64,000 nt of DNA from Dokdonella immobilis (GTDB lineage Bacteria; Pseudomonadota; Gammaproteobacteria; Xanthomonadales; Rhodanobacteraceae), in contig NZ_FOVF01000003.1 in NCBI RefSeq assembly GCF_900115085.1, forward strand, positions 186,001 through 250,000, written 5' to 3'. This document shows positions 1 to 64,000 of this stretch, piece after piece (position 1 is the stretch's first letter; every line of letters begins with the position of its first letter). Position numbers and translations under genes: made by a program. The notes beneath the pieces were generated by a model. That model saw only the letters and a program-made list of their open reading frames with translations, made no database searches and was not told the DNA's origin.

Positions 1-643
1 CAACGATGGCGTACCACATTCGGCAGGCTTCCGGGGAGGGGCGCGTATGGTAGCCGATGAGCGCGCGCGAGGGCGGGATGCGGGCGCAGCACGCTGCCTG
101 CGCCGGAATCCACCGGCCTGATGGCAACCAGGGTTGGATCGGAGCGCATCCGGCAGCGGGGGATGGAACCCCCGCGCAGGCTGGACTTCCGGTACCCATT
201 GGGCTTACGCTTGGCGTGTACCAGCGATCGGCGGGCAATCCAGGGCCGCCGTGATGGCAATTTCGGCAACAACGGAAATTGCACCGCTGGTTTCCGTGCA
301 AGGCGTCGGGCATCCGGATTCGCGCGGGAATACCGGTCTTGTCCCCGTATCCGGTTTGCCAGCACGCAACCATCGACCATGCATCGCTTCGGATCTCCCG
401 GGCCACCGCTGGCCGTGGATGGCTGCAGCGATACGGATCAGCCGGTACCAGTTTTTCGTTGCTTGTGATCCTCGGACGTCGGGCCTTCGGGTTTGGCCCA
501 CGCCAACAGTAAACCGCATGGTTCCGGCGCAGAGTCGCCCACCACGCAAACGGTCCAGGCGGGAGGTGCCCGCGGACTGAAACCTCAGCACGCTAGATCT
601 GCGCGTAACCCACGCCGTGAGGCGCCGGGCAACCGGATCGGAT
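1..643. other. Left-edge stretch without a recognisable gene
   Basis: Several open frames cross this stretch on both strands, but none reads as a protein family I recognise, none has a convincing ribosome binding site, and they overlap one another in the manner of chance frames in GC-rich DNA. It presumably carries the promoter of the scpA-scpB-rluB operon. The first 60 bases could be the tail of a gene lying outside the window, which I cannot identify. Confidence 0.4.
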
Positions 644-1501
644 ATGAACACCCCGATAGCCGAAAACCTCAATCAGCTCGACGAATCCGCCCCGGCCTTT
701 CCGCCGGTACCGCAGCAGCAGGAAATGCCGCTGGCGCTGGTGCGTGGCGAACCGGTCCTGCAGATGCCGCAGGACCTGTACATCCCGCCGGATGCGCTCG
801 AGGTCATTCTCGACGCCTTCGAGGGCCCGCTCGACCTGTTGCTCTACCTCATTCGGCGACAGAACCTCGACATCCTCGACATCCCGGTTGCAGAGATCAC
901 GCGCCAGTATGTCGACTACATCGATCTGATGCAGGAAATGAGGCTCGAACTGGCCGCCGAATACCTGGTCATGGCCGCCATCCTGGCCGAGATCAAGTCC
1001 CGCCTGCTGTTGCCGCGCCCCCCCGATGCCGAGGGGTTCGAGGAGGATCCGCGCGCCGAGCTGGTGCGTCGCCTGCAGGAATACGAACGATTCAAGAAAG
1101 CGGCTGCCGATATCGACGAATTGCCGCGCATGGAGCGCGACACCAGCACCGTTTCAGCCTATGTCCCCGACCGCAACATCATCCGCATGCCGCCGCCTGT
1201 CGACCTGCGTGAGCTGTTGCTGGCGCTCAAGGATGTGCTCAACCGGGCCGAGCTGTTCAGCCACCATGCGATCCAGCGTGAAGCGCTGTCCGTGCGCAAC
1301 CGCATGAGCGACGTGTTGCGCGCGCTGGACAACGGCGAGTTCCATCGCTTCGAGAATCTGTTCGATCTCAGCGAGGGGCGCCACGGCATCATCGTCACCT
1401 TCCTTGCCATTCTCGAGCTGGCCAAGGAGCAGCTGGTGGAAATCTCGCAGGGAGAGCCGCTCGCGCCGATCTACCTGAAGTCGCTCGCCTCATCCGATTG
1501 A
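644..1501 (+). CDS. scpA: Segregation and condensation protein A
   Basis: ScpA is the kleisin subunit of the SMC-ScpAB condensin complex, which organises and segregates the chromosome. The 285-residue product has the typical N-terminal kleisin helix (FEGPLDLLLYLIRRQ, around residue 60), which in the family contacts the SMC neck, and the C-terminal winged-helix part ending in the HGIIVTFLAILELAKEQ segment that contacts the SMC head. An in-frame GTG at 617 would add nine residues; I chose the ATG at 644 because the added residues are not family-like. scpB follows ten bases downstream, the usual pairing. Length is at the upper end of the family because of a Pro/Gln-rich N-terminus. Confidence 0.93.
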   Translation: MNTPIAENLNQLDESAPAFPPVPQQQEMPLALVRGEPVLQMPQDLYIPPDALEVILDAFEGPLDLLLYLIRRQNLDILDIPVAEITRQYVDYIDLMQEMRLELAAEYLVMAAILAEIKSRLLLPRPPDAEGFEEDPRAELVRRLQEYERFKKAAADIDELPRMERDTSTVSAYVPDRNIIRMPPPVDLRELLLALKDVLNRAELFSHHAIQREALSVRNRMSDVLRALDNGEFHRFENLFDLSEGRHGIIVTFLAILELAKEQLVEISQGEPLAPIYLKSLASSD

Positions 1502-1511
1502 ACTCCGACCC

Positions 1512-2285
1512 ATGATCGAATTCGAACTGCTCAAGCGCATCATCGAGGCCGCCCTGCTGGCCTCCGGCAATCCGCTCACGCCAACCCAGCTGCTCGCTCT
1601 GTTTGGAGAGAACGAGGCGACGAGCCACGACGAAATCGCCAGGGCGATCGCCTCGTTGCAGGCCGATTGCGATTCGCGCGGCATCGAACTGGTCGAAGTC
1701 GCATCCGGTTTCCGCTATCAGGTGCGCCAGGACGTGCACCCCTGGGTGGCGCGCCTCTGGACCGAACGGCCGAGCCGCTATTCGCGCGCCTTGCTCGAGA
1801 CCCTCGCCCTGATCGCCTATCGCCAGCCCATCACCCGTGCGGAAATCGAGCAGATCCGCGGAGTCGCGGTGTCCACGCATATCGTCAAGACGCTCGAGGA
1901 ACGCGAGTGGATCCGCGTCGTCGGTCACCGTGACGTGCCGGGAAAGCCGGCCTTGTTCGGAACCACCCGGGGCTTTCTCGACTATTTCGGCCTGAAGTCG
2001 CTCGATGAGTTGCCATCGCTCGGCGAAATCCGTGACATCGACGAGTTCGATCCTCAGTTGTCGCTCGGTCCGCCAACCCAGGATGAATCCGTCGCTGCCG
2101 TCAGTGACGATCCGGCCACGCTCGCCGCCGCGGCCCACCAGGCGGGCGCCGTCAACGATGAACTGGCCAGCGAAGCTGACGCCGACGAGCGCCGGCCAAC
2201 CAATGCCTCGACCGAGGCCGAATCCCCTTCCCCGACCCTGTCCGCGTCCGCAACCGACGCCGAGACCACGGAGCAAGATGCATGA
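1512..2285 (+). CDS. scpB: Segregation and condensation protein B
   Basis: ScpB is the dimeric winged-helix (kite) partner that binds ScpA in the SMC condensin complex. The 257-residue protein shows the conserved core, including SRALLETLALIAYRQPITRAEIEQIRG-type sequence in the second winged helix (around residues 95-120), followed by the KTLEEREWIRVVG strand. The last ~75 residues are a low-complexity Asp/Glu/Ala/Ser tail with no family counterpart, probably disordered. The gene lies ten bases after scpA, and its stop codon overlaps the rluB start (ATGA), so the three genes are probably translated from one message. Confidence 0.93.
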   Translation: MIEFELLKRIIEAALLASGNPLTPTQLLALFGENEATSHDEIARAIASLQADCDSRGIELVEVASGFRYQVRQDVHPWVARLWTERPSRYSRALLETLALIAYRQPITRAEIEQIRGVAVSTHIVKTLEEREWIRVVGHRDVPGKPALFGTTRGFLDYFGLKSLDELPSLGEIRDIDEFDPQLSLGPPTQDESVAAVSDDPATLAAAAHQAGAVNDELASEADADERRPTNASTEAESPSPTLSASATDAETTEQDA

Positions 2286-3853
2286 CTTCCCCCGTACGCA
2301 ACGTACTTTCCCTGAAACGATCGGCACCCGAAGAGGTCGCAGCCACGCTCGAAGAGCGCCTGCACAAGGTTCTGGCCACCGCCGGTCTCGGCTCGCGACG
2401 CATGCTCGAGAGCCGCATCGAGGCCGGTGAAGTCCAGGTCAACGGCAGCACCGCCAGCCTCGGGGTCAGCGTGCGCGCCGGCGACCGCATCGAGATCGAC
2501 GGCAAGCGCTTCGTCGTCATCAGCGACAACACCGAGCACGCCCAGGTACTGGTCTACAACAAACCCGAGGGGGTCGTGACCACGCGCGAGGATCCCGATG
2601 GCCGGCCTACGGTCTTCGAGCACTTGCCACGCCTGAAGGGTGCGCGCTGGATCGCCGTCGGGCGCCTCGACATCAACACGACCGGACTGCTCCTGCTGAC
2701 CACCGACGGTGCCCTGGCCAATGCGCTCATGCACCCGAGTTCGGAACTCGAGCGCGAATACATCTGCCGGGTTCACGGCGAAGTGCCCGACGAGGTGATC
2801 GAGCGCCTGCGCAGCGGCGTCGACCTCGAGGATGGCCCGGCCCATTTCGACGAGATTGCCGTGATCAGCCGCGGCGGAAGCCATTCCTGGTTCCGCGTCG
2901 TCATCCGCGAGGGTCGCAACCGCGAGGTCAGGCGCATGTGGGAGGCGGTCGGCCTGATGGTCAGCCGCCTCAAGCGCGTTCGCTACGCCAACGTTGAACT
3001 GCCGCGGCTGCTCAAGCGCGAACAGAGCAGTCAGCTGGAACCGGACCAGGTCAAGGCCCTGCGTGAACTGTGTGGCGCCGCCGAACCGGAACCCTGCCTG
3101 ACCCTGGCCCCAGTCATCGGCCAACGCCGCAGCATGCCGACCGAGTTCCGTCCCGATCCCAAGGCCCAGCAGGCCTGGACCAGCACGCGCACCGAAGAGG
3201 CGCGGGAGTTCGGCCAGTTCGACCGCATTCGGGACGACGGCTGGAAGTCGCCCTCGGCGAACAAGGGCAAGCGTTCGCGCGGCGGCGGCGGACCGCGTCC
3301 CTCGCGACCACGTGGCAAGCCAGGGCCGGTCGCCGGTTCGCAGTACGTCGATCCCGGCCTCAATCCTGCCGTGTTGCGCGCGTGGTTCCCCGATTCGCCG
3401 CAGCCGGGTTCGCGCAAGCGCAAGCCGGGACAGCGCGGCCCGGGAGGCCATCCGTCGAATCCGAATGCCAATGGCAATGTCGAGCACGGCAATCGCGCGC
3501 CACGCGGAAATCCGCAGCGAAGCGGACCGGTCCAGGGCAATCGGCCGCCGCGCGACCATGTCCGCGGCGATGATTCGGTCGGCAACCGTGCGCCCCGTGG
3601 AAACTCGATCCAAGACGATGCCCGCGGCAATCGCGCCCAACCGCATGCCGGGCAACGCGATCAGGGTGGGGTCTGGGGCAACCGCGGACGAACGACGGGT
3701 GCCGAGGGCCGCGGAAACCAGGCTCGCGGCAAGGGTCCACGCGGGAACAATCCGCAGCGCAGCGGCAATGGCGGGAACGCCGGACGTCGCGGAAACACGA
3801 CAAACAACGGTAACGGCAACCGTCGTGGTCCCGGCGGCGGCAAACGCGACTGA
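2282..3853 (+). CDS. rluB: 23S rRNA pseudouridine synthase RluB with long basic tail
   Basis: RluB converts U2605 of 23S rRNA (E. coli numbering) to pseudouridine. Residues ~25-75 form an S4 RNA-binding domain (LHKVLATAGLGSRR). The synthase domain follows, with the catalytic aspartate in GRLDINTTGLLLLTTDG near residue 130 and the EGRNREVRRMW motif near residue 210. The catalytic part ends around residue 255. The remaining ~265 residues are extremely rich in Arg, Gly, Asn and Pro, with repeated 'GN(R)APRGN'-like units, and look disordered and strongly basic. E. coli RluB also has a basic tail, but this one doubles the protein length. The start overlaps scpB by 4 nt. No terminator is evident immediately after the stop on this strand. 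Confidence 0.93.
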   Translation: MTSPVRNVLSLKRSAPEEVAATLEERLHKVLATAGLGSRRMLESRIEAGEVQVNGSTASLGVSVRAGDRIEIDGKRFVVISDNTEHAQVLVYNKPEGVVTTREDPDGRPTVFEHLPRLKGARWIAVGRLDINTTGLLLLTTDGALANALMHPSSELEREYICRVHGEVPDEVIERLRSGVDLEDGPAHFDEIAVISRGGSHSWFRVVIREGRNREVRRMWEAVGLMVSRLKRVRYANVELPRLLKREQSSQLEPDQVKALRELCGAAEPEPCLTLAPVIGQRRSMPTEFRPDPKAQQAWTSTRTEEAREFGQFDRIRDDGWKSPSANKGKRSRGGGGPRPSRPRGKPGPVAGSQYVDPGLNPAVLRAWFPDSPQPGSRKRKPGQRGPGGHPSNPNANGNVEHGNRAPRGNPQRSGPVQGNRPPRDHVRGDDSVGNRAPRGNSIQDDARGNRAQPHAGQRDQGGVWGNRGRTTGAEGRGNQARGKGPRGNNPQRSGNGGNAGRRGNTTNNGNGNRRGPGGGKRD

Positions 3854-3970
3854 CCTCGGCCAGGAGAGGAGCCGGAAATATTCCAACCTCCGTCTCCCGC
3901 ACCACTGCACGTGCGGTTCCGCATACGGCGATTCGCGAGCGAGGCTTCCGCCCTGCCGAACGCATCAAAG

Positions 3971-3997
3971 AAAAACGGCGGAGCTCTCGCTCCGCCG
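3971..3997 (-). terminator. Intrinsic terminator of the CsgG-like gene
   Basis: CGGCGGAG / CTCCGCCG form an 8-bp stem with a six-base loop (stem 3976-3997). Read on the minus strand it is followed by TTTTT (AAAAA at 3971-3975 on the plus strand). It lies 29 bases beyond the stop of the minus-strand gene at 4026 and may also help to stop read-through from rluB. Confidence 0.8.
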
Positions 3998-4025
3998 CGC
4001 ATGTCTGGCTCAAGCAGGCAGCAGG

Positions 4026-4742
4026 CTAGTCGAGCTTCAGACCCTTCTTGTTGCTGTCACGCCGCTTGCGTTCCTTGGCCGCGTACTCGTCTTCGCACCC
4101 ATTGTGCTCGACCATGACGCAGCTCAGGTAGTCGGTTACCTCGACCAGAACGGCGCGAATGGCCTTGCCGGCGGGGGTATTCTTCTCCTGCGACAGCGAT
4201 CCACCGAAGCCGCCACGGAAAACGCCGACGCTCACGCCTCCGCCTGAAGTCCGGCCCTCGACCGTGCGCGAGAAATCGATTTCGCCGGTCGTTGCATTGA
4301 CCACGCGAACGTCGACCGCAATGTAGGCCTCGCTCTTCTTGCCGCCCAGCGAAATACCCTTGAAGCTGATGCCACCGCCGGTGCTGGCCGTGTTCTCCTC
4401 ATAGGACGTCACCGTGCCCATGACCAGATAGTCGGCGCCCGTCAGCTTGCCGATCTGGGCACCGCTGCCCGAGCGAACCCGACCTGATGCCGCCAGGTTC
4501 TGCTCCTCGAGCACTTTTTCCAGCTTGGCGCGCTCGACGACGCGGAAGCTGCCGGTGCTCGAAAGTTCGTTGGAGAGCATGCCGGACAGCTCCCAACCCA
4601 CGCCGCCACGCCACCAGCCAGCACCCGATTCGTTCTTGAATTCGGCAACGCCGACCGATGGCTTGTCACCGCTCGCCAGCACCGTGCCGGCAAAACCGAT
4701 TCCTGCGATGGCCAGCGCGGCCACTATTGCAAGCTTCTTCAT
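4026..4742 (-). CDS. Secreted CsgG/HfaB-family-like protein
   Basis: The 238-residue product has an N-terminal signal peptide (KKLAIVAALAIAGIGF, cleavage probably after VLA), then a CsgG-type domain: VGVAEFKNES, a G-rich loop, MLSNELSSTGSFRVVERAKLEKVLEEQ and LTGADYLVMGTVTSY, all typical of the CsgG superfamily of periplasmic/outer-membrane proteins. CsgG itself is a lipoprotein that forms the curli secretion pore. This protein has no lipobox cysteine, and no curli genes are nearby, so a pore role is not supported; many stand-alone members have unknown function. The start is the ATG at 4742, preceded by AGAGGT; an upstream in-frame start would precede the signal peptide. Two Cys near the C-terminus could form a disulfide. 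Confidence 0.75.
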   Translation of the reverse strand: MKKLAIVAALAIAGIGFAGTVLASGDKPSVGVAEFKNESGAGWWRGGVGWELSGMLSNELSSTGSFRVVERAKLEKVLEEQNLAASGRVRSGSGAQIGKLTGADYLVMGTVTSYEENTASTGGGISFKGISLGGKKSEAYIAVDVRVVNATTGEIDFSRTVEGRTSGGGVSVGVFRGGFGGSLSQEKNTPAGKAIRAVLVEVTDYLSCVMVEHNGCEDEYAAKERKRRDSNKKGLKLD

Positions 4743-5084
4743 CTTACCTCTCCCGTTTGATTCGGACCCATGACTATCGCCCGTCCGCCCGGCTAGCCAG
4801 GTCGACATGGCGATTGTATGCCAACGTCTCCTGCCTGGTAGTGGCCGGACAACCTCCAGGCAACTCGATTTGCGAGCATTCTAGCAGGCGATTTCGTGAC
4901 CAATGGCGCACCGGTCGTCCTGGCAAACCCCAACTGGTGCGCATGCATTGTGTGTGCTGATTAACGCTTTTCGGCGCCAAAAGCGGACGCCGTGCTTCGA
5001 TAACGGGACCGAAACGCATGGTTAACCGACGCGACACATGAAATCGATAGAGTCGGCATCCTCGCAAAAAGGCCGACCAGGACC
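4743..5084. other. Intergenic region between divergent genes
   Basis: About 340 bases separate the start of the minus-strand CsgG-like gene from the small plus-strand gene at 5085. It must hold promoters for both. I see no hairpin, repeat or small ORF that I can defend. Confidence 0.4.
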
Positions 5085-5297
5085 ATGCAGGACAACCGCC
5101 GAACCGAAGCCAATATCCTCGGCTACCAGCTTGATCGCGTCGAGGGCGCCAGCCAGTGGGCTACCCGATACGAGGTTCTCGGACCCGAGGACAACAACGT
5201 CATTGCGAGCTTTCCCGATCGTCCGTCGGCGGAACGCTTCATCCTGCTGCGCGAATTGCGCGGCTGCGCCCCGGGAATTCGAAATCCGGCCTATTGA
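5085..5297 (+). CDS. Small hypothetical protein, 70 aa
   Basis: A short ORF starts at ATG 5085 behind an AGGACC stretch that may serve as a weak ribosome binding site. The product is soluble and mixed-charge, with no signal peptide, membrane segment or metal motif, and I do not recognise a family. It reads like a small folded domain (YRVEG..., RYEVLGPEDNNVIASFPDRPSAERF-like pattern of strand and helix). Downstream at ~110 bases lies the arsC-like gene on the same strand. It could be a chance ORF, though its composition looks protein-like. Confidence 0.5.
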   Translation: MQDNRRTEANILGYQLDRVEGASQWATRYEVLGPEDNNVIASFPDRPSAERFILLRELRGCAPGIRNPAY

Positions 5298-5406
5298 CTC
5301 CAGGTCCTGAGGGCGCCGGTCAGGACAGATCCGGGAAGCCGGCGATCGTCTTGCCAGCCGGGCGCGATCCGGTCAAAGTGCCCGCTCCGGCCAATGGAGC
5401 GGCGCC

Positions 5407-5757
5407 TTGACCGACGTCACCATCCTGCACAATGCCCGCTGTTCCAAATCCCGGGCCACGCTTGCCCTGCTCGCTGATCGCGGCATCCAGCCGCGTATCG
5501 TCGACTACCTGGCGACACCGCCGGACCAGGACGAGCTCGAACGGATCCTGCGCATGCTCGGCATCGGCCCGCGCGAACTGATGCGCAAGGATGAACCCGC
5601 CTATCGCGATCTCGGCCTGGACGACCCGCAGCTCGATCGCGGCCAGTTGCTGGCGGCTCTCGTTACGCATCCGATGCTGATCCAGCGGCCGATCGTCATC
5701 GGCAATGGCAAGGCGGCGATCGGACGGCCACCCGAGGCGGTCCTGGACATCCTCTGA
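5407..5757 (+). CDS. arsC: ArsC/Spx-type thioredoxin-fold protein (arsenate reductase family)
   Basis: The 116-residue protein opens with a beta strand and the active-site loop HNARCSKSRATLALL (residues 7-21), the HNxxCxxS(R) signature of glutaredoxin-dependent ArsC reductases. The conserved RPIV segment near residue 95, which helps form the oxyanion site, is present. Family members reduce arsenate to arsenite; some homologues (YfgD-like) have no proven arsenate role, and no ars transporter genes are nearby, so the substrate is uncertain. Translation starts at a TTG (5407) in this frame. The stop overlaps the LysR-family start (TGATG), which suggests coupled expression. Confidence 0.85.
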   Translation: MTDVTILHNARCSKSRATLALLADRGIQPRIVDYLATPPDQDELERILRMLGIGPRELMRKDEPAYRDLGLDDPQLDRGQLLAALVTHPMLIQRPIVIGNGKAAIGRPPEAVLDIL

Positions 5758-6695
5758 TGGACAAGCTGCAGGGCATGCAATTGTTCACGCGGGTCGTCGA
5801 GGCCGGAAGCTTCACTGCCGGTGCCGAGCAGATGGGCATTTCGCGGGCCCTGGCCAGCAAGCTGATCCAGAATCTGGAGGATTCGCTCGGCGTGCGCCTG
5901 CTCAACCGGACCACGCGCCGGATCAGCCTCACCGATCCCGGCAAGAACTATTACCAGCGGGTCAGCGATCTGCTCGCCCAACTGGCCGAGGCCGAAGCCG
6001 AGGCGGCCGAATTGCAGATCGAACCGCGCGGTCGCATGCGGGTCAGTGCACCGATCTCGTTTTCCGTGCTGCATCTGGCACCGGCCCTTTCCGAGTTCCA
6101 GCGCCGCTATCCGCGCCTGGAACTGGAGCTGGACCTCAACGACCGCGTGGTCGACTTGGTCGACGAAGGCTTCGATCTCGCCATCCGTATCGGCCGGCTG
6201 GCGGACTCATCCTTGGTTGCACGCCGGATCGCGCCTGCCTGCCTGGTCCTGCTGGCCTCGCCTGCGTACCTGGAGAGGGCCGGAACGCCAACCCGCCCGG
6301 AGGAATTGTCGGACCACGAATTCCTCATCTACACGCTGGCCAGCCGGCGCGACGAGCTGGTCTTCGAGCGTGGCGAAGAGAAGGCCGCCGTACGCATCCA
6401 TGGTAACCTGCTGGTCAACAACGGCGACTACATCGCCGCTGCGACCATCGATGGCAATGGCATCAGCCTGCTGCCGACCTTCATCGCCGCACCGCACATC
6501 AAGGCCGGAACCCTGGTCCCTATCCTGCGCGAATGGAGCGTGCCGCCGATCGCCATCCATGCCGTGTATGCGCAGACCCGCGCCCTGCCGGCGAAGACGC
6601 GCGTGCTTATCGACTACCTGGTCGAACGCTTCGGACCCGAGCCGTATTGGGAGGCAAATTGCGCGGCCAGCAGGCCGGTCAAACGCCCAGGCTGA
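5757..6695 (+). CDS. LysR-family transcriptional regulator
   Basis: The 312-residue protein has an N-terminal winged helix-turn-helix (LQGMQLFTRVVEAGSFTAGAEQMGISRALASK, residues ~3-35) and a C-terminal substrate-binding domain, including RGRMRVSAPISF at the hinge and the HEFLIY and VNNGDYIAAATIDGNGI segments seen in many LysR proteins related to AaeR/PecT. Its start overlaps the arsC-like stop by one base, so it may regulate or simply be co-transcribed with that gene. Its 3' end overlaps the convergent omega-amidase gene by 17 nt. The inducer is unknown. Confidence 0.88.
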   Translation: MDKLQGMQLFTRVVEAGSFTAGAEQMGISRALASKLIQNLEDSLGVRLLNRTTRRISLTDPGKNYYQRVSDLLAQLAEAEAEAAELQIEPRGRMRVSAPISFSVLHLAPALSEFQRRYPRLELELDLNDRVVDLVDEGFDLAIRIGRLADSSLVARRIAPACLVLLASPAYLERAGTPTRPEELSDHEFLIYTLASRRDELVFERGEEKAAVRIHGNLLVNNGDYIAAATIDGNGISLLPTFIAAPHIKAGTLVPILREWSVPPIAIHAVYAQTRALPAKTRVLIDYLVERFGPEPYWEANCAASRPVKRPG

Positions 6696-7491
6696 ACGTA
6701 TCGGCATCCATCCAGGCCGGAAAGCGGGCCCGGAAGGCGCTTAGCGCAACGGGATCCAGCGTCGCCGTAACGACCTGCTCCTGGCTGCCAAGCTCGAGCA
6801 GCGGCTGGCCGAGAAAATCGAGAACCGCACTGTCGCCGGCATAGGCAATGTCGTTGCCGTCGACACCCACGCGATTCAATCCGACGCAATAGCTCAGGTT
6901 CTCGATGGCCCTTGCCCTGAGCAGGGTCGACCAGGCATGCCGGCGCGGCGCCGGCCAGTTCGCCACGAAGACCAGCAGGTCGTATTCGAAGCGCTGTTCG
7001 TCCCTGGCGTAACGGTTGCGGCACCAGACCGGGAATCGCAGGTCGTAGCAGACCAGCGGGCAAATGCGCCAGCCCTTGAGCTCGACGATCAGGCGTTCGC
7101 TGCCGGCCGAATAACGCTCGTGCTCGTTGGCCATGCGGAAGAGATGGCGCTTGTCGTAAATGGCATGGCTGCCATCCGGACTCGCCCAGACCAGGCGGTT
7201 GACACATTTCTCGCCGTCGCGGATGACCAGGCTGCCGGTGACGACACAACCCGTTTCGACGGCCAGCGCATCGAGCCAGCGCATGCCTTCGCCATCCATG
7301 TTCTCGGCATTACCGAGGGTCTCGTTGGTGAAACCGCTGAGAAAGGTCTCCGGCAGCACGACGAGGTCGCTCTGCCCGCGCAGGTTGCGAACCAGGGCGC
7401 CGTAATAATCGCGGTTGGCGGCGGCATCGTGCCACCGCGTGGCGCCTTGCACGAGGGATACACGCAGGGACGAGGGAACCGCGGAGGTCAT
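6679..7491 (-). CDS. Omega-amidase, carbon-nitrogen hydrolase superfamily (YafV/NIT2-like)
   Basis: The 270-residue enzyme has the nitrilase-superfamily catalytic triad: Glu48 (VVLPETFLSGF), Lys114 (YDKRHLF) and Cys148 (VCYDLRFPVWC). The DLRFPVW context is typical of omega-amidases, which hydrolyse alpha-ketoglutaramate or alpha-ketosuccinamate to the keto acid and ammonia. The gene immediately upstream in the transcription direction is an aminotransferase resembling methionine/glutamine transaminases, ending three bases before this start. Such transaminases use glutamine and produce the unstable alpha-ketoglutaramate, so the pair makes a coherent methionine-salvage or glutamine-transaminase/omega-amidase pathway (inference). 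Location is cytosolic. Confidence 0.88.
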   Translation of the reverse strand: MTSAVPSSLRVSLVQGATRWHDAAANRDYYGALVRNLRGQSDLVVLPETFLSGFTNETLGNAENMDGEGMRWLDALAVETGCVVTGSLVIRDGEKCVNRLVWASPDGSHAIYDKRHLFRMANEHERYSAGSERLIVELKGWRICPLVCYDLRFPVWCRNRYARDEQRFEYDLLVFVANWPAPRRHAWSTLLRARAIENLSYCVGLNRVGVDGNDIAYAGDSAVLDFLGQPLLELGSQEQVVTATLDPVALSAFRARFPAWMDADTFSLGV

Positions 7492-7493
7492 GG

Positions 7494-8642
7494 TCAGAGC
7501 GCGCTCATTCGTTGCGCAGCAGTGCGCAGGATTTCATCGGATTTCGCAAAACAGAAGCGGATCAGGCGCATGTCCGGCGGCGGCGATTCGTAGAAGGCCG
7601 AAACAGGAATCGCGGCAACGCCGGCATTCGCAACCAGCCACTCGCAGAAGCCGAAATCATCCTTGTCGCTGATTTCGGAGTAGTCGACGAGCTGGAAATA
7701 CGCACCGGAAACCGGCAGCAGGCGGAAACGGGTACTCGCGAGAAGCTCACGGAAGTACTCGCGACGGGCCTGGTAGAACGCGGGCAACTGCAGGTAGTGC
7801 TCGGGCTGCTTCTCGAGAATCTCGGCCAGCGCCACCTGGGCCGGCGTGAACGTACAGAAGGTCAGGTACTGGTGGACCTTGCGCAATTCGGCGCTGAGCG
7901 CCCTCGGCGCGATGCAGTAGCCGATCTTCCAGCCGGTGCAGTGATAGGTCTTGCCGAACGAACTGACCACGAAGCTGCGCGCGGCGAGCTCCTCATGCCG
8001 GAGCACGCTCTGGTGCTCGCGCCCGTCGAACACGATGTGCTCGTAGACCTCATCGGAGAGCACGAGGATGTCGGTGTCGCGCGTGATCGCGGCCAACGCA
8101 TCGAGGTCGCCTGGGTCAAAGACCGCACCGGACGGGTTATGCGGCGAATTGACGATGATCAGGCGGGTGCGCGGCGAGATCGCATCGCGGACACGCTGCC
8201 AGTCGACGGAGAAATCATCCGGATTCAATCCCACGTGCACGGCGATGCCGCCGTTGAGCTCGACGGCAGGCTCGTAGCAGTCGTAGCACGGGTCGAGCAT
8301 GATCACCTCGTCACCACGGCGAACGACCGCCGCGATGGCCGCGAACAGTGCCTCGGTGGCGCCGGAGGTCACCGTGACGTCGGTATCGGCGTCGACCCTG
8401 CATCGATACAGCGATTCGCACTTGCGTGCGATCTGCTGGCGCAGCGCCGGCCAGCCGGTCGCTGGCGCGTACTGGTTCTTGCCGGAATTCATGGCAGCGG
8501 TCAGCGCGTCACGCAGCGCCTGCGGACCGTCGAAATCGGGAAATCCCTGGCCCAGGTTGACCGCATCATGACTCGCGGCCAACTGGCTCATGACCGTGAA
8601 GATGGTCGTTCCGACTTTTGGCAATTTGGTTTCAATCTTCAT
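7494..8642 (-). CDS. PLP-dependent class I/II aminotransferase (methionine aminotransferase-like)
   Basis: The 382-residue protein is a fold-type I aminotransferase. Lys231 in SSFGKTYHCTGWKIGYC is the expected Schiff-base lysine, and NSPHNPSG (165-172) and LSDEVYEHIVF (196-206) carry the conserved Asn, Asp and Tyr that bind PLP. The sequence closely follows the E. coli YbdL/kynurenine-oxoglutarate transaminase group, which prefers methionine, aromatic and glutamine-type substrates. It starts at ATG 8642 and is followed after two bases by the omega-amidase, giving a two-gene operon. The physiological amino donor cannot be settled from sequence. Confidence 0.88.
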   Translation of the reverse strand: MKIETKLPKVGTTIFTVMSQLAASHDAVNLGQGFPDFDGPQALRDALTAAMNSGKNQYAPATGWPALRQQIARKCESLYRCRVDADTDVTVTSGATEALFAAIAAVVRRGDEVIMLDPCYDCYEPAVELNGGIAVHVGLNPDDFSVDWQRVRDAISPRTRLIIVNSPHNPSGAVFDPGDLDALAAITRDTDILVLSDEVYEHIVFDGREHQSVLRHEELAARSFVVSSFGKTYHCTGWKIGYCIAPRALSAELRKVHQYLTFCTFTPAQVALAEILEKQPEHYLQLPAFYQARREYFRELLASTRFRLLPVSGAYFQLVDYSEISDKDDFGFCEWLVANAGVAAIPVSAFYESPPPDMRLIRFCFAKSDEILRTAAQRMSAL

Positions 8643-8771
8643 CGCAACTCATTGGTTGTCCGAAAGAAACGGCGCGGGGTGCGACCCGCGCCGACTCCAA
8701 CAATAACCCAGATTTCGCGATGCCGGGGGCGTTCCGCTCGACCCCCGTATCAATCCCGGCGCCGGCCCGGA

Positions 8772-10652
8772 TCAGCTTCCGGCTGGCGCCTCGAGGATGA
8801 CGCGGTTCAGCCGCTGCACGAAGGCCGCCGGATCCTCGAGCTGGGCGCCCTCGGCCACCTGGGCCTGCTCGAGCAGGAGCAAGGCCAGATCGCTGGCTCG
8901 GGCGTTGTCGGCCTCCACCTCGAGCCGCTTGACCAGCGCGTGCCCGGGATTGATTTCAAGCACCGGCGCGGAATCCGGCATGTCGTGGCCAGACTGCTTG
9001 AGCACCCGGCGCAGGTGCAGGGCCATGTCGTACTCGTCGAGGACCAGGCACGAGGGCGATTCGGTCAGGCGCCGGCTGACCTTGACGTCACGCACACGCT
9101 CGCCAAGCAGCTCCTTGAGTCGGGCGACCACGGCCGATGCCGCCTCCTCGCTGGCCTTGTGGGCCTCGCTGGCCGCCGCATCGAGCTCGATCTCGCCCTT
9201 GCCGACGTGACGCAGCTTCTTGCCGGCGTATTCGGTCAGGTAGCCCGCCATCCACTCGTCGATGCGATCGGACATCAGCAGTACCTCGACGCCCTGGGCC
9301 TTGAGCGCTTCAAGTTGCGGGCTGCCCTTGGCGGCGGCATAGGAGTCGGCCGTGATGTACCAGATGATCTCCTGCCCGGCCTTCATGCGCCCGATGTAGT
9401 CATCCAGCGAAACGCTGGGCGCCGCACCTTCCGAGTGGGTCGAGGCGAAGCGCAGCAGCTTGGCAATGCGCTCGCGATTGCCGGCGTCCTCGGCGATACC
9501 TTCCTTGAGCACGCTGCCGAAAGCGGACCAGAAGGTCGCATATTTTTCCGCCTCATCGACGGCCAGCTTGTCGAGCAGATCGAGAACACGCTTCGTGCAG
9601 GCGCCACGGATGCGCTCGACCTGGCGATTCTGCTGGAGGATCTCCCGGCTGACATTGAGCGGCAGGTCGTCGGAGTCGACCACGCCGCGGACAAAGCGCA
9701 GGTAGGCCGGCAACAACTGTTCGCTGGCATCCATGATGAAAACCCGGCGGATGTAGAGCTTGAGACCCTTGCGTTCCTCGCGGCCGTTCATGAAGTCGAA
9801 CGGTGCCTTGGCCGGGATGTAGAGCAGCGACGTGAAGTTCTGGTTGCCTTCGACGCGGTTGTGGGTCCACGTCAGGGCGTCGCTGAAATCGTGGCTCAGC
9901 GACTTGTAGAAGTTCTGATAGTCCTCGTCCTTGAGCTCGCTCTTCGGTCGCGTCCACAGGGCCGAGGCCGAGTTTACGGTTTCCCATTCCGCCGTGGCCT
10001 CGCCATCGACGGCCTTCGGCATGCGGATCGGAAATCCGATGTGATCGGAATAGCGCGAGACCAGGCTGCGCAGCTTCCAGGTTTCGAGGAACTCGCTCTC
10101 GTCTGCCTTCAGGTGCAGCGTCACGGTGGTACCGCGCTTCGGCACTTCGACGGATTCAAGGCTGTATTCACCCTGCCCGTCGCTCTCCCAGCGCACGCCG
10201 TCGCTCGCCGAGGTGCCGGCGCGGCGGCTGGTTACGGTGACGCGATCGGCGACCACGAAGGCCGAGTAGAAGCCGACGCCGAATTGACCGATCAGGCGAC
10301 TGTCGGCCTTCTTGTCAGCGGCGAGGGATTCCAGGTAACGGCGCGTGCCGGAACTCGCGATGGTGCCGAGATTGGCGACCAGTTCGTCGCGATCCATGCC
10401 GATGCCGTTGTCGTGGACGCTGAGCGTCCGTGCCGCGGCATCAAAGGACACGTCGATGCGCAGTTCCGCATCGTCCGCCAACCACTCAGGATGGGCCAAC
10501 GCCTCGAAGCGCAGCTTGTCGCAGGCGTCGGAGGCGTTGGAGATCAGCTCGCGAAGGAAGATTTCCTTGTGCGAATACAGCGAATGCGTGACCAGGTGCA
10601 GGACCTGGGCGACTTCAGCTTCGAACTTTCGGGTTTCAGCAGTCGTACTCAT
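8772..10652 (-). CDS. htpG: Molecular chaperone HtpG (Hsp90)
   Basis: The 626-residue protein is bacterial Hsp90, an ATP-driven dimeric chaperone of the cytosol. The N-terminal GHKL ATPase domain shows the helix ELISNASDACDKLRFEAL (catalytic Glu near residue 35), the DNGIGM motif and GQFGVGFYSAF. The middle domain has LPLNVSREILQQN, including the arginine that senses ATP, and the C-terminal dimerisation domain follows to the end. Length matches the family. It has its own transcription unit: the preceding gene is 130 bases away, and a strong hairpin (10745-10780) lies on the upstream side. I see no clear heat-shock promoter. Confidence 0.97.
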   Translation of the reverse strand: MSTTAETRKFEAEVAQVLHLVTHSLYSHKEIFLRELISNASDACDKLRFEALAHPEWLADDAELRIDVSFDAAARTLSVHDNGIGMDRDELVANLGTIASSGTRRYLESLAADKKADSRLIGQFGVGFYSAFVVADRVTVTSRRAGTSASDGVRWESDGQGEYSLESVEVPKRGTTVTLHLKADESEFLETWKLRSLVSRYSDHIGFPIRMPKAVDGEATAEWETVNSASALWTRPKSELKDEDYQNFYKSLSHDFSDALTWTHNRVEGNQNFTSLLYIPAKAPFDFMNGREERKGLKLYIRRVFIMDASEQLLPAYLRFVRGVVDSDDLPLNVSREILQQNRQVERIRGACTKRVLDLLDKLAVDEAEKYATFWSAFGSVLKEGIAEDAGNRERIAKLLRFASTHSEGAAPSVSLDDYIGRMKAGQEIIWYITADSYAAAKGSPQLEALKAQGVEVLLMSDRIDEWMAGYLTEYAGKKLRHVGKGEIELDAAASEAHKASEEAASAVVARLKELLGERVRDVKVSRRLTESPSCLVLDEYDMALHLRRVLKQSGHDMPDSAPVLEINPGHALVKRLEVEADNARASDLALLLLEQAQVAEGAQLEDPAAFVQRLNRVILEAPAGS

Positions 10653-10744
10653 GGGCAGGAATCTCGGGGAGTCTCATCTGCCCTGCTCGGTGGGGGTGGG
10701 CAGCCCGAATTTCAACTGCATCCGGGGCATTTGGCGCTTGCCCC

Positions 10745-10780
10745 AAAAAACAATACGGCCGCCTTGCGGCGGCCGTATTG
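10745..10780 (-). terminator. Intrinsic terminator of the rpsP-rimM-trmD-rplS operon
   Basis: A perfect 13-bp stem (10751-10763 with 10768-10780, sequence CAATACGGCCGCC and its complement) encloses a TTGC loop. On the minus strand it is followed by TTTTTT (AAAAAA at 10745-10750). It lies about 60 bases after the rplS stop. Confidence 0.92.
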
Positions 10781-10841
10781 CGACGAGGAGCACAGACGCG
10801 ACTCAATGCTCCAAGACGGAAATACGCTGGCGCGGTGAACC

Positions 10842-11207
10842 TCAGTCCTGGGCCGCGATCGGCGTGCCCAGATCTTCCTTGATGCGCGCCGCCTTGCCCT
10901 GCAATCCGCGCAGGTAGTACAGCTTGGCGCCACGCACCGAACCGCGACGCTTGACGACGACCGATTCGATGATCGGGCTGTGCGCCTGGAACACACGTTC
11001 GACGCCGGTTCCGTGGGAGATCTTGCGCACCGTGAAAGCAGAGCTGAGGCCGGCGTTCTTCTTGGCGATGACCACGCCTTCATAGGCCTGGACACGCTCG
11101 CGATTGCCTTCCTTGACCTTGACGTTGACCACGACCGTGTCGCCGGGGCTGAACTTCGGCAAGGCGCGGGTGATCTGTTCTGCTTCGAATTGTTGGAGGA
11201 GGTTCAT
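10842..11207 (-). CDS. rplS: 50S ribosomal protein L19
   Basis: L19 sits at the 30S-50S interface. The 121-residue product carries the conserved segments [49 protein letters not shown] and the basic [16 protein letters not shown] end. The ATG at 11207 ([11 protein letters not shown]) aligns with the family N-terminus; an in-frame GTG three codons upstream is less likely. It is the last gene of rpsP-rimM-trmD-rplS, 54 bases after trmD, and is followed by a strong terminator. A short alanine/aspartate C-terminal tail is not conserved. Confidence 0.96.
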
Positions 11208-11261
11208 GGCATTCACCAGTATCGTTGGATTCGTCGTGCAGGTTCGGACAGTTCCGCCCTG

Positions 11262-12011
11262 CTAGCTGTTCGCCGCCCGATGCTCGCGGCGGAATTCATC
11301 GAGCAAGGCGCGCGCTTCGTCGTCCAGACTCACGCGCGCCAGCAAATCAGGGCGCCGCAGCCAGGACCGGCCCAGGGCCTGCTTGCGTCGCCAACGCCGG
11401 ATCATCGCGTGATCACCCGACATCAATATTTCCGGCACGTCACCCAGCGCATCGCTGACCGGGCGTGTGTAGTGCGGGCAATCGAGCAGGCCATCCGTGA
11501 AGGAATCCTGTTCGGCGGACTGCGCATCGTTCAACGCGCCATCCTGTAATCGCCCAACCGCATCGATCACGACCGCCGCCGCCAACTCGCCACCCGAGAG
11601 GACGTAGTCGCCGATGGAAACTTCCTCGTCGACCAGTTTTTCCAGGACACGCTCATCGACGCCTTCGTAGCGACCGCACAGCAGGATCAATCGATCCATG
11701 CGTGCGAATTCCAATACCTTTTCCTGCGTGAGCCGCGCTCCCTGCGGACTCAGATAAACCACTCGTGCCGACTGCGCGGTTGCCGATTTGACGCTTTCGA
11801 TGGCGTCGCGCAAAGGCCCGATCGTCATCAGCATGCCGGGACCGCCGCCAAACGGGCGCCCATCGACCGTGCGATGGTTGTCGGTCGCAAAATCGCGCGG
11901 GTTGCAGGTCGTTACCTGCAGCAAACCACGCTCCTGCGCCCTTCCCACCACGCCGATTCCGGCACAGGAATCGATGAACTCCGGGAACAGCGTGATGACG
12001 TCGATGCGCAT
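11262..12011 (-). CDS. trmD: tRNA (guanine37-N1)-methyltransferase
   Basis: TrmD methylates G37 next to the anticodon using S-adenosylmethionine and prevents +1 frameshifting. The 249-residue protein has the SPOUT trefoil-knot motifs [31 protein letters not shown] and [14 protein letters not shown], plus the N-terminal [12 protein letters not shown] and the RPFGGGPGM loop. It sits in the invariant order rpsP-rimM-trmD-rplS, 26 bases after rimM. Length is normal. Confidence 0.97.
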
Positions 12012-12037
12012 CGCGCGGATTTCCGAAAGCCTTTGTC

Positions 12038-12553
12038 CTAGAACTCCGGATCCCAGTCGACCGTTACCCGGCCCGCCTCGAAATCCACCGTCTTCACATA
12101 ATCGTCGAGCACGAACGGCAGCAGCCGCTCGCGTTCTCCGTCGCGGACCACCATGACGTCGTTTGCGCCGGTTGCGAGCAGGTGCGAAATCCTGCCCAGA
12201 GCAACGCCGTCGATGGTGACGACTTCGAGTCCTTCGAGGTCGGTCCAGTAATATTCGCCGGGCTTCGGTTCGGGAAGAACTGAACGCCTGACCTTGATCT
12301 CGCTGCCGACCAGGCTCGCAGCGCGATCCCGGTCGGTTATTTCAGGCAGCGTCGCAACGATGCCCTTACCTTGTTCCCTGCCGCGACAACCGGAAATCTC
12401 GCTATTCCCGGTCGTCGTGCTCAGCAGCCAGGGCTGGTAGCGGAATATTCGCGTGCGAGGTTCGGTGTAGGACTCGAGTTTGACCTCGCCCGAAACACCG
12501 TGGAGCCCGACGATCCTGCCTACCAGGATCCACCGGTCACCCGCCGCGGTCAC
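12038..12553 (-). CDS. rimM: Ribosome maturation factor RimM
   Basis: RimM assists maturation of the 30S head by binding S19. The 171-residue product has the N-terminal RimM barrel ([18 protein letters not shown], residues ~10-28) and the C-terminal PRC-barrel ([35 protein letters not shown]). I place the start at a GTG (12553) because it lies just before the conserved domain and overlaps the rpsP stop (GTGA), as in many relatives. The open frame extends upstream through rpsP in another reading, which is not coding. Confidence 0.93.
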
Positions 12554-12810
12554 GCCGCCGCTGCAGCCTGCTTGGATGCCGCCTTGTACAGCGCCTTGAC
12601 CTTTTCGGTCAGCTGCGCGCCCTTCTCGACCCAGTGCTTGACGCGCTCGGTGTCGAGCTGGAGCTTGACGTCCTGGCCGGCGGCGATCGGGTTGTAGAAC
12701 CCGACGCGCTCGATGTTGCGACCATCGCGCGCATCGCGCTGGTCGGCCACGACGATGTGGTAAAACGGGCGCTTCTTCGCGCCGCCACGTGAAAGGCGAA
12801 TCTTGACCAT
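12550..12810 (-). CDS. rpsP: 30S ribosomal protein S16
   Basis: The 86-residue product begins [20 protein letters not shown], the family N-terminus, and contains the conserved RVGFYNP segment. S16 stabilises the 30S body. The C-terminus ends in a short polyalanine tail. It is the first gene of the rpsP-rimM-trmD-rplS operon. A candidate promoter lies 75-105 bases upstream, and the untranslated leader holds a small hairpin (CCGGCG/CGCCGG, 12838-12853). Confidence 0.97.
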
Positions 12811-12885
12811 GGTATCTCTCTGATATTGCTGAAGTTTCCGGCGCGCACGCCGGGTAACTACCGGGTCGGGCCAAGGGAGCCGCGC

Positions 12886-12914
12886 ATTCTAGCGGATTTG
12901 CAGGAAAATGAAAG
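12886..12914 (-). promoter_or_regulatory. Candidate promoter of the rpsP operon
   Basis: On the minus strand, CTTTCA (12914-12909) and TAGAAT (12891-12886) are separated by 17 bases. The -10 is preceded by GC rather than TG. It lies about 75 bases upstream of rpsP, leaving a leader with a short hairpin. The match to the -35 consensus is moderate. Confidence 0.5.
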
Positions 12915-13032
12915 CCCTGCAAGCATTTACACGGGGGCCACAGAGACGGTGGTTCAGCGGCTGCGCAATCCGATGCCGCTCAAGGATCCTGCGCGGGTAG
13001 CAGCCCAGGCATGATCCGGGTTCCTTCCATCC

Positions 13033-13066
13033 AAAAGGAAAGGGGCTGAAGAATCAGCCCCTTTCC
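13033..13066 (-). terminator. Intrinsic terminator
   Basis: GGAAAGGGGCTGA (13037-13049) and its complement (13054-13066) form a 13-bp stem with a four-base loop. On the minus strand it is followed by TTTT. It lies about 40 bases after the stop of the secreted-protein gene at 13105, and the symmetric stem could also act on the plus strand. Confidence 0.85.
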
Positions 13067-13104
13067 CAAGCGCAAAGCACTGTTTTGCGACGGAAATCGC
13101 CAGC

Positions 13105-13707
13105 TTAGTCGACGGAGAAACTCTGCAGGGAGACTGGCGTGGTTCCAGCCGTGATCCCGGCGCCCGAATCCTCATAGCAATAGGAGACGATCGTTGCCGG
13201 AAATCCGGTAGGCGCGGTCGTATCGAGCTGAATCCACCCGTAGTTGACCGCTGCTGCCGTTTCGTTGAAGAAGCGGACGCCAAGATAATTGCCAGTCGAG
13301 CCCGCGAGCCAGTTCACGTAGGGCCCAGCGCCGCCGCCACCCGAACTAACCAGGAACGTCGACGAACCGTCGATCAGGGCGCCGGAGTTAAGAACCGCAT
13401 AGTTGGTGCCGGTTCCGTCAGCGACGCCACCAAAGCTACTGGCGGGTGACGACGGCCAGAAGAAGAACAGCGTTCCACCAGTCGAGTACATGTTGACGTC
13501 CCAACCTGCGTTGGCGCCGCCGGAGGTTGCACCCACGCCCGTCACGAGGTTGTAGTAGACACCATCGATGTTCTCGGGAACCGACACGTTGCTTCCCGGG
13601 CCGCAAACGACTGCCGCGAGGGCGCTGGTGGACGCCGTGGTTGCCGAGGCCAGCAAGATGGCCGCGATCACCGCAGATTTTTCGAATCGAGATTTTTTCA
13701 TGCTCAT
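13105..13707 (-). CDS. Secreted hypothetical protein, 200 aa
   Basis: The protein has an N-terminal basic segment and hydrophobic core (AVIAAILLASATTASTSALA) that reads as a Sec signal peptide with cleavage near ALA. The mature part is Gly/Ser/Thr-rich with beta-type character, one conserved-looking VYYNLVTG element, and cysteines near each end that could pair. It ends in the sequence LQSFSVD. I do not recognise a named family; it resembles autonomous secreted beta-sandwich proteins. It stands alone, with its own terminator downstream and a ~440-base gene-free stretch upstream. Confidence 0.7.
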   Translation of the reverse strand: MSMKKSRFEKSAVIAAILLASATTASTSALAAVVCGPGSNVSVPENIDGVYYNLVTGVGATSGGANAGWDVNMYSTGGTLFFFWPSSPASSFGGVADGTGTNYAVLNSGALIDGSSTFLVSSGGGGAGPYVNWLAGSTGNYLGVRFFNETAAAVNYGWIQLDTTAPTGFPATIVSYCYEDSGAGITAGTTPVSLQSFSVD

Positions 13708-14145
13708 CGGCTTTCAAACCCTCCAGAAATTGGACACTTACAGGAAATATTTGAACTCAAATTGACTGAACGACGGCGATCAAGATGAAGCCGCGACTCG
13801 ATTCGCGCCAGTTTTCAGGTCCCCTCGTGGAAGACAATACCATCTTGAGCCCTGCAAGCAACAGGCACCCGCCTGGATGCTTTTCAGTGCCCAATCTCTC
13901 CACGCCGGCGAAGCCTTCCCCATAGACAGGCCGCACCTCTCTTGATCATACCATCGGAACAGGGCAAGTGACACTCGATGAGCCGGCTCCCGTCGATCTC
14001 GAACCATCGATCGACAGAAGTGCGCCATCATCATCGGAACGGAATGACGACGGGGCCGAGCGCATCGCGAACATCGCCCGCCATAGGCAGGATGGCGTGT
14101 TGAAAACGGTCGCTGCCCGGTGCCGGGATCCTGCAGGCGGCGTGG
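13708..14145. other. Intergenic region, no gene seen
   Basis: About 440 bases between the secreted-protein gene and the ffh stop. Short open frames occur (for example a minus-strand frame around 13780-14034), but they have no family-like sequence or ribosome binding site. It presumably includes the promoter of the secreted-protein gene. I see no repeat or RNA structure that I can support. Confidence 0.4.
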
Positions 14146-15519
<1,374 letters not shown>

Positions 15520-15552
15520 GGGCGGGGAATGTCGGCGGAAACGTAGCCTTCA

Positions 15553-15561
15553 AGTATATCA
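15553..15561 (-). promoter_or_regulatory. Extended -10 promoter element of ffh
   Basis: Minus-strand TGATATACT is a near-perfect extended -10 (TGnTATACT) placed about 34 bases before the ffh start codon. The region 17 bases further upstream (CCTTCC) is a poor -35, which is consistent with an extended -10 promoter. Confidence 0.6.
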
Positions 15562-15660
15562 GCGCGCCCGCATCCGGAAGGCTCGCGTTTCAGGCGAAGC
15601 ACAGATCCTGCACCGGGGCACACGTTTCCGCCAGTCGACGGCTGTGCCAAACTTGAACGC

Positions 15661-16461
15661 ATGCCTACCGCACTGCTGAGCCTGTTCGCGATCGCAGACT
15701 ACCTGATCGCGGCCGTCGTCCTTGCCTTGCCGATCGCCCGCCTGCCGGCGCCGGCCCGCGGCATCGGCCTCGCCCTGGCGACACTCGCCGTGCTCGTGCA
15801 TGGCACGCTGATGTTCGGAATGCATCGTGGCGGACTTGACCTGCACTTTTTCGCTTCGCTGTCGCTGGCGGCTTTCGGCATTGCCGCGCTGACCCTGATC
15901 GTCAACCTGGTCCGGCCAGTCGCAGCGCTTGGCGTGCTGGTCTTTCCGGTCGCCGCGCTGCTGCTCTGCCTCGACGTCTTCTACGCCCCGGCCACGGTCG
16001 CCCAGCCGATGGAGTGGCAGATCAAGCTGCATGTGAGTTTCGCCCTGCTCGCCTACAGCCTGCTCAGCATTGCCGCCCTGCTGGCGATCCTGCTGGCCCT
16101 TCAGGAGCGCGCGTTGCGGCGGCGCCGGATCGACTCGGGCCTGATCCGCGCCCTGCCCCCGCTGACCATGACCGAATCGCTGCTGTTCCGCCTGATCGGG
16201 GTCGGCTTCGTCTTCCTGACCCTGACCCTGGTCAGCGGCGTGCTCTTCGTCGACGACCTGTTTGCCCAGCATCTGGCCCACAAGACGATCCTCTCGATCG
16301 CGTCCTGGCTGGTGTTCGGCATCCTGTTGTTCGGTCGCTGGCGCTGGGGCTGGCGCGGCAATCGCGCGGTGCGCCTGACCCTGATCGGCATGAGCGTCCT
16401 GCTACTGGCGTTCTTCGGCAGCAAGTTCGTGCTCGAGATGATCCTGCATCGCCCGCTCTGA
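15661..16461 (+). CDS. ypjD: Inner-membrane protein YpjD, CcsA/HemX-like
   Basis: The 266-residue protein is almost entirely membrane-embedded, with about eight hydrophobic helices. The C-terminal half matches the cytochrome c assembly (CcsA/CcmC) family: a conserved MEWQIKLHVSFALLAYSLL helix, FRLIGVGFVFLTLTLVSG and the HKTILSIASWLVFGILLFGRW segment, with histidines that could bind haem. Its position divergent from ffh is the standard one for ypjD. The precise function of YpjD is not established. It starts at ATG 15661, about 140 bases from the ffh start. Confidence 0.88.
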   Translation: MPTALLSLFAIADYLIAAVVLALPIARLPAPARGIGLALATLAVLVHGTLMFGMHRGGLDLHFFASLSLAAFGIAALTLIVNLVRPVAALGVLVFPVAALLLCLDVFYAPATVAQPMEWQIKLHVSFALLAYSLLSIAALLAILLALQERALRRRRIDSGLIRALPPLTMTESLLFRLIGVGFVFLTLTLVSGVLFVDDLFAQHLAHKTILSIASWLVFGILLFGRWRWGWRGNRAVRLTLIGMSVLLLAFFGSKFVLEMILHRPL

Positions 16462-16478
16462 GCGGCGCTGACCGGAAA

Positions 16479-17864
16479 CTAGAGTTCGGAAGTCGCCGAG
16501 AGCGCGTCGCCGAGACGATCAACCGCGATGATCGCGAGTTTTCCGATATGCGATTTCTTCGGCGCATTGGCCTTCGGCACGATCGCATGCAGGAAGCCAT
16601 GCGTGGCAGCCTCGCGCAGCCGTTCCTCGCCATTCGGCACCGGCCGGATCTCCCCGGACAGTCCCACTTCGCCGAAGGCCACGAGCTTTTCCGGCAGGGC
16701 GCGATCGCGAAAGCTCGACAGCACGGCCAGCAGCACCGGCAGGTCGGCCGCGGTCTCCTGCACGCGAATGCCGCCGACCACGTTGACGAAGACGTCCTGG
16801 TCGTAGACCGCCGCGCCGCCATGACGGTGCAGGACCGCAAGCAGCATGGCCAGCCGGTTCTGCTCGAGCCCGAGGGCGACACGTCGCGGATTGGCAAGGG
16901 GCGAGGCATCGACCAGCGCCTGCACCTCGACCAGCAGTGGTCGCGTGCCCTCGCGTGTCACCATGACCGCGCTGCCTGGAGTCGGTTGCGCGTGCGAGGA
17001 CAGGAAGATTGCCGAAGGATTCGGAACCTCCTTGAGTCCGCCTTCGGACATGGCGAACACGCCGAGTTCATTGACCGCGCCGAAGCGGTTCTTGAACGCC
17101 CTCAGGATGCGGAAGCGGCTGCCTGATTCGCCTTCGAAGTAGAGCACTGCATCGACCATGTGTTCGAGCACGCGCGGACCGGCGATGCCGCCTTCCTTGG
17201 TCACGTGGCCGACCAGGAACACGCTGGTGCCGGTCTCCTTGGCGAAGCGGACCAGTCGCGCCGCCGATTCGCGCACCTGGCTGACCGAGCCCGGCGCCGC
17301 AGTCAGTTGTTCGGTCCAGATGGTCTGGATCGAGTCGATGATGAGGACTTCCGGCTTGCTGTTCGCCGCCTCGGCGAGGATGCGCTCGATCGAGGTTTCG
17401 GCCAGTGCTGCGAGGCCGTCGAGAGACAGGCCCAGCCGACGGCCACGAGCGGCGACCTGGGCCAGGCTCTCTTCGCCGGTCACGTACAGCCCGCGCATGC
17501 GTTGACCGATCGTCCCGAGCATCTGCAGCAGCAGGGTCGACTTGCCGATCCCGGGGTCGCCGCCGATCAGGACCACCGAACCGCCGACCAGGCCACCGCC
17601 GAGCACGCGGTCGAGTTCGCCGATACCGGTGGCGTTGCGCTGGTCCGCCTCGGCAGCGATAGATGCGAGTTGGGTCACCCGGGCAGTGTCGACGGACCCG
17701 GCATAGCCGCCTCGACGACCCGCCGGCGCATTCGACCGTGTCGCCGGCTCCAGCACGATTTCAGACAGACTGTTCCATACCCCGCATTCGGTGCACTGTC
17801 CCTGCCACTTCGAATGCTCGGCGCCGCATTCGGCGCAGACATAGGCGGTCCTGGCCTTGGCCAT
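16479..17864 (-). CDS. radA: DNA repair protein RadA
   Basis: RadA is a RecA-like branch-migration ATPase that helps process recombination intermediates. The 461-residue protein has an N-terminal zinc finger (Cys10, Cys13, Cys24, Cys27), the Walker A motif GGDPGIGKST (101-110), the RadA-specific KNRFG motif (about residue 258) and a Lon-protease-like C-terminal domain. It is the last gene of dnaB-alr-radA; the start lies one base beyond the alr stop, so translation is probably coupled. Confidence 0.96.
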   Translation of the reverse strand: MAKARTAYVCAECGAEHSKWQGQCTECGVWNSLSEIVLEPATRSNAPAGRRGGYAGSVDTARVTQLASIAAEADQRNATGIGELDRVLGGGLVGGSVVLIGGDPGIGKSTLLLQMLGTIGQRMRGLYVTGEESLAQVAARGRRLGLSLDGLAALAETSIERILAEAANSKPEVLIIDSIQTIWTEQLTAAPGSVSQVRESAARLVRFAKETGTSVFLVGHVTKEGGIAGPRVLEHMVDAVLYFEGESGSRFRILRAFKNRFGAVNELGVFAMSEGGLKEVPNPSAIFLSSHAQPTPGSAVMVTREGTRPLLVEVQALVDASPLANPRRVALGLEQNRLAMLLAVLHRHGGAAVYDQDVFVNVVGGIRVQETAADLPVLLAVLSSFRDRALPEKLVAFGEVGLSGEIRPVPNGEERLREAATHGFLHAIVPKANAPKKSHIGKLAIIAVDRLGDALSATSEL

Positions 17865-17865
17865 C

Positions 17866-18948
17866 TCAGTTCGGGTCCTCGAGGAAGCGGACCCGGCGGG
17901 TCATGCCGCAGACCAGTTCATAACCGATCGAGCCAGCCCGCGACGCGATCTCCTCGACCGGCAGATCCTTGCCCCAGAGGATGACCGCATCGCCGACCCT
18001 CGCATCGCCGTGCTTGCGCAGGTCGATCGTTATCAGGTCCATCGAGACGCGACCGATCAGCGGAGCGCGCCGCCCGTTCAGCAGTACTGGCGTGCCGGCG
18101 CTGGCCGAGCGCGGATAGCCGTCGCCGTAGCCGATCTGGACCACGCCGACGTCCATGTCCTCGGGACAGGTCCAGCTCGCCGCATAGCCGATCGACTCGC
18201 CCCGGCCAATGCGGTTGATCGCGATCAGCTTGCTCGACAGGGTCATCGCCGGGCGGAAGCCGAAGTCCTCGCCGGTGCGGCCTTCGACGACGGAAATGCC
18301 GTACAGCAAGCCGCCCGGACGCACCCAATGGCCGCGCGCTTGCGGCCAGCCCAGCAGTCCTGCCGAGTTGGACAGGGAAAGAGGCCCCGGAAACTCCGAC
18401 GCGATGCGCTCGAAGCATTCGATCTGGGCCGTGGTCTGCGTGTCGCCGAAGACATCGGAGTTGGCGAAGTGGGTCATCAGGCCGATGTCCGCGTCGACAT
18501 TCGGCAGGGCCAGCAATCGTGCATGCGCGGCGGCGACCTGTTCGGGCGGAAACCCGAGTCGGTGCATGCCGGTGTCGATCTTCAGCCAGACCTTGAGCGG
18601 GCGCGGATCGGGGTCGGCTTCGAGCCAATCGATCTGGCTGCGATGGTGGATCGCCGACTCGAGACCGAGGCGATGCATCTCGGCGATATCGGCCGCTTCG
18701 TCGATACCCGACAAGACCACGATGCGACGGGCGACGCCGGCCGCACGCAGGCGCTGTCCGTCGGCGATGCAGGCGACACCGAACGCATCGGCTTCGTCGA
18801 AGGCACGGGCCACGCGTTCGAGCCCGTGACCGTAGCCGTCGGCCTTGACCACGGCCATGACCCGGGCCGGTCGGGCCAGGTCGCGCGAGCGCCGGAGATT
18901 GTCGCGTAGCGCACCGAGATGGATGGTCGCGCTGGTCGCCCGGCTCAC
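17866..18948 (-). CDS. alr: Alanine racemase
   Basis: Alr interconverts L- and D-alanine for peptidoglycan synthesis. The 360-residue protein has the PLP lysine Lys35 in VVKADGYGHG at the end of the first barrel strand, and the C-terminal catalytic-tyrosine region (ESIGYAASW, VQIGYGDGYPR, GRVSMDLITID). Translation begins at a GTG that overlaps the dnaB stop (GTGA). The dnaB-alr neighbourhood is common in gammaproteobacteria. Length is normal. Confidence 0.96.
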   Translation of the reverse strand: MSRATSATIHLGALRDNLRRSRDLARPARVMAVVKADGYGHGLERVARAFDEADAFGVACIADGQRLRAAGVARRIVVLSGIDEAADIAEMHRLGLESAIHHRSQIDWLEADPDPRPLKVWLKIDTGMHRLGFPPEQVAAAHARLLALPNVDADIGLMTHFANSDVFGDTQTTAQIECFERIASEFPGPLSLSNSAGLLGWPQARGHWVRPGGLLYGISVVEGRTGEDFGFRPAMTLSSKLIAINRIGRGESIGYAASWTCPEDMDVGVVQIGYGDGYPRSASAGTPVLLNGRRAPLIGRVSMDLITIDLRKHGDARVGDAVILWGKDLPVEEIASRAGSIGYELVCGMTRRVRFLEDPN

Positions 18949-20372
18949 TCGAAGTGTTCCGTGTAGCGGTCCACCGCCAAGTTTTCGAAACGTGTGAACT
19001 GGCCGAGGAAGGCGAGCTTGACCGACCCGGTCGGGCCGTTGCGCTGCTTGCCGATGATGATCTCGGCGACGCCCTTCTCGGGAGAATCCGCGTTGTAGTA
19101 CTCATCGCGGTAGATGAACATGATCACGTCCGCATCCTGCTCGATGGCGCCCGACTCGCGCAGGTCTGACATCATCGGTTTCTTGTCGGTACGCTGTTCG
19201 AGCGAGCGGTTGAGCTGGGACAGTGCGATCACGGGGACATTGAGTTCCTTGGCCAGGGCCTTCAGTCCACGCGAAATTTCTGAAATTTCCGTGGCGCGAT
19301 TCTCCTTGTTTCCGGGCACCTGCATCAGCTGCAGGTAGTCGATCACGATCAGGCCGAGATCATGTTCGCGTTTCAGGCGCCGCGCGCGCGCGCGCAGTTC
19401 GCCCGGCGACAGGGCCGGCGTGTCGTCGATGAAGATCCTGGCCTCGCTGAGCATCGTGATCGCACTGGTCACCCGCGGCCATTCCTCTTCGGCCAGGTCG
19501 CCGGTGCGCAGGTGCTGCTGGTTGATCCGCCCCATCGAGGAGATCAGGCGGAAGGCCAGCTGCGAGGACGACATTTCCATAGAGAAGACCGCCACGGCCT
19601 TCTTGGTTCGCATGGCCGCGTTCTCGGCCATGTTCAGAGCCAGTGCGGTCTTGCCCATCGATGGACGTGCGGCGACGATGATCAGGTCGGACGGTTGCAG
19701 ACCGGTGGTCATGTCGTCGAGATCGGTGTAGCCGGTCGGCAGGCCGGTGATCGAGCCGCGGTTCTCGTAGCGGTGATGCAGGATCTGGAAGGCATCCTTG
19801 ACCGCGGCGCGCATCGAGACGAAGCCCTTGCGTCCGCGCGAACCGGCCTCGGCGATGCGGAATACCTTCTGTTCCGCCGTCTCGAGCAATTCCTGGCTGC
19901 TCCGGCCCTCGGGCTGGAAGGCATCGCCGGTGATCTCGGTACCGGTATCGATCAGTTGCCGCAGCACCGATTTCTCGCGAACGATGTCGGCGTAGGCAAC
20001 GATGTTGGCCGCGCTCGGCGTCGAATTGGCCAGCTCGATGACATAGGCGATGCCACCGACCTGTTCGGCCATGCCCTGCGCATCGAACCACTCACCCAGG
20101 GTCACCGCGTCGCAGGGCTGGTCCTTTTCGCTGAGCTGGTTGATCGCCCTAAAGATCAGGCGATGGTCGCGACGGTAGAAATCCTCTTCGCTGATGCGAT
20201 CGGCGACGCGTTCCCAGGATTCGGGCGCCAGCATCAGGCCGCCGAGCACGGCCTGCTCGGCCTCGATCGAGTGCGGCGGCACGCGCAAGGTCTCGACGTT
20301 GACGGCGGGCTTGCGTTCTGCGGAGGGAATCATGGGGGGGCTCGGTTCGATGAAGCGGCGTGTCTCGATCAT
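18945..20372 (-). CDS. dnaB: Replicative DNA helicase DnaB
   Basis: DnaB is the hexameric 5'-3' helicase of the replication fork. The 475-residue protein has the N-terminal domain beginning VPPHSIEAEQAVLGGLML, and a RecA-like domain with Walker A (ARPSMGKTALALN, GKT at 240-242), FSMEMSSSQL and the VIDYLQLM and RESGAIEQDADVI motifs. There is no sign of an intein. An alternative start at ATG 20333 would shorten the protein by 13 residues; I cannot decide between them. It heads the dnaB-alr-radA unit. The upstream rplI operon is closed by a strong terminator. Confidence 0.96.
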   Translation of the reverse strand: MIETRRFIEPSPPMIPSAERKPAVNVETLRVPPHSIEAEQAVLGGLMLAPESWERVADRISEEDFYRRDHRLIFRAINQLSEKDQPCDAVTLGEWFDAQGMAEQVGGIAYVIELANSTPSAANIVAYADIVREKSVLRQLIDTGTEITGDAFQPEGRSSQELLETAEQKVFRIAEAGSRGRKGFVSMRAAVKDAFQILHHRYENRGSITGLPTGYTDLDDMTTGLQPSDLIIVAARPSMGKTALALNMAENAAMRTKKAVAVFSMEMSSSQLAFRLISSMGRINQQHLRTGDLAEEEWPRVTSAITMLSEARIFIDDTPALSPGELRARARRLKREHDLGLIVIDYLQLMQVPGNKENRATEISEISRGLKALAKELNVPVIALSQLNRSLEQRTDKKPMMSDLRESGAIEQDADVIMFIYRDEYYNADSPEKGVAEIIIGKQRNGPTGSVKLAFLGQFTRFENLAVDRYTEHFE

Positions 20373-20440
20373 ACCCAGCGCGGCGTCTCATCAATAGAGA
20401 ACAACCCTGTGCATAAGCTGTGCAGTTGCGTGCGCAGAAA

Positions 20441-20472
20441 TGAAAACGGGCGCCCAGGGGCGCCCGTTTTCA
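20441..20472 (-). terminator. Intrinsic terminator of the rpsF-rpsR-rplI operon
   Basis: A perfect 14-bp stem, TGAAAACGGGCGCC (20441-20454) with 20459-20472, closes a four-base loop. The AAAA/TTTT at the stem base gives a U-tract in both directions. It lies 20 bases after the rplI stop. Confidence 0.92.
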
Positions 20473-20492
20473 TCACACGATAGATCGCGCGA

Positions 20493-20945
20493 TCAGTTGT
20501 CGGGAACGACAACGACCTTGACCGTCGAGTCGACGTCGGCATGCAGATGGATGCGCACCTCGAACTCGCCGATGTGGCGAATCGGGCCTTCGCCCTGCAC
20601 TACTTCGTTCTTGTCCAGGGCCAGGCCCATCGCGGTGAAGGCTTCGGCGATGTCGCGCGGACCGACCGAACCGAACAGCTTGCCTTCGGTACTGGCATTG
20701 GCCTTGATCGTCACCGCCTCGGCGCCATCGAACTGGGCCTTGCGAGCGGCGGCGGCACCGAGCAACTGGTTGGCCTTGGCCTCGTACTCGGCGCGACGGG
20801 TTTCGAAGTTGGCGAGGTTGTCGGCCGTGGCCGGCACCGCCTTGCCCTGCGGCACGAGGTAGTTGCGGCCATAGCCCGGCTTGACGTTGACCTTGTCGCC
20901 GAGGTTGCCGAGGTTCTTTACTTTCTGCAGAAGAATCAGTTGCAT
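20493..20945 (-). CDS. rplI: 50S ribosomal protein L9
   Basis: The 150-residue protein starts [19 protein letters not shown] and contains [14 protein letters not shown], the L9 signature. The C-terminal domain has the expected [11 protein letters not shown] loop. An in-frame TTG four codons upstream is not the start: TTGGAG just before ATG 20945 is the ribosome binding site. It is the last gene of rpsF-rpsR-rplI, 85 bases after rpsR. Confidence 0.96.
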
Positions 20946-21030
20946 GGAAAACTCCAATTCGTTAGCGCCGGATCATTCCGGCGCAGCTTGCGCTGTCCGA
21001 ATCGGCCCGCTGCCGGGCCGGGTATTCAGA

Positions 21031-21255
21031 TCAATGGCTGTCGCTGTAGGGCAGCAGGGCGAGGAAGCGTGCGTGCTGCACGGCCACGGCGAGCTGGCGC
21101 TGGTAGCGCGCCTTGGTGCCGGTGATCCGGCTCGGCACGATCTTGCCGGTCTCGGTGATGTACTGGCGCAGCAGGTTGAGATCCTTGTAGTCGATCTCGA
21201 CGACGTCTTCGGCGGTGAACCGGCAGAACTTCTTGCGACGGAAGAATTTGGACAT
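21031..21255 (-). CDS. rpsR: 30S ribosomal protein S18
   Basis: The 74-residue protein has the conserved sequence [38 protein letters not shown] and the basic [15 protein letters not shown] stretch of S18, which pairs with S6 on the 30S platform. It lies 26 bases after rpsF and before rplI in the usual order. Confidence 0.97.
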
Positions 21256-21281
21256 GGTGGCAACTCCTGGATTCGGGGGCG

Positions 21282-21746
21282 TCAGTCGGCGCTGGCGGAT
21301 GAGGATTCGGCGCTGTCCGCATTGCGGTCGCCACGATCACCACGGTCGGAACGACCGCCGCGATCGTCGGAATCATCGCTGCCAAAACCGCCGTCGTCGT
21401 CGCGACGGCGACGGTCGCCTTTGTCGTCCTTGTTCTTCATGATCGCCGACATCTCGGTGACCGGCGCGTCGCGCTTGATCACCAGATGGCGCAGCACCGC
21501 GTCGTTGAAGCGGAAGCCCGAGAGCAGTTCGTCGAGAACCGTCTGGCTGACTTCGATGTTCAACAGCACGTAATGCGCTTTGGCCAGATGCTGCATCGGG
21601 AACGCCAGCTGGCGCCGGCCCCAGTCTTCCAGACGATGGATCTTGCCGCCATCGGACTCGATCATCGTCTTGTAACGATCGATCATGGCGGGTACTTGTT
21701 CGCTCTGGTCCGGATGGACCAGGAACACGACTTCATAATGACGCAT
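21282..21746 (-). CDS. rpsF: 30S ribosomal protein S6 with long charged tail
   Basis: The 154-residue protein begins [19 protein letters not shown] and contains [13 protein letters not shown] and [10 protein letters not shown], all typical S6 elements. After residue ~103 comes a ~50-residue tail rich in Asp, Arg, Gly and Ser. E. coli S6 has a short C-terminal extension that receives glutamates through RimK; here the tail ends in a Glu/Ser/Ala/Asp stretch and is longer than usual. The start is ATG 21746; an upstream extension of the frame is not coding. It is the first gene of the rpsF-rpsR-rplI operon. Confidence 0.95.
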
Positions 21747-21842
21747 GGCATTTCCTTTTGGGTGTCCGCACACAGTGCGGGGGCAGCCTCCCGACCAGCG
21801 GTGAGGCAAGAATCTTCGCCATGGACCAGCGAAGGGGCGCGG

Positions 21843-21871
21843 ATAGTAAGGGATTCGGGCCTGCAGGGCAA
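21843..21871 (-). promoter_or_regulatory. Promoter of the rpsF operon
   Basis: Minus-strand TTGCCC (21871-21866) and TACTAT (21848-21843) are separated by exactly 17 bases. The element lies about 100 bases upstream of rpsF and just before the neighbouring minus-strand gene ends, leaving a leader in which ribosomal autoregulation could act. Confidence 0.7.
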
Positions 21872-21888
21872 GGCATCGGGGACCCTGC

Positions 21889-23061
21889 CTAGAACGCCTG
21901 CACCGTCCTCGGTGGATCGCGCAGCCAGCGGGCCCAGTCCGCAGCCAATTTCGCCAGGCCGCCCGGATAGCTTTCGTCCAGCAGCCGTTCGGCGGCAACC
22001 GGACGACAGGGCGCGCTTCGCTGCGTGGCCAGCACGGCGCCGAGGGCCTGCCTGCCATCGGGGCTGCCCATCAGCACGGCGACCAGGGCGTAGGCTCGCA
22101 GATAGCGCTGCTCACGCCCTTCAGCATAGAAAAGGAAGCCGTCCCGGGCCAACAGCTCGACCAGTTCGTTGCGACCATCGCCCTCGAGTGCCGCGCTGCG
22201 CAGGCTGGCCGTCGACTCCTCCAGGTCCACGCGCGCACCGAGCCCGGACACTTCGAGCTGCTCGAAGTACCCGGCCATGCCTTCGTTGATCGCGGTCGGC
22301 AGGCTGCCGATCCGCTCGTGGATCAGGGCATGGGTGATTTCGTGGCGCAGGATCTGGAAATTGGCTTCGTTCCGATCCTGCAGCCGCACATGGATCGTGC
22401 GATCCGCCATCGAATAGGTGCCCTCCGAACCGATCATGAGCGGATTGCCGACCCGCTGCGCGTAGGACTGCGCCGAGGCGATGAACTCGACGTTGAGGAC
22501 GAGGCCCGGATCCCCGTCCACGCCGAGCGAACCGCGCAGGATGCGTTCGATGGCCTGGGCATCGGCCATCGCGCGCTGGGCCAGGAAGTCGGGCAGATTG
22601 ACATCGTAACCGCTGGCGTTGACGACGATCGGTGGCAGCCCATCGACCTCGATCCGGCGATGGCCTTCGGCCTTGCCGACCGGTGCCTGGTCGGAAAAGT
22701 GCTGGATCCCGGACTCGTCCACCCAACGATGGATGGCGACCTTCTTCGCCCTGGCCTTGCTGGCCGTTCCGGCCAGGCACGCCTGCTCCGGCAGGGCGGC
22801 ATGCATGGCGGCCAAGGCTGCATCCATCAGCGAGGGTTGGCCGGGACTCGACGAGTCCCGGACGTCCCGAACCTGCGCTTCCCGATCCTTCGGGGCTACC
22901 GATGAGGCCTCCGCCATCCCGGGCGGAACCGGACCTTCCAGGTGCCCGGGCCTGGTTCGATGCACGTCGGAGCGTTCGGCCAGAAGGTGGTCCGCGGTCT
23001 GCCGCTGCCAGAGAAACACGCCGCAGACGAACAGCAGGATCAGCAGAAGCCAAGGGCGCAT
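21889..23061 (-). CDS. Membrane-anchored DUF4124/HExxH protein (putative metallopeptidase)
   Basis: The start ATG 23061 puts a hydrophobic anchor directly at the N-terminus ([17 protein letters not shown]); the frame opens further upstream without family-like sequence. The 390-residue protein then has a DUF4124-type segment ([17 protein letters not shown], ~111-127), and a domain with HEITH (240-244) followed 15 residues later by NEGMAGYFE (Glu260). This HExxH...E spacing fits a gluzincin-type zinc metallopeptidase facing the periplasm. The substrate is unknown. Other DUF4124 proteins are envelope proteins of unclear role. It stands alone, convergent with nothing close, and ends about 18 bases from the rpsF promoter. 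Confidence 0.75.
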
Positions 23062-23352
23062 CAGCGCCCCGCCCCGGTTTGCAACAGCCACCTGTCGAAG
23101 CATCCGCTTCCTCGCCGCAGAAGCGCGGCGGTCCATCGGCGTTCGTGCGCGGGGTTCTCGGCCGATGGGTGGTCCTGGAAGGCGGTATTCATGCTTGAAG
23201 CATACCGCTGTCGAGCACGACCGCCGCACGACCCGGGCCCTGCGCAGCAGATGCGCACCCTCGCAGTCAGCCGGGGGTCAACGCCCCTGTGTTTAAACTG
23301 AACGGCCGTGCGTCTGCTGGCACATAGTCCCTTGACCAGAGAGGAGATCACC

Positions 23353-24213
23353 ATGATGGATTGGCTCACCGCCCCCGAACACGCCCACTGGGTGGATCTC
23401 GGTATATCGGTCGGAGGGCGCCTGCTCGGTGCCCTGGTTTTGCTGCTGGTCGGCCTCAAGCTCGCACACATGCTGGCGAACTGGATCGGCGGCAAGCTGC
23501 AAAAGAGCAGGATCGAGTCGACTGCGGCCCTGTTCCTCGGCCGTATCATCCTCGTTGTGTTGCAGGTGGTCCTGCTGCTCGCCGTCGTGCAGGTGCTGGG
23601 CGTGCCGATGACCTCGATGTTCGCGGTCCTCGGCGCGGCCGGGCTGGCCATCGGTCTTGCCCTCAAGGACTCCCTCTCGAATATCGCGTCCGGCGTTATG
23701 CTGGTCACCTTGCGGCCGTTCCATGTCGATGACATCGTCACCATCAACGGCGTCACCGGCAAGGTCGAGATGGTCAACATCTTCCAGACCCGGCTCCGCG
23801 GCGCCGACAATCAGGTCATCACCCTGCCCAATTCGCTGATCACCAACGACTCGATCATCAATCTGACGCCGGATACGATGCGTCGCATCGAACTGGTTAT
23901 CGGGATCGGCTACTCTGACGACATCGACAAGGCCCGTGCCATCGCCATGGACGCCATGCAATCCGATCCGCGGGTACTGGCCGAACCAGAGCCGTCGGTG
24001 TTCGTCTACGAACTGGCCGAAAGCAGCGTCAATCTGGGCATCCGCTGCCACGTCGCCAATGCCGACTGGTTTGCCACGCGCTGCGAGTTGACCGAGCAGG
24101 TCAAGAAGCGCTTCGACAAGGACGGCATCAGCATCCCGTTCCCGCAACGCGACCTGCATCTGGTCAGTGGCGTCCCCAGCCTGGGAGGCAAGGCCGAGCC
24201 AAAGGCGGCCTGA
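23353..24213 (+). CDS. mscS: Small-conductance mechanosensitive channel, MscS family
   Basis: The 286-residue protein has three transmembrane helices in its first ~115 residues. The pore helix carries the Gly/Ala pattern of MscS (FAVLGAAGLAIGLALKDSLSNIASG). The beta domain begins at LRPFHVDDIVTINGVTGKVEMV, and the C-terminal mixed domain follows. MscS channels open under hypo-osmotic membrane tension. ATG 23353 is preceded by GAGGAG, a strong ribosome binding site; an earlier in-frame start is less likely. The unit is monocistronic and followed by a hairpin. Confidence 0.93.
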   Translation: MMDWLTAPEHAHWVDLGISVGGRLLGALVLLLVGLKLAHMLANWIGGKLQKSRIESTAALFLGRIILVVLQVVLLLAVVQVLGVPMTSMFAVLGAAGLAIGLALKDSLSNIASGVMLVTLRPFHVDDIVTINGVTGKVEMVNIFQTRLRGADNQVITLPNSLITNDSIINLTPDTMRRIELVIGIGYSDDIDKARAIAMDAMQSDPRVLAEPEPSVFVYELAESSVNLGIRCHVANADWFATRCELTEQVKKRFDKDGISIPFPQRDLHLVSGVPSLGGKAEPKAA

Positions 24214-24236
24214 CGAGGCGGCGGCGGAAATCCGAA

Positions 24237-24269
24237 CGGCAGGAATCCGGTTGTGACGGATTCCTGCCG
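24237..24269. terminator. Bidirectional hairpin between convergent genes
   Basis: CGGCAGGAATCCG (24237-24249) pairs perfectly with 24257-24269 around a seven-base loop. It lies between the ends of mscS and the convergent gene at 24298. It has no strong T-run on either side, so it may act as a weak or Rho-assisted terminator. Confidence 0.6.
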
Positions 24270-24297
24270 GCGACCGGGTCTATGCAATCCCGGACTA

Positions 24298-24663
24298 CTA
24301 TTCGCTTGCGGCCTGGCAGGCCAGCAGGTCGCTGTCCTTGATCACCCACTTGTCATTGTCGGCACACAAGGCGACATCCGACACCACGCACTCGTCGCCA
24401 TCCTCGTCGACGACCTTGACGTCCCAGCTGTCGCAGGGCACGCCGGTCAGGGTGAACTGATCACCGGTTTCGATGGTGTGATCGCCGAGCTGGTCTTCGC
24501 CCCATTCATCATCGTCGGTCGGCGAAAAGTACATCTCATGGATCGCCCAGTTCGACTTGTTGACGATGATGACCTTGGAATCGCCTTTGCCGGCGAAAGC
24601 CGGTGGAGCCAGCACAACTGCAAACAGCAAACCGCAAAGTGCGATCTGGTTGATCTTCGACAT
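24298..24663 (-). CDS. Small acidic secreted protein, 121 aa
   Basis: A signal peptide (KINQIALCGLLFAVVLAPPAFA) is followed by an acidic ~97-residue mature protein. Its pattern is VIIVNKSNWAIHEMYFSP, WGEDQLGDHTIETGDQF and CDSWDVKVVDEDGDEC, which recurs in small secreted proteins of several Gram-negative and cyanobacterial groups without a known function. Four cysteines in the mature part could form two disulfides in the periplasm. It has its own start with an AGGTGA ribosome binding site, and no functional neighbours. Confidence 0.7.
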   Translation of the reverse strand: MSKINQIALCGLLFAVVLAPPAFAGKGDSKVIIVNKSNWAIHEMYFSPTDDDEWGEDQLGDHTIETGDQFTLTGVPCDSWDVKVVDEDGDECVVSDVALCADNDKWVIKDSDLLACQAASE

Positions 24664-24779
24664 GGAGAGTCACCTTTTGTCTGGGGAAGCTGCTGGTTTC
24701 GTTGCGCAACCGCTGGATCGAGCGGCGCGTCATCGCTCTGCAAGGAGCGGGCCATGCATTGGCCCGGGCTCGCAATGAA

Positions 24780-24804
24780 AAATGCCCGCGCCAGGCGGGC
24801 ATTT
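24780..24804 (-). terminator. Intrinsic terminator of the desaturase gene
   Basis: AAATGCCCGC (24780-24789) and GCGGGCATTT (24795-24804) form a 10-bp stem with a five-base loop; the A/T base of the stem gives the U-tract on the minus strand. It lies 28 bases after the desaturase stop. Confidence 0.8.
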
Positions 24805-24832
24805 CCAGGTCATCGCGATGGCCGGGGACGCA

Positions 24833-26029
24833 TCAGGCGGCGTGGGCCAGGCGGTAGCCCTTGATCCGGCTGGCGAACTCCTGAAGCGCGCGAATGCCGC
24901 TGGCCTCGGCTTCGCGACACCATTGCTTCAATCCTTCAAGCATGGCTTCACCGTTGCGCTGCTCCATGAGTTCGTGCAAGCGCCGGCGATAGTCCATCAC
25001 GGTGGCCATGGCCGGGCGCTGGCTGACCCAGGTTCCGAGCCGCTCGCGAGCATCGTGGTCGAGCCAGCGCCCGCCGCTCGAGAGCGCCTTGCGCAGGCGA
25101 CGCGGCAGTTCCTTGAGGCTGGCACCCGCTTGGGCCACTTCCTCGTGCAAGGTTGGCGCGGTGACGCCACGGAAGTAGTCGGTCATGACCTGGAACTTGT
25201 GGGTCAACAGGGCCTTGATCGTGTCGTTGTCCGGCGCGTGGATGTCGTTGCGGATATCCAGCGACGGCGCCACGCGAAGGACCTTGGCCATGCCGATCGC
25301 CTCGAACATGCGGATCGCGGCCCAACCGATGTCGAACTCGAAGCTGCGCAGCGCGAACTTGGCCGAGCTCGGGAATGCGTGATGGTTGTTGTGCAGTTCC
25401 TCACCACCGATGACGAAGCCCCACGGTGTCAGGTTGGTCGAGGTATCGTCGCTTTCGACGTTGCGGTAGCCCCACCAGTGGCCGAGACCGTTGACCACGC
25501 CAGCGGCCATGAACGGGATCCAGATCATCTGGCAGGCCCAGATGACCACGCCCCAGAGACCGAACAGGGCAAATCCGAGGAACAGCATCAGGGTCGGACC
25601 GAATTCCGGATAGCGACCGTAGACATTGCGCTCGAGCCAGTCGTCCGGCGTACCGCGACCGTACTTCTCGGTAATCGACGGATCCTTGCGCGCCGTCCGA
25701 TACAGGTCGACGCCATCCAGCAGCACCTTCTTGATGCCATAGATCTGCGGGCTGTGCGGATCCTCCGCGGTTTCGCACTTGGCGTGGTGCTTGCGATGGA
25801 TCGCCACCCACTCCTTAGTCACCATGGCCGTCGAGAACCAGGCCCAGAAACGGAAGAAATGCGCGAGTACCGGGTGGAAGTCGACACCCCGATGGGCCTG
25901 GCTGCGATGCAGGTACAGGGTCACCGAGAAGATCGTGAACTGGGAGACGACGATGAAATAGACAACCAGCATCGGCCATGACGCATGGGTCAGGCCGTTG
26001 GTGAGGAACGTGACAATCGAATCAAACAT
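24833..26029 (-). CDS. Acyl desaturase (delta-9 fatty-acid desaturase family)
   Basis: The 398-residue integral membrane protein carries the three histidine boxes of the membrane di-iron desaturases: HRSQAH (41-46), HRKHH (~78-82) and HNNHH (~225-229), interspersed with hydrophobic helices. These bind two irons and introduce a cis double bond into acyl-CoA or acyl-lipid chains, adjusting membrane fluidity. The GHWWGYRN segment is typical of the bacterial stearoyl-CoA-desaturase-like group. The C-terminal ~120 residues are soluble and helical, longer than in the minimal enzyme. The start is preceded by GGTGGAA. A TATAGT -10 element (26059-26064) lies 30 bases upstream. Confidence 0.9.
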   Translation of the reverse strand: MFDSIVTFLTNGLTHASWPMLVVYFIVVSQFTIFSVTLYLHRSQAHRGVDFHPVLAHFFRFWAWFSTAMVTKEWVAIHRKHHAKCETAEDPHSPQIYGIKKVLLDGVDLYRTARKDPSITEKYGRGTPDDWLERNVYGRYPEFGPTLMLFLGFALFGLWGVVIWACQMIWIPFMAAGVVNGLGHWWGYRNVESDDTSTNLTPWGFVIGGEELHNNHHAFPSSAKFALRSFEFDIGWAAIRMFEAIGMAKVLRVAPSLDIRNDIHAPDNDTIKALLTHKFQVMTDYFRGVTAPTLHEEVAQAGASLKELPRRLRKALSSGGRWLDHDARERLGTWVSQRPAMATVMDYRRRLHELMEQRNGEAMLEGLKQWCREAEASGIRALQEFASRIKGYRLAHAA

Positions 26030-26058
26030 GGAATTCCACCGGGAAAAGCCGAACCATG

Positions 26059-26064
26059 ACTATA
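26059..26064 (-). promoter_or_regulatory. Candidate -10 element of the desaturase gene
   Basis: Minus-strand TATAGT lies 30 bases before the desaturase start. The position 17 bases upstream has only a weak -35 (TGGTTC), so this is a tentative call. Confidence 0.4.
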
Positions 26065-26222
26065 CGCGACGCCTGTCGGGTGAACCAGATACCTGGGTCC
26101 CGACAATCGCGTACGCGCGCGGATGGCCGATCCGGGAATGGATCCGGGCCCGTCATGGCCTCCTACCATATGGCGCTGCAGGCGCGGCATTCAAGCAAGT
26201 GCCGCGCAGCCGCCTTTGGTTG

Positions 26223-27539
26223 CTATTCGGATCGAGCCACGATCCGGCCCTGTTTCATCACCATCGTGGGCCGCTCGGTGGCGCGGATGTCGGCCAGTAC
26301 ATTGCCAGGCACGGCAACGATGTCGGCGAATTTCCCGGCCTCCAGGGTACCGGTCTCGGACTCGATGCCGAGCAGGCGAGCGGAACCCTGGCTACTGGTC
26401 ATCAAGGCCGCTGCAGGGCTCATGCCGAGCTTCACGTAGTCGCCGAACTCGCGGGCATTGAGACCGTGCGGAAAGACCGCTGCGTCGGTTCCGAACGCGA
26501 TCGGAACGCCGATCTTCAGCGCGTTGGCGAACATCTCGCCATGCGCCTTGCCGGCCGCCCTCGCCTTGCCGGCAATCTTGGGTGGGTAGGTATCGGCCTT
26601 TTCCACCACCCACTCCTGGGTCATGCGCGTCGGCACCAGGTAGACGCCACGCTCCTTCATCAGGCGCAGCGTGGCCGGCTTGAGGAAGCTGCCATGTTCG
26701 ATCGAGTCGATGCCGGCCTCGACCGCCTGCTGCGCGGCCAGATCGCCGTGACTGTGCGCCGCCACCTTGCGCCCCCAGGTGTGCGCCTCGCCGATGATGG
26801 CCTTGAGCTCGGCCGGCGTCAGTTGGGGCACGTCGACCGGATCGGACTCCGAGAGCACGCCACCCGATGCACAGATCTTGATCAGGTCGGCGCCGAACTT
26901 CATCTGCTCGCGCACCGCCAGCCTGCATTCCTCGGCACCGTTGCAAACGCCTTCGAGCGGGCCCGCCGGCTTGACCCGGTCCGGCGGAAACGGCGAACTG
27001 TCGCAGTGGCCGCCGGTTGAACCGAGGGCGTGCCCCGCCACCAGCATGCGCGGCCCTTCGACCAGGCCGTCGTTGATCGCGTTGCGCAGACCCACATCGA
27101 TGAAGTCGGCGGCGCCGACCTCGCGTACGGTGGTTACCCCCGCTTCGAGCGTAACGCGCGCATTGCGGGCCGCGTGAAAGGACTGCTCGACCGGAAAGCG
27201 CAGCATGCCCTCGTAGAAGCCCTGGGCCCAGTTCTCGCTGTAGTCAGAGGCGATGTGGGTGTGCGCGTCGATATAGCCGGGCACCAGGGTGGCGTCACCG
27301 AGGTCCATCACCCGGGCATCGGCTGGAATCGTCGCATTCGCGCCGACGGCCCGGATCGTCTTGCCCTGGATCACGATTACCCCGGGGCTGTCGAGCTTGC
27401 CGCTGCGCCCATCGAAAAGGTGCGCAGCCTTGAGGACGATCGTCTGCGTCTCGCTTTCGTTGGCGAGCGCCGAATCCGGGTTCGTGGCCGAGCCCGCCAC
27501 CATGGCCGCAACCAGCAACGCAAGCGCATTGACCCTCAT
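26223..27539 (-). CDS. Secreted amidohydrolase-superfamily enzyme (dipeptidase/imidazolonepropionase-like)
   Basis: The 438-residue protein has a signal peptide (VNALALLVAAMVAGSATN) and the metal-dependent amidohydrolase fold. DAHTHI (about residues 91-96) supplies the HxH pair, LIKICASGG carries a lysine placed like the carbamylated Lys of the binuclear branch, and AAHSHG, IEHG and FGTDA supply the remaining His and Asp ligands. This pattern is close to the Xaa-Pro/Xaa-Arg dipeptidase group (the Sgx9260/Cc2672 type). A periplasmic dipeptide hydrolase is therefore the best guess; the true substrate is not determined. It is monocistronic, followed upstream in the genome by a MITE-like repeat. 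Confidence 0.82.
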   Translation of the reverse strand: MRVNALALLVAAMVAGSATNPDSALANESETQTIVLKAAHLFDGRSGKLDSPGVIVIQGKTIRAVGANATIPADARVMDLGDATLVPGYIDAHTHIASDYSENWAQGFYEGMLRFPVEQSFHAARNARVTLEAGVTTVREVGAADFIDVGLRNAINDGLVEGPRMLVAGHALGSTGGHCDSSPFPPDRVKPAGPLEGVCNGAEECRLAVREQMKFGADLIKICASGGVLSESDPVDVPQLTPAELKAIIGEAHTWGRKVAAHSHGDLAAQQAVEAGIDSIEHGSFLKPATLRLMKERGVYLVPTRMTQEWVVEKADTYPPKIAGKARAAGKAHGEMFANALKIGVPIAFGTDAAVFPHGLNAREFGDYVKLGMSPAAALMTSSQGSARLLGIESETGTLEAGKFADIVAVPGNVLADIRATERPTMVMKQGRIVARSE

Positions 27540-27582
27540 CGCAATTCCCCCTTCGCCAGTGATGGCCGAAGTCTAACCCCTG

Positions 27583-27744
27583 GGAGCCTGTCGGACTTCA
27601 ATCGATCGGGCTGCAAATCCGTCTGCGCGGCCCATGTTTCCGCGGCTTCCTGGCCCATGGAACCACCATGGGCCTGCGAATCGTCGAAAATCCGTCCTCA
27701 CGCAGCCGAATATTCGCCTCGACCGCTCAAGTCCGACAGACTCC
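27583..27744. repeat. MITE-like inverted repeat element
   Basis: Sixteen-base arms at 27583-27598 and 27729-27744 are inverted repeats of each other with one mismatch (outer motif GGAG-CTGTCGGACTT). The middle holds a perfect 9-bp hairpin, GGCCCATGG / CCATGGGCC (27652-27660 and 27666-27674). The 162-base element has no coding frame and lies between two minus-strand genes. It looks like a miniature inverted-repeat transposable element or REP-type repeat; I cannot show further copies in this window. Confidence 0.6.
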
Positions 27745-27775
27745 TCGCGGCGTTCGGGCGATCGGGTTGGTCCGG

Positions 27776-29314
27776 TCAGTCGAATCCGCTGGCGAAGATC
27801 TGGTCCGCCTGCAGCTCATAGGCGCCGATGTCCACGGCCGCCCAGCGTGGCTGTCCGCGCTGGTCGGTGGGCAACGCACCGGTTGCAGTACCCGCATTGA
27901 ATGCCGGCGAGGCGGCGGTCAGTGCCATGGTCTCGGTCAACCCGCCATTGCCGGCGATGGCGCCGAGGTTCGCATTGGCGAACAGCGCACCCGGCGTGAC
28001 CGCCGTTTCCGCCTGATTCGAGACCGGCCGGATCTGCGGCCACTGCATGTTGTTGCTGCCACTGACCGGATACAGCATGGCCCAGGGGTTGTAGGCGTTG
28101 CCGCCGGTGTTGTTGAGGAAAACGGTATTGCGCATGGTGATGGCCAGACCGTTGCCGTTGCTGATGCCACCGGCAAAGCAGACATCGCATTGGGCCACAT
28201 TGTTGGCGATGGTCAGGTTCTGCAGGATCAGCCCACCGCTGCCTTGCAGGTTGATCGCCCCGCCGAGCCCGGTCCGCGCAATGTTGCCGACGAAGGTGCT
28301 GTTGCTGATGTCGCCCGATGCGCGGATCAGGGTCGCGGTCTGGTGGTCGAAGATCGACAAACCGCCGTAGCCAGCGGCCTGGTTGTCGCGGAAGGTCGAG
28401 CCGCGGATCGAGAACGGCCCGCCCTGCAGGTAGACGCCACCGGTATGCGCATTGCTGGTGCCGACACTGTTGTTGCCCTGGATGGTCGAATCGAGGATCC
28501 GGGTGAAGCTGGTGGTGTCGTAGACCGTAGTGAAAAGACCGGCTCCGTAGGCATTGGACTGGTTGTCGAGCAGACGCACGCGGCACAGGTTGACGGTGCG
28601 GTCGGCACCGTCGATGCCGATCGCGCCGGCATTGCCGCCATTGCCCGGATTGCCGCCCGTGCCGGTCGCGGTATTGGCCGAGAGCTCGCTGTCGAACAGG
28701 TTGACCCGTTTGGAGCCCAGCGAGTAGATCGCGCCGCCGTTCGAGCCGCTGTTGCCGCTCATCATCACGTCAACGAGGCTCAGTTCGCTGGCACCGACCA
28801 CATAGATGCCGCCACCGCCGTCGTCCTGGGCGGTGGCTATGGCGTGGTTGCTGGCGAAATTCGAATGGAAAATTCGAATCGTCACGGCCTGCCACGGCCC
28901 GCCGGTTGGCTTCCACAGGCCGGCGCCCGAGCCTGTTGGCGTCGAGCCGTTGGCGATCGTCGCGTTGAGCAAATCGAAGGCATAGGTCTGGTTGTTCGGA
29001 TTGTCGATCCGGATCACCCGCCGCGCATTGCCACCGGACAGGGTCGCGCCGCCGGCATCGAGTTGGGTCGCCCGGGTGATGCGCAGTTCGGCGCTGAGCG
29101 TGAGTGTCGATGTACCGATATCGAGCCGTATTGGCCCGCCTGCATCGAGTGCCGCTTGCAGGGCGGCAGTCGTGACACTGCCCGGCGAGCCATTGCCGAT
29201 CACGACCGGATTGACCAGTTGCGGGGTTGCCGGCGCCACGCAGTCGAACCCGGGCTGGGCCAGCGCCGGGATGATCCAGCCCAGGAGTATCGCCAGGCAG
29301 AGGAATCTGGTCAT
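27776..29314 (-). CDS. Secreted right-handed beta-helix protein
   Basis: The 512-residue protein starts with a signal peptide (TRFLCLAILLGWIIPALA) when the ATG at 29314 is used; a longer in-frame start at 29365 would bury it. The mature chain is a succession of short Asn/Gly-rich repeats (N.TFVGN, SNFASN, STIQGNN, NGGAIYSLG, GGIYV), the pattern of parallel beta-helix proteins such as polymorphic outer-membrane and pectate-lyase-like proteins. It ends in ADQIFASGFD, resembling an IFxxGFE/D tail that I recall from secreted proteins of Xanthomonadales. The role may be adhesion or polysaccharide binding; nothing in the context tells which. Confidence 0.72.
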   Translation of the reverse strand: MTRFLCLAILLGWIIPALAQPGFDCVAPATPQLVNPVVIGNGSPGSVTTAALQAALDAGGPIRLDIGTSTLTLSAELRITRATQLDAGGATLSGGNARRVIRIDNPNNQTYAFDLLNATIANGSTPTGSGAGLWKPTGGPWQAVTIRIFHSNFASNHAIATAQDDGGGGIYVVGASELSLVDVMMSGNSGSNGGAIYSLGSKRVNLFDSELSANTATGTGGNPGNGGNAGAIGIDGADRTVNLCRVRLLDNQSNAYGAGLFTTVYDTTSFTRILDSTIQGNNSVGTSNAHTGGVYLQGGPFSIRGSTFRDNQAAGYGGLSIFDHQTATLIRASGDISNSTFVGNIARTGLGGAINLQGSGGLILQNLTIANNVAQCDVCFAGGISNGNGLAITMRNTVFLNNTGGNAYNPWAMLYPVSGSNNMQWPQIRPVSNQAETAVTPGALFANANLGAIAGNGGLTETMALTAASPAFNAGTATGALPTDQRGQPRWAAVDIGAYELQADQIFASGFD

Positions 29315-29597
29315 GGGTATCCGCACCGATTGCAAGGCAACAGGATGAGGCACAGGCCCATTCATTTCCGTGAAGCCTGCTTCAGACCGGCATCACGGGC
29401 AACCCTCTCCCGCTGGCGCTCCGATCCGGGCCTCGAGCAAGGAAGAAGGAACAGGATGCGCAGACTTCCGGATCCTTGATGCTTCCCTGTGTTGCACCTG
29501 TTGCGCCTGTATCGAGAGACCCCCTCGACCGCCCGCACCGGCACCCTGCGATGGTGGTACGCAGCCCGACTTCAGCAGCCCTGCCTTCCTTTCGCCG

Positions 29598-30575
29598 CTA
29601 CGTCCCGGCCTGTTCGAGTTTTACCGGCGAGACAAAGCCGGCAGGTTTGGCGGCAAGCACCGAACACTGCAACTGTTCGAAGACCCCTTCGGCCGTATTC
29701 CCGATCAGCAAGCCCGCTATGCCTGTTCTGGCGACCGTTCCCATGACTACGAGATCAGCCTGCACATGTTTCGCCAATTCAGGTATGACAGAGGCGGCCA
29801 CCCCGCGACGCAGATGAAATTCAGGAGAAAGGAAGGCGCTGGCATCCTCGCCGATCCGTGCCTTCAATTCCTGCCGAAGGAGGTTGAATGCACTTGCATG
29901 ACTCGAACGCACGCCCTCGACATAGTCGCTGCTCGCGACAGCCGGGTCGTTGGCCCAAAGTCGCACCATCGATTCGCCGGGCGCATCCCAGACATGGACA
30001 ACATGCAGCGTCGCGAAATCCGAAAAAGCGAGCGAACCCGCCAATCCAAGGATCTGCCGATTGAGGCTCTCCTCCACTGGATCCGGCCTGTCCGGGTCCA
30101 GATCAACGGCGGCAAGGATGTTCCGGCATTTCGGAGCTTCATCCGCTCTCGTCAACCACACCGGACACGGACAATTACGCAGCAACTGCATGTCCTGACT
30201 TCCGAAGATCCTTTCGATATAGCCTGGATTTTCGGCCGGTTTGATCAACAGATCGTGGCCATTTTCCAATACGACCCGAATGGCTTCGAGATACGTCCTG
30301 CCCACGAGCACGTCCACGCGAATTTTCAGGCGTTCTGCGTAAGGCTCGATCAGTGCCTCGATCCTTTTCCGGCTGGCGTCCACCATGGACGCCACGGGAT
30401 CGTTTGATGTCCGGCCGCCGAACCGCATGCGGAAACCTTCCGAAACAGCCGGCACGACATCGATTACGGTCAATTCTGCCTGGTTGTTCTCCGCCAACGA
30501 CACGGCGCGCAGGATCGACGCGTCCTGGGATGCAGCCTCTTCACACACGTAAAGAATCTTCTTGAATTCATTCAT
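29598..30575 (-). CDS. Universal stress protein, tandem UspA domains
   Basis: The 325-residue protein contains two UspA-type domains in tandem (about 1-150 and 155-310). The second ends with the ATP-binding-type pattern VVMGTVARTGIAGLLIGNTAE. UspE-like tandem proteins are induced by starvation and stress. The start ATG 30575 follows a GGGTGGTC ribosome binding site. It lies 68 bases after the CPA2 antiporter gene in the same direction, so the two probably form an operon; Usp domains are often genetically linked or fused to Na+/H+ and K+ transporters, so a regulatory role is possible. Confidence 0.88.
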   Translation of the reverse strand: MNEFKKILYVCEEAASQDASILRAVSLAENNQAELTVIDVVPAVSEGFRMRFGGRTSNDPVASMVDASRKRIEALIEPYAERLKIRVDVLVGRTYLEAIRVVLENGHDLLIKPAENPGYIERIFGSQDMQLLRNCPCPVWLTRADEAPKCRNILAAVDLDPDRPDPVEESLNRQILGLAGSLAFSDFATLHVVHVWDAPGESMVRLWANDPAVASSDYVEGVRSSHASAFNLLRQELKARIGEDASAFLSPEFHLRRGVAASVIPELAKHVQADLVVMGTVARTGIAGLLIGNTAEGVFEQLQCSVLAAKPAGFVSPVKLEQAGT

Positions 30576-30643
30576 CCCGACCACCCTGCAATTTCCCGCA
30601 AGCAATCCTGTATTCGACAATGAAAACGGGTGACCAAGGCACC

Positions 30644-32347
30644 CTACGAGCTGCCGGTCTGGTTGTCCATCACGGGCTGGTAGCCCCGATCCCGCACATC
30701 CTGGACGATCGTATCGATCTCTTCGGTGCCCACCTGCAGCAAAGCCAATGCGGTTGCTCCGAGGCGCAGACTCGATTCGATCAGTTCAGGATTGGCATGG
30801 GTAGCACCCGCTGCAAGCAAGCGGGAACTGGATTCGAGATCCCGCGCACGCGCAATCACCGGCACCTGGGGACAAACCCGATTCAGGTAGGAAATCGCCG
30901 CATGGGCCATATCCGGGTTATCGACGGCGACGACTACCAGAGCAGCCCGGTCCACATGAATGGCCGCAAGCAATGCAGGATCGGCGATGTCGCCCAGCCA
31001 GACAGAATGACCATCTGCCCTCCCCTGCATCACCCGCTTCGGATCCGTATCAAAAACGGCAAACGGAACACCGCTTGCATGCAACAGCACGGCGACGGTA
31101 TGTCCCACACGGCCATAGCCACCGATCACGACCTGCTGCCCGGATACATGCGGCAATTCCGCAGGGTCTTCAATCGCTTCTTGAGGCTTCTTGATCAGAA
31201 GGTCAGCGATCTTGCCGTTGAAGCGGATCAGCATGGCGCCGACAACCATCGAGAGCAGTACGGAGCTGATGGCGATCTGTCCGAGCTGGATGTCCAGCAC
31301 GCTCGAATCGATCGCGATAGCGATGAGCGCCAGCCCGAACTCGCCCCCTACGCTCAGCATCAGACCGGTACGCCACCTCATTCGGGCGTCGCCGCCGACC
31401 TTGCTTACCAGCCCGGCAACGATCAGCGTCTTGCTCGTGACGATGAGCAACGCGCCCAGTGCTACCCAGTGCCAGATGGGCGGGATCGCCGCAGGGTTGA
31501 ATCGCATGCCGATACCGACAAAGAACAGGCCCAGCAGCACGTCGCGAAATGGACTAACGCTGGACTCCACCTGGTGGCGGAACTCCGTTTCGCCCAGCAT
31601 CATGCCGGCGAGAAATCCTCCGAATGCCAGCGACAAGCCCAGGCTATTGGTAACCCAGGCGGCCAGCAGGGCGACCAGAAGCACGGCCAGGGTGAACATC
31701 TCGAGCGATCCACTCTTGCTGACCAGATAGAACAGCGGCCGCAGCAACCAACGCCCGGCGAAGTAGACCAGCGCGAAGGCGAGTACGGCCTTGGCAAGAG
31801 CGAGGCCAAGGCTTCCCGCAAGTACGCTCGCCGAGACGGAAACACCCAGCACCGGGATCACGACCAGGAACGGAACGGCGGTGACATCCTGGAAAACCGA
31901 CATGGCCAGCCCGAGACGGCCGTGCTGGGTGTTTTCCTCACCCTGCTCCTTGAGCAAACTGGAAATGATCGTCGTGGACGATTGAGCGAAGACCGCACCG
32001 AACACAAAGGCGGCGGCAGTCGGAAGCCCGACGAGCCACACCACCAATCCGACCCCCATAGTGGTGAACGCTACTTGCCCGGTTCCCAGACCGAGGACCT
32101 GATGCCGCAACGCATGCAGCTTGGGCAGCGAGAAATTGAGGCCTATGGTGAACAGCAGAAAGACGACACCGAACTCCGCCAGCGCTGCCAGCTCAGGCAT
32201 CGATACCACAGGCCCGATTGTGTGCGGCCCGAGCACCACCCCGACCAGCAGGTATCCCAGGCTGGTCGGTATATGCAGGCGCTGAAAAACGACCACGACA
32301 CCGATCGCGGCGGCCAGAAGCAGCATGATCTGTACGAGATTTTCCAT
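30644..32347 (-). CDS. CPA2 cation:proton antiporter with TrkA-N domain (KefB/YbaL-like)
   Basis: The 567-residue protein has about twelve membrane helices of the Na+/H+ exchanger fold (GVVFLLFTIGLNFSLPKL, VFQDVTAVPFLVV, GGEFGLALIAI), then a TrkA-N Rossmann domain beginning at VVIGGYGRVGHTVA (~410), which binds NAD(H) and gates such transporters. Overall it resembles E. coli YbaL/KefB, which move K+ or Na+ against protons. The CPA2 aspartate motif appears as VFQDVTAVP. ATG 32347 is preceded by GAGGTCC. A tandem Usp protein follows downstream. Confidence 0.9.
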   Translation of the reverse strand: MENLVQIMLLLAAAIGVVVVFQRLHIPTSLGYLLVGVVLGPHTIGPVVSMPELAALAEFGVVFLLFTIGLNFSLPKLHALRHQVLGLGTGQVAFTTMGVGLVVWLVGLPTAAAFVFGAVFAQSSTTIISSLLKEQGEENTQHGRLGLAMSVFQDVTAVPFLVVIPVLGVSVSASVLAGSLGLALAKAVLAFALVYFAGRWLLRPLFYLVSKSGSLEMFTLAVLLVALLAAWVTNSLGLSLAFGGFLAGMMLGETEFRHQVESSVSPFRDVLLGLFFVGIGMRFNPAAIPPIWHWVALGALLIVTSKTLIVAGLVSKVGGDARMRWRTGLMLSVGGEFGLALIAIAIDSSVLDIQLGQIAISSVLLSMVVGAMLIRFNGKIADLLIKKPQEAIEDPAELPHVSGQQVVIGGYGRVGHTVAVLLHASGVPFAVFDTDPKRVMQGRADGHSVWLGDIADPALLAAIHVDRAALVVVAVDNPDMAHAAISYLNRVCPQVPVIARARDLESSSRLLAAGATHANPELIESSLRLGATALALLQVGTEEIDTIVQDVRDRGYQPVMDNQTGSS

Positions 32348-32569
32348 CGGACCTCGGATCAATCGCGATAGCGTTGGGTTGGGCGTGGCAAAACGATTCC
32401 TGGCCGCTCAATAAGCCCTGCTCTGACTGCCGGAAGATGCAAGCTGCAGATTCATCTGTCCCTCCCTTGGTCTGATGAATCAATTGCCCGGGCGACGCCT
32501 GCCTGCGCGCAACGCATCGTTGCGCGAAGGCAGGTATCGTGACGGTTGCGCCACTTGCTCAGACTCTCG

Positions 32570-32983
32570 CTAGGCTGCGAAGTCGCCGCTTCGCTCCGGC
32601 TGGTAGGTCACCTCGACAATCTCGACATTCAACATGCCTCCGCCGGGCGCGGGCCAGGCGATCTCGTCGCCTTCGCTGAGTCCGAGCAGGGCGCTTCCGA
32701 CGGGCGCCAGGATCGAAATCGTATCGCTTGAACGACCCGCGTCGCGCGGATAGACCAGGGTCAGGGAGAACGTCGAGCCGCTGGATGCGATCCTGAAGCG
32801 CACCGAAGAATTCATGGTCACCACACTGGCTGGAACTTGCGTTGGCTCAACGATACGGGCGCGCGCAATCTCCTCCTCCAACTCCCGGCGACCCGGAAAG
32901 GATTTGTAGTCGGGAGATTCAAGCATCCGCTCCAACCGCTCCGCGTCAACCCGGGACAACGTGATTTCTGGCTTCTTCTTCAT
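32570..32983 (-). CDS. rnk: Regulator of nucleoside diphosphate kinase (Rnk, GreA/B family)
   Basis: The 137-residue protein matches Rnk in length and layout: an N-terminal helical hairpin (DAERLERMLE ... GRRELEEEIARARIV) and a C-terminal GreA/GreB-type FKBP-like domain (VTMNSSVRFRI, ILAPVGSALLGLSEGDEI). Rnk binds RNA polymerase near the secondary channel but lacks the long cleavage-factor coiled coil. The start ATG 32983 is preceded by GGAAGG; the frame stays open upstream without conserved sequence. It is not clearly linked to its neighbours. Confidence 0.88.
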   Translation of the reverse strand: MKKKPEITLSRVDAERLERMLESPDYKSFPGRRELEEEIARARIVEPTQVPASVVTMNSSVRFRIASSGSTFSLTLVYPRDAGRSSDTISILAPVGSALLGLSEGDEIAWPAPGGGMLNVEIVEVTYQPERSGDFAA

Positions 32984-33641
32984 GACCTTCCAAAGTAGTT
33001 GTATGTTCGAAATCCAACGACGAGCTGAAGCATCTCCGATGGCGAACGAATTTGGCAACGCACATGAACTGCGTCGCGCACCAGACTTGCCCAAGGTTAT
33101 GCCGATATCGGGGTTCTTGGGATACGTCCGCTTTTCAAACCGCCTGTCGACATCTGTTTGTGGCACCTGGCCAGAGAGATTCAAGCAGGTTCTTCGAGAG
33201 ACTTGCCTGAAGTGCTTCGAAATGTCGCCCCAAGGGGCTGTTTTCAGCCTGCGAGGGTGACATCGGGGGGAGATTGACCCGAAAAGCCGGGCAGCCATGA
33301 CAATCGCGACAAGCAGTGGGTCGGATTGCGTTCCGGGTCCTCGGGCGCCGCGCAAACAGCTGATTCCTCGAATTTGGTCGGGGACTGACCGGCCCGCGTC
33401 GCGGCGTGGCGGATCGCGCCAGGACTCCTTCCTGCCCTGGAAGGTGTCCACGACCTTCACCTGCCTGCACGAGGGGCCATGTGCGAACCGGCGCGCATGG
33501 TCTTGACGCGCCGGGTGTGATCCTTTCGCCCAGGGATCGCGATCAACCCCCAGGCCCGTGGCCACCCTTCGCTGGCGCGCTTGCACGGGTTTCGCGAGGT
33601 TTCGTCATGGAAGGCTTCCGGGCGCCGAAAAGGGGCCACAG
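32984..33641. other. Gene-free stretch upstream of rnk
   Basis: About 660 bases with only short, unrelated open frames on both strands. None has recognisable protein sequence or a good ribosome binding site. The rnk promoter must lie at the left side. I see no structured RNA here that I can support. Confidence 0.4.
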
Positions 33642-33674
33642 AAAAAAGGACCAGTGAGGACAACTCACTGATCC
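33642..33674 (-). terminator. Terminator of tRNA-Arg
   Basis: GGACCAGTGAG and CTCACTGATCC (33648-33658, 33664-33674) form an 11-position stem with one mismatch around a five-base loop. On the minus strand it is followed by TTTTTT (AAAAAA at 33642-33647). It lies 15 bases after the tRNA 3' end. Confidence 0.85.
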
Positions 33675-33688
33675 TTAATTCCTTTTAA

Positions 33689-33765
33689 TGGCGCGCCCGG
33701 AGAGATTCGAACTCCCGACCACCAAGTTCGTAGCCTGGTACTCTATCCAGCTGAGCTACGGGCGC
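33689..33765 (-). tRNA. tRNA-Arg (anticodon ACG)
   Basis: The 77-base minus-strand sequence folds into a tRNA: acceptor stem GCGCCCG/CGGGCGC, discriminator G with an encoded CCA, D-arm GCTCAGCTGGATAGAGT, anticodon stem CCAGG/CTTGG with loop CTACGAA (anticodon ACG, decoding CGN arginine after A34 editing to inosine), and T-arm with TTCGAAT. A strong promoter and terminator flank it. No integrated element is visible at its 3' end. Confidence 0.96.
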
Positions 33766-33829
33766 TTTGATCGTCGTCTTGGCGGAAAAAGCTGCGTTGC
33801 GCAGCCGGCCCGGTCCAACGAGGGGCGGG

Positions 33830-33858
33830 ATTATTCTGTGCCGGGCGGGTTTCGTCAA
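33830..33858 (-). promoter_or_regulatory. Promoter of tRNA-Arg
   Basis: On the minus strand TTGACG (33858-33853) and AATAAT (33835-33830) are spaced by exactly 17 bases. The start of the mature tRNA lies about 65 bases downstream. A GC-rich stretch (CCCGCCCC) directly after the -10 resembles a stringent discriminator. Confidence 0.75.
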
Positions 33859-33941
33859 CTCCCCCGTGAAACTATTTTCAACGACCAGCGCCCGGGGCAC
33901 CCCGATTTCCGCTCGCTGACGGTGTTGCTGCCGACTGCGCC

Positions 33942-34349
33942 TCAGTTCTTCTTGCGCGGCCGAACATACAGGACGAGGCTGTGATCCTCGATCTGGTAAC
34001 CGTGCCTTTCCGCGACTTCGCGCTGCAGGCGCTCGATCTCCTCGCTGGTGAACTCGATCACCTTGCCCGACTCGACATCGATCATGTGATCGTGGTGCTT
34101 GCCGCGGTCGAGTTCGTAGACGGCCTGGCCGCCCTCGAAATTGTGCTTGAGCACGAGACCGGCGGCCTCGAACTGGGTCAGCACCCGATAAACCGTAGCC
34201 AGGCCGATGTCATCCTGGTGCTCGAGCAGTTCGCGGTAGATATCCTCGGCGGTGACGTGCTTGCCATCCAGGTTTTCGAGGATCTCCAGGATCCGCATCC
34301 GCGGGTGGGTGACCTTCAACCCCGCCTTGCGTAGATCGGTTGATTCCAT
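33942..34349 (-). CDS. fur: Ferric uptake regulator
   Basis: Fur is the Fe2+-dependent repressor of iron uptake genes. The 135-residue protein has the winged-helix DNA-binding domain (GLKVTHPRMRILEILEN ... DIGLATVYRVLTQFEAAGLV) and the metal-binding dimerisation domain with HHDHMID and the C-terminal DHSLVLYVR. The usual CxxC of E. coli Fur is absent (IDVESG in its place) and the whole protein lacks cysteine, going one step beyond the Pseudomonas-type Fur, which keeps a single Cys there. ATG 34349 is preceded by GGAGG. It is divergent from bamE, a common arrangement; the 95-base gap must hold both promoters. Confidence 0.95.
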   Translation of the reverse strand: MESTDLRKAGLKVTHPRMRILEILENLDGKHVTAEDIYRELLEHQDDIGLATVYRVLTQFEAAGLVLKHNFEGGQAVYELDRGKHHDHMIDVESGKVIEFTSEEIERLQREVAERHGYQIEDHSLVLYVRPRKKN

Positions 34350-34444
34350 GGCTGTCCTCCGCATGCCGATTCGGCGTTCCATAACGATCAGGAAAGGATG
34401 GCTAGTGTATCATCCGGGGTTTGGTCATCGCCGAGCCCGAACGC

Positions 34445-34861
34445 ATGCTGCTACGCCTGATAGCCCTGATCGCACTGGCTGCCCTCTCCGGTTGCGGAGT
34501 GCTCTACAAACTGGACGTTCAGCAGGGCAACCTGTTCAACAAGACCCAGGTCGAAACCCTCAAGCCGGGTATGAGCAAGCGTCAGGTCCTGCTGGTCATG
34601 GGCTCGCCGTCGATCATCAGTCCGTTCAACCAGAACCGCTGGGACTATGTGTCCAGCATCAAGCGCGGCCGCGGCAAGATGGAGAGCAAGGATCTCGTGC
34701 TCTACTTCGAGAACGAGGCCCTGGCCCGCATCGAGGGCGACTACTTCCCGGAGGATCCGGAACAGCTCATTCGCGATGCGCGCAAGTACAAGCGCCAGTA
34801 CCCGGACGAGAAGCGCGAAGACGACAAGAAGAAGCGCCGCGGCGGCGAGGGTCAGGGCTGA
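34445..34861 (+). CDS. bamE: Outer-membrane assembly lipoprotein BamE (SmpA/OmlA)
   Basis: BamE is a lipoprotein subunit of the BAM complex that inserts outer-membrane proteins. The 138-residue precursor has a signal peptide ending in the lipobox LSGC (Cys17), followed by the SmpA/OmlA domain with QGNLFNKTQVETLKPGMSK, VLLVMGSPSI and NRWDYV. The C-terminal ~25 residues are a charged Lys/Arg/Asp/Glu tail beyond the domain. The start is ATG 34445, directly before the signal peptide. It is divergent from fur and convergent with rnfH-ratA. Confidence 0.93.
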   Translation: MLLRLIALIALAALSGCGVLYKLDVQQGNLFNKTQVETLKPGMSKRQVLLVMGSPSIISPFNQNRWDYVSSIKRGRGKMESKDLVLYFENEALARIEGDYFPEDPEQLIRDARKYKRQYPDEKREDDKKKRRGGEGQG

Positions 34862-34867
34862 TCGAAT

Positions 34868-35155
34868 TCAGCGCGCGGACGAGGATTTCGCCCGCTTGCG
34901 CCTGGCTTCCTTCGGGTCGATCGCGAGCGGCCGATAGAGCTCGACCCGATCGCCCTGCCTGAGCAGGGCCGTGCGGGCCGCGGGCCTGGACCAGATGCCG
35001 ACGTCCAGCCGCATTGCATCGATGCCGCATTCGGCCTCGACCCGGGATTCCCGGATCGCGTCGGCCACGCTGGCCGGAACGCCCAGCTTCAGCGCGCGCA
35101 GGAACTGGATGCCCGGCGCGACATAGGCGACCTCGACGTCGATCCGCTCAGCCAT
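34868..35155 (-). CDS. rnfH: RnfH-family ubiquitin-like protein (RatB)
   Basis: The 95-residue protein has a beta-grasp, ubiquitin-like fold of the UPF0125/RnfH family (ERIDVEVAYVAPGIQFLRAL, GIDAMRLDVGIWSR, LRQGDRVELYRPL). In E. coli the gene is paired with ratA; its function is not known. The start ATG 35155 overlaps the ratA end by 8 nt, so the two are translationally linked. The C-terminus is short and basic. It is convergent with bamE. Confidence 0.92.
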   Translation of the reverse strand: MAERIDVEVAYVAPGIQFLRALKLGVPASVADAIRESRVEAECGIDAMRLDVGIWSRPAARTALLRQGDRVELYRPLAIDPKEARRKRAKSSSAR

Positions 35156-35579
35156 CGTTGCGGCGCGCAATCCGGCAGAAATCATCGACCATGCGATCGG
35201 CCAGGTTCTGGAAACCCAGTCTGAGGGCCGGCGCGGTGTACCGGCCGGCATAGTCGAAATCCAGCGCGAACAGGACCTTGCAGCCCGACTCGCCGAGGGC
35301 GACAAAGGTCCATTCGCCCTCGAGGGTGCGGAACGGGCCGTCGACCAGGTGCATGTGGATGCGCTCGGGACGCGACACCGTGTTGCGCGTGGTGAAGCTC
35401 TGGTTCATGCCGGCCAGACGAAGATCCAGCCGGGCCGTCAGCTCGGACTCCGCGCGCGCCATGACCTCCGAGCCGGCGCACCAGGGAAACAGGCTCGGGT
35501 ATGCTTCCACGTGGTTGACCAGGTCGAACATCACCTCGGGCGGACGGGCCACGAGGGCATTGCGGCGAATCTGGATCAA
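35148..35579 (-). CDS. ratA: RatA/COQ10-family START-like protein
   Basis: The 143-residue protein has the SRPBCC/START-like fold with the family pattern IRRNALVARPPEVMFDLVNHVEAYPSLFPWC and a long C-terminal helix (GFQNLADRMVDDFCRIAR). Homologues bind coenzyme Q (COQ10, eukaryotes), and E. coli RatA blocks ribosomal subunit joining when overproduced. The order ratA-rnfH, divergent from smpB, is the standard gammaproteobacterial cluster. ATG 35579 is the start. Confidence 0.92.
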   Translation of the reverse strand: MIQIRRNALVARPPEVMFDLVNHVEAYPSLFPWCAGSEVMARAESELTARLDLRLAGMNQSFTTRNTVSRPERIHMHLVDGPFRTLEGEWTFVALGESGCKVLFALDFDYAGRYTAPALRLGFQNLADRMVDDFCRIARRNDG

Positions 35580-35686
35580 GCGAACCTCTCAAACGAATGT
35601 GATGGTGCTTCGGACTGCCCGCCGACTCACCCGGCCGAAATTCCAGGTCAATCAGGGCCGATGCCCGAGGAAACACCCTTAACAGC

Positions 35687-36178
35687 ATGACCAAGCAGAA
35701 AGACAAGGACAAGAAGAGCGGCGGGACGATCGCCCTGAACAAGCGCGCCCGGCATGAATATCATATCGACGAGCGCTACGAGGCGGGCGTCGCCCTGCAG
35801 GGCTGGGAGGTCAAGAGCCTCCGGGCCGGCCGGACCAACCTGACCGATGCCTACGCAATCGTCCGCAACGGCGAAATCTACCTGTTCGGCGCCTCGATCG
35901 TGCCGCTGATCTCGGCCTCCTCGCACGTCGTCGCCGACGACCGGCGCACGCGCAAGCTGCTCCTGCACCGCGCGGAAATCGACAAGCTGGTCGGTGCGGT
36001 CGAACGCAAGGGCTACACGATGGTGCCGATGGCCATGTACTGGAAAGGCAACAAGGTCAAGATCGAACTCGGCCTGGCCCGCGGCAAGCAGGACCACGAC
36101 AAGCGCAACGCGATCAAGGAAAAAGACTGGCAGCGCGACAAGCAGCGCGCGATGCGCGCCCACAACAAGGGCGCCTGA
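35687..36178 (+). CDS. smpB: tmRNA-binding protein SmpB
   Basis: SmpB binds tmRNA and delivers it to stalled ribosomes for trans-translation. The 163-residue protein contains [31 protein letters not shown], the GEIYLFGA strand, and the basic C-terminal helix with [17 protein letters not shown]. Length is normal. The tmRNA gene lies 285 bases downstream on the same strand, with only extragenic repeats in between. Confidence 0.97.
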
Positions 36179-36223
36179 GGCCACTGGAACCGGAGCCACC
36201 CCTACGCCAGCTCTCCGCTCCGC

Positions 36224-36249
36224 CGTAGGAGCGCCTTCAGGCGCGATGC
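36224..36249 (+). repeat. REP-type extragenic repeat (GTAGGAGCG family)
   Basis: CCGTAGGAGCGCCTTCAGGC with a perfect hairpin GCGCCT-TC-AGGCGC (36231-36244) matches the 'GTAGGAGCGnCTTnAGnCGCGA' repeats scattered through Xanthomonadales genomes. It lies between smpB and ssrA. Confidence 0.6.
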
Positions 36250-36296
36250 TTTGAATGCGTCCGACGGCGATCCGGAGACAGGCCCGGCCTACACCG

Positions 36297-36330
36297 GAAT
36301 CCGTCGTCCCTGCGCAGGCAGGAACCCAGC
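36297..36330 (+). repeat. Extragenic repeat with CCTGCGCAGG palindrome
   Basis: CGTCGTCCCTGCGCAGGCAG with the palindrome CCTGCGCAGG (36309-36318) resembles the 'CGTCATCCCTGCGCAGGCAGG' repeat common between genes in several proteobacteria. It lies ~50 bases after the previous repeat. Confidence 0.5.
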
Positions 36331-36463
36331 GACTTTCCCGTAACCGCGCATGCGCAATCGCCGCCCCGCTGCAAATAGACCCGCCGCACCACCCACTTGA
36401 ATCGCGAACATTCATCCCGATCTCGTCAGCACATGCCGGCCACGTGCTAGCATGCCCTTCCCC

Positions 36464-36817
36464 GGGGGTGTCATGGCTTCGACGGGGGTAGTGAGATAGC
36501 TTGGTGCATGCCGAGGGGGCGACTTTCCTCGTTAATCCAGTAGCAAACTTTTAGTTGCCAACGACGACAACTACGCTCTCGCCGCTTAAGGCGTAAGCCG
36601 GGAACCCACTTGTGCTCATGCTCGTGGATGTACCGTCACTATCATGGGATAGCCCGAATCCGCGGTCTGACGGAGCACGGCGAAATCTTCCAGACTGGTC
36701 AACCGGTGCGTTTCGCACATCGTACTGCCGGAAGACGAGATCGAACGATGAGCTAAGCATGTAGGACTGGGCGTCAATCGCCTTCGGACGCGGGTTCAAC
36801 TCCCGCCACCTCCACCA
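36464..36817 (+). ncRNA. ssrA: Transfer-messenger RNA (tmRNA)
   Basis: The 354-base gene has the tRNA-like ends: 5' GGGGGTG pairs with CACCTCC, followed by the discriminator A and an encoded CCA at 36817. The T-arm CGGGTTCAACTCCCG is intact. The tag reading frame GCC...TAA (36557-36589) encodes ANDDNYALAA, close to the E. coli ANDENYALAA. A TAGCAT element at 36448-36453 may be the -10 of its promoter. The 3' end borders an accessory region, and a degenerate copy of the last ~198 bases occurs at 39016-39213. With SmpB it rescues stalled ribosomes. Confidence 0.95.
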
Positions 36818-36823
36818 ATAATG

Positions 36824-36855
36824 AAACCCCAACCGTTCTCGGTTGGGGTTTTTTT
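36824..36855 (+). terminator. Intrinsic terminator of ssrA
   Basis: AAACCCCAACCG (36824-36835) pairs perfectly with 36840-36851 around a TTCT loop, and a run of T follows (36849-36855). It is seven bases after the tmRNA 3' end. Confidence 0.93.
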
Positions 36856-37129
36856 CTTGCCTGATCGGGCCGGTTCCCGCGTGTTCCTGGGGGTTCCTGC
36901 GCAAGCCTGCGGACCGTACCGGTCAGCCTCTCGGTACGTTTCGGTCAACATTCCACTCTCTCCTGGCCAATACTCGCTCCGACGTCGCTCCCGAAAATGG
37001 CCCGAAGTCCGCAAAGGCCGCAACGCAGACCCATATGGATCAAATAGTTACGCGTGAACCAGTCAAGCGGTTGGATTGTAGCATTGGCTATCGGAGGGGA
37101 CACACGCTTGCCCCAGCGAGCTATCGCAC
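36856..37129. other. Spacer between ssrA and the AbiE pair
   Basis: About 270 bases with short frames only. It is the left margin of the accessory region. No integrase gene, direct repeat or hairpin that I can defend lies here. Confidence 0.4.
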
Positions 37130-37158
37130 TTGCAGTTTGTCAGAAACTCGCATATCTT
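37130..37158 (+). promoter_or_regulatory. Promoter and candidate operator of the AbiE pair
   Basis: TTGCAG (37130-37135) and TATCTT (37153-37158) are 17 bases apart. The spacer holds an inverted repeat, AGTTT-N5-AAACT (37134-37148), well placed for repression by the antitoxin. The predicted transcription start falls at or next to the ATG at 37166, so the message may be leaderless. Confidence 0.6.
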
Positions 37159-37165
37159 TTCTTAC

Positions 37166-37786
37166 ATGAACGCGACGACCAAGACTGCCGAGCTGATTCG
37201 CGAGCGCATCGAGGCGATGCCGACCGGGGAGCCTTTCACCCCGACAGCATTCCTGGAGTGCGGCACGCGTGCTTCCGTCGATCAGACCCTCTCCCGCCTC
37301 GTCAAGGCTGGGTCGATCGAGCGCATGACGCGCGGTGTCTTTGTGCGTCCCGAGGTCAGCCGTTTCGTCGGCAAGGTTAGCCCCTCGCCGCTGAAGGTGG
37401 TCGAGACTGTCGCTAAGACCACGGGCGCCGTCGTCCAGGTTCACGGTGCCGAAGCGGCACGTCGGCTCGAACTAACCACGCAGGTTCCAACCCAGTCGGT
37501 ATTCGTGACATCCGGCCCGTCGAAGCGCATCCGCGTGGGGAAGATGGAGATCCGTCTGCAGCACGTCTGTCAGCGCAAGTTGGCCCTGGCGGGTCGACCC
37601 GCCGGGCTCGCGCTTGCGGCGATGTGGTATCTCGGCAAGAAGGAAGTGACGCCGGCCCTCGTCGAGAAGATTCGGCGCAAGCTGGGATCGAGCGAGTTCG
37701 AGGTGTTGAAGTCAGCCACCAGCTCGATGCCTGCGTGGATGAGCGACGCCATCTTCCGAAACGAGCGGATGGCCATTCATGCTTGA
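37166..37786 (+). CDS. AbiEi-type antitoxin candidate (DUF6088-like)
   Basis: The 206-residue protein has an N-terminal winged-helix segment (PFTPTAFLECGTRASVDQTLSRLVKAGSIERMTRGVF, roughly 20-60) and a C-terminal domain with VQVHGAEAARRLELTTQVP and SKRIRVGKMEIRLQH, the pattern of AbiEi/DUF6088 antitoxins that bind their own promoter. It overlaps the AbiEii gene by 8 nt, so both are made together. The start ATG 37166 follows a -10 by only seven bases and has no ribosome binding site; an in-frame start at 37130 would lie in the promoter. In the family this protein represses and neutralises the toxin by lowering its expression. Confidence 0.8.
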   Translation: MNATTKTAELIRERIEAMPTGEPFTPTAFLECGTRASVDQTLSRLVKAGSIERMTRGVFVRPEVSRFVGKVSPSPLKVVETVAKTTGAVVQVHGAEAARRLELTTQVPTQSVFVTSGPSKRIRVGKMEIRLQHVCQRKLALAGRPAGLALAAMWYLGKKEVTPALVEKIRRKLGSSEFEVLKSATSSMPAWMSDAIFRNERMAIHA

Positions 37787-38783
37787 GTCCTTCCTGCACC
37801 TGAAGTCTCAAGAGCAGTCCCAGATCTATCGGGCACTGGCTCCGCAGCTTAACCGCACGCCCGTCGTACTGGAAAAAGATGTCTGGGTCTGCTGGGTGCT
37901 GCAGACCCTGTTCACCATGCCCGACCGACTTCCGATGGCCTTCAAGGGCGGCACATCACTATCCAAGGTGTTCGGAGCCATCGCACGCTTCTCCGAGGAC
38001 GTGGACATCACCCTCGACTATCGAGGACTGGACGGAACCTTCGACCCATTTGCCGGAGGGGTCTCGCGCAATCGACTGAAGAAATTCAGCGAGGATCTCA
38101 AGTCCTTTGTGCGCGGCCATGCACACGATGTCGTGGCGCCGCACTTTCAGAAGATGCTGGCGGACGAGTTCGATGCCGATGCATTCCAGCTTGACGTCAG
38201 CGATGACGGCGAGCAGATGCGGGTGCACTACCCGAGCGTACTGGAGGCACCAGGAGACTACGTCGGTAACAGCGTCCTGATCGAGTTCGGTGGCCGCAAC
38301 ATCACCGAGCCGAATGAGGAGCATGTGGTGCGGCCCGAGATTGCGGAACATGTAGCTGAACTCGAATTCCCTCGCTCGACGGTCAGTGTGCTGTCTCCGA
38401 CACGCACCTTCTGGGAAAAGGCGACGCTGATACACGTCGAGTGTCAGCGCGACGAGTTCCGCACAGGCGCCGAACGTCTGTCACGCCACTGGTACGACCT
38501 GGCCATGCTGGCCGATCTTGCCCATGGGCAAGCCGCTGTGGCCGATCACGCTATGCTCGCGGACGTCGTCAAGCACAAGAAGGTCTTCTACAACGCGAGC
38601 TACGCCAACTACGACGCATGCCTGGCCGGGCAGCTCAGACTCATTCCGGACGATGCCGCACTGGCCGCGCTGCGCGATGACTTCCAGCGCATGATCGGTG
38701 CCGGCATGTTTATCGGCGAGCCTCCCGTATTCGATGCCATCGTCGATCGCCTGCGCGCGCTGGAAACGACAATCAATCAGTGA
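37779..38783 (+). CDS. abiEii: AbiEii-type nucleotidyltransferase toxin
   Basis: The 334-residue protein has the AbiEii/AbiGii nucleotidyltransferase signature: LEKDVWV (31-37), FKGGTSLSKVF (55-65) and RFSEDVDITLD (70-80), with the catalytic DxD in EDVD. Related toxins transfer nucleotides onto tRNA or other targets and stop growth, aborting phage infection. A second conserved region (RTFWEKATLIHVECQR) lies in the C-terminal half. It overlaps the antitoxin gene by 8 nt. Together they form a type IV abortive-infection system next to ssrA. Both key motifs appear intact, so it is probably functional. Confidence 0.87.
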   Translation: MLESFLHLKSQEQSQIYRALAPQLNRTPVVLEKDVWVCWVLQTLFTMPDRLPMAFKGGTSLSKVFGAIARFSEDVDITLDYRGLDGTFDPFAGGVSRNRLKKFSEDLKSFVRGHAHDVVAPHFQKMLADEFDADAFQLDVSDDGEQMRVHYPSVLEAPGDYVGNSVLIEFGGRNITEPNEEHVVRPEIAEHVAELEFPRSTVSVLSPTRTFWEKATLIHVECQRDEFRTGAERLSRHWYDLAMLADLAHGQAAVADHAMLADVVKHKKVFYNASYANYDACLAGQLRLIPDDAALAALRDDFQRMIGAGMFIGEPPVFDAIVDRLRALETTINQ

Positions 38784-39010
38784 CCTCCCGCTGGCGTTGA
38801 GCCGTCAATCCTCGCCTGCTGCTCATGCCACAGCGCTTGCGGATCGACCGCCAGATCGAACATTGTGATGTGGTTCGGCAGCGTGTCGTCCAGGATGGCG
38901 GCAACGATGTCGGGTGCCAGCGTGGTGAGGTAGTCCGTCCGGCTGACGTAGCTGTTGTCGATGCCTGCCCGTGTGGCGATCTCCTTCAAAGACTTCACCT
39001 GCCTCGATTC
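38777..39010 (-). pseudogene. C-terminal remnant of a serine-recombinase-type protein
   Basis: Minus-strand codons from ~39010 to the stop at 38777 read ESRQVKSLKEIATRAGIDNS, then a LAPDIVAAILD segment and WHEQQARI. This resembles the helix-turn-helix C-terminus of large serine recombinases, which often end in a pattern like 'APDIVEAIL...'. The N-terminal catalytic domain is missing: six bases beyond the last recognisable codon the ssrA copy begins, and the open frame continues through it only by chance. The stop overlaps the end of abiEii by 7 nt. This is probably what is left of the element's mobility gene. The family assignment rests on the short C-terminal pattern and is tentative. Confidence 0.6.
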
Positions 39011-39015
39011 CGGCA

Positions 39016-39213
39016 CTCGTGGATGTACCGTCGTTATCATGGGATAGCCCGAATCCGCGGCCTTGACGAACCACGGCGAAATCTTCCAGACGAGTCCACA
39101 GATGCGTTTCGCACAACGTACTGTCGGAAGGCGAGATCGAACGATGAGCAAAGCATGCAATACCGGGCGTCAACTGTCTTCGGACGCAGGTTCAACTTCC
39201 GCCACCTCCACCA
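39016..39213 (+). repeat. Diverged copy of the 3' part of ssrA
   Basis: These 198 bases align by eye with ssrA 36621-36817, with about 23 substitutions and one indel (near 88% identity), ending in the same CCACCTCCACCA. The copy lacks the 5' half, the tag frame and the intact T-stem (GCAGG against TCCGC contains an A-C mismatch), so it cannot make tmRNA. It looks like the displaced or donor half of ssrA left by integration of an element. Confidence 0.85.
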
Positions 39214-39333
39214 AACAAGGACGTCCTTTGATTACAGGTACTTAGAGAGCACCTGGGTCCAAGGTTGGGATGCAGGTCCTACTACCTTGACCCCCGAGCC
39301 ATTCTTGGCAAAGTCCTTAGCCCCGACTCCGGC

Positions 39334-39885
39334 CTACATGATCTCGATGCCGCCCTCTGGGGTCGCTTTGCCAATCATGTTGGAGTCCGGGTCTAGCACA
39401 TAGATGCTGCGCGGCTTGTCCGCCAGACAGGCATCCGTGTTCACAATCGCCTCTATCATTTTCCGGCGCATCTCATCGTTGCTGCGCAGAACCACCCACG
39501 TATCCCTGCGCGCATGAACGAAAACCGGTTCGGTCGAATTCCGATCGTAGACGAAAGACTGCTGGAGCATTGCATAGGTTTTTTCCGGATCGCCACGCGA
39601 GCAAGCCTCGTTGACCTTCTTGTCGCTCACAATTGTGATGGGGGTAACCGGCATGGCCCTAGGCGGACGCTTGACTGGAGCTGGCCTAGGAATTGTCGCG
39701 ATACTTCCAATCAGGCCAACTAGCACTAACGCCGCGAGAACCAACGCCCAACGAGTATTTGACTTGGCAGGTTTGCGAGCACCGCACTTCGGACAGACAG
39801 CGGCGCTTGAGCTAACTGGATCTCCACAGTCCTTACACGGCGTTATGGCCACAACGCGCTCCCCAACGGTTTTGGTCTTATTCAC
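39334..39885 (-). CDS. Zinc-ribbon membrane protein of unknown function
   Basis: The 183-residue protein starts with a zinc ribbon: CKDCG (17-21) and CPKCG (31-35). One transmembrane helix follows (WALVLAALVLVGLIGSIATI, ~46-65), and then a ~115-residue domain presumably on the other side of the membrane. The domain has no family that I recognise. Zinc-ribbon-plus-helix proteins of this sort are common cargo in accessory regions. Its codon use and lower GC content match the neighbouring foreign stretch. It lies between the AbiE pair and the restriction operon; no functional tie can be shown. Confidence 0.65.
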   Translation of the reverse strand: MNKTKTVGERVVAITPCKDCGDPVSSSAAVCPKCGARKPAKSNTRWALVLAALVLVGLIGSIATIPRPAPVKRPPRAMPVTPITIVSDKKVNEACSRGDPEKTYAMLQQSFVYDRNSTEPVFVHARRDTWVVLRSNDEMRRKMIEAIVNTDACLADKPRSIYVLDPDSNMIGKATPEGGIEIM

Positions 39886-40455
39886 ATGATACGCATGTCG
39901 TGCTGTCGAGCTCTAGCTCGCGCCCGCACTCGTCCGATGGCTGCGACGACCGCCGTCATCGAAGTCCATTCCAGACTGCCTGCCATCTGCCTAACCACAA
40001 CTCATATCTCCCAAACTCCAAGCTCTAGTCCGAGCGACTTGGATAAGAAGCGGGAGAAGCCTGCACGTTATGAATAGCCGGGGCCTCCCAATCTCCGCAA
40101 TGCCCTACATCGCGCGACACAGCACCCCACAGCCTATGCTGAGGGTGAAGCCTACAAATACTTCGCCCCCTCCTTTGCCCATCTGGTCGGAATTATGGTG
40201 CGCATGCCGGAACTCCCGGCTACTTAGCACTTCGCTTTCTCGCAATCCAGCACCGGCGTCAAGGCGTGCCTGCCCTCTCTTGTCCGAGCCAATGGGCCAT
40301 CAAGCTGCTTGCAGCGCTTTGACGCGACCGCGTCCAATGCCTGCCTGCAATAGTAGCCATAGGGCGACTGGAATTTGCGCCTAGCAACTAGATCATTGGG
40401 GTCGAAAGGCAACAATTGGGGCTGAAAGCATGAGTACCTGCGATGACACAACTTG
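39886..40455. other. Gene-poor stretch before the restriction operon
   Basis: About 570 bases of lower GC content than the flanks. Short frames occur on both strands, including one on the minus strand at 40224-40451 and one on the plus strand at 40070-40384, but neither has recognisable sequence. It may contain decayed genes; I see no repeat or RNA. Confidence 0.4.
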
Positions 40456-40483
40456 TTGCACGAGAGAATCGTGTCAATATTCT
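40456..40483 (+). promoter_or_regulatory. Promoter and candidate operator of the hsd operon
   Basis: TTGCAC (40456-40461) and TATTCT (40478-40483) are 16 bases apart. An inverted repeat, TTGCACGA-N5-TCGTGTCAA (40456-40463 and 40469-40477; one bulged base), covers the -35 and spacer. The position is right for a repressor site. A strong AGGAGGG and a GGAG precede the hsdR ATG. Confidence 0.55.
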
Positions 40484-40518
40484 TCTAGTTTCGTCCAGGA
40501 GGGTGGGAGCAATCCAAT

Positions 40519-42924
40519 ATGGAAGATCACGCTCCAAAAATTCAGACCGAAGCCGACACCTGCCGGGAACTGGTCACGCCCAAGCTTGTCGAGGCCGGAT
40601 GGGGCCATGCGCCGCACGTGATCGGCGAGCAGCGCACTTTCACGAATGGCCGCATCATCGTGACTGGCGGCCGTGTGCGCCGTGGCAAGCAGAAACGTGC
40701 TGACTACCTGCTGTACTACCGGCGCGACTATCCGTTAGCCGTCGTGGAAGCGAAGGAACTGGGGCTGCGGGCGGAAACCGGGGTGCAGCAGGCCAAAGAG
40801 TACGCCGAGATTCTCGGCCTGAAGTTCGCTTATGCCACCAACGGCCATCGCATCATCGAGATCGACTACACCACCGGCATCGAGCGTGAGGCGGATCGCT
40901 TCGCCACGCCCGCCGAACTCTGGCAGCGACTAACCGCCGCTACCGCTCTACCCGATCCGACCACACCCCACCTACTCGAACCCTTCAACCTGGTTTCGGG
41001 CAAGGTGCCGCGCTATTACCAGCAGATTGCGATCAATCGAGTCATCGAAGCTATCCTGCTTGGTCAAAAACGCATCCTTGCCACATTGGCCACCGGCACC
41101 GGCAAGACCTGCGTGGCGTTTCAGCTGTGCTGGAAGTTGTGGAGCAGCCGCTGGAACCGTACCGGCGAATACCGCCGGCCGAAGATCCTGTTCTTGGCCG
41201 ATCGCAACATCCTGGTCGATGACCCGATGGCCAAGATGTTCGCGTCGTTTGGCGACGCCCGCCACAAGATCGCCGGTGGCGACGTAAGCCAGAGCCGTGA
41301 CATGTACTTCGGCATCTATCAGGCGCTGTCCACCGCCAACGAAGACGTGTTCCGTCAGTACCGGCCGGACTTCTTCGATCTGATCATCATCGACGAATGC
41401 CATCGCGGCTCCAGCCGCAACGATAGCAACTGGCGTGCGGTGCTCGACTACTTCGCGCCCGCCGTGCAGTTCGGCATGACGGCCACGCCGCTGCGCGAGG
41501 AATCGCGCGACAGCTACGAATACTTCGGCAACCCGGTTTACACCTACAGCCTGCGCCAAGGCATCGAGGATGGTTTCCTCGCCCCCTATCGGGTGCATCG
41601 TGTGATCACAACGGTGGATGCCGCAGGCTGGCGACCGTCCAAGGATGAGCTCGACCGCTTCGGCCGGCCGGTGCCGGACGATGAGTACCAGACCAAGGAT
41701 TTCGAGCGCGTCATCGCGCTGCGGGCGCGCACCAAGGCCATTGCCAAGCACCTCGCCGACTTCCTCAAGGGCACCGACCGCTTCGCCAAGACCATCGTGT
41801 TCTGCGTCGACCAGGAGCACGCAGCCGAAATGCGCCAGGAGCTGGTCAACCTCAACAGCGATCTGGTCAAGCAATACCCGGACTACGTCTGCCGCGTCAC
41901 TGCAGACGAAGGCGCCATTGGCCTCACCCACCTCGCACACTTTCAGGACGTCGACAAACCCACACCGGTGATCCTGACCACCTCGCAATTGCTGACCACC
42001 GGCGTCGACGCCGAGATGGTCAAGAATGTGGTGCTGGCCCGCGTGGTCGGCTCCCGCTCCGAGTTCAAGCAAATCATCGGCCGCGGCACCCGACTCAAGG
42101 TCGACTACGGCAAGGAATACTTCAACATCATCGACTTCACCGGCACCGCCACCCGGCATTTCGCCGATCCGGATTTCGATGGCGATCCCGCGCGCATCGA
42201 GGAAGTGACCATCGACGATGCCGGTGAAACCGTCGATACCGTCGTCGAAACGCCGCCCGGTATCGAAGACGAGCAGGCCGACTACACCGTCGACACCACG
42301 GAAACCGACGCAGGCCAGGGCGAAATCCTCACCGAACCGCCTGAGGAGCCGCGCAAGTTCTACGTGGACGGGGGCGACGTCGAAGTGATCGGTCATCTGG
42401 TCTACGACCTCGACACTGACGGCAAGAAGCTTCAGGTGGTCAAGTACACCGAGTACTCGGGCCGCACCGTCCGCACCCTGTACCCGACCCGCGATGCGCT
42501 GCAATCGGCCTGGGCCAATCCCGACACCCGCGCGGAGGTGCTGCGCGAACTGACCGAGCGCGGCATCAGTTTCGAGGAGCTGGCGGCAAGCGCCGACCAG
42601 CCCGACGCCGACCCCTTCGATCTGCTGTGTCATCTGGCCTGGAACGCGCCGCTGCTCACTCGCCGCCAGCGTGCCGAGCAGGCCAGGAAGGCGGCGCAGG
42701 ATCTGTTCGGTCAATACGGCGATTCAGCCCGCGAAATCCTCACGCTGCTGCTCGACAAGTACATTGAGCGCGGCATCGTCCAGTTCAACGCCCTTTCCGA
42801 GCTGATGAAGGTGCAACCCTTCGACCGCTTCGGCAGCCCCTCCGAAATCGCCACCCGGCATTTCGGCGGCATCAAACCCTTCAAGGAAGCCGTCTCGCGC
42901 TTGCAGACGGCCCTTTACCAATGA
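40519..42924 (+). CDS. hsdR: Type I restriction endonuclease subunit R
   Basis: HsdR translocates and cuts DNA that lacks the host methylation. The 801-residue protein begins with a PD-(D/E)xK nuclease domain: Asp62 and the motif VVEAKE with Glu77 and Lys79. The superfamily 2 motor follows, with Walker A ATGTGKT (191-197), DECH (292-295) and TATP (321-324), then the C-terminal helicase half (GVDAEMVKNVVLAR, IGRGTRLK). The C-terminal ~200 residues resemble the EcoEI-type HsdR tail that contacts the methylase. All key motifs are intact. It leads hsdR-hsdM-hsdS-SIR2; hsdM follows after 14 bases. Confidence 0.95.
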   Translation: MEDHAPKIQTEADTCRELVTPKLVEAGWGHAPHVIGEQRTFTNGRIIVTGGRVRRGKQKRADYLLYYRRDYPLAVVEAKELGLRAETGVQQAKEYAEILGLKFAYATNGHRIIEIDYTTGIEREADRFATPAELWQRLTAATALPDPTTPHLLEPFNLVSGKVPRYYQQIAINRVIEAILLGQKRILATLATGTGKTCVAFQLCWKLWSSRWNRTGEYRRPKILFLADRNILVDDPMAKMFASFGDARHKIAGGDVSQSRDMYFGIYQALSTANEDVFRQYRPDFFDLIIIDECHRGSSRNDSNWRAVLDYFAPAVQFGMTATPLREESRDSYEYFGNPVYTYSLRQGIEDGFLAPYRVHRVITTVDAAGWRPSKDELDRFGRPVPDDEYQTKDFERVIALRARTKAIAKHLADFLKGTDRFAKTIVFCVDQEHAAEMRQELVNLNSDLVKQYPDYVCRVTADEGAIGLTHLAHFQDVDKPTPVILTTSQLLTTGVDAEMVKNVVLARVVGSRSEFKQIIGRGTRLKVDYGKEYFNIIDFTGTATRHFADPDFDGDPARIEEVTIDDAGETVDTVVETPPGIEDEQADYTVDTTETDAGQGEILTEPPEEPRKFYVDGGDVEVIGHLVYDLDTDGKKLQVVKYTEYSGRTVRTLYPTRDALQSAWANPDTRAEVLRELTERGISFEELAASADQPDADPFDLLCHLAWNAPLLTRRQRAEQARKAAQDLFGQYGDSAREILTLLLDKYIERGIVQFNALSELMKVQPFDRFGSPSEIATRHFGGIKPFKEAVSRLQTALYQ

Positions 42925-42938
42925 CGAGAAGTTCCTGA

Positions 42939-44735
42939 ATGGCCGCACCGGAAAAGAAAACCAGAACCAAACGTGCCAAGGCACCGCTGACCACACGGGA
43001 CAATCTGTCGGCGCTGATCGGCAGCGCCCGCAAGATCCTGCGCAAGGACAAGGGCCTCAATGGAGACGTCGACCGCCTGCCGCTCCTCACCTGGGTGATG
43101 TTCCTCAAGTTCCTCGACGACCTCGAAGTCGTGCATGAGGAAGAAGCGGAGCTCGACGGCAAGCCCTACCACCCCATCATCGAATCGCCCTACCGCTGGC
43201 GCGACTGGGCTGCGCGCGAGGATGGCCTCACCGGCGACGAACTGCTGGCCTTCATCAACCAGGACGAATGCCACCGCGCCGACGGCTCACGCGGCGCCGG
43301 CCTGTTCGCCTATCTGCGAGGTCTGGCCGGCAGCGGCGAAAAAGGCAGCCAGCGTGAGGTCATCGCCAACGTGTTTCGCGGCGTGCAGAACCGCATGGTC
43401 AGCGGCTACCTGCTGCGCGACATCATCAACAAGATCAACGGCATTCATTTCAGCTCAAGCGAGGAGATCCACACCCTCTCGCACCTGTACGAATCCATGC
43501 TGCGCGAGATGCGCGACGCCGCCGGTGACTCCGGCGAGTTCTACACCCCACGCCCGGTCGTGCGCTTCATGGTGCAGGTCACCGACCCGCGCCTGGGCGA
43601 GACCATGCTCGACCCGGCCTGCGGCACCGGCGGGTTTCTGGTGGAGGCCTACGACCACATTGCTCAGCAGGTGACCAACCCGGATCAGCGTCGCACCTTG
43701 CAGCGCGACACCCTGTTCGGCCAGGAGGCCAAGCCGCTGCCCTACATGCTGGCGCAGATGAACCTGCTGCTGCACGGGCTGGAAGCGCCGCAGATCGCCT
43801 ACGGCAACACGCTGGAACGGCGCATTACCGAAATTGGCCACGATGAACGAGTCGATGTGATCCTCACCAACCCGCCCTTCGGCGGCGAGGAGGAAGCCGG
43901 CATCAAGGCCAACTTCCCGGCCAACATGCAGACGGCCGAAACCGCACTGCTGTTCCTGCAGTACATCATGCGCAAGCTGCGCTACGCCGGGCATGGCGCA
44001 GAGCAGGGAGGCCGTGCCGCCGTGGTGGTGCCCAACGGCACCCTGTTTGGCGATGGCGTATGCGCCGTCATCAAGGGGGAGATGCTCAAGGAATTCAACC
44101 TCCACACCATCGTGCGCCTGCCGCAAGGCGTGTTCGCGCCCTACACCGACATCCCGGCCAACCTGCTGTTCTTCCAGCGCGGCGGCCCCACCGACACCAT
44201 CTGGTACTACGAACTGCCCCAGCCCGAAGGCCGCAAGAAATACAGCAAGACCGCACCGTTGCCCTTCGAAGCCTTCCAGCCCGTGCTCGAGTGGTGGAAC
44301 GCCCGCCAGGAAGGCCCGCAAGCCTGGCGCGTGGGCTTCGCCGCCAAACGTGCCGCCGCCATCGACGCCGCCACGCCGCACTGGCAGCGAGCCGAAACCG
44401 AACGCGCCAGCGCACTCGCTCTAGGCAAGCCAATCCGCGAACTGGATCAGACCATCAGCCATGCCGCCAATGGCGACAAGGCCGCGCTGCAAGCGCAGTT
44501 GCGAGAGCTGAAAATCCGCCAGCAGGCCCATGAGGCCGCCGCCAAGGCCGCGCAGGCGGAGGGTGATGCGCTCTACTGGCCGATCTACAACCTGGACCTG
44601 AAGAACCCGCATGCCGCCGAAGGGCTGGAGCACGCCGATCCGAAGGACCTGGTCGCTGCCATGCGTGCCGGAGAAGAGGACGTGCTGCGCCTGCTCAGCG
44701 AGATTGAGGCACTGGTGACCGAGGTGCAGGGATGA
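42939..44735 (+). CDS. hsdM: Type I DNA methyltransferase subunit M
   Basis: HsdM methylates adenine in the recognition site using S-adenosylmethionine. The 598-residue protein has the N-terminal HsdM helical domain (~20-165), the SAM motif DPACGTGGFL (225-234) and the catalytic motif NPPF (311-314). A coiled-coil-like C-terminus (~500-560, rich in Ala, Glu, Lys and Gln) probably binds HsdS. The stop overlaps the hsdS start (ATGA), so subunit supply is coupled. Confidence 0.95.
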   Translation: MAAPEKKTRTKRAKAPLTTRDNLSALIGSARKILRKDKGLNGDVDRLPLLTWVMFLKFLDDLEVVHEEEAELDGKPYHPIIESPYRWRDWAAREDGLTGDELLAFINQDECHRADGSRGAGLFAYLRGLAGSGEKGSQREVIANVFRGVQNRMVSGYLLRDIINKINGIHFSSSEEIHTLSHLYESMLREMRDAAGDSGEFYTPRPVVRFMVQVTDPRLGETMLDPACGTGGFLVEAYDHIAQQVTNPDQRRTLQRDTLFGQEAKPLPYMLAQMNLLLHGLEAPQIAYGNTLERRITEIGHDERVDVILTNPPFGGEEEAGIKANFPANMQTAETALLFLQYIMRKLRYAGHGAEQGGRAAVVVPNGTLFGDGVCAVIKGEMLKEFNLHTIVRLPQGVFAPYTDIPANLLFFQRGGPTDTIWYYELPQPEGRKKYSKTAPLPFEAFQPVLEWWNARQEGPQAWRVGFAAKRAAAIDAATPHWQRAETERASALALGKPIRELDQTISHAANGDKAALQAQLRELKIRQQAHEAAAKAAQAEGDALYWPIYNLDLKNPHAAEGLEHADPKDLVAAMRAGEEDVLRLLSEIEALVTEVQG

Positions 44736-45880
44736 GCCTGTGGCCGACAGTCGAGCTCGGCGACGTGATGTGCGTCCACATCGATGCCGTTCCGAGCGCC
44801 ACGCTGACCTCGGTGAATCTCGCCGGTGTTTACGGATTTGGACGCGGGCTATTTCAACGCGGCCCGATCTCGCCACAGGAGACGTCCTACAAGAACTTTC
44901 ATCGGCTGAATGCGGGTGATTTTGTAATAAGTAGCCCGAAAGCCTGGGAAGGCGCATTGGCTCGCATTCCGGAAGAAATGGACGGGTGGTTCTTGTCTCC
45001 AGTGTTCCCAACCTTTCGGCCCACTGACGCTCTCGACACTCGGTACCTTGACTGGTACTGCAAGCGAGAAGCCGTCTGGAGACAACTGCAAGGCAAGGCG
45101 AAAGGTATGGGGGCACGGCGCGAGTCGGTATCACCAGCTCAGTTCTTGAGCCTGGAGATTCCCCTGCCGCCGCTCACCGAACAACAAGCCATTGTCAGCC
45201 GTCTCGACACTTTGGCCGACAAGGTTCGGCAGGTGAACGAACACCTCGACGCCATCGAGCGCGACGCCGATCGTCTGCTCGCCGTGCGCTTTCGTGACGC
45301 TATTGCCGATGCGCCCATGCGACCGATGGCGGAGGTGGCGCCGCTGGTGCGGCGTGAGATCATCATCAACCCAGACAAAGACTACACGGAGCTTGGTGTT
45401 CGCAGCTTCTACAAAGGGACATTTCAGCGTCGCACGATCCCAGGCTCGGACTTTTCATGGCAGGCCTTGTACCGTGTCCAAGCCAGCGACCTAGTTTTCA
45501 GCAACATCATGGCTTGGGAACAGGCCATTGCGATTGCCCAGCGCTGTGACGACGGCTGCGTCGGCAACCACCGGATGCTAACTTGCCAAGCAAATGCGGA
45601 AGTCGCGGTTCCTTGCTTCCTCTGGTACTACTTCACCACGGAGGAAGGCTTCTCAAAGATTTACGCTGCCTCACCCGGAACCGCCGCCCGCAACCGGACG
45701 ATGACGGCACCGGCACTGATGGCGATCGATGTCCCTATGCCACCATTGTCTGCGCAGCGAACTTTCAACGCCCTGCAATCCAAGGTGGCAGAACTCAAAG
45801 CCCGCCACGCCACCATCCGCCAGGCCAACGACGCACTGATCCCGGCAACGCTGGAACGCGTGTTTTCCGGGGCTGACTGA
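44732..45880 (+). CDS. hsdS: Type I specificity subunit S
   Basis: HsdS chooses the DNA target through two target recognition domains (TRD). TRD1 covers about residues 1-145, a conserved helical spacer follows (PLPPLTEQQAIVSRLDTLAD, ~146-195), TRD2 lies at ~196-335, and a second conserved helix closes the protein (NALQSKVAELKARHATIRQA). Each half follows the usual layout, and no frameshift or inverted repeat for phase variation is visible in the gene. The two half-sites cannot be predicted here. Its stop is followed without a gap by the SIR2 gene. Confidence 0.92.
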   Translation: MSLWPTVELGDVMCVHIDAVPSATLTSVNLAGVYGFGRGLFQRGPISPQETSYKNFHRLNAGDFVISSPKAWEGALARIPEEMDGWFLSPVFPTFRPTDALDTRYLDWYCKREAVWRQLQGKAKGMGARRESVSPAQFLSLEIPLPPLTEQQAIVSRLDTLADKVRQVNEHLDAIERDADRLLAVRFRDAIADAPMRPMAEVAPLVRREIIINPDKDYTELGVRSFYKGTFQRRTIPGSDFSWQALYRVQASDLVFSNIMAWEQAIAIAQRCDDGCVGNHRMLTCQANAEVAVPCFLWYYFTTEEGFSKIYAASPGTAARNRTMTAPALMAIDVPMPPLSAQRTFNALQSKVAELKARHATIRQANDALIPATLERVFSGAD

Positions 45881-48800
45881 ATGCAATTCGTTCGCCACGG
45901 TCCCGATATCCCCGAACGCCTGTTGCAGGCGCATGAGGACGGGCGTGTGGTGTTCTTCTGCGGTGCGGGCATTTCCTACCCGGCCCGCCTGCCGGGGTTT
46001 TCAGGGCTGGTCGACAAGCTCTATACGGCCCTCGCAGCCACACCCAACGCCGTGCAACTGGCGGCGATCAAGGCGGGGCAGTTCGATACCGCCATCGGCT
46101 TGCTGGAGGCGGACATCGTCGGCGGCCGCGAGACGGTGCGCCGCGCGCTGGCCGCCATCCTCACGCCGGATCTCAGTGCCCCGAACGCGACGGCGACCCA
46201 CGAGGCCTTGCTGACGCTGGGCAAGTGCCGTAACGGCAATACCCGCCTCATCACCACCAACTTCGATCGGCTATTCGAGGAAGTGATTACCGCGAAGTCG
46301 CTATCGATCGAGCGTTTCCAGGCGCCGCTGTTGCCGGTGCCGAAGAACCGCTGGGATGGCTTGGTGTATCTGCATGGCCTTCTCACCGCTGCGCCGACAG
46401 CGAGCGATCTGGATCGGCTGGTCGTCTCCAGCGGCGATTTTGGCCTGGCCTATCTCACCGAGCGCTGGGCGGCGCGTTTCGTCAGCGAGCTGTTCCGCAA
46501 CTACACCGTGTGCTTCGTTGGTTACAGCATCAACGACCCGGTGCTGCGCTACATGATGGACGCACTGGCCGCCGACCGCCTGCTCGGCGAGGCGCCGCCC
46601 GAGATGTTCGCGTTCGGCAGTTACTCCAAGGGCAAGGACGAAGAACGCGCCAACGAGTGGCGGGCCAAGAACGTCACGCCCATCCTCTACCGCGAGCACA
46701 ATCGGCACGACTACCTGCACAAGACCCTGCGTGCCTGGGCCGAAACCTACCGCGACGGCGTACGCGGCAAGGAGCGCATCGTCGTCGAGTGCGCCATGGC
46801 GCGGCCCATGGCAAACACCCGGCAGGACGACTTCGTCGGGCGCCTGCTGTGGGCGCTGAGCGATCCGGGCGGCCTGCCCGCCAGGCGCTTTGCCGACCTA
46901 GACCCGGTGCCGTCACTGGATTGGCTGGAGCCGCTGAGCGAGGAACGCTACCGGCAGGCCGACTTGGACCGCTTCGGCGTCCCGCCCAGAACGACCGTGG
47001 ATGACAAGCTCACCTTCAGCCTGACTCGCCGACCCTCGCCGTATCCGCTCGCACCGTCGATGTGTATCGTCGATGCCGGTGCGCGCGGCAGCCGCTGGGA
47101 CGAGGTGATGCGGCAACTGGCGCGTTGGCTGATCCGTCATCTGGACGACCCGGCGCTGCTGCTATGGTTGGTCAAACGCGGCGGGCAGCTGCATGACGAT
47201 CTGGTCTGGTGGATCGAACACTGTCTGGACAAACTGGCCAAACTTGAGCGTGACGGCAAAACCGCCGAGTTGACGCGCATTCGTGAGGGTGCGCCCAACG
47301 CGATCCCCGGCCCGCTGATGCGCACCCTGTGGCGGCTGCTGTTGACCGGGCGCGTAAAATCGTGGCGGCATGACTTCGACCTGTACCGCTGGCGCGACCG
47401 CTTCAAGCGCGATGGGCTCACCACCACCTTGCGCCTGGAACTGCGCGAAACACTGACGCCACGCGTATCGCTGCGCGAGCCGTTCCGTTCGCCCGCCGAG
47501 GAAAGTGACGGTCGCGTGCCCGAGCGCATCAAGGAGCTGGTGGAATGGGAGATCGTGCTGTCGACGGATCACGTCCATTCCAGCCTGCGTGATCTGCCAT
47601 GGGATGAGCGCTGGACCGCCGCACTGCCGGAACTGCTGTCTGATTTCAGCGCCCTGTTGCGCGACGCACTGGATCTGATGCGTGAACTCGGCAGCGCCGA
47701 GGACAGAAGCGATCGGTCCTACATGCATCAACCATCGATCAGCGAGCACCCGCAGAACCGGGACTTCCACGACTGGACGGCACTGATCGACCTGACCCGG
47801 GATGCGTGGCTCGCCACTGTTGCGCAATCACCGGCGCGGGCAGCCGTGGTGGCGCAGTCCTGGAGGCACACGCCCTATCCGCTGCTCCGGCGCCTCGCCT
47901 TCTTTGCCGCTGCACAGGACAACGTGATACCCCTCCGCCGTGCCCTCGACTGGCTGCTAGCCGATGACCACTGGTGGCTTTGGTGCGTGGAAACCGAGCG
48001 GGAAGCCATGCGCCTGCTGGTGACCCTGGCGCCGCAACTCGATGAGGTAATGCTGCGGGAACTGGAACAAGCCGTGCTCGCTGGCCCACCCCGCGACATG
48101 TTCAAGGATGACATAAAGCCCGAGCGTTGGAGGCAGATCGTGGACCGGGAGATCTGGCTGCGTCTGGCAAAAATCGCTGATACCGGCACGGCCTTGGATG
48201 TTACCGGCAACGAACGGTTGGCGGCGCTTTCGGCCCAGTATCCGGAATGGCAACTGGCGGTAGATCAGCGCGATGAGTTCCCTTACTGGATGGGCGATGG
48301 CGATGAGTGGCGTAGGTTCGTTGCCACGCCGCGCCGCCGCCGAGAGTTGATCGAATGGCTCAAGCAGCAGCCCAGCACCGACCACTGGCAGGAAGACGAC
48401 TGGCGGCAGCGCTGTCGTGACAACTTTGCTACGACTGCCTGTGCCTTGTTTGCGTTGGCCAAGGAAGGTGTCTGGCCGACAGATCGCTGGCGAGAAGCGC
48501 TGCAGGCTTGGTCAGAGGAAAAACTCCTGAAGCGCGCTTGGCGACACATGGCACCAGTGTTCGCGGATGCACCCGATGATCTACTGAAAACGCTTGCCCA
48601 TGGTGTGAGCTGGTGGTTGCAAGCCATCGCCAAGACCTTCGAAGGCCACCAAGTGCATTTCTTCGAGCTGGCTCGCCGACTCCTTGCGCTGGATCATCAG
48701 GACGGCGTCGATACAGACGAACCCGTCATGCATGCCATCAATCACCCAGTGGGCCACGTGACGGAGGCGCTGCTGCGCTGGTGGTATCGACACACGCTGG

Positions 48801-49663
48801 AGGATGGGCAAGTCTTACCGGAGGAAATCAGGCCCACATTCATCGAACTCTGCGACACCCGGATCCACAAGTTCCGGCACGGCCGTGTCTTGCTCGCAGC
48901 CCATGTCATCGCGCTGTTCCGTGTCGACCGGGAATGGGCGACGCACCATCTGTTACCGCTATTCGACTGGCAGCGCTCAGAATTAGAAGCGCGCGCCGCG
49001 TGGGAGGGCTTCCTGTGGTCCCCCCGCCTGTACCGACCCTTGATGGAACTGCTCAAGCCGGCCTTTCTCGAAACCGCGCGCCACTATGGGGCACTCGGCA
49101 AGCACGACGGCCAATACGCTTCTCTGCTGACATTCGCCGCCCTCGACCCGGGTGACACTTTCACCACCGCCGAGCTGGCGGCCGCCACCCGCGCACTGCC
49201 ACCGGACGGTTTGCACGATGCCGCACACGCATTGGTGAGAGCGCTGGAGGGCGCAGGCGATCAGCGTGCCGACTACTGGACCAACCGGGTAACGCCGTAC
49301 CTCCACGCCATTTGGCCCAAGACCCGGGACAACATTTCCCCGGCCATCGCCGAGAGCCTCGGCCGCCTCTGCGTCGCGGCACAGGATGCATTCCCACAGG
49401 CATTGGCCCTACTCCGCGCCTGGCTGCAACCGCCGGCCCACCCTGACTATCTGGTACATCGGTTACACGAGGCAGGTCTCTGCGGCAAGTTTCCGGAACA
49501 GGCACTGGACTTCCTGAGTCTGGTGATTGGGGATCAAACCCAATGGCCACCCAGTGACCTCGGCGCCTGCCTTGACGCGATACGAATAGCCACGCCGGAA
49601 CTTGAGGCTGATCCGCGCTTTGAACGGTTGATGGCGTACCTTCGCCAGCGTGGGCGAGGCTGA
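45881..49663 (+). CDS. Large SIR2-domain protein co-transcribed with the type I R-M genes
   Basis: The 1260-residue protein opens with a SIR2-family NAD-binding domain: GAGIS (28-32), TTNFD with Asn127 and Asp129, YLHG with His165, and VGYSINDP (213-220). In defence-associated sirtuins these residues support hydrolysis of NAD+, which stops infection by depleting the cofactor. The remaining ~950 residues are Trp- and Arg-rich, mostly helical, and without a domain I recognise; they may sense a phage trigger or bind a partner. The ATG follows the hsdS stop at once (TGAATG), implying co-translation. Size and layout resemble the defence-associated sirtuin DSR1 class, but homology of the C-terminal part is not shown. 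The open frame is uninterrupted. Confidence 0.85.
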   Translation: MQFVRHGPDIPERLLQAHEDGRVVFFCGAGISYPARLPGFSGLVDKLYTALAATPNAVQLAAIKAGQFDTAIGLLEADIVGGRETVRRALAAILTPDLSAPNATATHEALLTLGKCRNGNTRLITTNFDRLFEEVITAKSLSIERFQAPLLPVPKNRWDGLVYLHGLLTAAPTASDLDRLVVSSGDFGLAYLTERWAARFVSELFRNYTVCFVGYSINDPVLRYMMDALAADRLLGEAPPEMFAFGSYSKGKDEERANEWRAKNVTPILYREHNRHDYLHKTLRAWAETYRDGVRGKERIVVECAMARPMANTRQDDFVGRLLWALSDPGGLPARRFADLDPVPSLDWLEPLSEERYRQADLDRFGVPPRTTVDDKLTFSLTRRPSPYPLAPSMCIVDAGARGSRWDEVMRQLARWLIRHLDDPALLLWLVKRGGQLHDDLVWWIEHCLDKLAKLERDGKTAELTRIREGAPNAIPGPLMRTLWRLLLTGRVKSWRHDFDLYRWRDRFKRDGLTTTLRLELRETLTPRVSLREPFRSPAEESDGRVPERIKELVEWEIVLSTDHVHSSLRDLPWDERWTAALPELLSDFSALLRDALDLMRELGSAEDRSDRSYMHQPSISEHPQNRDFHDWTALIDLTRDAWLATVAQSPARAAVVAQSWRHTPYPLLRRLAFFAAAQDNVIPLRRALDWLLADDHWWLWCVETEREAMRLLVTLAPQLDEVMLRELEQAVLAGPPRDMFKDDIKPERWRQIVDREIWLRLAKIADTGTALDVTGNERLAALSAQYPEWQLAVDQRDEFPYWMGDGDEWRRFVATPRRRRELIEWLKQQPSTDHWQEDDWRQRCRDNFATTACALFALAKEGVWPTDRWREALQAWSEEKLLKRAWRHMAPVFADAPDDLLKTLAHGVSWWLQAIAKTFEGHQVHFFELARRLLALDHQDGVDTDEPVMHAINHPVGHVTEALLRWWYRHTLEDGQVLPEEIRPTFIELCDTRIHKFRHGRVLLAAHVIALFRVDREWATHHLLPLFDWQRSELEARAAWEGFLWSPRLYRPLMELLKPAFLETARHYGALGKHDGQYASLLTFAALDPGDTFTTAELAAATRALPPDGLHDAAHALVRALEGAGDQRADYWTNRVTPYLHAIWPKTRDNISPAIAESLGRLCVAAQDAFPQALALLRAWLQPPAHPDYLVHRLHEAGLCGKFPEQALDFLSLVIGDQTQWPPSDLGACLDAIRIATPELEADPRFERLMAYLRQRGRG

Positions 49664-49851
49664 GGTCGTGTCTTTGTGGCATGCGTCAGTTATCCGAAAA
49701 TCCCGGATTACTGGACCCCACCCCCGCAACCATCCGGAGATTCCGGACAGTTACCGATTCGCAAGCGCGGGAATTTGCACTTGTCTGCAACAGTCCGAAA
49801 CGGCTGACCGAGGAACCAGTTTTGCTGTTAACCGTCCGCCACTAAATCGGA

Positions 49852-49877
49852 AGCCCGGACCTTGTCCGAGCTTTCTT
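49852..49877 (+). terminator. Possible terminator after the SIR2 gene
   Basis: AGCCCGGAC-CTT-GTCCGAGCT (49852-49872) is an imperfect stem-loop with one mismatch, followed by TTCTT. It lies about 190 bases after the SIR2 stop and just before the convergent EamA gene. The short U-tract makes the call weak. Confidence 0.35.
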
Positions 49878-49890
49878 GTAGGCGGGTTCG

Positions 49891-50781
49891 TCAGACGCCG
49901 TTGGCGTCGGCCGGGACCACGGCCTTCTCGCGCCGGATCAGGTAGATGCCGCTGGCGATGATGATGGCGGCGCCAATGAGCATCAGGCGATCGGGCAGCG
50001 TCTTCCAGATCAGCCAGTCGAGGCCGACGCCCCAGGCCAGGGCGGTGTATTCGAACGGGGCGATGATCGAGGCCTCGGTGTGCTTGAAGGCCTCGGTCAC
50101 GGCGTACTGGCCGAAGGCGCCAGTGACCGCGAGGCCGGCCAGTACCCACCAGTGTTCGTCATGGATCGGCATCCAGTCCTTCCAGGCCGCGAGGCCGGCA
50201 AACAGGCTCAGCAGCACGATCATCCAGAAGACCATGCCCTGGGTCGAATCGGTGCGGCCGAGGACGCGAACGGTGATCGCCGACAACGAGTAGGCGGTCG
50301 ACGCGAACAACACGGCCGCGCTACCCAGGTTGACCATGCGCGTCGCGTCGGGCCGCAATACGACCAGCACGCCGACCAAGCCGACCCCGATCGCGCACCA
50401 GCGCCGCCAGCCGACGCGTTCGCCGAGCAGGGGCACGGCCAGCGCGGTGACCAGCAGCGGCGCGATGAAGAACAGCGAATAGGCTTCGGCCAGGGGCAGA
50501 TCGCGCAGCGCGAACGCGAATGCGGCGAGCATCAGCACGGCCAGCACGCCGCGCAGCAGGTGCAGGAACCAGCGCGCGCTCAAGACGTGATGGAAGCCGC
50601 CGGTCAGGGCGATCCAGATCAGCACGAGGGGCAGCGAGGTGAGACCGCGCAGGGCAGCGACCTGCATCGGCGGGTAGTGCAGCGAGAGTACCTTGAGGCT
50701 CGTATCCATCAGCGAAAACGCAGCCACCGCTGCAAGCATGAACAGGATACCGCGCAGGTTGGGCGACATCGGAGGCTTCAT
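49891..50781 (-). CDS. EamA-family DMT transporter
   Basis: The 296-residue protein is a drug/metabolite transporter with ten predicted membrane helices in two EamA repeats (MLAAVAAFSLMDTSLKVLSL at the start; ATRMVNLGSAAVLFASTAYS opening the second half). Members export amino acids, nucleosides or drugs; this subgroup (YdcZ/RhaT-unlike, close to Pseudomonas 'DMT permease') has no fixed substrate. It starts the core genome to the right of the accessory region and is divergent from the PDZ lipoprotein, about 95 bases away. Confidence 0.88.
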   Translation of the reverse strand: MKPPMSPNLRGILFMLAAVAAFSLMDTSLKVLSLHYPPMQVAALRGLTSLPLVLIWIALTGGFHHVLSARWFLHLLRGVLAVLMLAAFAFALRDLPLAEAYSLFFIAPLLVTALAVPLLGERVGWRRWCAIGVGLVGVLVVLRPDATRMVNLGSAAVLFASTAYSLSAITVRVLGRTDSTQGMVFWMIVLLSLFAGLAAWKDWMPIHDEHWWVLAGLAVTGAFGQYAVTEAFKHTEASIIAPFEYTALAWGVGLDWLIWKTLPDRLMLIGAAIIIASGIYLIRREKAVVPADANGV

Positions 50782-50874
50782 GGCCGGATAGTCGACAAGC
50801 GCGGGGGTTCGCGCAAGCGATTTGTTCAGGCGCGATGGGCGAAACTGTGGCGTTGATGGCAGACTGGTTGCCGC

Positions 50875-51618
50875 ATGAAGAACATTGCCCTGAAATTCGG
50901 CCTTTGTGGCCTCCTCGTCCTGCTCGCCGGCGGATGTGCCTCAAACCTGCCGCACTCCACGACGACCGAACTGGCAGTCGAGGTACCCGCCGAACCGGCG
51001 ATCGATCCGCACTACGAAGCCGTCATCCAGCGCGGGCCCGAATACATCGACGCGCTGCGCGCCGAACCGGCGCCGGCGCAACCCGAGGTCGTCGAAGGCA
51101 AGAGCGAGCTCGGCGACCAGCGCGAACTGGCCTCGAAGGGTTACGTGCGCATCGGCAATGGCCGCTACCCGCTGGTCGATGCCGGGACGATGCGCGCTGC
51201 AATCGAACTGGGCCAGGAAGTCGGCGCGGACCGCATGCTGCTGTATCCGCATCATCCCGAGTCGAGCGACGATGCGGCCACGGACCAGTTCCTGGTCGCC
51301 TATTACGTCCGCTTCAAGCTGCTGTTCGGCGCAACCTTCCGCAATCTGACCCCCGGAGAACGCAGCCAGCTTGGCGTCGATCACGGCGTGCAGATCGGCT
51401 CGGTGGTCGGCGGTACTCCGGCCTCACAGGCGAACCTGATGGCGGGCGACTACGTCATCGCGCTCGATGGCCAGCCGGTTACGGATCGCGGCGGCTTCCA
51501 GAAACTTCTGCTGAAGGCGGCCGGCCGGGCGGTCAGCCTGAAGGTCCGCCGCGGCCAGCAGACGGTCGACAGGATCGTCCGCCTCGGCGCTGCGCCCGAG
51601 CCTAACCCGGTTCCCTGA
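50875..51618 (+). CDS. PDZ-domain lipoprotein
   Basis: The 247-residue precursor has a lipoprotein signal with lipobox LAGGC (Cys21). The chain then has a ~130-residue region of unknown fold containing YVRIGNGRYPLVDAGTMRAA, and a C-terminal PDZ-like domain (GVQIGSVVGGTPASQANLMAGDYV, with the QPVTDRGGFQKLLL strand). PDZ lipoproteins usually serve as periplasmic scaffolds or protease regulators; the exact role here is unknown. It starts at ATG 50875 and stops nine bases from the convergent ilvN gene. Confidence 0.75.
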   Translation: MKNIALKFGLCGLLVLLAGGCASNLPHSTTTELAVEVPAEPAIDPHYEAVIQRGPEYIDALRAEPAPAQPEVVEGKSELGDQRELASKGYVRIGNGRYPLVDAGTMRAAIELGQEVGADRMLLYPHHPESSDDAATDQFLVAYYVRFKLLFGATFRNLTPGERSQLGVDHGVQIGSVVGGTPASQANLMAGDYVIALDGQPVTDRGGFQKLLLKAAGRAVSLKVRRGQQTVDRIVRLGAAPEPNPVP

Positions 51619-51626
51619 GCATCCAC

Positions 51627-52142
51627 TCAGGCCGGAACGGTCGACTCGGCCGGCGCGAGTATCGACTGCCCGCGCTCCAGAGCCGCAGTGCCGCTGCGCG
51701 CCAGTTCGAGGATCGAGGCCATGCCGCCCAGTTCGGCCAGCACGGCACTGATGTGCGAACCGCGCCCGGTGAATTGCAGGGTTCGCGTCGATTCGGTTTC
51801 CTCGAGGACCACGCCAAAGCTCAGCTCGGTGAAGCGCGCGATCGCCGCGGCATTCGACGCACTCGAGGCAACCTTGACCACCAGCAATTCCGATTCGATA
51901 TGGTCGCGACTGGTCAGGTCGGCGATCTCGAGAACGTCGATCAGCTTGCGCGACTGGTTGATGATCTGGGCGATCACACCATCGTCGCCGAAGGTGACCA
52001 TGGTCAGGCGGGAAACCTGCGGATCATGGGTCGCGGCCACGGTCAGCGAATCGATGTTGTAGCCGCGCGCGGCAAACATGCCGGCGACGCGGGCCAGCGC
52101 GCCGGCCTCGTTCTGCAGCAGCATCGAGATGATATGGCGCAT
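51627..52142 (-). CDS. ilvN: Acetolactate synthase small regulatory subunit
   Basis: The 171-residue protein has an N-terminal ACT domain (HIISMLLQNEAGALARVAGMFAARGYNIDSLTV), which binds valine for feedback inhibition, and the C-terminal ferredoxin-like part typical of IlvH/IlvN. It associates with IlvB to make the first common step of valine/leucine synthesis. It is the last gene of the operon. Its ATG overlaps the ilvB stop by one base (TGATG), so the two subunits are made in step. Length is near the IlvH type. Confidence 0.95.
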   Translation of the reverse strand: MRHIISMLLQNEAGALARVAGMFAARGYNIDSLTVAATHDPQVSRLTMVTFGDDGVIAQIINQSRKLIDVLEIADLTSRDHIESELLVVKVASSASNAAAIARFTELSFGVVLEETESTRTLQFTGRGSHISAVLAELGGMASILELARSGTAALERGQSILAPAESTVPA

Positions 52143-54019
52143 CAGAACATCTCCACGGGGCCGGATTCGCTGGCCACCACGCTGTCGCGCGAAGCGATAT
52201 GCTCGCCGGTGATCATCTGCGAATAGCTCATGCCCGGGCCGACCATCGGATAGACGCAGGCATCGGGGTCGATCATGACCTCGAGGAAGGCCGGGCCATC
52301 GAATTCGATGAACTCCCGGATCACGCGCGGCAGGTCCTCGGGGCGCTCGAGACGCATCGCATACGGGAAGCCGTCTGCCTCGGCGGCCTTGATGAAATCC
52401 TTCTTGTGCAGGCTCTTGTCGGTCGCCGAGAAGCGCCCCTTGAAAAACAGCTTCTGCCACTGCCGGACCATGCCGTCGCCGCAGTTGTTGAGAACGACGA
52501 CCTTGACCGGCAGGTTGTAGGTGGTCACCGTTTCGAGCTCGCCGAGATTCATGCGGATGCTGGCATCGCCATCGATGTCGATCACGGTCAGGTCGCGGCG
52601 GGCGAACTGGGCACCGATCGCCGCCGGCAGGCCGAAACCCATCGTGCCCATCGAGCCCGAGGTCAGCCAGCGCCGCGGTTCGGTGAAATCGAAATACTGC
52701 GCGGCCCACATCTGGTGCTGGCCGACGCCGGTGCAGACGATTGCGTTGCCGCGCGTGATCCGGTTGATCTCCTCGATCACCGCGTACGGCTGGATCAATG
52801 CGCTGTCGCGATCGAAGTTCATCGCGTGGGACTTCTTCAGCGCGGCCACGTGCGCATGCCAGGCGGCGTAGCGGCCCTGCCCGTTCGGATCGAAGCCGGT
52901 TTGCCGGGCCCGCTCGCAGAGCGCGCGCAGCGCGCACGAGATGTCGCCAAGGTGGTGCCAGTCGACCCGCTTGACCTTGTCGATCTCAGCCGGATCCACA
53001 TCGAACTGGGCGATGAAGCGCGCCTTGCTCGCGAACTGGTCAGGCACGCCGGCGACGCGATCGTCGAAGCGCGCGCCGACCGCGATCAGCAAATCGCAGT
53101 CGACCGCCGCGTAGTTGGCGAAGGCGGTGCCATGCATGCCGAGCATGTGCAGCGACAGCGGCGCGGTCGTGTCGCTGGCACCGAGTCCCATCAGCGTGGT
53201 CGTCACCGGAATGCCGAACGTGGCCGCGAATTCTCGCAGCGCTGCGGTCGCATCGGCCGAGATCACGCCACCACCGACATACAGCAAGGGTCGTTCGGCC
53301 TGGCCCAGCGCGGCCAGCAGGCGGTCGCCGTGGTCATCATCGAGCCGGGATTCGGAGATCGCGCGCAGGCGTGCGCGGTAGCCCGGAATCGGCAGACGCC
53401 CCTGTCCCCGAAACGGCACCATCGCATTCTGGACGTCCTTCGGGATGTCGACCACAACCGGACCGGGCCGTCCGGTCCGGGCGATCTCGAAGGCCGTGCG
53501 CATGGTCGCCTCGAGCAGGCTGGCATCGGTGACCAGCAGCACGTGCTTGGCGCAGGAGCCCATGATGCTGCTGACCGGCGCCTCCTGGAACGCGTCGGTG
53601 CCGATCGCGCCGGTCGGCACCTGGCCGCAGATGACGACGATCGGGATCGAATCGGCCATGGCGTCGCGAACCGGCGTGACCGTGTTGGTCGCACCGGGCC
53701 CCGAGGTGACCAGGGCCACGCCGACCTTGCCCGATGCCCGCGCATAGCCTTGGGCCATGAAGCCGGCGCCCTGCTCGTTGGCCGGCACGATCAGGGGCAG
53801 CGGCTCGCTGCCGTCGCTGCGCAGATGCTCGTGGTTGTAGCGGAACACGGCATCGTAGACCGGCAGGATGGCGCCGCCCGAATAGCCGAACAGCACGCCC
53901 ACGCCTTCGTCGGCGAGCACCTGCACGACGATGTCCGCGCCGGACAGCGTGCAGCCGGCCAACGCATGGGCGGTGCCGCATGCCTGGGCTTCGTTGTCTT
54001 CCTTCATCACGGCGTTCAT
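52142..54019 (-). CDS. ilvB: Acetolactate synthase large (catalytic) subunit
   Basis: This 625-residue ThDP enzyme condenses two pyruvates to acetolactate, or pyruvate with 2-ketobutyrate. The catalytic Glu82 lies in PANEQGAGF, the C-terminal ThDP-binding motif is GDASIRMNLGE...NN, and the FAD-binding region is in between. I chose ATG 54019 because GGAGTGGAAACG precedes it; an earlier ATG at 54061 lacks such a site. The N-terminus carries ~25 residues before the family core. It follows ilvC after 64 bases and overlaps ilvN by one base. Confidence 0.95.
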   Translation of the reverse strand: MNAVMKEDNEAQACGTAHALAGCTLSGADIVVQVLADEGVGVLFGYSGGAILPVYDAVFRYNHEHLRSDGSEPLPLIVPANEQGAGFMAQGYARASGKVGVALVTSGPGATNTVTPVRDAMADSIPIVVICGQVPTGAIGTDAFQEAPVSSIMGSCAKHVLLVTDASLLEATMRTAFEIARTGRPGPVVVDIPKDVQNAMVPFRGQGRLPIPGYRARLRAISESRLDDDHGDRLLAALGQAERPLLYVGGGVISADATAALREFAATFGIPVTTTLMGLGASDTTAPLSLHMLGMHGTAFANYAAVDCDLLIAVGARFDDRVAGVPDQFASKARFIAQFDVDPAEIDKVKRVDWHHLGDISCALRALCERARQTGFDPNGQGRYAAWHAHVAALKKSHAMNFDRDSALIQPYAVIEEINRITRGNAIVCTGVGQHQMWAAQYFDFTEPRRWLTSGSMGTMGFGLPAAIGAQFARRDLTVIDIDGDASIRMNLGELETVTTYNLPVKVVVLNNCGDGMVRQWQKLFFKGRFSATDKSLHKKDFIKAAEADGFPYAMRLERPEDLPRVIREFIEFDGPAFLEVMIDPDACVYPMVGPGMSYSQMITGEHIASRDSVVASESGPVEMF

Positions 54020-54083
54020 CGTTTCCACTCCGCTGTTCGTGTTCCTATCGCGACTGGCCATGGGCTCGGGAAACGGCCCTTAA

Positions 54084-55067
54084 TCAGGCCGGCTCGTTCA
54101 GCCAGACCATCTTCTTGCGCAGTTCGGCGCCCACTTTTTCGATCGGGTGCTCCATGTCGGCCTTCTTCCAGCGCGTGTAGTTCGGCAGGCCGGCCTTGTA
54201 TTCCGCGGTCCAGTTCCTGGCGAAGGTGCCGTCCTGGATCTCGGTGAGCACGGCCTTCATGCGTTCCTTGGTCGCCGCGTCGATGATGCGCGGGCCGCTG
54301 ACGTAGTCGCCGTACTGCGCGGTCTCGGAAACGTAGGCCAGCATCTTGGTGATGCCGCCCTGGTAGAGCAGGTCGACGATCAGCTTCAGTTCGTGCAGCA
54401 CTTCGTAGTAGGCGATCTCGGGCCGGTAGCCGGCCTCGACCAGGGTCTCGAAGCCCTTCATGACGAGCTCGCTGGCGCCGCCGCAGAGCACCGCCTGTTC
54501 GCCGAACAGGTCGGTTTCGGTCTCTTCCTTGAAATCGGTTTCGATGAGCAGGGCGCGCGCGCCACCGAGGCCGGCCGCATACGCCTTGGCCAAGTCCTTC
54601 GCCTTGCCGCTGGTGTCCTGGTAGACCGCGTACAGGCACGGCACGCCGCGGCCGATCTCGAACTCGGTGCGGACCAGGTGGCCGGGCCCCTTGGGCGCGA
54701 CCAGGATCACGTCGATGTCCTTGCGCGGCTCGATCGTCTTGAAGTGGATGTTGAAGCCATGCGCGAACAGCAATGCGGCGCCGGCCTTCATGTTCGGCGC
54801 GATGACCTCGCTGTACAGCTTCGGCTGGACCATGTCGGGGGTCAGCACGGCGACCAGGTCGGCACCCTTGACCGCCTCTTCGGGCGACAGCACGGTGACG
54901 CCATCGGCTTCGGCCTTCAGTGAGGTCGGGCCGCCCGGGCGCAGGCCGACGACGACGTCGAGGCCGGAATCGCGAAGGTTGAGCACGTGCGAACGGCCCT
55001 GGCTGCCGTAGCCGAGGACGGCGATCCGGGCGTTCTTGAGTGCCTCTGTGGTGACGGTGGCGGACAT
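54084..55067 (-). CDS. ilvC: Ketol-acid reductoisomerase (class I)
   Basis: IlvC isomerises and reduces acetolactate with NADPH and Mg2+. The 327-residue protein belongs to the short class I form: Rossmann motif [17 protein letters not shown] (~20-36), [16 protein letters not shown] and the metal-binding helix with SDLFGEQ-like [12 protein letters not shown]. It lies between ilvD (41 bases upstream) and ilvB. Length fits the class. Confidence 0.96.
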
Positions 55068-55108
55068 GCGTTTGCTCCAGAAGAAGTGAGTCGGATAAGG
55101 GAAGAAAT

Positions 55109-56790
<1,682 letters not shown>

Positions 56791-56794
<4 letters not shown>

Positions 56795-57858
56795 GCCGCG
56801 GCCTGCTGCTTCGAGCGCAGTTGCTCGATCACGCAGCGGGTCACCTGTTCGGTGCCCGCCGTGCCGCCGAGATCACGGGTCAGCTCGGCCGTTGCGAGTA
56901 CCGCATCGACCGCCGCTTCGACGGCGCACGCCTCGAGCTCGAGTCCGAGCGAATGACGCAGCAGCAAGGCCGCGCTGAGGATCGCGCCGATCGGGTTGGC
57001 CACGCCCTGCCCGGCAATATCGGGCGCCGAGCCGTGGATAGGTTCGTACAGGCCGAGCCGCCCTGCTCCCAGCGAGGCCGAGGGCGAGACGCCGAGCGAG
57101 CCGGCCAGCGCGGCGGCCTCATCGGTGAGGATGTCGCCGAACAGGTTCTCGGTGACGATCACGTCATAGGCCGAAGGCCGGGTCAGCAGCAACATCGCCA
57201 TCGAATCGACCAGTTGGTGTTCGAGCGTGATGCCCTCGTATTCGCCGACCACGCGATCGGTCGTGGCTCGCCACAGCCGCGAGGTCTCGAGCACGTTGGC
57301 CTTGTCGACCGAGGTCAGCCTGCCCTTGCGCGACAGGGCCAGTTCGCAGGCGCGGCGCACGACCCGCTCGACTTCGCCGACGCTGTAGCGGCACTCGTCT
57401 GTGGCGACGTCGCCCTCGCGTGTCTTGCGGCCGAAGTAGGCGCCGCCGGTCAGTTCGCGCACGAACAGCAGATCGACGCCGGCCAGGTTCTCGGCCTTCA
57501 GCGGCGACAGCCCGGCCAGGCGCGGGTGCACGCGCAATGGACGCAGGTTGGCGAACACACCGAGCCGGGCGCGCAAGGCCAGCAAGCCCTGTTCGGGGCG
57601 CACGCGGGCTTGCGGATCGGACCAGCGCGGGCCTCCGACTGCACCGAGCAGGACCGCATCCGATGCCAGGCAGGCGTCGATGGTGGCCTTGGGCAGCGGC
57701 TCCCCGCATTCGTCGATCGCGATGCCGCCGATGCGGTTTTCCGAGTAGGTGAAAACGTGACCGTGGCGATCGGCGATCTCGCGCAGCACGGCGACGGCGG
57801 CCGCGGTGACCTCGGGTCCGATGCCATCGCCGGGAAGGACGGCGATCTCTGCTCTCAT
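56791..57858 (-). CDS. leuB: 3-isopropylmalate dehydrogenase
   Basis: LeuB oxidises and decarboxylates 3-isopropylmalate with NAD+. The 355-residue protein begins [18 protein letters not shown] and has [24 protein letters not shown], the [19 protein letters not shown] metal-binding segment and [15 protein letters not shown]. The start ATG 57858 follows GGAGAGC; the frame upstream belongs to leuD in another reading. It overlaps ilvD by 4 nt and leuD by 4 nt. Confidence 0.96.
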
Positions 57859-58460
57859 GTTGCGCTCTCCATGGATGTCGAATGCGTTGCGTGCTGCTGT
57901 TCCCAAGTGCTGATCTCGGGCTCGGCCTCGAGCAGGAAGCCGAGCTGGTCGACCCCGTTGAGCAGGCAGTGCCGGGCAAAGCGGTCGAGATCGAAGTGGA
58001 TGACCGCGCCGTCGGGCCGGCTGATCGTTCCGGCGCCGATGTCGATGACGAGCTCGATGCCCGGATCGGCCAGCAGTTGGCGATGCTCGTCCTCGGCGAC
58101 GACGATCGTGAGCAGGCCGTTCTTCAGCGCATTGCTGCGGAAGATGTCGGCGATCTCGGATGAGATGACCGCTTCGATCCCAAAGTCGAGCAAGGCCCAG
58201 GGCGCGTGCTCGCGCGACGAGCCGCAGCCGAAGTTGCGGCCGGCGACGAGGATCCGGCAACCTGCGGCTTCAGGCCGGTTGAGCGGGAAATCCGGGTTGT
58301 CGCTGCCGTCCTCGCGATAGCGCCAGTCGTTGAAGGCGTGGCGACCGAGACCGGCCCGACTCGTCGTGGTCAGGAAACGCGCCGGGATGATGCGGTCGGT
58401 GTCGATGTTCTCGAACGGCAGGCAGGCCGTGCGCGAGTGGATCACGGTCAGGGGTTTCAT
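57855..58460 (-). CDS. leuD: 3-isopropylmalate dehydratase small subunit
   Basis: LeuD pairs with LeuC as isopropylmalate isomerase. The 201-residue protein has the swivel domain with [13 protein letters not shown], the [17 protein letters not shown] loop and the SNALKNGLL segment. It overlaps both leuC and leuB by four bases. Length is normal for the bacterial enzyme. Confidence 0.96.
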
Positions 58461-59866
58461 GCGGCGCGCTCCTCGATCGTATCCGGGTCGACGATGGTCC
58501 CGGCCACCGCGGCGGCCGCGGCGACGCGAGGGCTGGCCAGCACCGTACGCACGCCGGGGCCCTGGCGTCCCTCGAAATTGCGGTTGCTGGTCGAGACCAC
58601 GAGCTGGCCGGGCCGGGCGATATCACCATTCATGCCGATGCACATCGAACAACCCGCTTCGCGCCATTCGGCGCCGGCATCGCGGAACACGCGGTCGAGA
58701 CCCTCGGCCTCGGCCTCGCGCTTGATCAGCACCGAGCCCGGCACGATCAACATGCGCACGCTGGCGGCGACCTGGCGACCGCGCAGGACCGCGGCGGCTT
58801 CGCGCAGGTCCGACAGGCGCGAGTTCGTGCAACTGCCGACGAAGACCACGTCGACCTTCTGCCCGGTCAGGGCCTGGCCGCCGTCGAACTGCATGTAGGC
58901 CAGGGCCTTGCTCTCCTGCGCATTGCGCGGCGCCGGAATCTGCGCCGCGATCGGCGTGACCATGCCGGGGTGCGTGCCGTAGCTGATGGTCGGACCGATC
59001 GAGCCCGCGTCGAAGTGGAACTCGGCGTCGTAGACGGCATCGCGGTCGCTGCGCAGTTGCCTCCAGGCCTCGACCGCAGAATCCCAGGCCGCGCCGCGCG
59101 GCGCCCGTGGACGTCCCTTGAGCCAGTCGAAGGTGGTCTGGTCTGGCGCGATCAGTCCGGCCCGCGCGCCGGCTTCGATCGACATGTTGCAAACCGTCAT
59201 GCGCTGCTCCATCGACAGCGCCTCGATCGCACTGCCGCGGTATTCGATGACATGGCCGGTGCCGCCACCGACGCCGATGCGGCCAATGATGTGCAGGATC
59301 AGGTCCTTGGCGCCGACGCCCGGACGCAGCCTGCCCTCGACGTGGATCGCCATGGTCTTCGGCTTGCGCTGGAGCAGGCACTGGGTGGCCAGCACATGGC
59401 CGACCTCGGTCGTGCCGATGCCGAAGGCGAGCGCGCCGAAGGCGCCATGGGTGGCGGTATGGCTGTCGCCGCAGACGATCGTCATGCCGGGCTGGGTGGC
59501 GCCGAGTTCGGGGCCGATCACGTGCACGATGCCGCGATGGTCGCTGTCCCAACCGTTCAGCGCGATGCCGAATTCGCGGCAGTTCTGCTCGAGCCGGGCG
59601 ACCTGGCTTTCGGCTTCAGCGCTGACGTAGTGACGCTTGCCGTCCGCGTCCGGCGGCGATGTCGGGGTCGAGTGATCGAGGGTCGCCAGCACGCGTTGCG
59701 GACAGCGCACCTTGAGCCCCCGCGCATGCAGTTCGCTGAAGGCCTGCGGTGTGGTGACTTCATGGATCAGGTGCAGGTCGACATAGAGGATGCCCGGCGT
59801 GTCGGCCGTCTCGGCGCGGACCACGTGCGCGTCCCAGATCTTGTCGATGATCGTACGTGCGCTCAT
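58457..59866 (-). CDS. leuC: 3-isopropylmalate dehydratase large subunit
   Basis: LeuC carries the 4Fe-4S cluster that isomerises 2- to 3-isopropylmalate. The 469-residue protein has [20 protein letters not shown], the cluster cysteine in GSCTNSR and the pair in [12 protein letters not shown]. The start ATG 59866 overlaps the ilvE stop by four bases (frame upstream is ilvE in another reading). leuD follows with a 4-nt overlap. Confidence 0.97.
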
Positions 59867-60879
59867 GCCGCGGCCTCGACGTCGGCGCGTGGTTCGGCCT
59901 GCGGCGTGCGTCCCTGGCCCGGATCGACAGCGAGGGACGGCCGTCCGTGGCCGCCCAGTCCGCTGGAGACCGGTTCGAGCCAGCCGCGCGTGTCGGTCGT
60001 GCTGCCGTCGAACAGACCGAAGAAGGCCTTTTGCAGGGCCCGCGTGAGCGGACCGGGCCTGCCGCTGCCGACCGGCTTGCGGTCGACCGAACGCACCGGC
60101 GTGATTTCGGCCGCCGTGCCGGTCATGAAGACTTCGTCCGAGGTGTACAGCGCCTCGCGCGGCAGGTCGCGTTCCTCGACTTCGAGGCCAAGGTCGCCGG
60201 CCAGCGTGATCACCGTGTCGCGCGTGATCCCGGCGAGGATGCCGGCGCTCGTGGTCGGCGTATACAGCTTCCCCTTGCGCACCAGGAACAGGTTTTCCCC
60301 GGCACCTTCGCTGAGCAGGCCGTTGGTGCCGAGTGCGATGCCCTCGGCATAGCCGCCGCGCTGGGCCTCGAATCCGATCAGCTGGCTCGACAGATAGTTG
60401 CCGCCGGCCTTGGCCCAGCTCGGGATCGTGTTCGGCGCCGGTCGGTTCCACGAAGATACGCAGACATCGGCGCCGTCGTTGATCGCGTCACCGAGATAGG
60501 CGCCCCACTCCAGCGCCATGATCGAAACCTCGACCGGGGAGCCCTTCGACGGAATCACGCCGAGCCCGCCGGCCCCACGAAACACGATTGGCCGCACGTA
60601 GGCCGACTGCATGCGATTGGCCGCGATCAGTTCCATGCAGGCGGCGTTGATCTCGGCTTCGCTGTAGCCGATGTCGATTTCGTAGAGCCGCGCCGACTCG
60701 AACAGGCGACGCGTGTGGTCGGCGAGGCGAAAATAGGCAGGCCCCTCCGGCGTCGCGTAGACCCGCTCGCCCTCGAATACCGAGGACCCGTAATGCAGCG
60801 CATGCGCGCTGACGTGGACGGTCGCCTCGGCCCAGGGTTTGAGCTGGCCGTTGTGCCATATCAGGCTGGATTGGGACAT
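59863..60879 (-). CDS. ilvE: Branched-chain amino-acid aminotransferase with C-terminal extension
   Basis: IlvE transaminates the last step of Leu, Ile and Val synthesis. The 338-residue fold-type IV PLP enzyme has the family motifs [19 protein letters not shown], the PLP lysine in [14 protein letters not shown] and [10 protein letters not shown]. About 28 residues beyond the usual family end (which lies near FFGLFDG ... WLEPV) form a Gly/Pro/Arg tail reaching the leuC overlap. The ATG 60879 is preceded by GAGGATTC. It sits between leuA (10-base gap) and leuC (4-nt overlap). Confidence 0.95.
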
Positions 60880-60889
60880 GCGGGAATCC

Positions 60890-62491
<1,602 letters not shown>

Positions 62492-62535
62492 CGGTGGCTC
62501 CGCTGTCGATCAAATTCCGAAAAGGTCTTGGCAAC

Positions 62536-62571
62536 AAAAAACCCCGCCTTCGTTGCCGAGTGCGGGGTTTT
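62536..62571 (-). terminator. Attenuator (leader terminator) of the leuA operon
   Basis: On the minus strand the arms AAAACCCCGC (62571-62562) and GCGGGGTTTT (62547-62538) form a 10-bp stem, followed by a U-run. It precedes leuA by about 45 bases. The upstream arm region CCCGCAC (62566-62560) can instead pair with GTGCGGG (62608-62602) in the leader, the alternative antiterminator. Confidence 0.88.
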
Positions 62572-62597
62572 GGGGGTCCAAATGGTGGACGTGTACC

Positions 62598-62732
62598 CTA
62601 GCCCGCACCTCCGCAGCTAATAAGTACGAGTCCAAGGACGACGACCAGGCCTGGCGACGCGCGCAAGCGCGCGGAAACCGCTGGAAGCCGGCTTGTCCGG
62701 GGGGTGTTGAACCTTGTGTTGCGCTGCGACAT
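62598..62732 (-). CDS. Leader peptide of the leu/ilv operon
   Basis: The 44-residue frame ends in a run of ten codons (62648-62619), LVVVLGLVLI, nine of which encode Leu, Val or Ile, followed by SCGGAG and a TAG stop. The stop region contains GTGCGGG, complementary to CCCGCAC in the attenuator arm. A ribosome stalled on the control codons would leave GTGCGGG free and favour antitermination; one that runs to the stop would cover it and allow termination. The start MSQRNTRF (62732) lies at the predicted transcription start, so it may be leaderless. Regulation by leucine, valine and isoleucine supply is thus predicted for the whole operon. Confidence 0.88.
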   Translation of the reverse strand: MSQRNTRFNTPRTSRLPAVSARLRASPGLVVVLGLVLISCGGAG

Positions 62733-62738
62733 GAACCG

Positions 62739-62768
62739 ACCGTAACCGATGCGCGAACGGCGTGTCAA
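62739..62768 (-). promoter_or_regulatory. Promoter of the leu/ilv operon
   Basis: Minus-strand TTGACA (62768-62763) is a perfect -35. TACGGT (62744-62739) follows after 18 bases, or TTACGG (62745-62740) after 17. The predicted start site falls at or within a base or two of the leader-peptide ATG. Confidence 0.75.
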
Positions 62769-62835
62769 GCGTTTCTCGATGGTTGCGAATGCAACTTCCT
62801 GACTGGCGGTATGGACGTCCAAATGCGCAGCGCCA

Positions 62836-63837
62836 TCAGGCGCCGTCGACCTGCCCGCTGTGCAATGCTGCAAGCCGTCGCGCAACGGCATCGAAGAAGG
62901 ACGCGGGAAGTTCGGCATCGACCGGCACCTGCCAGAATCGCGCATCGGCAAGCTCCAGACACTTGACCGCGTCCTTTTCGGTCATCAGCACCGGCAGTGC
63001 ATCGGCGAATGCGAAGTCGCTGGCGCTGAACGCATGATGGTCGGCAAAGGGATGTTCGATGATGTCGAGTCCGCACGCGCGCAGGCTGGCGAAGAAGCGC
63101 TGCGGATTGCCGATGCCGGCGACCGCGTGGACCTTGCCATCGGCAAACGAGGCCAGACTTCGCGGCGCCGCGCCATGCCCGACCGGAATGGCCTGGCCCG
63201 GTTGCAGCTGCATCTGGATTTCGCCCGGCTGCGCGCTACCTCCGTTACAGACCACGAAATCGAAATGCCCGAGGCGCGAAGCCGGTTCGCGCAGCGGACC
63301 GGCCGGCAGCAGCCGGCCATTGCCGAATCGGCGCTGGCCGTCGACCACGCAGATCTCGATATCGCGGCACAGGGCCGGGTTCTGCAAACCATCGTCGGCG
63401 ATGATCACGTCGATCCCGCTGCCCTGCAGCAATCCGGCGGCAGCGACACGATCGCGCCCGACCGCGACCGCTGCCCCGGTCCGGCGCCGGATCAGGGCCG
63501 GTTCGTCGCCGACGACGCGCGGGTCCGGCGCCTCATCGAGCAGGGTCGGCGCGGTCGCCGAGCCACCATAGCCGCGACTGACCACGCCGGGAGTGAGGCC
63601 GCGTGAGCGCAGCGCGTCGATCAGGGCCATCACCAGCGGAGTCTTGCCGGCGCCGCCGGCGGTCAGGTTGCCGACCATGATCAGCGGCAGCGGCAGTCGC
63701 GCAGGCCGGCGCCAGCCGAACGCGTACGGCCAGCGCACGAGCCGATAGAGCCAGCCGTAGAGAGGAACCAGGGCGCACATCCACCACGGCGCCGGACGGG
63801 CGCCATACCAGATGCGGTCGATGTCGGCCTGCTTCAT
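62836..63837 (-). CDS. lpxK: Tetraacyldisaccharide 4'-kinase
   Basis: LpxK phosphorylates the disaccharide precursor to make lipid IVA at the inner membrane. The 333-residue protein has an N-terminal membrane-associated segment and the P-loop AGGAGKTP (60-67), then GYGG and DDGLQNPAL. The start ATG 63837 overlaps the msbA stop by four bases, as in most gammaproteobacteria. The 3' end lies close to the leu operon promoter, so little space is left for a separate terminator. Confidence 0.96.
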
Positions 63838-64000
63838 GTCGCTGCGTCGGCAAGCGGCTCGTGTTCGCGAAACTGGACGCGGTGCAGGGCCGCATAGTGG
63901 CCGTCGCGGGCGAGCAGTTCGCGGTGCGTGCCTTGTTCGACGATACGCCCCTCGTCGAGCACGACGATCTGGTCCGCGTGCTCGATCGTCGACAGGCGGT
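63834..64000 (-). CDS. msbA: Lipid A exporter MsbA, C-terminal end (partial)
   Basis: The last 55 codons run from the window edge to the stop at 63834. They read [30 protein letters not shown] and YAALHRVQF, the end of an ABC ATPase domain just after the H-loop. Together with the overlap with lpxK this identifies msbA, the ATP-driven flippase of lipid A core. The rest, including the membrane domain and Walker motifs, lies outside the window. Confidence 0.9.

Follow-up and report, generated by a model that had tools for sequence, protein, structure and literature searches.

A type I restriction-modification (R-M) operon with a SIR2 gene as its fourth member was located in the window, i.e. the entire 64,000-nucleotide stretch analysed from Dokdonella immobilis (contig NZ_FOVF01000003.1, positions 186,001 to 250,000). 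The operon resides on a defence island at the tmRNA gene ssrA. hsdR, hsdM, hsdS and the SIR2 gene (dsr1) all lie on the + strand, and none of these window ORFs contains an internal stop. The features of the locus are as follows:

36464..36817, + strand: tmRNA gene ssrA (ARAGORN), integration target
36819..49835, no strand: defence island, about 13.0 kb, absent from genome G006
37130..37786, + strand: AbiEi-like antitoxin (PADLOC AbiEi, Pfam DUF6088), separate island unit
37779..38783, + strand: AbiEii-like nucleotidyltransferase toxin (PADLOC and Pfam searches), separate island unit
39016..39214, + strand: duplicate of the ssrA 3' end, matching it at 94% over 48 nt and 87% over 151 nt
40519..42924, + strand: hsdR, 801 aa, type I restriction subunit of the EcoAI/FtnUII family (NF046051, PADLOC REase_I)
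42939..44735, + strand: hsdM, 598 aa, N6-adenine methyltransferase subunit (PF02384 E 3.8e-62, PADLOC MTase_I)
44732..45880, + strand: hsdS, 382 aa, specificity subunit (PF01420), 4-nt overlap with hsdM
45868..45880, + strand: 3' end of hsdS, weak Shine-Dalgarno-like CGGGGC 7 nt upstream of the dsr1 ATG, TGA/ATG junction
45881..49663, + strand: dsr1 (SIR2 gene), 1260 aa, defence-associated sirtuin (NF041818, PADLOC Dsr1 E 0)
49826..49836, no strand: distal island end with a short ssrA-like CGCCAC (comparison with G006, L013 and L061)

The empty site of the island was found in G006, a genome of the same genus (flank 91% identical), in which window position 36818 is followed by window position 49836. 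In G004 and G007 the flank gene had no nearby tmRNA gene, and these genomes were uninformative on the empty site. Within the island, the ssrA 3'-end copy separates the AbiE unit from the hsdRMS-DSR1 unit, and the position of AbiE differs, lying before hsdRMS-DSR1 in the window and after it in L013 (L numbers denote individual loci). The island is mobile and a tandem of swappable defence units.

The R-M unit was assigned to the EcoAI/FtnUII type I systems, with hsdR, hsdM and hsdS open and HsdR scoring 1017.2 bits against NF046051 (EcoAI/FtnUII; cut-off 550). Pfam matches in the operon comprised PF02384, PF01420 and PF13289. These open frames and family and domain matches bore out the claim of a preliminary description of this DNA that the three hsd genes are intact. 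In alignments, the first half of the window HsdS (residues 15-140) diverged from L013, L046 and L061 (19-21% identity), and the second half (residues 205-345) was common to them (53-70% identity). The R-M family of the window was rare: a reverse survey at E 1e-100 matched 10 of the 369 genomes of the class, the window's own included, the best of the nine others having 51% identity, and at E 1e-150 a survey of the order matched 1 of 151 genomes, namely the window's own.

The product of the SIR2 gene is DSR1 over its whole length, residues 1-1255 matching positions 1-1263 of model NF041818 with 2026.6 bits (cut-off 1400). The preliminary description had held that the C-terminal part carries no recognised domain and had proposed its comparison with DSR1; this comparison gave the whole-length match, and the C-terminal part therefore belongs to a recognised family. 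The SIR2 domain is N-terminal (about residues 1-270). The remainder was modelled as a mostly helical solenoid (AlphaFold2, residues 271-1260, mean pLDDT 86), and a fold search with it listed generic HEAT-type solenoids with low TM-scores. The motifs GAGIS, TTNFD, YLHG and GYSINDP are present in the window protein, and in an alignment of 47 DSR1 proteins at least 93% of the sequences retain N127, H165, GAG-S, TTNFD and GYS--DP. H165 aligns to the KomC histidine mutated as H146N in PDB 9xvc, the position being counted by hand from the alignment. The earlier assignment of NAD-binding motifs to the SIR2 domain was thus upheld, and the catalytic residues of the NAD site, checked as a possible refutation, proved to be conserved. 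In its length (about 1260 aa), full-length family match and SIR2 domain with conserved N127 and H165, the protein resembles DSR1 elsewhere; it differs in that its gene is the last of a type I R-M operon, whereas 40 of 50 loci lack an R-M gene as nearest upstream gene. DSR2 likewise combines a SIR2 domain and a large C-terminal sensor in one protein, according to the available text of PMC10973363. The search with the window C-terminal part gave no sequence match to DSR2, returning SIR2-domain chains and one catalase (E 0.68); the search with the SIR2 part listed DSR2 at E 0.18 or worse, and DSR2 was not among the best 50 of 858 fold matches.

As had been described, dsr1 begins at the base after the hsdS stop, the TGA of hsdS directly abutting the ATG of dsr1 (45880/45881; zero gap). 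With this arrangement the four genes would share one transcript, and the TGA/ATG junction suggests that dsr1 translation is probably coupled to that of hsdS. A scan of 39200-50000 found 0 sigma-70-like sites, which is weak evidence since shuffles yield 1.9.

The neighbourhood survey that the preliminary description called for indicated that the adjacency of DSR1 and R-M genes is not incidental. Patterns derived from the window protein were used to gather the 52-locus sample, in which related loci are not independent. In 7 of 46 loci an R-M gene abutted the DSR1 start on the same strand (gap -30 to +10 nt); among other genes this was so for 1 of 328 (p 2e-6), with an R-M reference set drawn in part from DSR1 neighbours. 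The DSR1 start was immediately preceded by a stop codon in 18 of 66 loci, among them the true hsdS cases; for other genes the figure was 16 of 353 (p 1.2e-7). Among 50 loci holding the DSR1 start, the first gene upstream on the same strand, at up to 500 nt, was an R-M gene in 10, and 12 had no same-strand gene upstream within that distance; in L048 the R-M gene lies one step further upstream than the nearest gene. The phylum and relatives samples contributed nine loci, each with 1.5 kb of DNA, in which no R-M gene was found directly upstream of DSR1; the result was the same for seven annotated plasmid DSR1 loci, whose gene tables are incomplete. Viral contigs, used as a second sample, yielded one pattern match and no DSR1 relative. 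An hsdS-domain match was missing in 18 of 50 DSR1-bearing genomes, by a search that missed the half hsdS of L014. The pairing of R-M and DSR1 is real and recurrent, and each half also occurs without the other. An obligate type I partnership was considered and rejected, since type III methyltransferases adjoin DSR1 as well and it also occurs alone.

Three further EcoAI-family hsdRMS-dsr1 operons were identified (L013, L046 and L136). All four frames are open in L013 and L136, and the dsr1 frame of L046 ends after 1153 codons. Identity to the window was 83% for HsdR and 64% for DSR1 in L046, and 83% and 49%, respectively, in L136; on these alignments, DSR1 and hsdRM diverge differently. Partners were also swapped or lost. 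A type III methyltransferase directly precedes DSR1 in L021, L028 and L043, the DSR1 of L028 being 87% identical to that of the window. L014 has an open DSR1 with no hsdR or hsdM nearby and half an hsdS alone left, after tRNA-Thr; L031 has an open DSR1 with no intact hsdR or hsdM nearby, an hsdR start with a stop being followed by dsr1. Conversely, hsdRMS is open in L061 and DSR1 is reduced to a 208-codon tail, with a SLATT/TGT/HhH/QueC/TIR cassette between hsdS and this tail. A frameshift interrupts dsr1 in L135/L138. Because dsr1 is broken in L046 and L135, the pairing does not always preserve DSR1.

On balance, we favour the reading that the four-gene operon on the ssrA island is a recurrent R-M carrier with an independent second layer, DSR1. 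DSR1 is kept without R-M subunits and stands behind other kinds of R-M, which argues for a carrier of an independent layer, and since each half exists without the other, the arrangement resembles defence in layers more than a novel machine. As part of the same explanation, and held with the same moderate confidence, the hsdS-dsr1 junction would be either old or repeatedly formed, with R-M decay and retention of dsr1 in several lineages. The EcoAI-family enzyme would cut incoming DNA without its methyl mark, as its family suggests. From the DSR1/DSR2 literature, DSR1 most likely senses a phage protein via its helical C-terminal part, after which the SIR2 domain would cleave NAD+; it can apparently dispense with the R-M subunits. 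As an account of the locus, a modular layer that is co-expressed is preferable to an obligatory suicide back-up. Of the pairing of restriction with an NAD effector put forward previously, what was retained is an R-M operon whose fourth gene encodes a SIR2 effector, with adjacency beyond chance; the back-up reading was not retained. Triggering when restriction fails found no support, given the open DSR1 of L014 and L031, the open hsdRMS with a DSR1 tail in L061, and DSR1 behind type III genes. The term abortive was equally unsupported: in the accessible text of a review (PMC10952713), DSR1 differs from other Sir2 and TIR systems in blocking phage replication without cell death. At this locus it can be tested concretely whether restriction cooperates with a layer that depletes NAD or the two simply travel together; natural single deletions exist (dsr1 surviving the loss of hsdRM, and hsdRMS surviving that of dsr1), as does exchange of a type I for a type III partner.

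It is unlikely, in our estimation, that defence genes merely accumulate at ssrA and that DSR1 behind hsdS has no functional meaning. The tandem of swappable units, with AbiE ordered differently in the window and L013, is consistent with such accumulation, as are six plasmid carriers of related R-M genes (6 of 26 records), none of which has DSR1 behind hsdS. However, the enrichment of both R-M abutment and a directly preceding stop codon argues against it, and hsdRMS-DSR1 operons were found even at 49% DSR1 identity.

We also doubt a guarded effector as in EcoprrI/PrrC, in which the type I complex would silence DSR1, a phage anti-restriction protein would free it, and NAD+ depletion would back up failed restriction, the role put forward earlier. 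The logic is the same and the gene position similar, prrC lying inside a type IC R-M operon (available text of PMC3874165 and PMC3506569) and a type I R-M operon in each case having as its fourth gene one for an enzyme that damages the host (PMC3874165, as available); moreover, the junction of hsdS and dsr1 with zero gap is found repeatedly, and some dsr1 genes lacking hsdRM nearby have hsdS pieces before them. Yet with PrrC the Hsd complex holds an RNase, whereas the SIR2 protein DSR1 is encoded after hsdS and has relatives with no Hsd genes beside them. An EcoprrI-type effector would be found solely or mainly with an Hsd complex; for DSR1, only 10 of 50 loci have R-M as the nearest gene upstream. 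Silencing of DSR1 by HsdS/HsdM is not general, because DSR1 is open without hsdR/hsdM (L014, L031), lies behind type III methyltransferases, and is without R-M as nearest upstream gene in the other 40. That the window DSR1 is inactive or decaying cargo is very improbable, since the 1260-aa open frame scores far above the family cut-off with its catalytic residues conserved. Broken copies do occur in comparable settings (L061 tail, L046 early end, L135/L138 frameshift), which speaks for decay in general, with nothing direct for the window.

The linkage of Sir2 proteins to type I R-M systems is known already, having appeared in print in 2012 (Makarova et al., PMC3506569, in its available portion) with the proposal of a coupled suicide layer in R-M operons, Sir2 included, whose toxin is repeatedly exchanged; the couplings predicted there concern Sir2 with both type I and type III R-M. 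That portion contains neither DSR1 by name nor a decayed hsdS before a solitary dsr1, and the titles and abstract openings of the literature on DSR1/Sir2 with R-M reported no hsdRMS-DSR1 operon.

Returning to the independent layer on a recurrent R-M carrier, some solitary DSR1 genes are preceded by broken hsdS or hsdR pieces. BLAST detected hsdS pieces upstream of DSR1 without hsdRM in L123 (best E 9e-12) and L135 (1e-10), and an hsdS-like piece upstream of DSR1 in L024 (E 0.046). Taken together, the stretches of DSR1-upstream DNA showed no significant unanchored similarity to the hsdS end (Mann-Whitney p 0.42); the control 95% point was exceeded by 7 of 62 DSR1 loci and 18 of 353 controls (p 0.08). 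Similarity anchored at the start codon was significant (18/62 vs 2/514); as this test was devised after the data were seen, the relic claim rests on the separate BLAST matches. Such broken hsdS genes provide a way to trace the exit of a stand-alone defence gene from a restriction operon. It is conceivable, though we regard it as rather doubtful, that much of the DSR1 family goes back to the fourth gene of EcoAI-type R-M operons, with the hsdS-dsr1 junction ancestral for those lineages, R-M lost many times, and some solitary dsr1 genes keeping the hsdS end as leader and ribosome-binding site. If true, DSR1 would have originated as a restriction system's second layer and gained independence later. 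Label counts on the tree, made one group at a time (two groups at once being uninformative), gave 7 changes for the strict label (9 rows; 36 of 500 shuffles as low) and 6 changes for the lenient label (15 rows; 0 of 500 shuffles as low).

The R-M operon and the SIR2 gene form four consecutive open frames in the window:

40519-42924, + strand: hsdR, open frame; EcoAI/FtnUII family, NF046051
42939-44735, + strand: hsdM, open frame
44732-45880, + strand: hsdS, open frame, sharing 4 nt with hsdM
45881-49663, + strand: dsr1 (the SIR2 gene), open frame of 1260 residues; NF041818, PADLOC Dsr1

The preliminary description had held that hsdR, hsdM and hsdS are intact and that the SIR2 gene starts on the base after the hsdS stop, and this was borne out: the SIR2 ATG lies directly 3' of the hsdS TGA (0-nt gap). 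HsdR scored 1017.2 bits in a profile search against NF046051 (EcoAI/FtnUII; cut-off 550), and the SIR2 gene 2026.6 bits against NF041818 (Dsr1; cut-off 1400), with the match spanning both ends of the protein. PADLOC also calls the gene Dsr1; Pfam alone returned SIR2_2 only. Because the protein is Dsr1 end to end, the earlier claim of a C-terminal part without a recognised domain was wrong; DSR1 itself is an already known protein. All four genes probably share a transcript, and dsr1 translation may be coupled to hsdS, within which a weak Shine-Dalgarno-like CGGGGC lies ahead of dsr1.

All four NAD-binding motifs previously claimed for the SIR2 domain were found in the protein, and N127, H165 and the GAG-S, TTNFD and GYS--DP residues were conserved in at least 93% of an alignment of 47 DSR1 proteins. 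H165 pairs by alignment with the histidine of KomC in PDB entry 9xvc (H146N; position counted by hand). The predicted structure of residues 271-1260 (31 input sequences; mean pLDDT 86, pTM 0.72) is helix-dominated. Its Foldseek matches include solenoids of the HEAT type (importins, PP2A scaffold, SF3b), with low TM-scores and E-values between 2e-4 and 4e-3; DSR2 was absent among the best 50 of 858 matches. The model suggests that the C-terminal part is likely a solenoid sensor.

The operon lies in an island at the tmRNA gene (ssrA; 36464-36817), the 3' end of which is present again at 39016-39214. A sibling genome of the same genus (G006; flank 91% identical) joins window position 36818 directly to 49836, and 36819-49835 is therefore an insertion. 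This tandem island comprises two units, an AbiE pair (37130-38783) and hsdRMS-DSR1, with the second ssrA 3' end copy between them. The island frames scanned, comprising the R-M, AbiE and DSR1 genes plus a frame at 39334-39885, include no integrase. Alcanivorax locus L013, another EcoAI-family operon, has the opposite unit order (hsdRMS-DSR1, short junction, AbiE; AbiE DNA identity 91.7%), with a tmRNA gene ∼10 kb upstream of hsdR, and the type III R-M/DSR1 locus of Halioglobus (L028) is <4 kb from a tmRNA gene. AbiE stands next to the unit once more in locus L024, where an AbiEi-like stretch with two stops (9196-9819) lies just upstream of an hsdS relic and DSR1.

Scanning of 84,980 species genomes yielded 52 DSR1 loci, a sample that favours near relatives because the search patterns derive from the window protein. 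Two loci (L059, L061) lack a DSR1 start, and upstream counts use the other 50. In 38 of these, a gene on the DSR1 strand with 80 or more codons ends within 500 nt upstream of DSR1, and in 10/50 this nearest upstream gene belongs to R-M:

L013, L046: hsdS
L014: hsdS half
L021, L028, L043: type III methyltransferase
L022: HsdR-like helicase
L017: HsdR
L037: HsdM
L053: type III Res

An HsdR also stands one short frame beyond the nearest upstream gene in L048. Pfam detected no R-M methylase, specificity or Res domain in the other 28 nearest upstream genes (all except L054; an additional gene further upstream was also scanned in L015, L026 and L056). Four of the non-R-M nearest genes carry other nuclease domains, NERD (L016, L020, L047) or Mrr (L032), and that of L057 has an HNH domain.

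How often the SIR2 gene neighbours hsdS had been raised in the preliminary description. R-M genes abut 7 of 46 DSR1 starts (7 of the 8 abutting upstream genes) versus 1 of 328 other genes in the same loci (1 of 39 abutting; Fisher p 2e-6), with R-M references taken partly from the same DSR1 loci. Two of the 39 control neighbours were DSR1; for the other 37, Pfam gave 1 Methylase_S among the 25 of 46 families listed. On a DSR1 tree of 53 rows, the R-M label (13 rows, counting the window and the relics L014 and L031) requires 8 changes, of which well-supported branches force 5 or more, and 0/500 shuffles were as low; the pairing is therefore clustered and was gained or lost several times. L021 (3115-15882; Desulfuromonas) and L028 (3-11143; Halioglobus) share the order Res-like, type III methyltransferase, DSR1, UvrD-like helicase, to which L021 adds a short frame. 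In L043 (6904-8352) a reverse-transcriptase gene, possibly a group II intron, lies just upstream of the 3' part of the type III methyltransferase gene abutting DSR1.

Decayed R-M pieces also precede dsr1. In L014 half of an hsdS, beginning immediately behind a tRNA-Thr gene, leads into dsr1 via the identical TGA-ATG junction, with no hsdR or hsdM match across 23.8 kb. The first part of an hsdR (68% over 59 residues, with a stop) lies 30 nt ahead of an open dsr1 in L031, and 26 codons of an hsdS start (46%; E 0.046, from a small search) plus an ERVF end precede dsr1 in L024. Additional sampling of the order to which the L046 genome belongs gave 13 places in 12/399 genomes; L126 (= L014), L133 (= L046) and L132 (coordinates of L088) were known before, so 10 are new. 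In three of these ten, hsdS is directly upstream of DSR1: as ends of ∼50–60 codons in L123 and L135 (best E 9e-12 and 1e-10; dsr1 frameshifted in L135), and in full in L130, a complete operon (hsdR 83%, hsdM 81%, hsdS 49% and dsr1 49% identity to the window) with an extra PDDEXK gene. In a profile scan, shorter hsdS-tail-like matches in L019, L023, L030 and L038 (E 0.09 to 0.9) rank above the 353 upstream regions used as controls. A stop codon sits right before the start in 18/66 DSR1 loci, true hsdS cases counted, versus 16/353 other genes (p 1.2e-7), and a start-anchored 27-nt comparison with the hsdS end, designed after the tail-like cases were seen, gave 18/62 versus 2/514. An unanchored comparison of DSR1 upstream DNA with the hsdS end gave no significance. 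All of these tests ignore kinship, and some rows are near-copies. In the portions of the literature searched on DSR1/Sir2 with R-M, we found no description of the repeated hsdS-dsr1 junction with decayed remnants.

Each half also survives without the other. The hsdS domain had no match in 18/50 DSR1-bearing genomes, by a search of incomplete sensitivity, as the half hsdS of L014 escaped it. Within a phylum sample, Dsr1 matched at E 1e-100 in 15/398 genomes, 10 of them above cut-off, including the window's. No directly upstream same-strand R-M gene was present in 1.5 kb at each of nine loci drawn from this sample and one of relatives (L002, L084-L089, L091, L093; the set is without L094, and L090, L092, L095, L096 and L097 were excluded for a partial gene or a start too near an end); upstream of L002, which is the same gene as L032, lies a nuclease of the Mrr type. 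Nine plasmid records carry DSR1; eight were viewed, and in the seven annotated ones R-M is never the directly upstream gene. On one E. coli plasmid hsdRMS lies downstream and points towards DSR1, while the second gene upstream encodes a phosphorothioate-dependent nuclease. E. coli holds two DSR1 types (14/5426 and 74/5426 genomes). At the one chromosomal locus viewed for each type an integrase gene precedes DSR1: in the first it is the third gene upstream, and hsdRMS faces DSR1; in the second it is the neighbouring gene, and phage genes follow downstream. DSR1 stood behind hsdS in 0/6 viewed plasmid records (of 26 with related HsdM), one of the six being without annotated hsdS. Guarding of DSR1 by the R-M system, by analogy with EcoprrI/PrrC, a type IC system with an embedded guarded anticodon nuclease (as presented in part of PMC3874165), seems unlikely for the window operon and cannot hold in general for DSR1. 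The operon is best read as two independent defence layers, in which the R-M enzyme would restrict DNA and DSR1 would sense a phage protein and then cleave NAD+. The link of Sir2 to type I R-M and the idea of a coupled suicide layer are already published (PMC3506569), and a passage of a review states that DSR1 inhibits phage without cell death (PMC10952713).

The position after hsdS is a gene-exchange site. Among the window, L046 and L136 (both further EcoAI-family operons), HsdR and HsdM distances are about equal (79–83% identity) and DSR1 identities unequal (64%, 49%, 46%), which suggests that behind one R-M family DSR1 alleles were exchanged or evolve at unequal rates; the L046 dsr1 frame stops after 1153 codons. 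In locus L061 the frames of HsdR and HsdM (both 96% identical) and of hsdS are open, and hsdS is followed by a SLATT/TGT/HhH/QueC/TIR cassette and only the last ∼208 codons of DSR1. The stretch between hsdS and the DSR1 tail (6721-10001) encodes, in one direction, a membrane protein of the SLATT/DUF4231 type, an enzyme resembling TGT, a protein similar to Ogg-HhH glycosylases, QueC and a TIR protein of the ThsB type, and is possibly a base-modification plus TIR defence cassette. Genes are also inserted between hsdM and hsdS: two carriers of this R-M family, L136 (reverse complement 10815-11964) and L075 (10794-11927), have a PDDEXK nuclease gene there, and the two are 64% identical.
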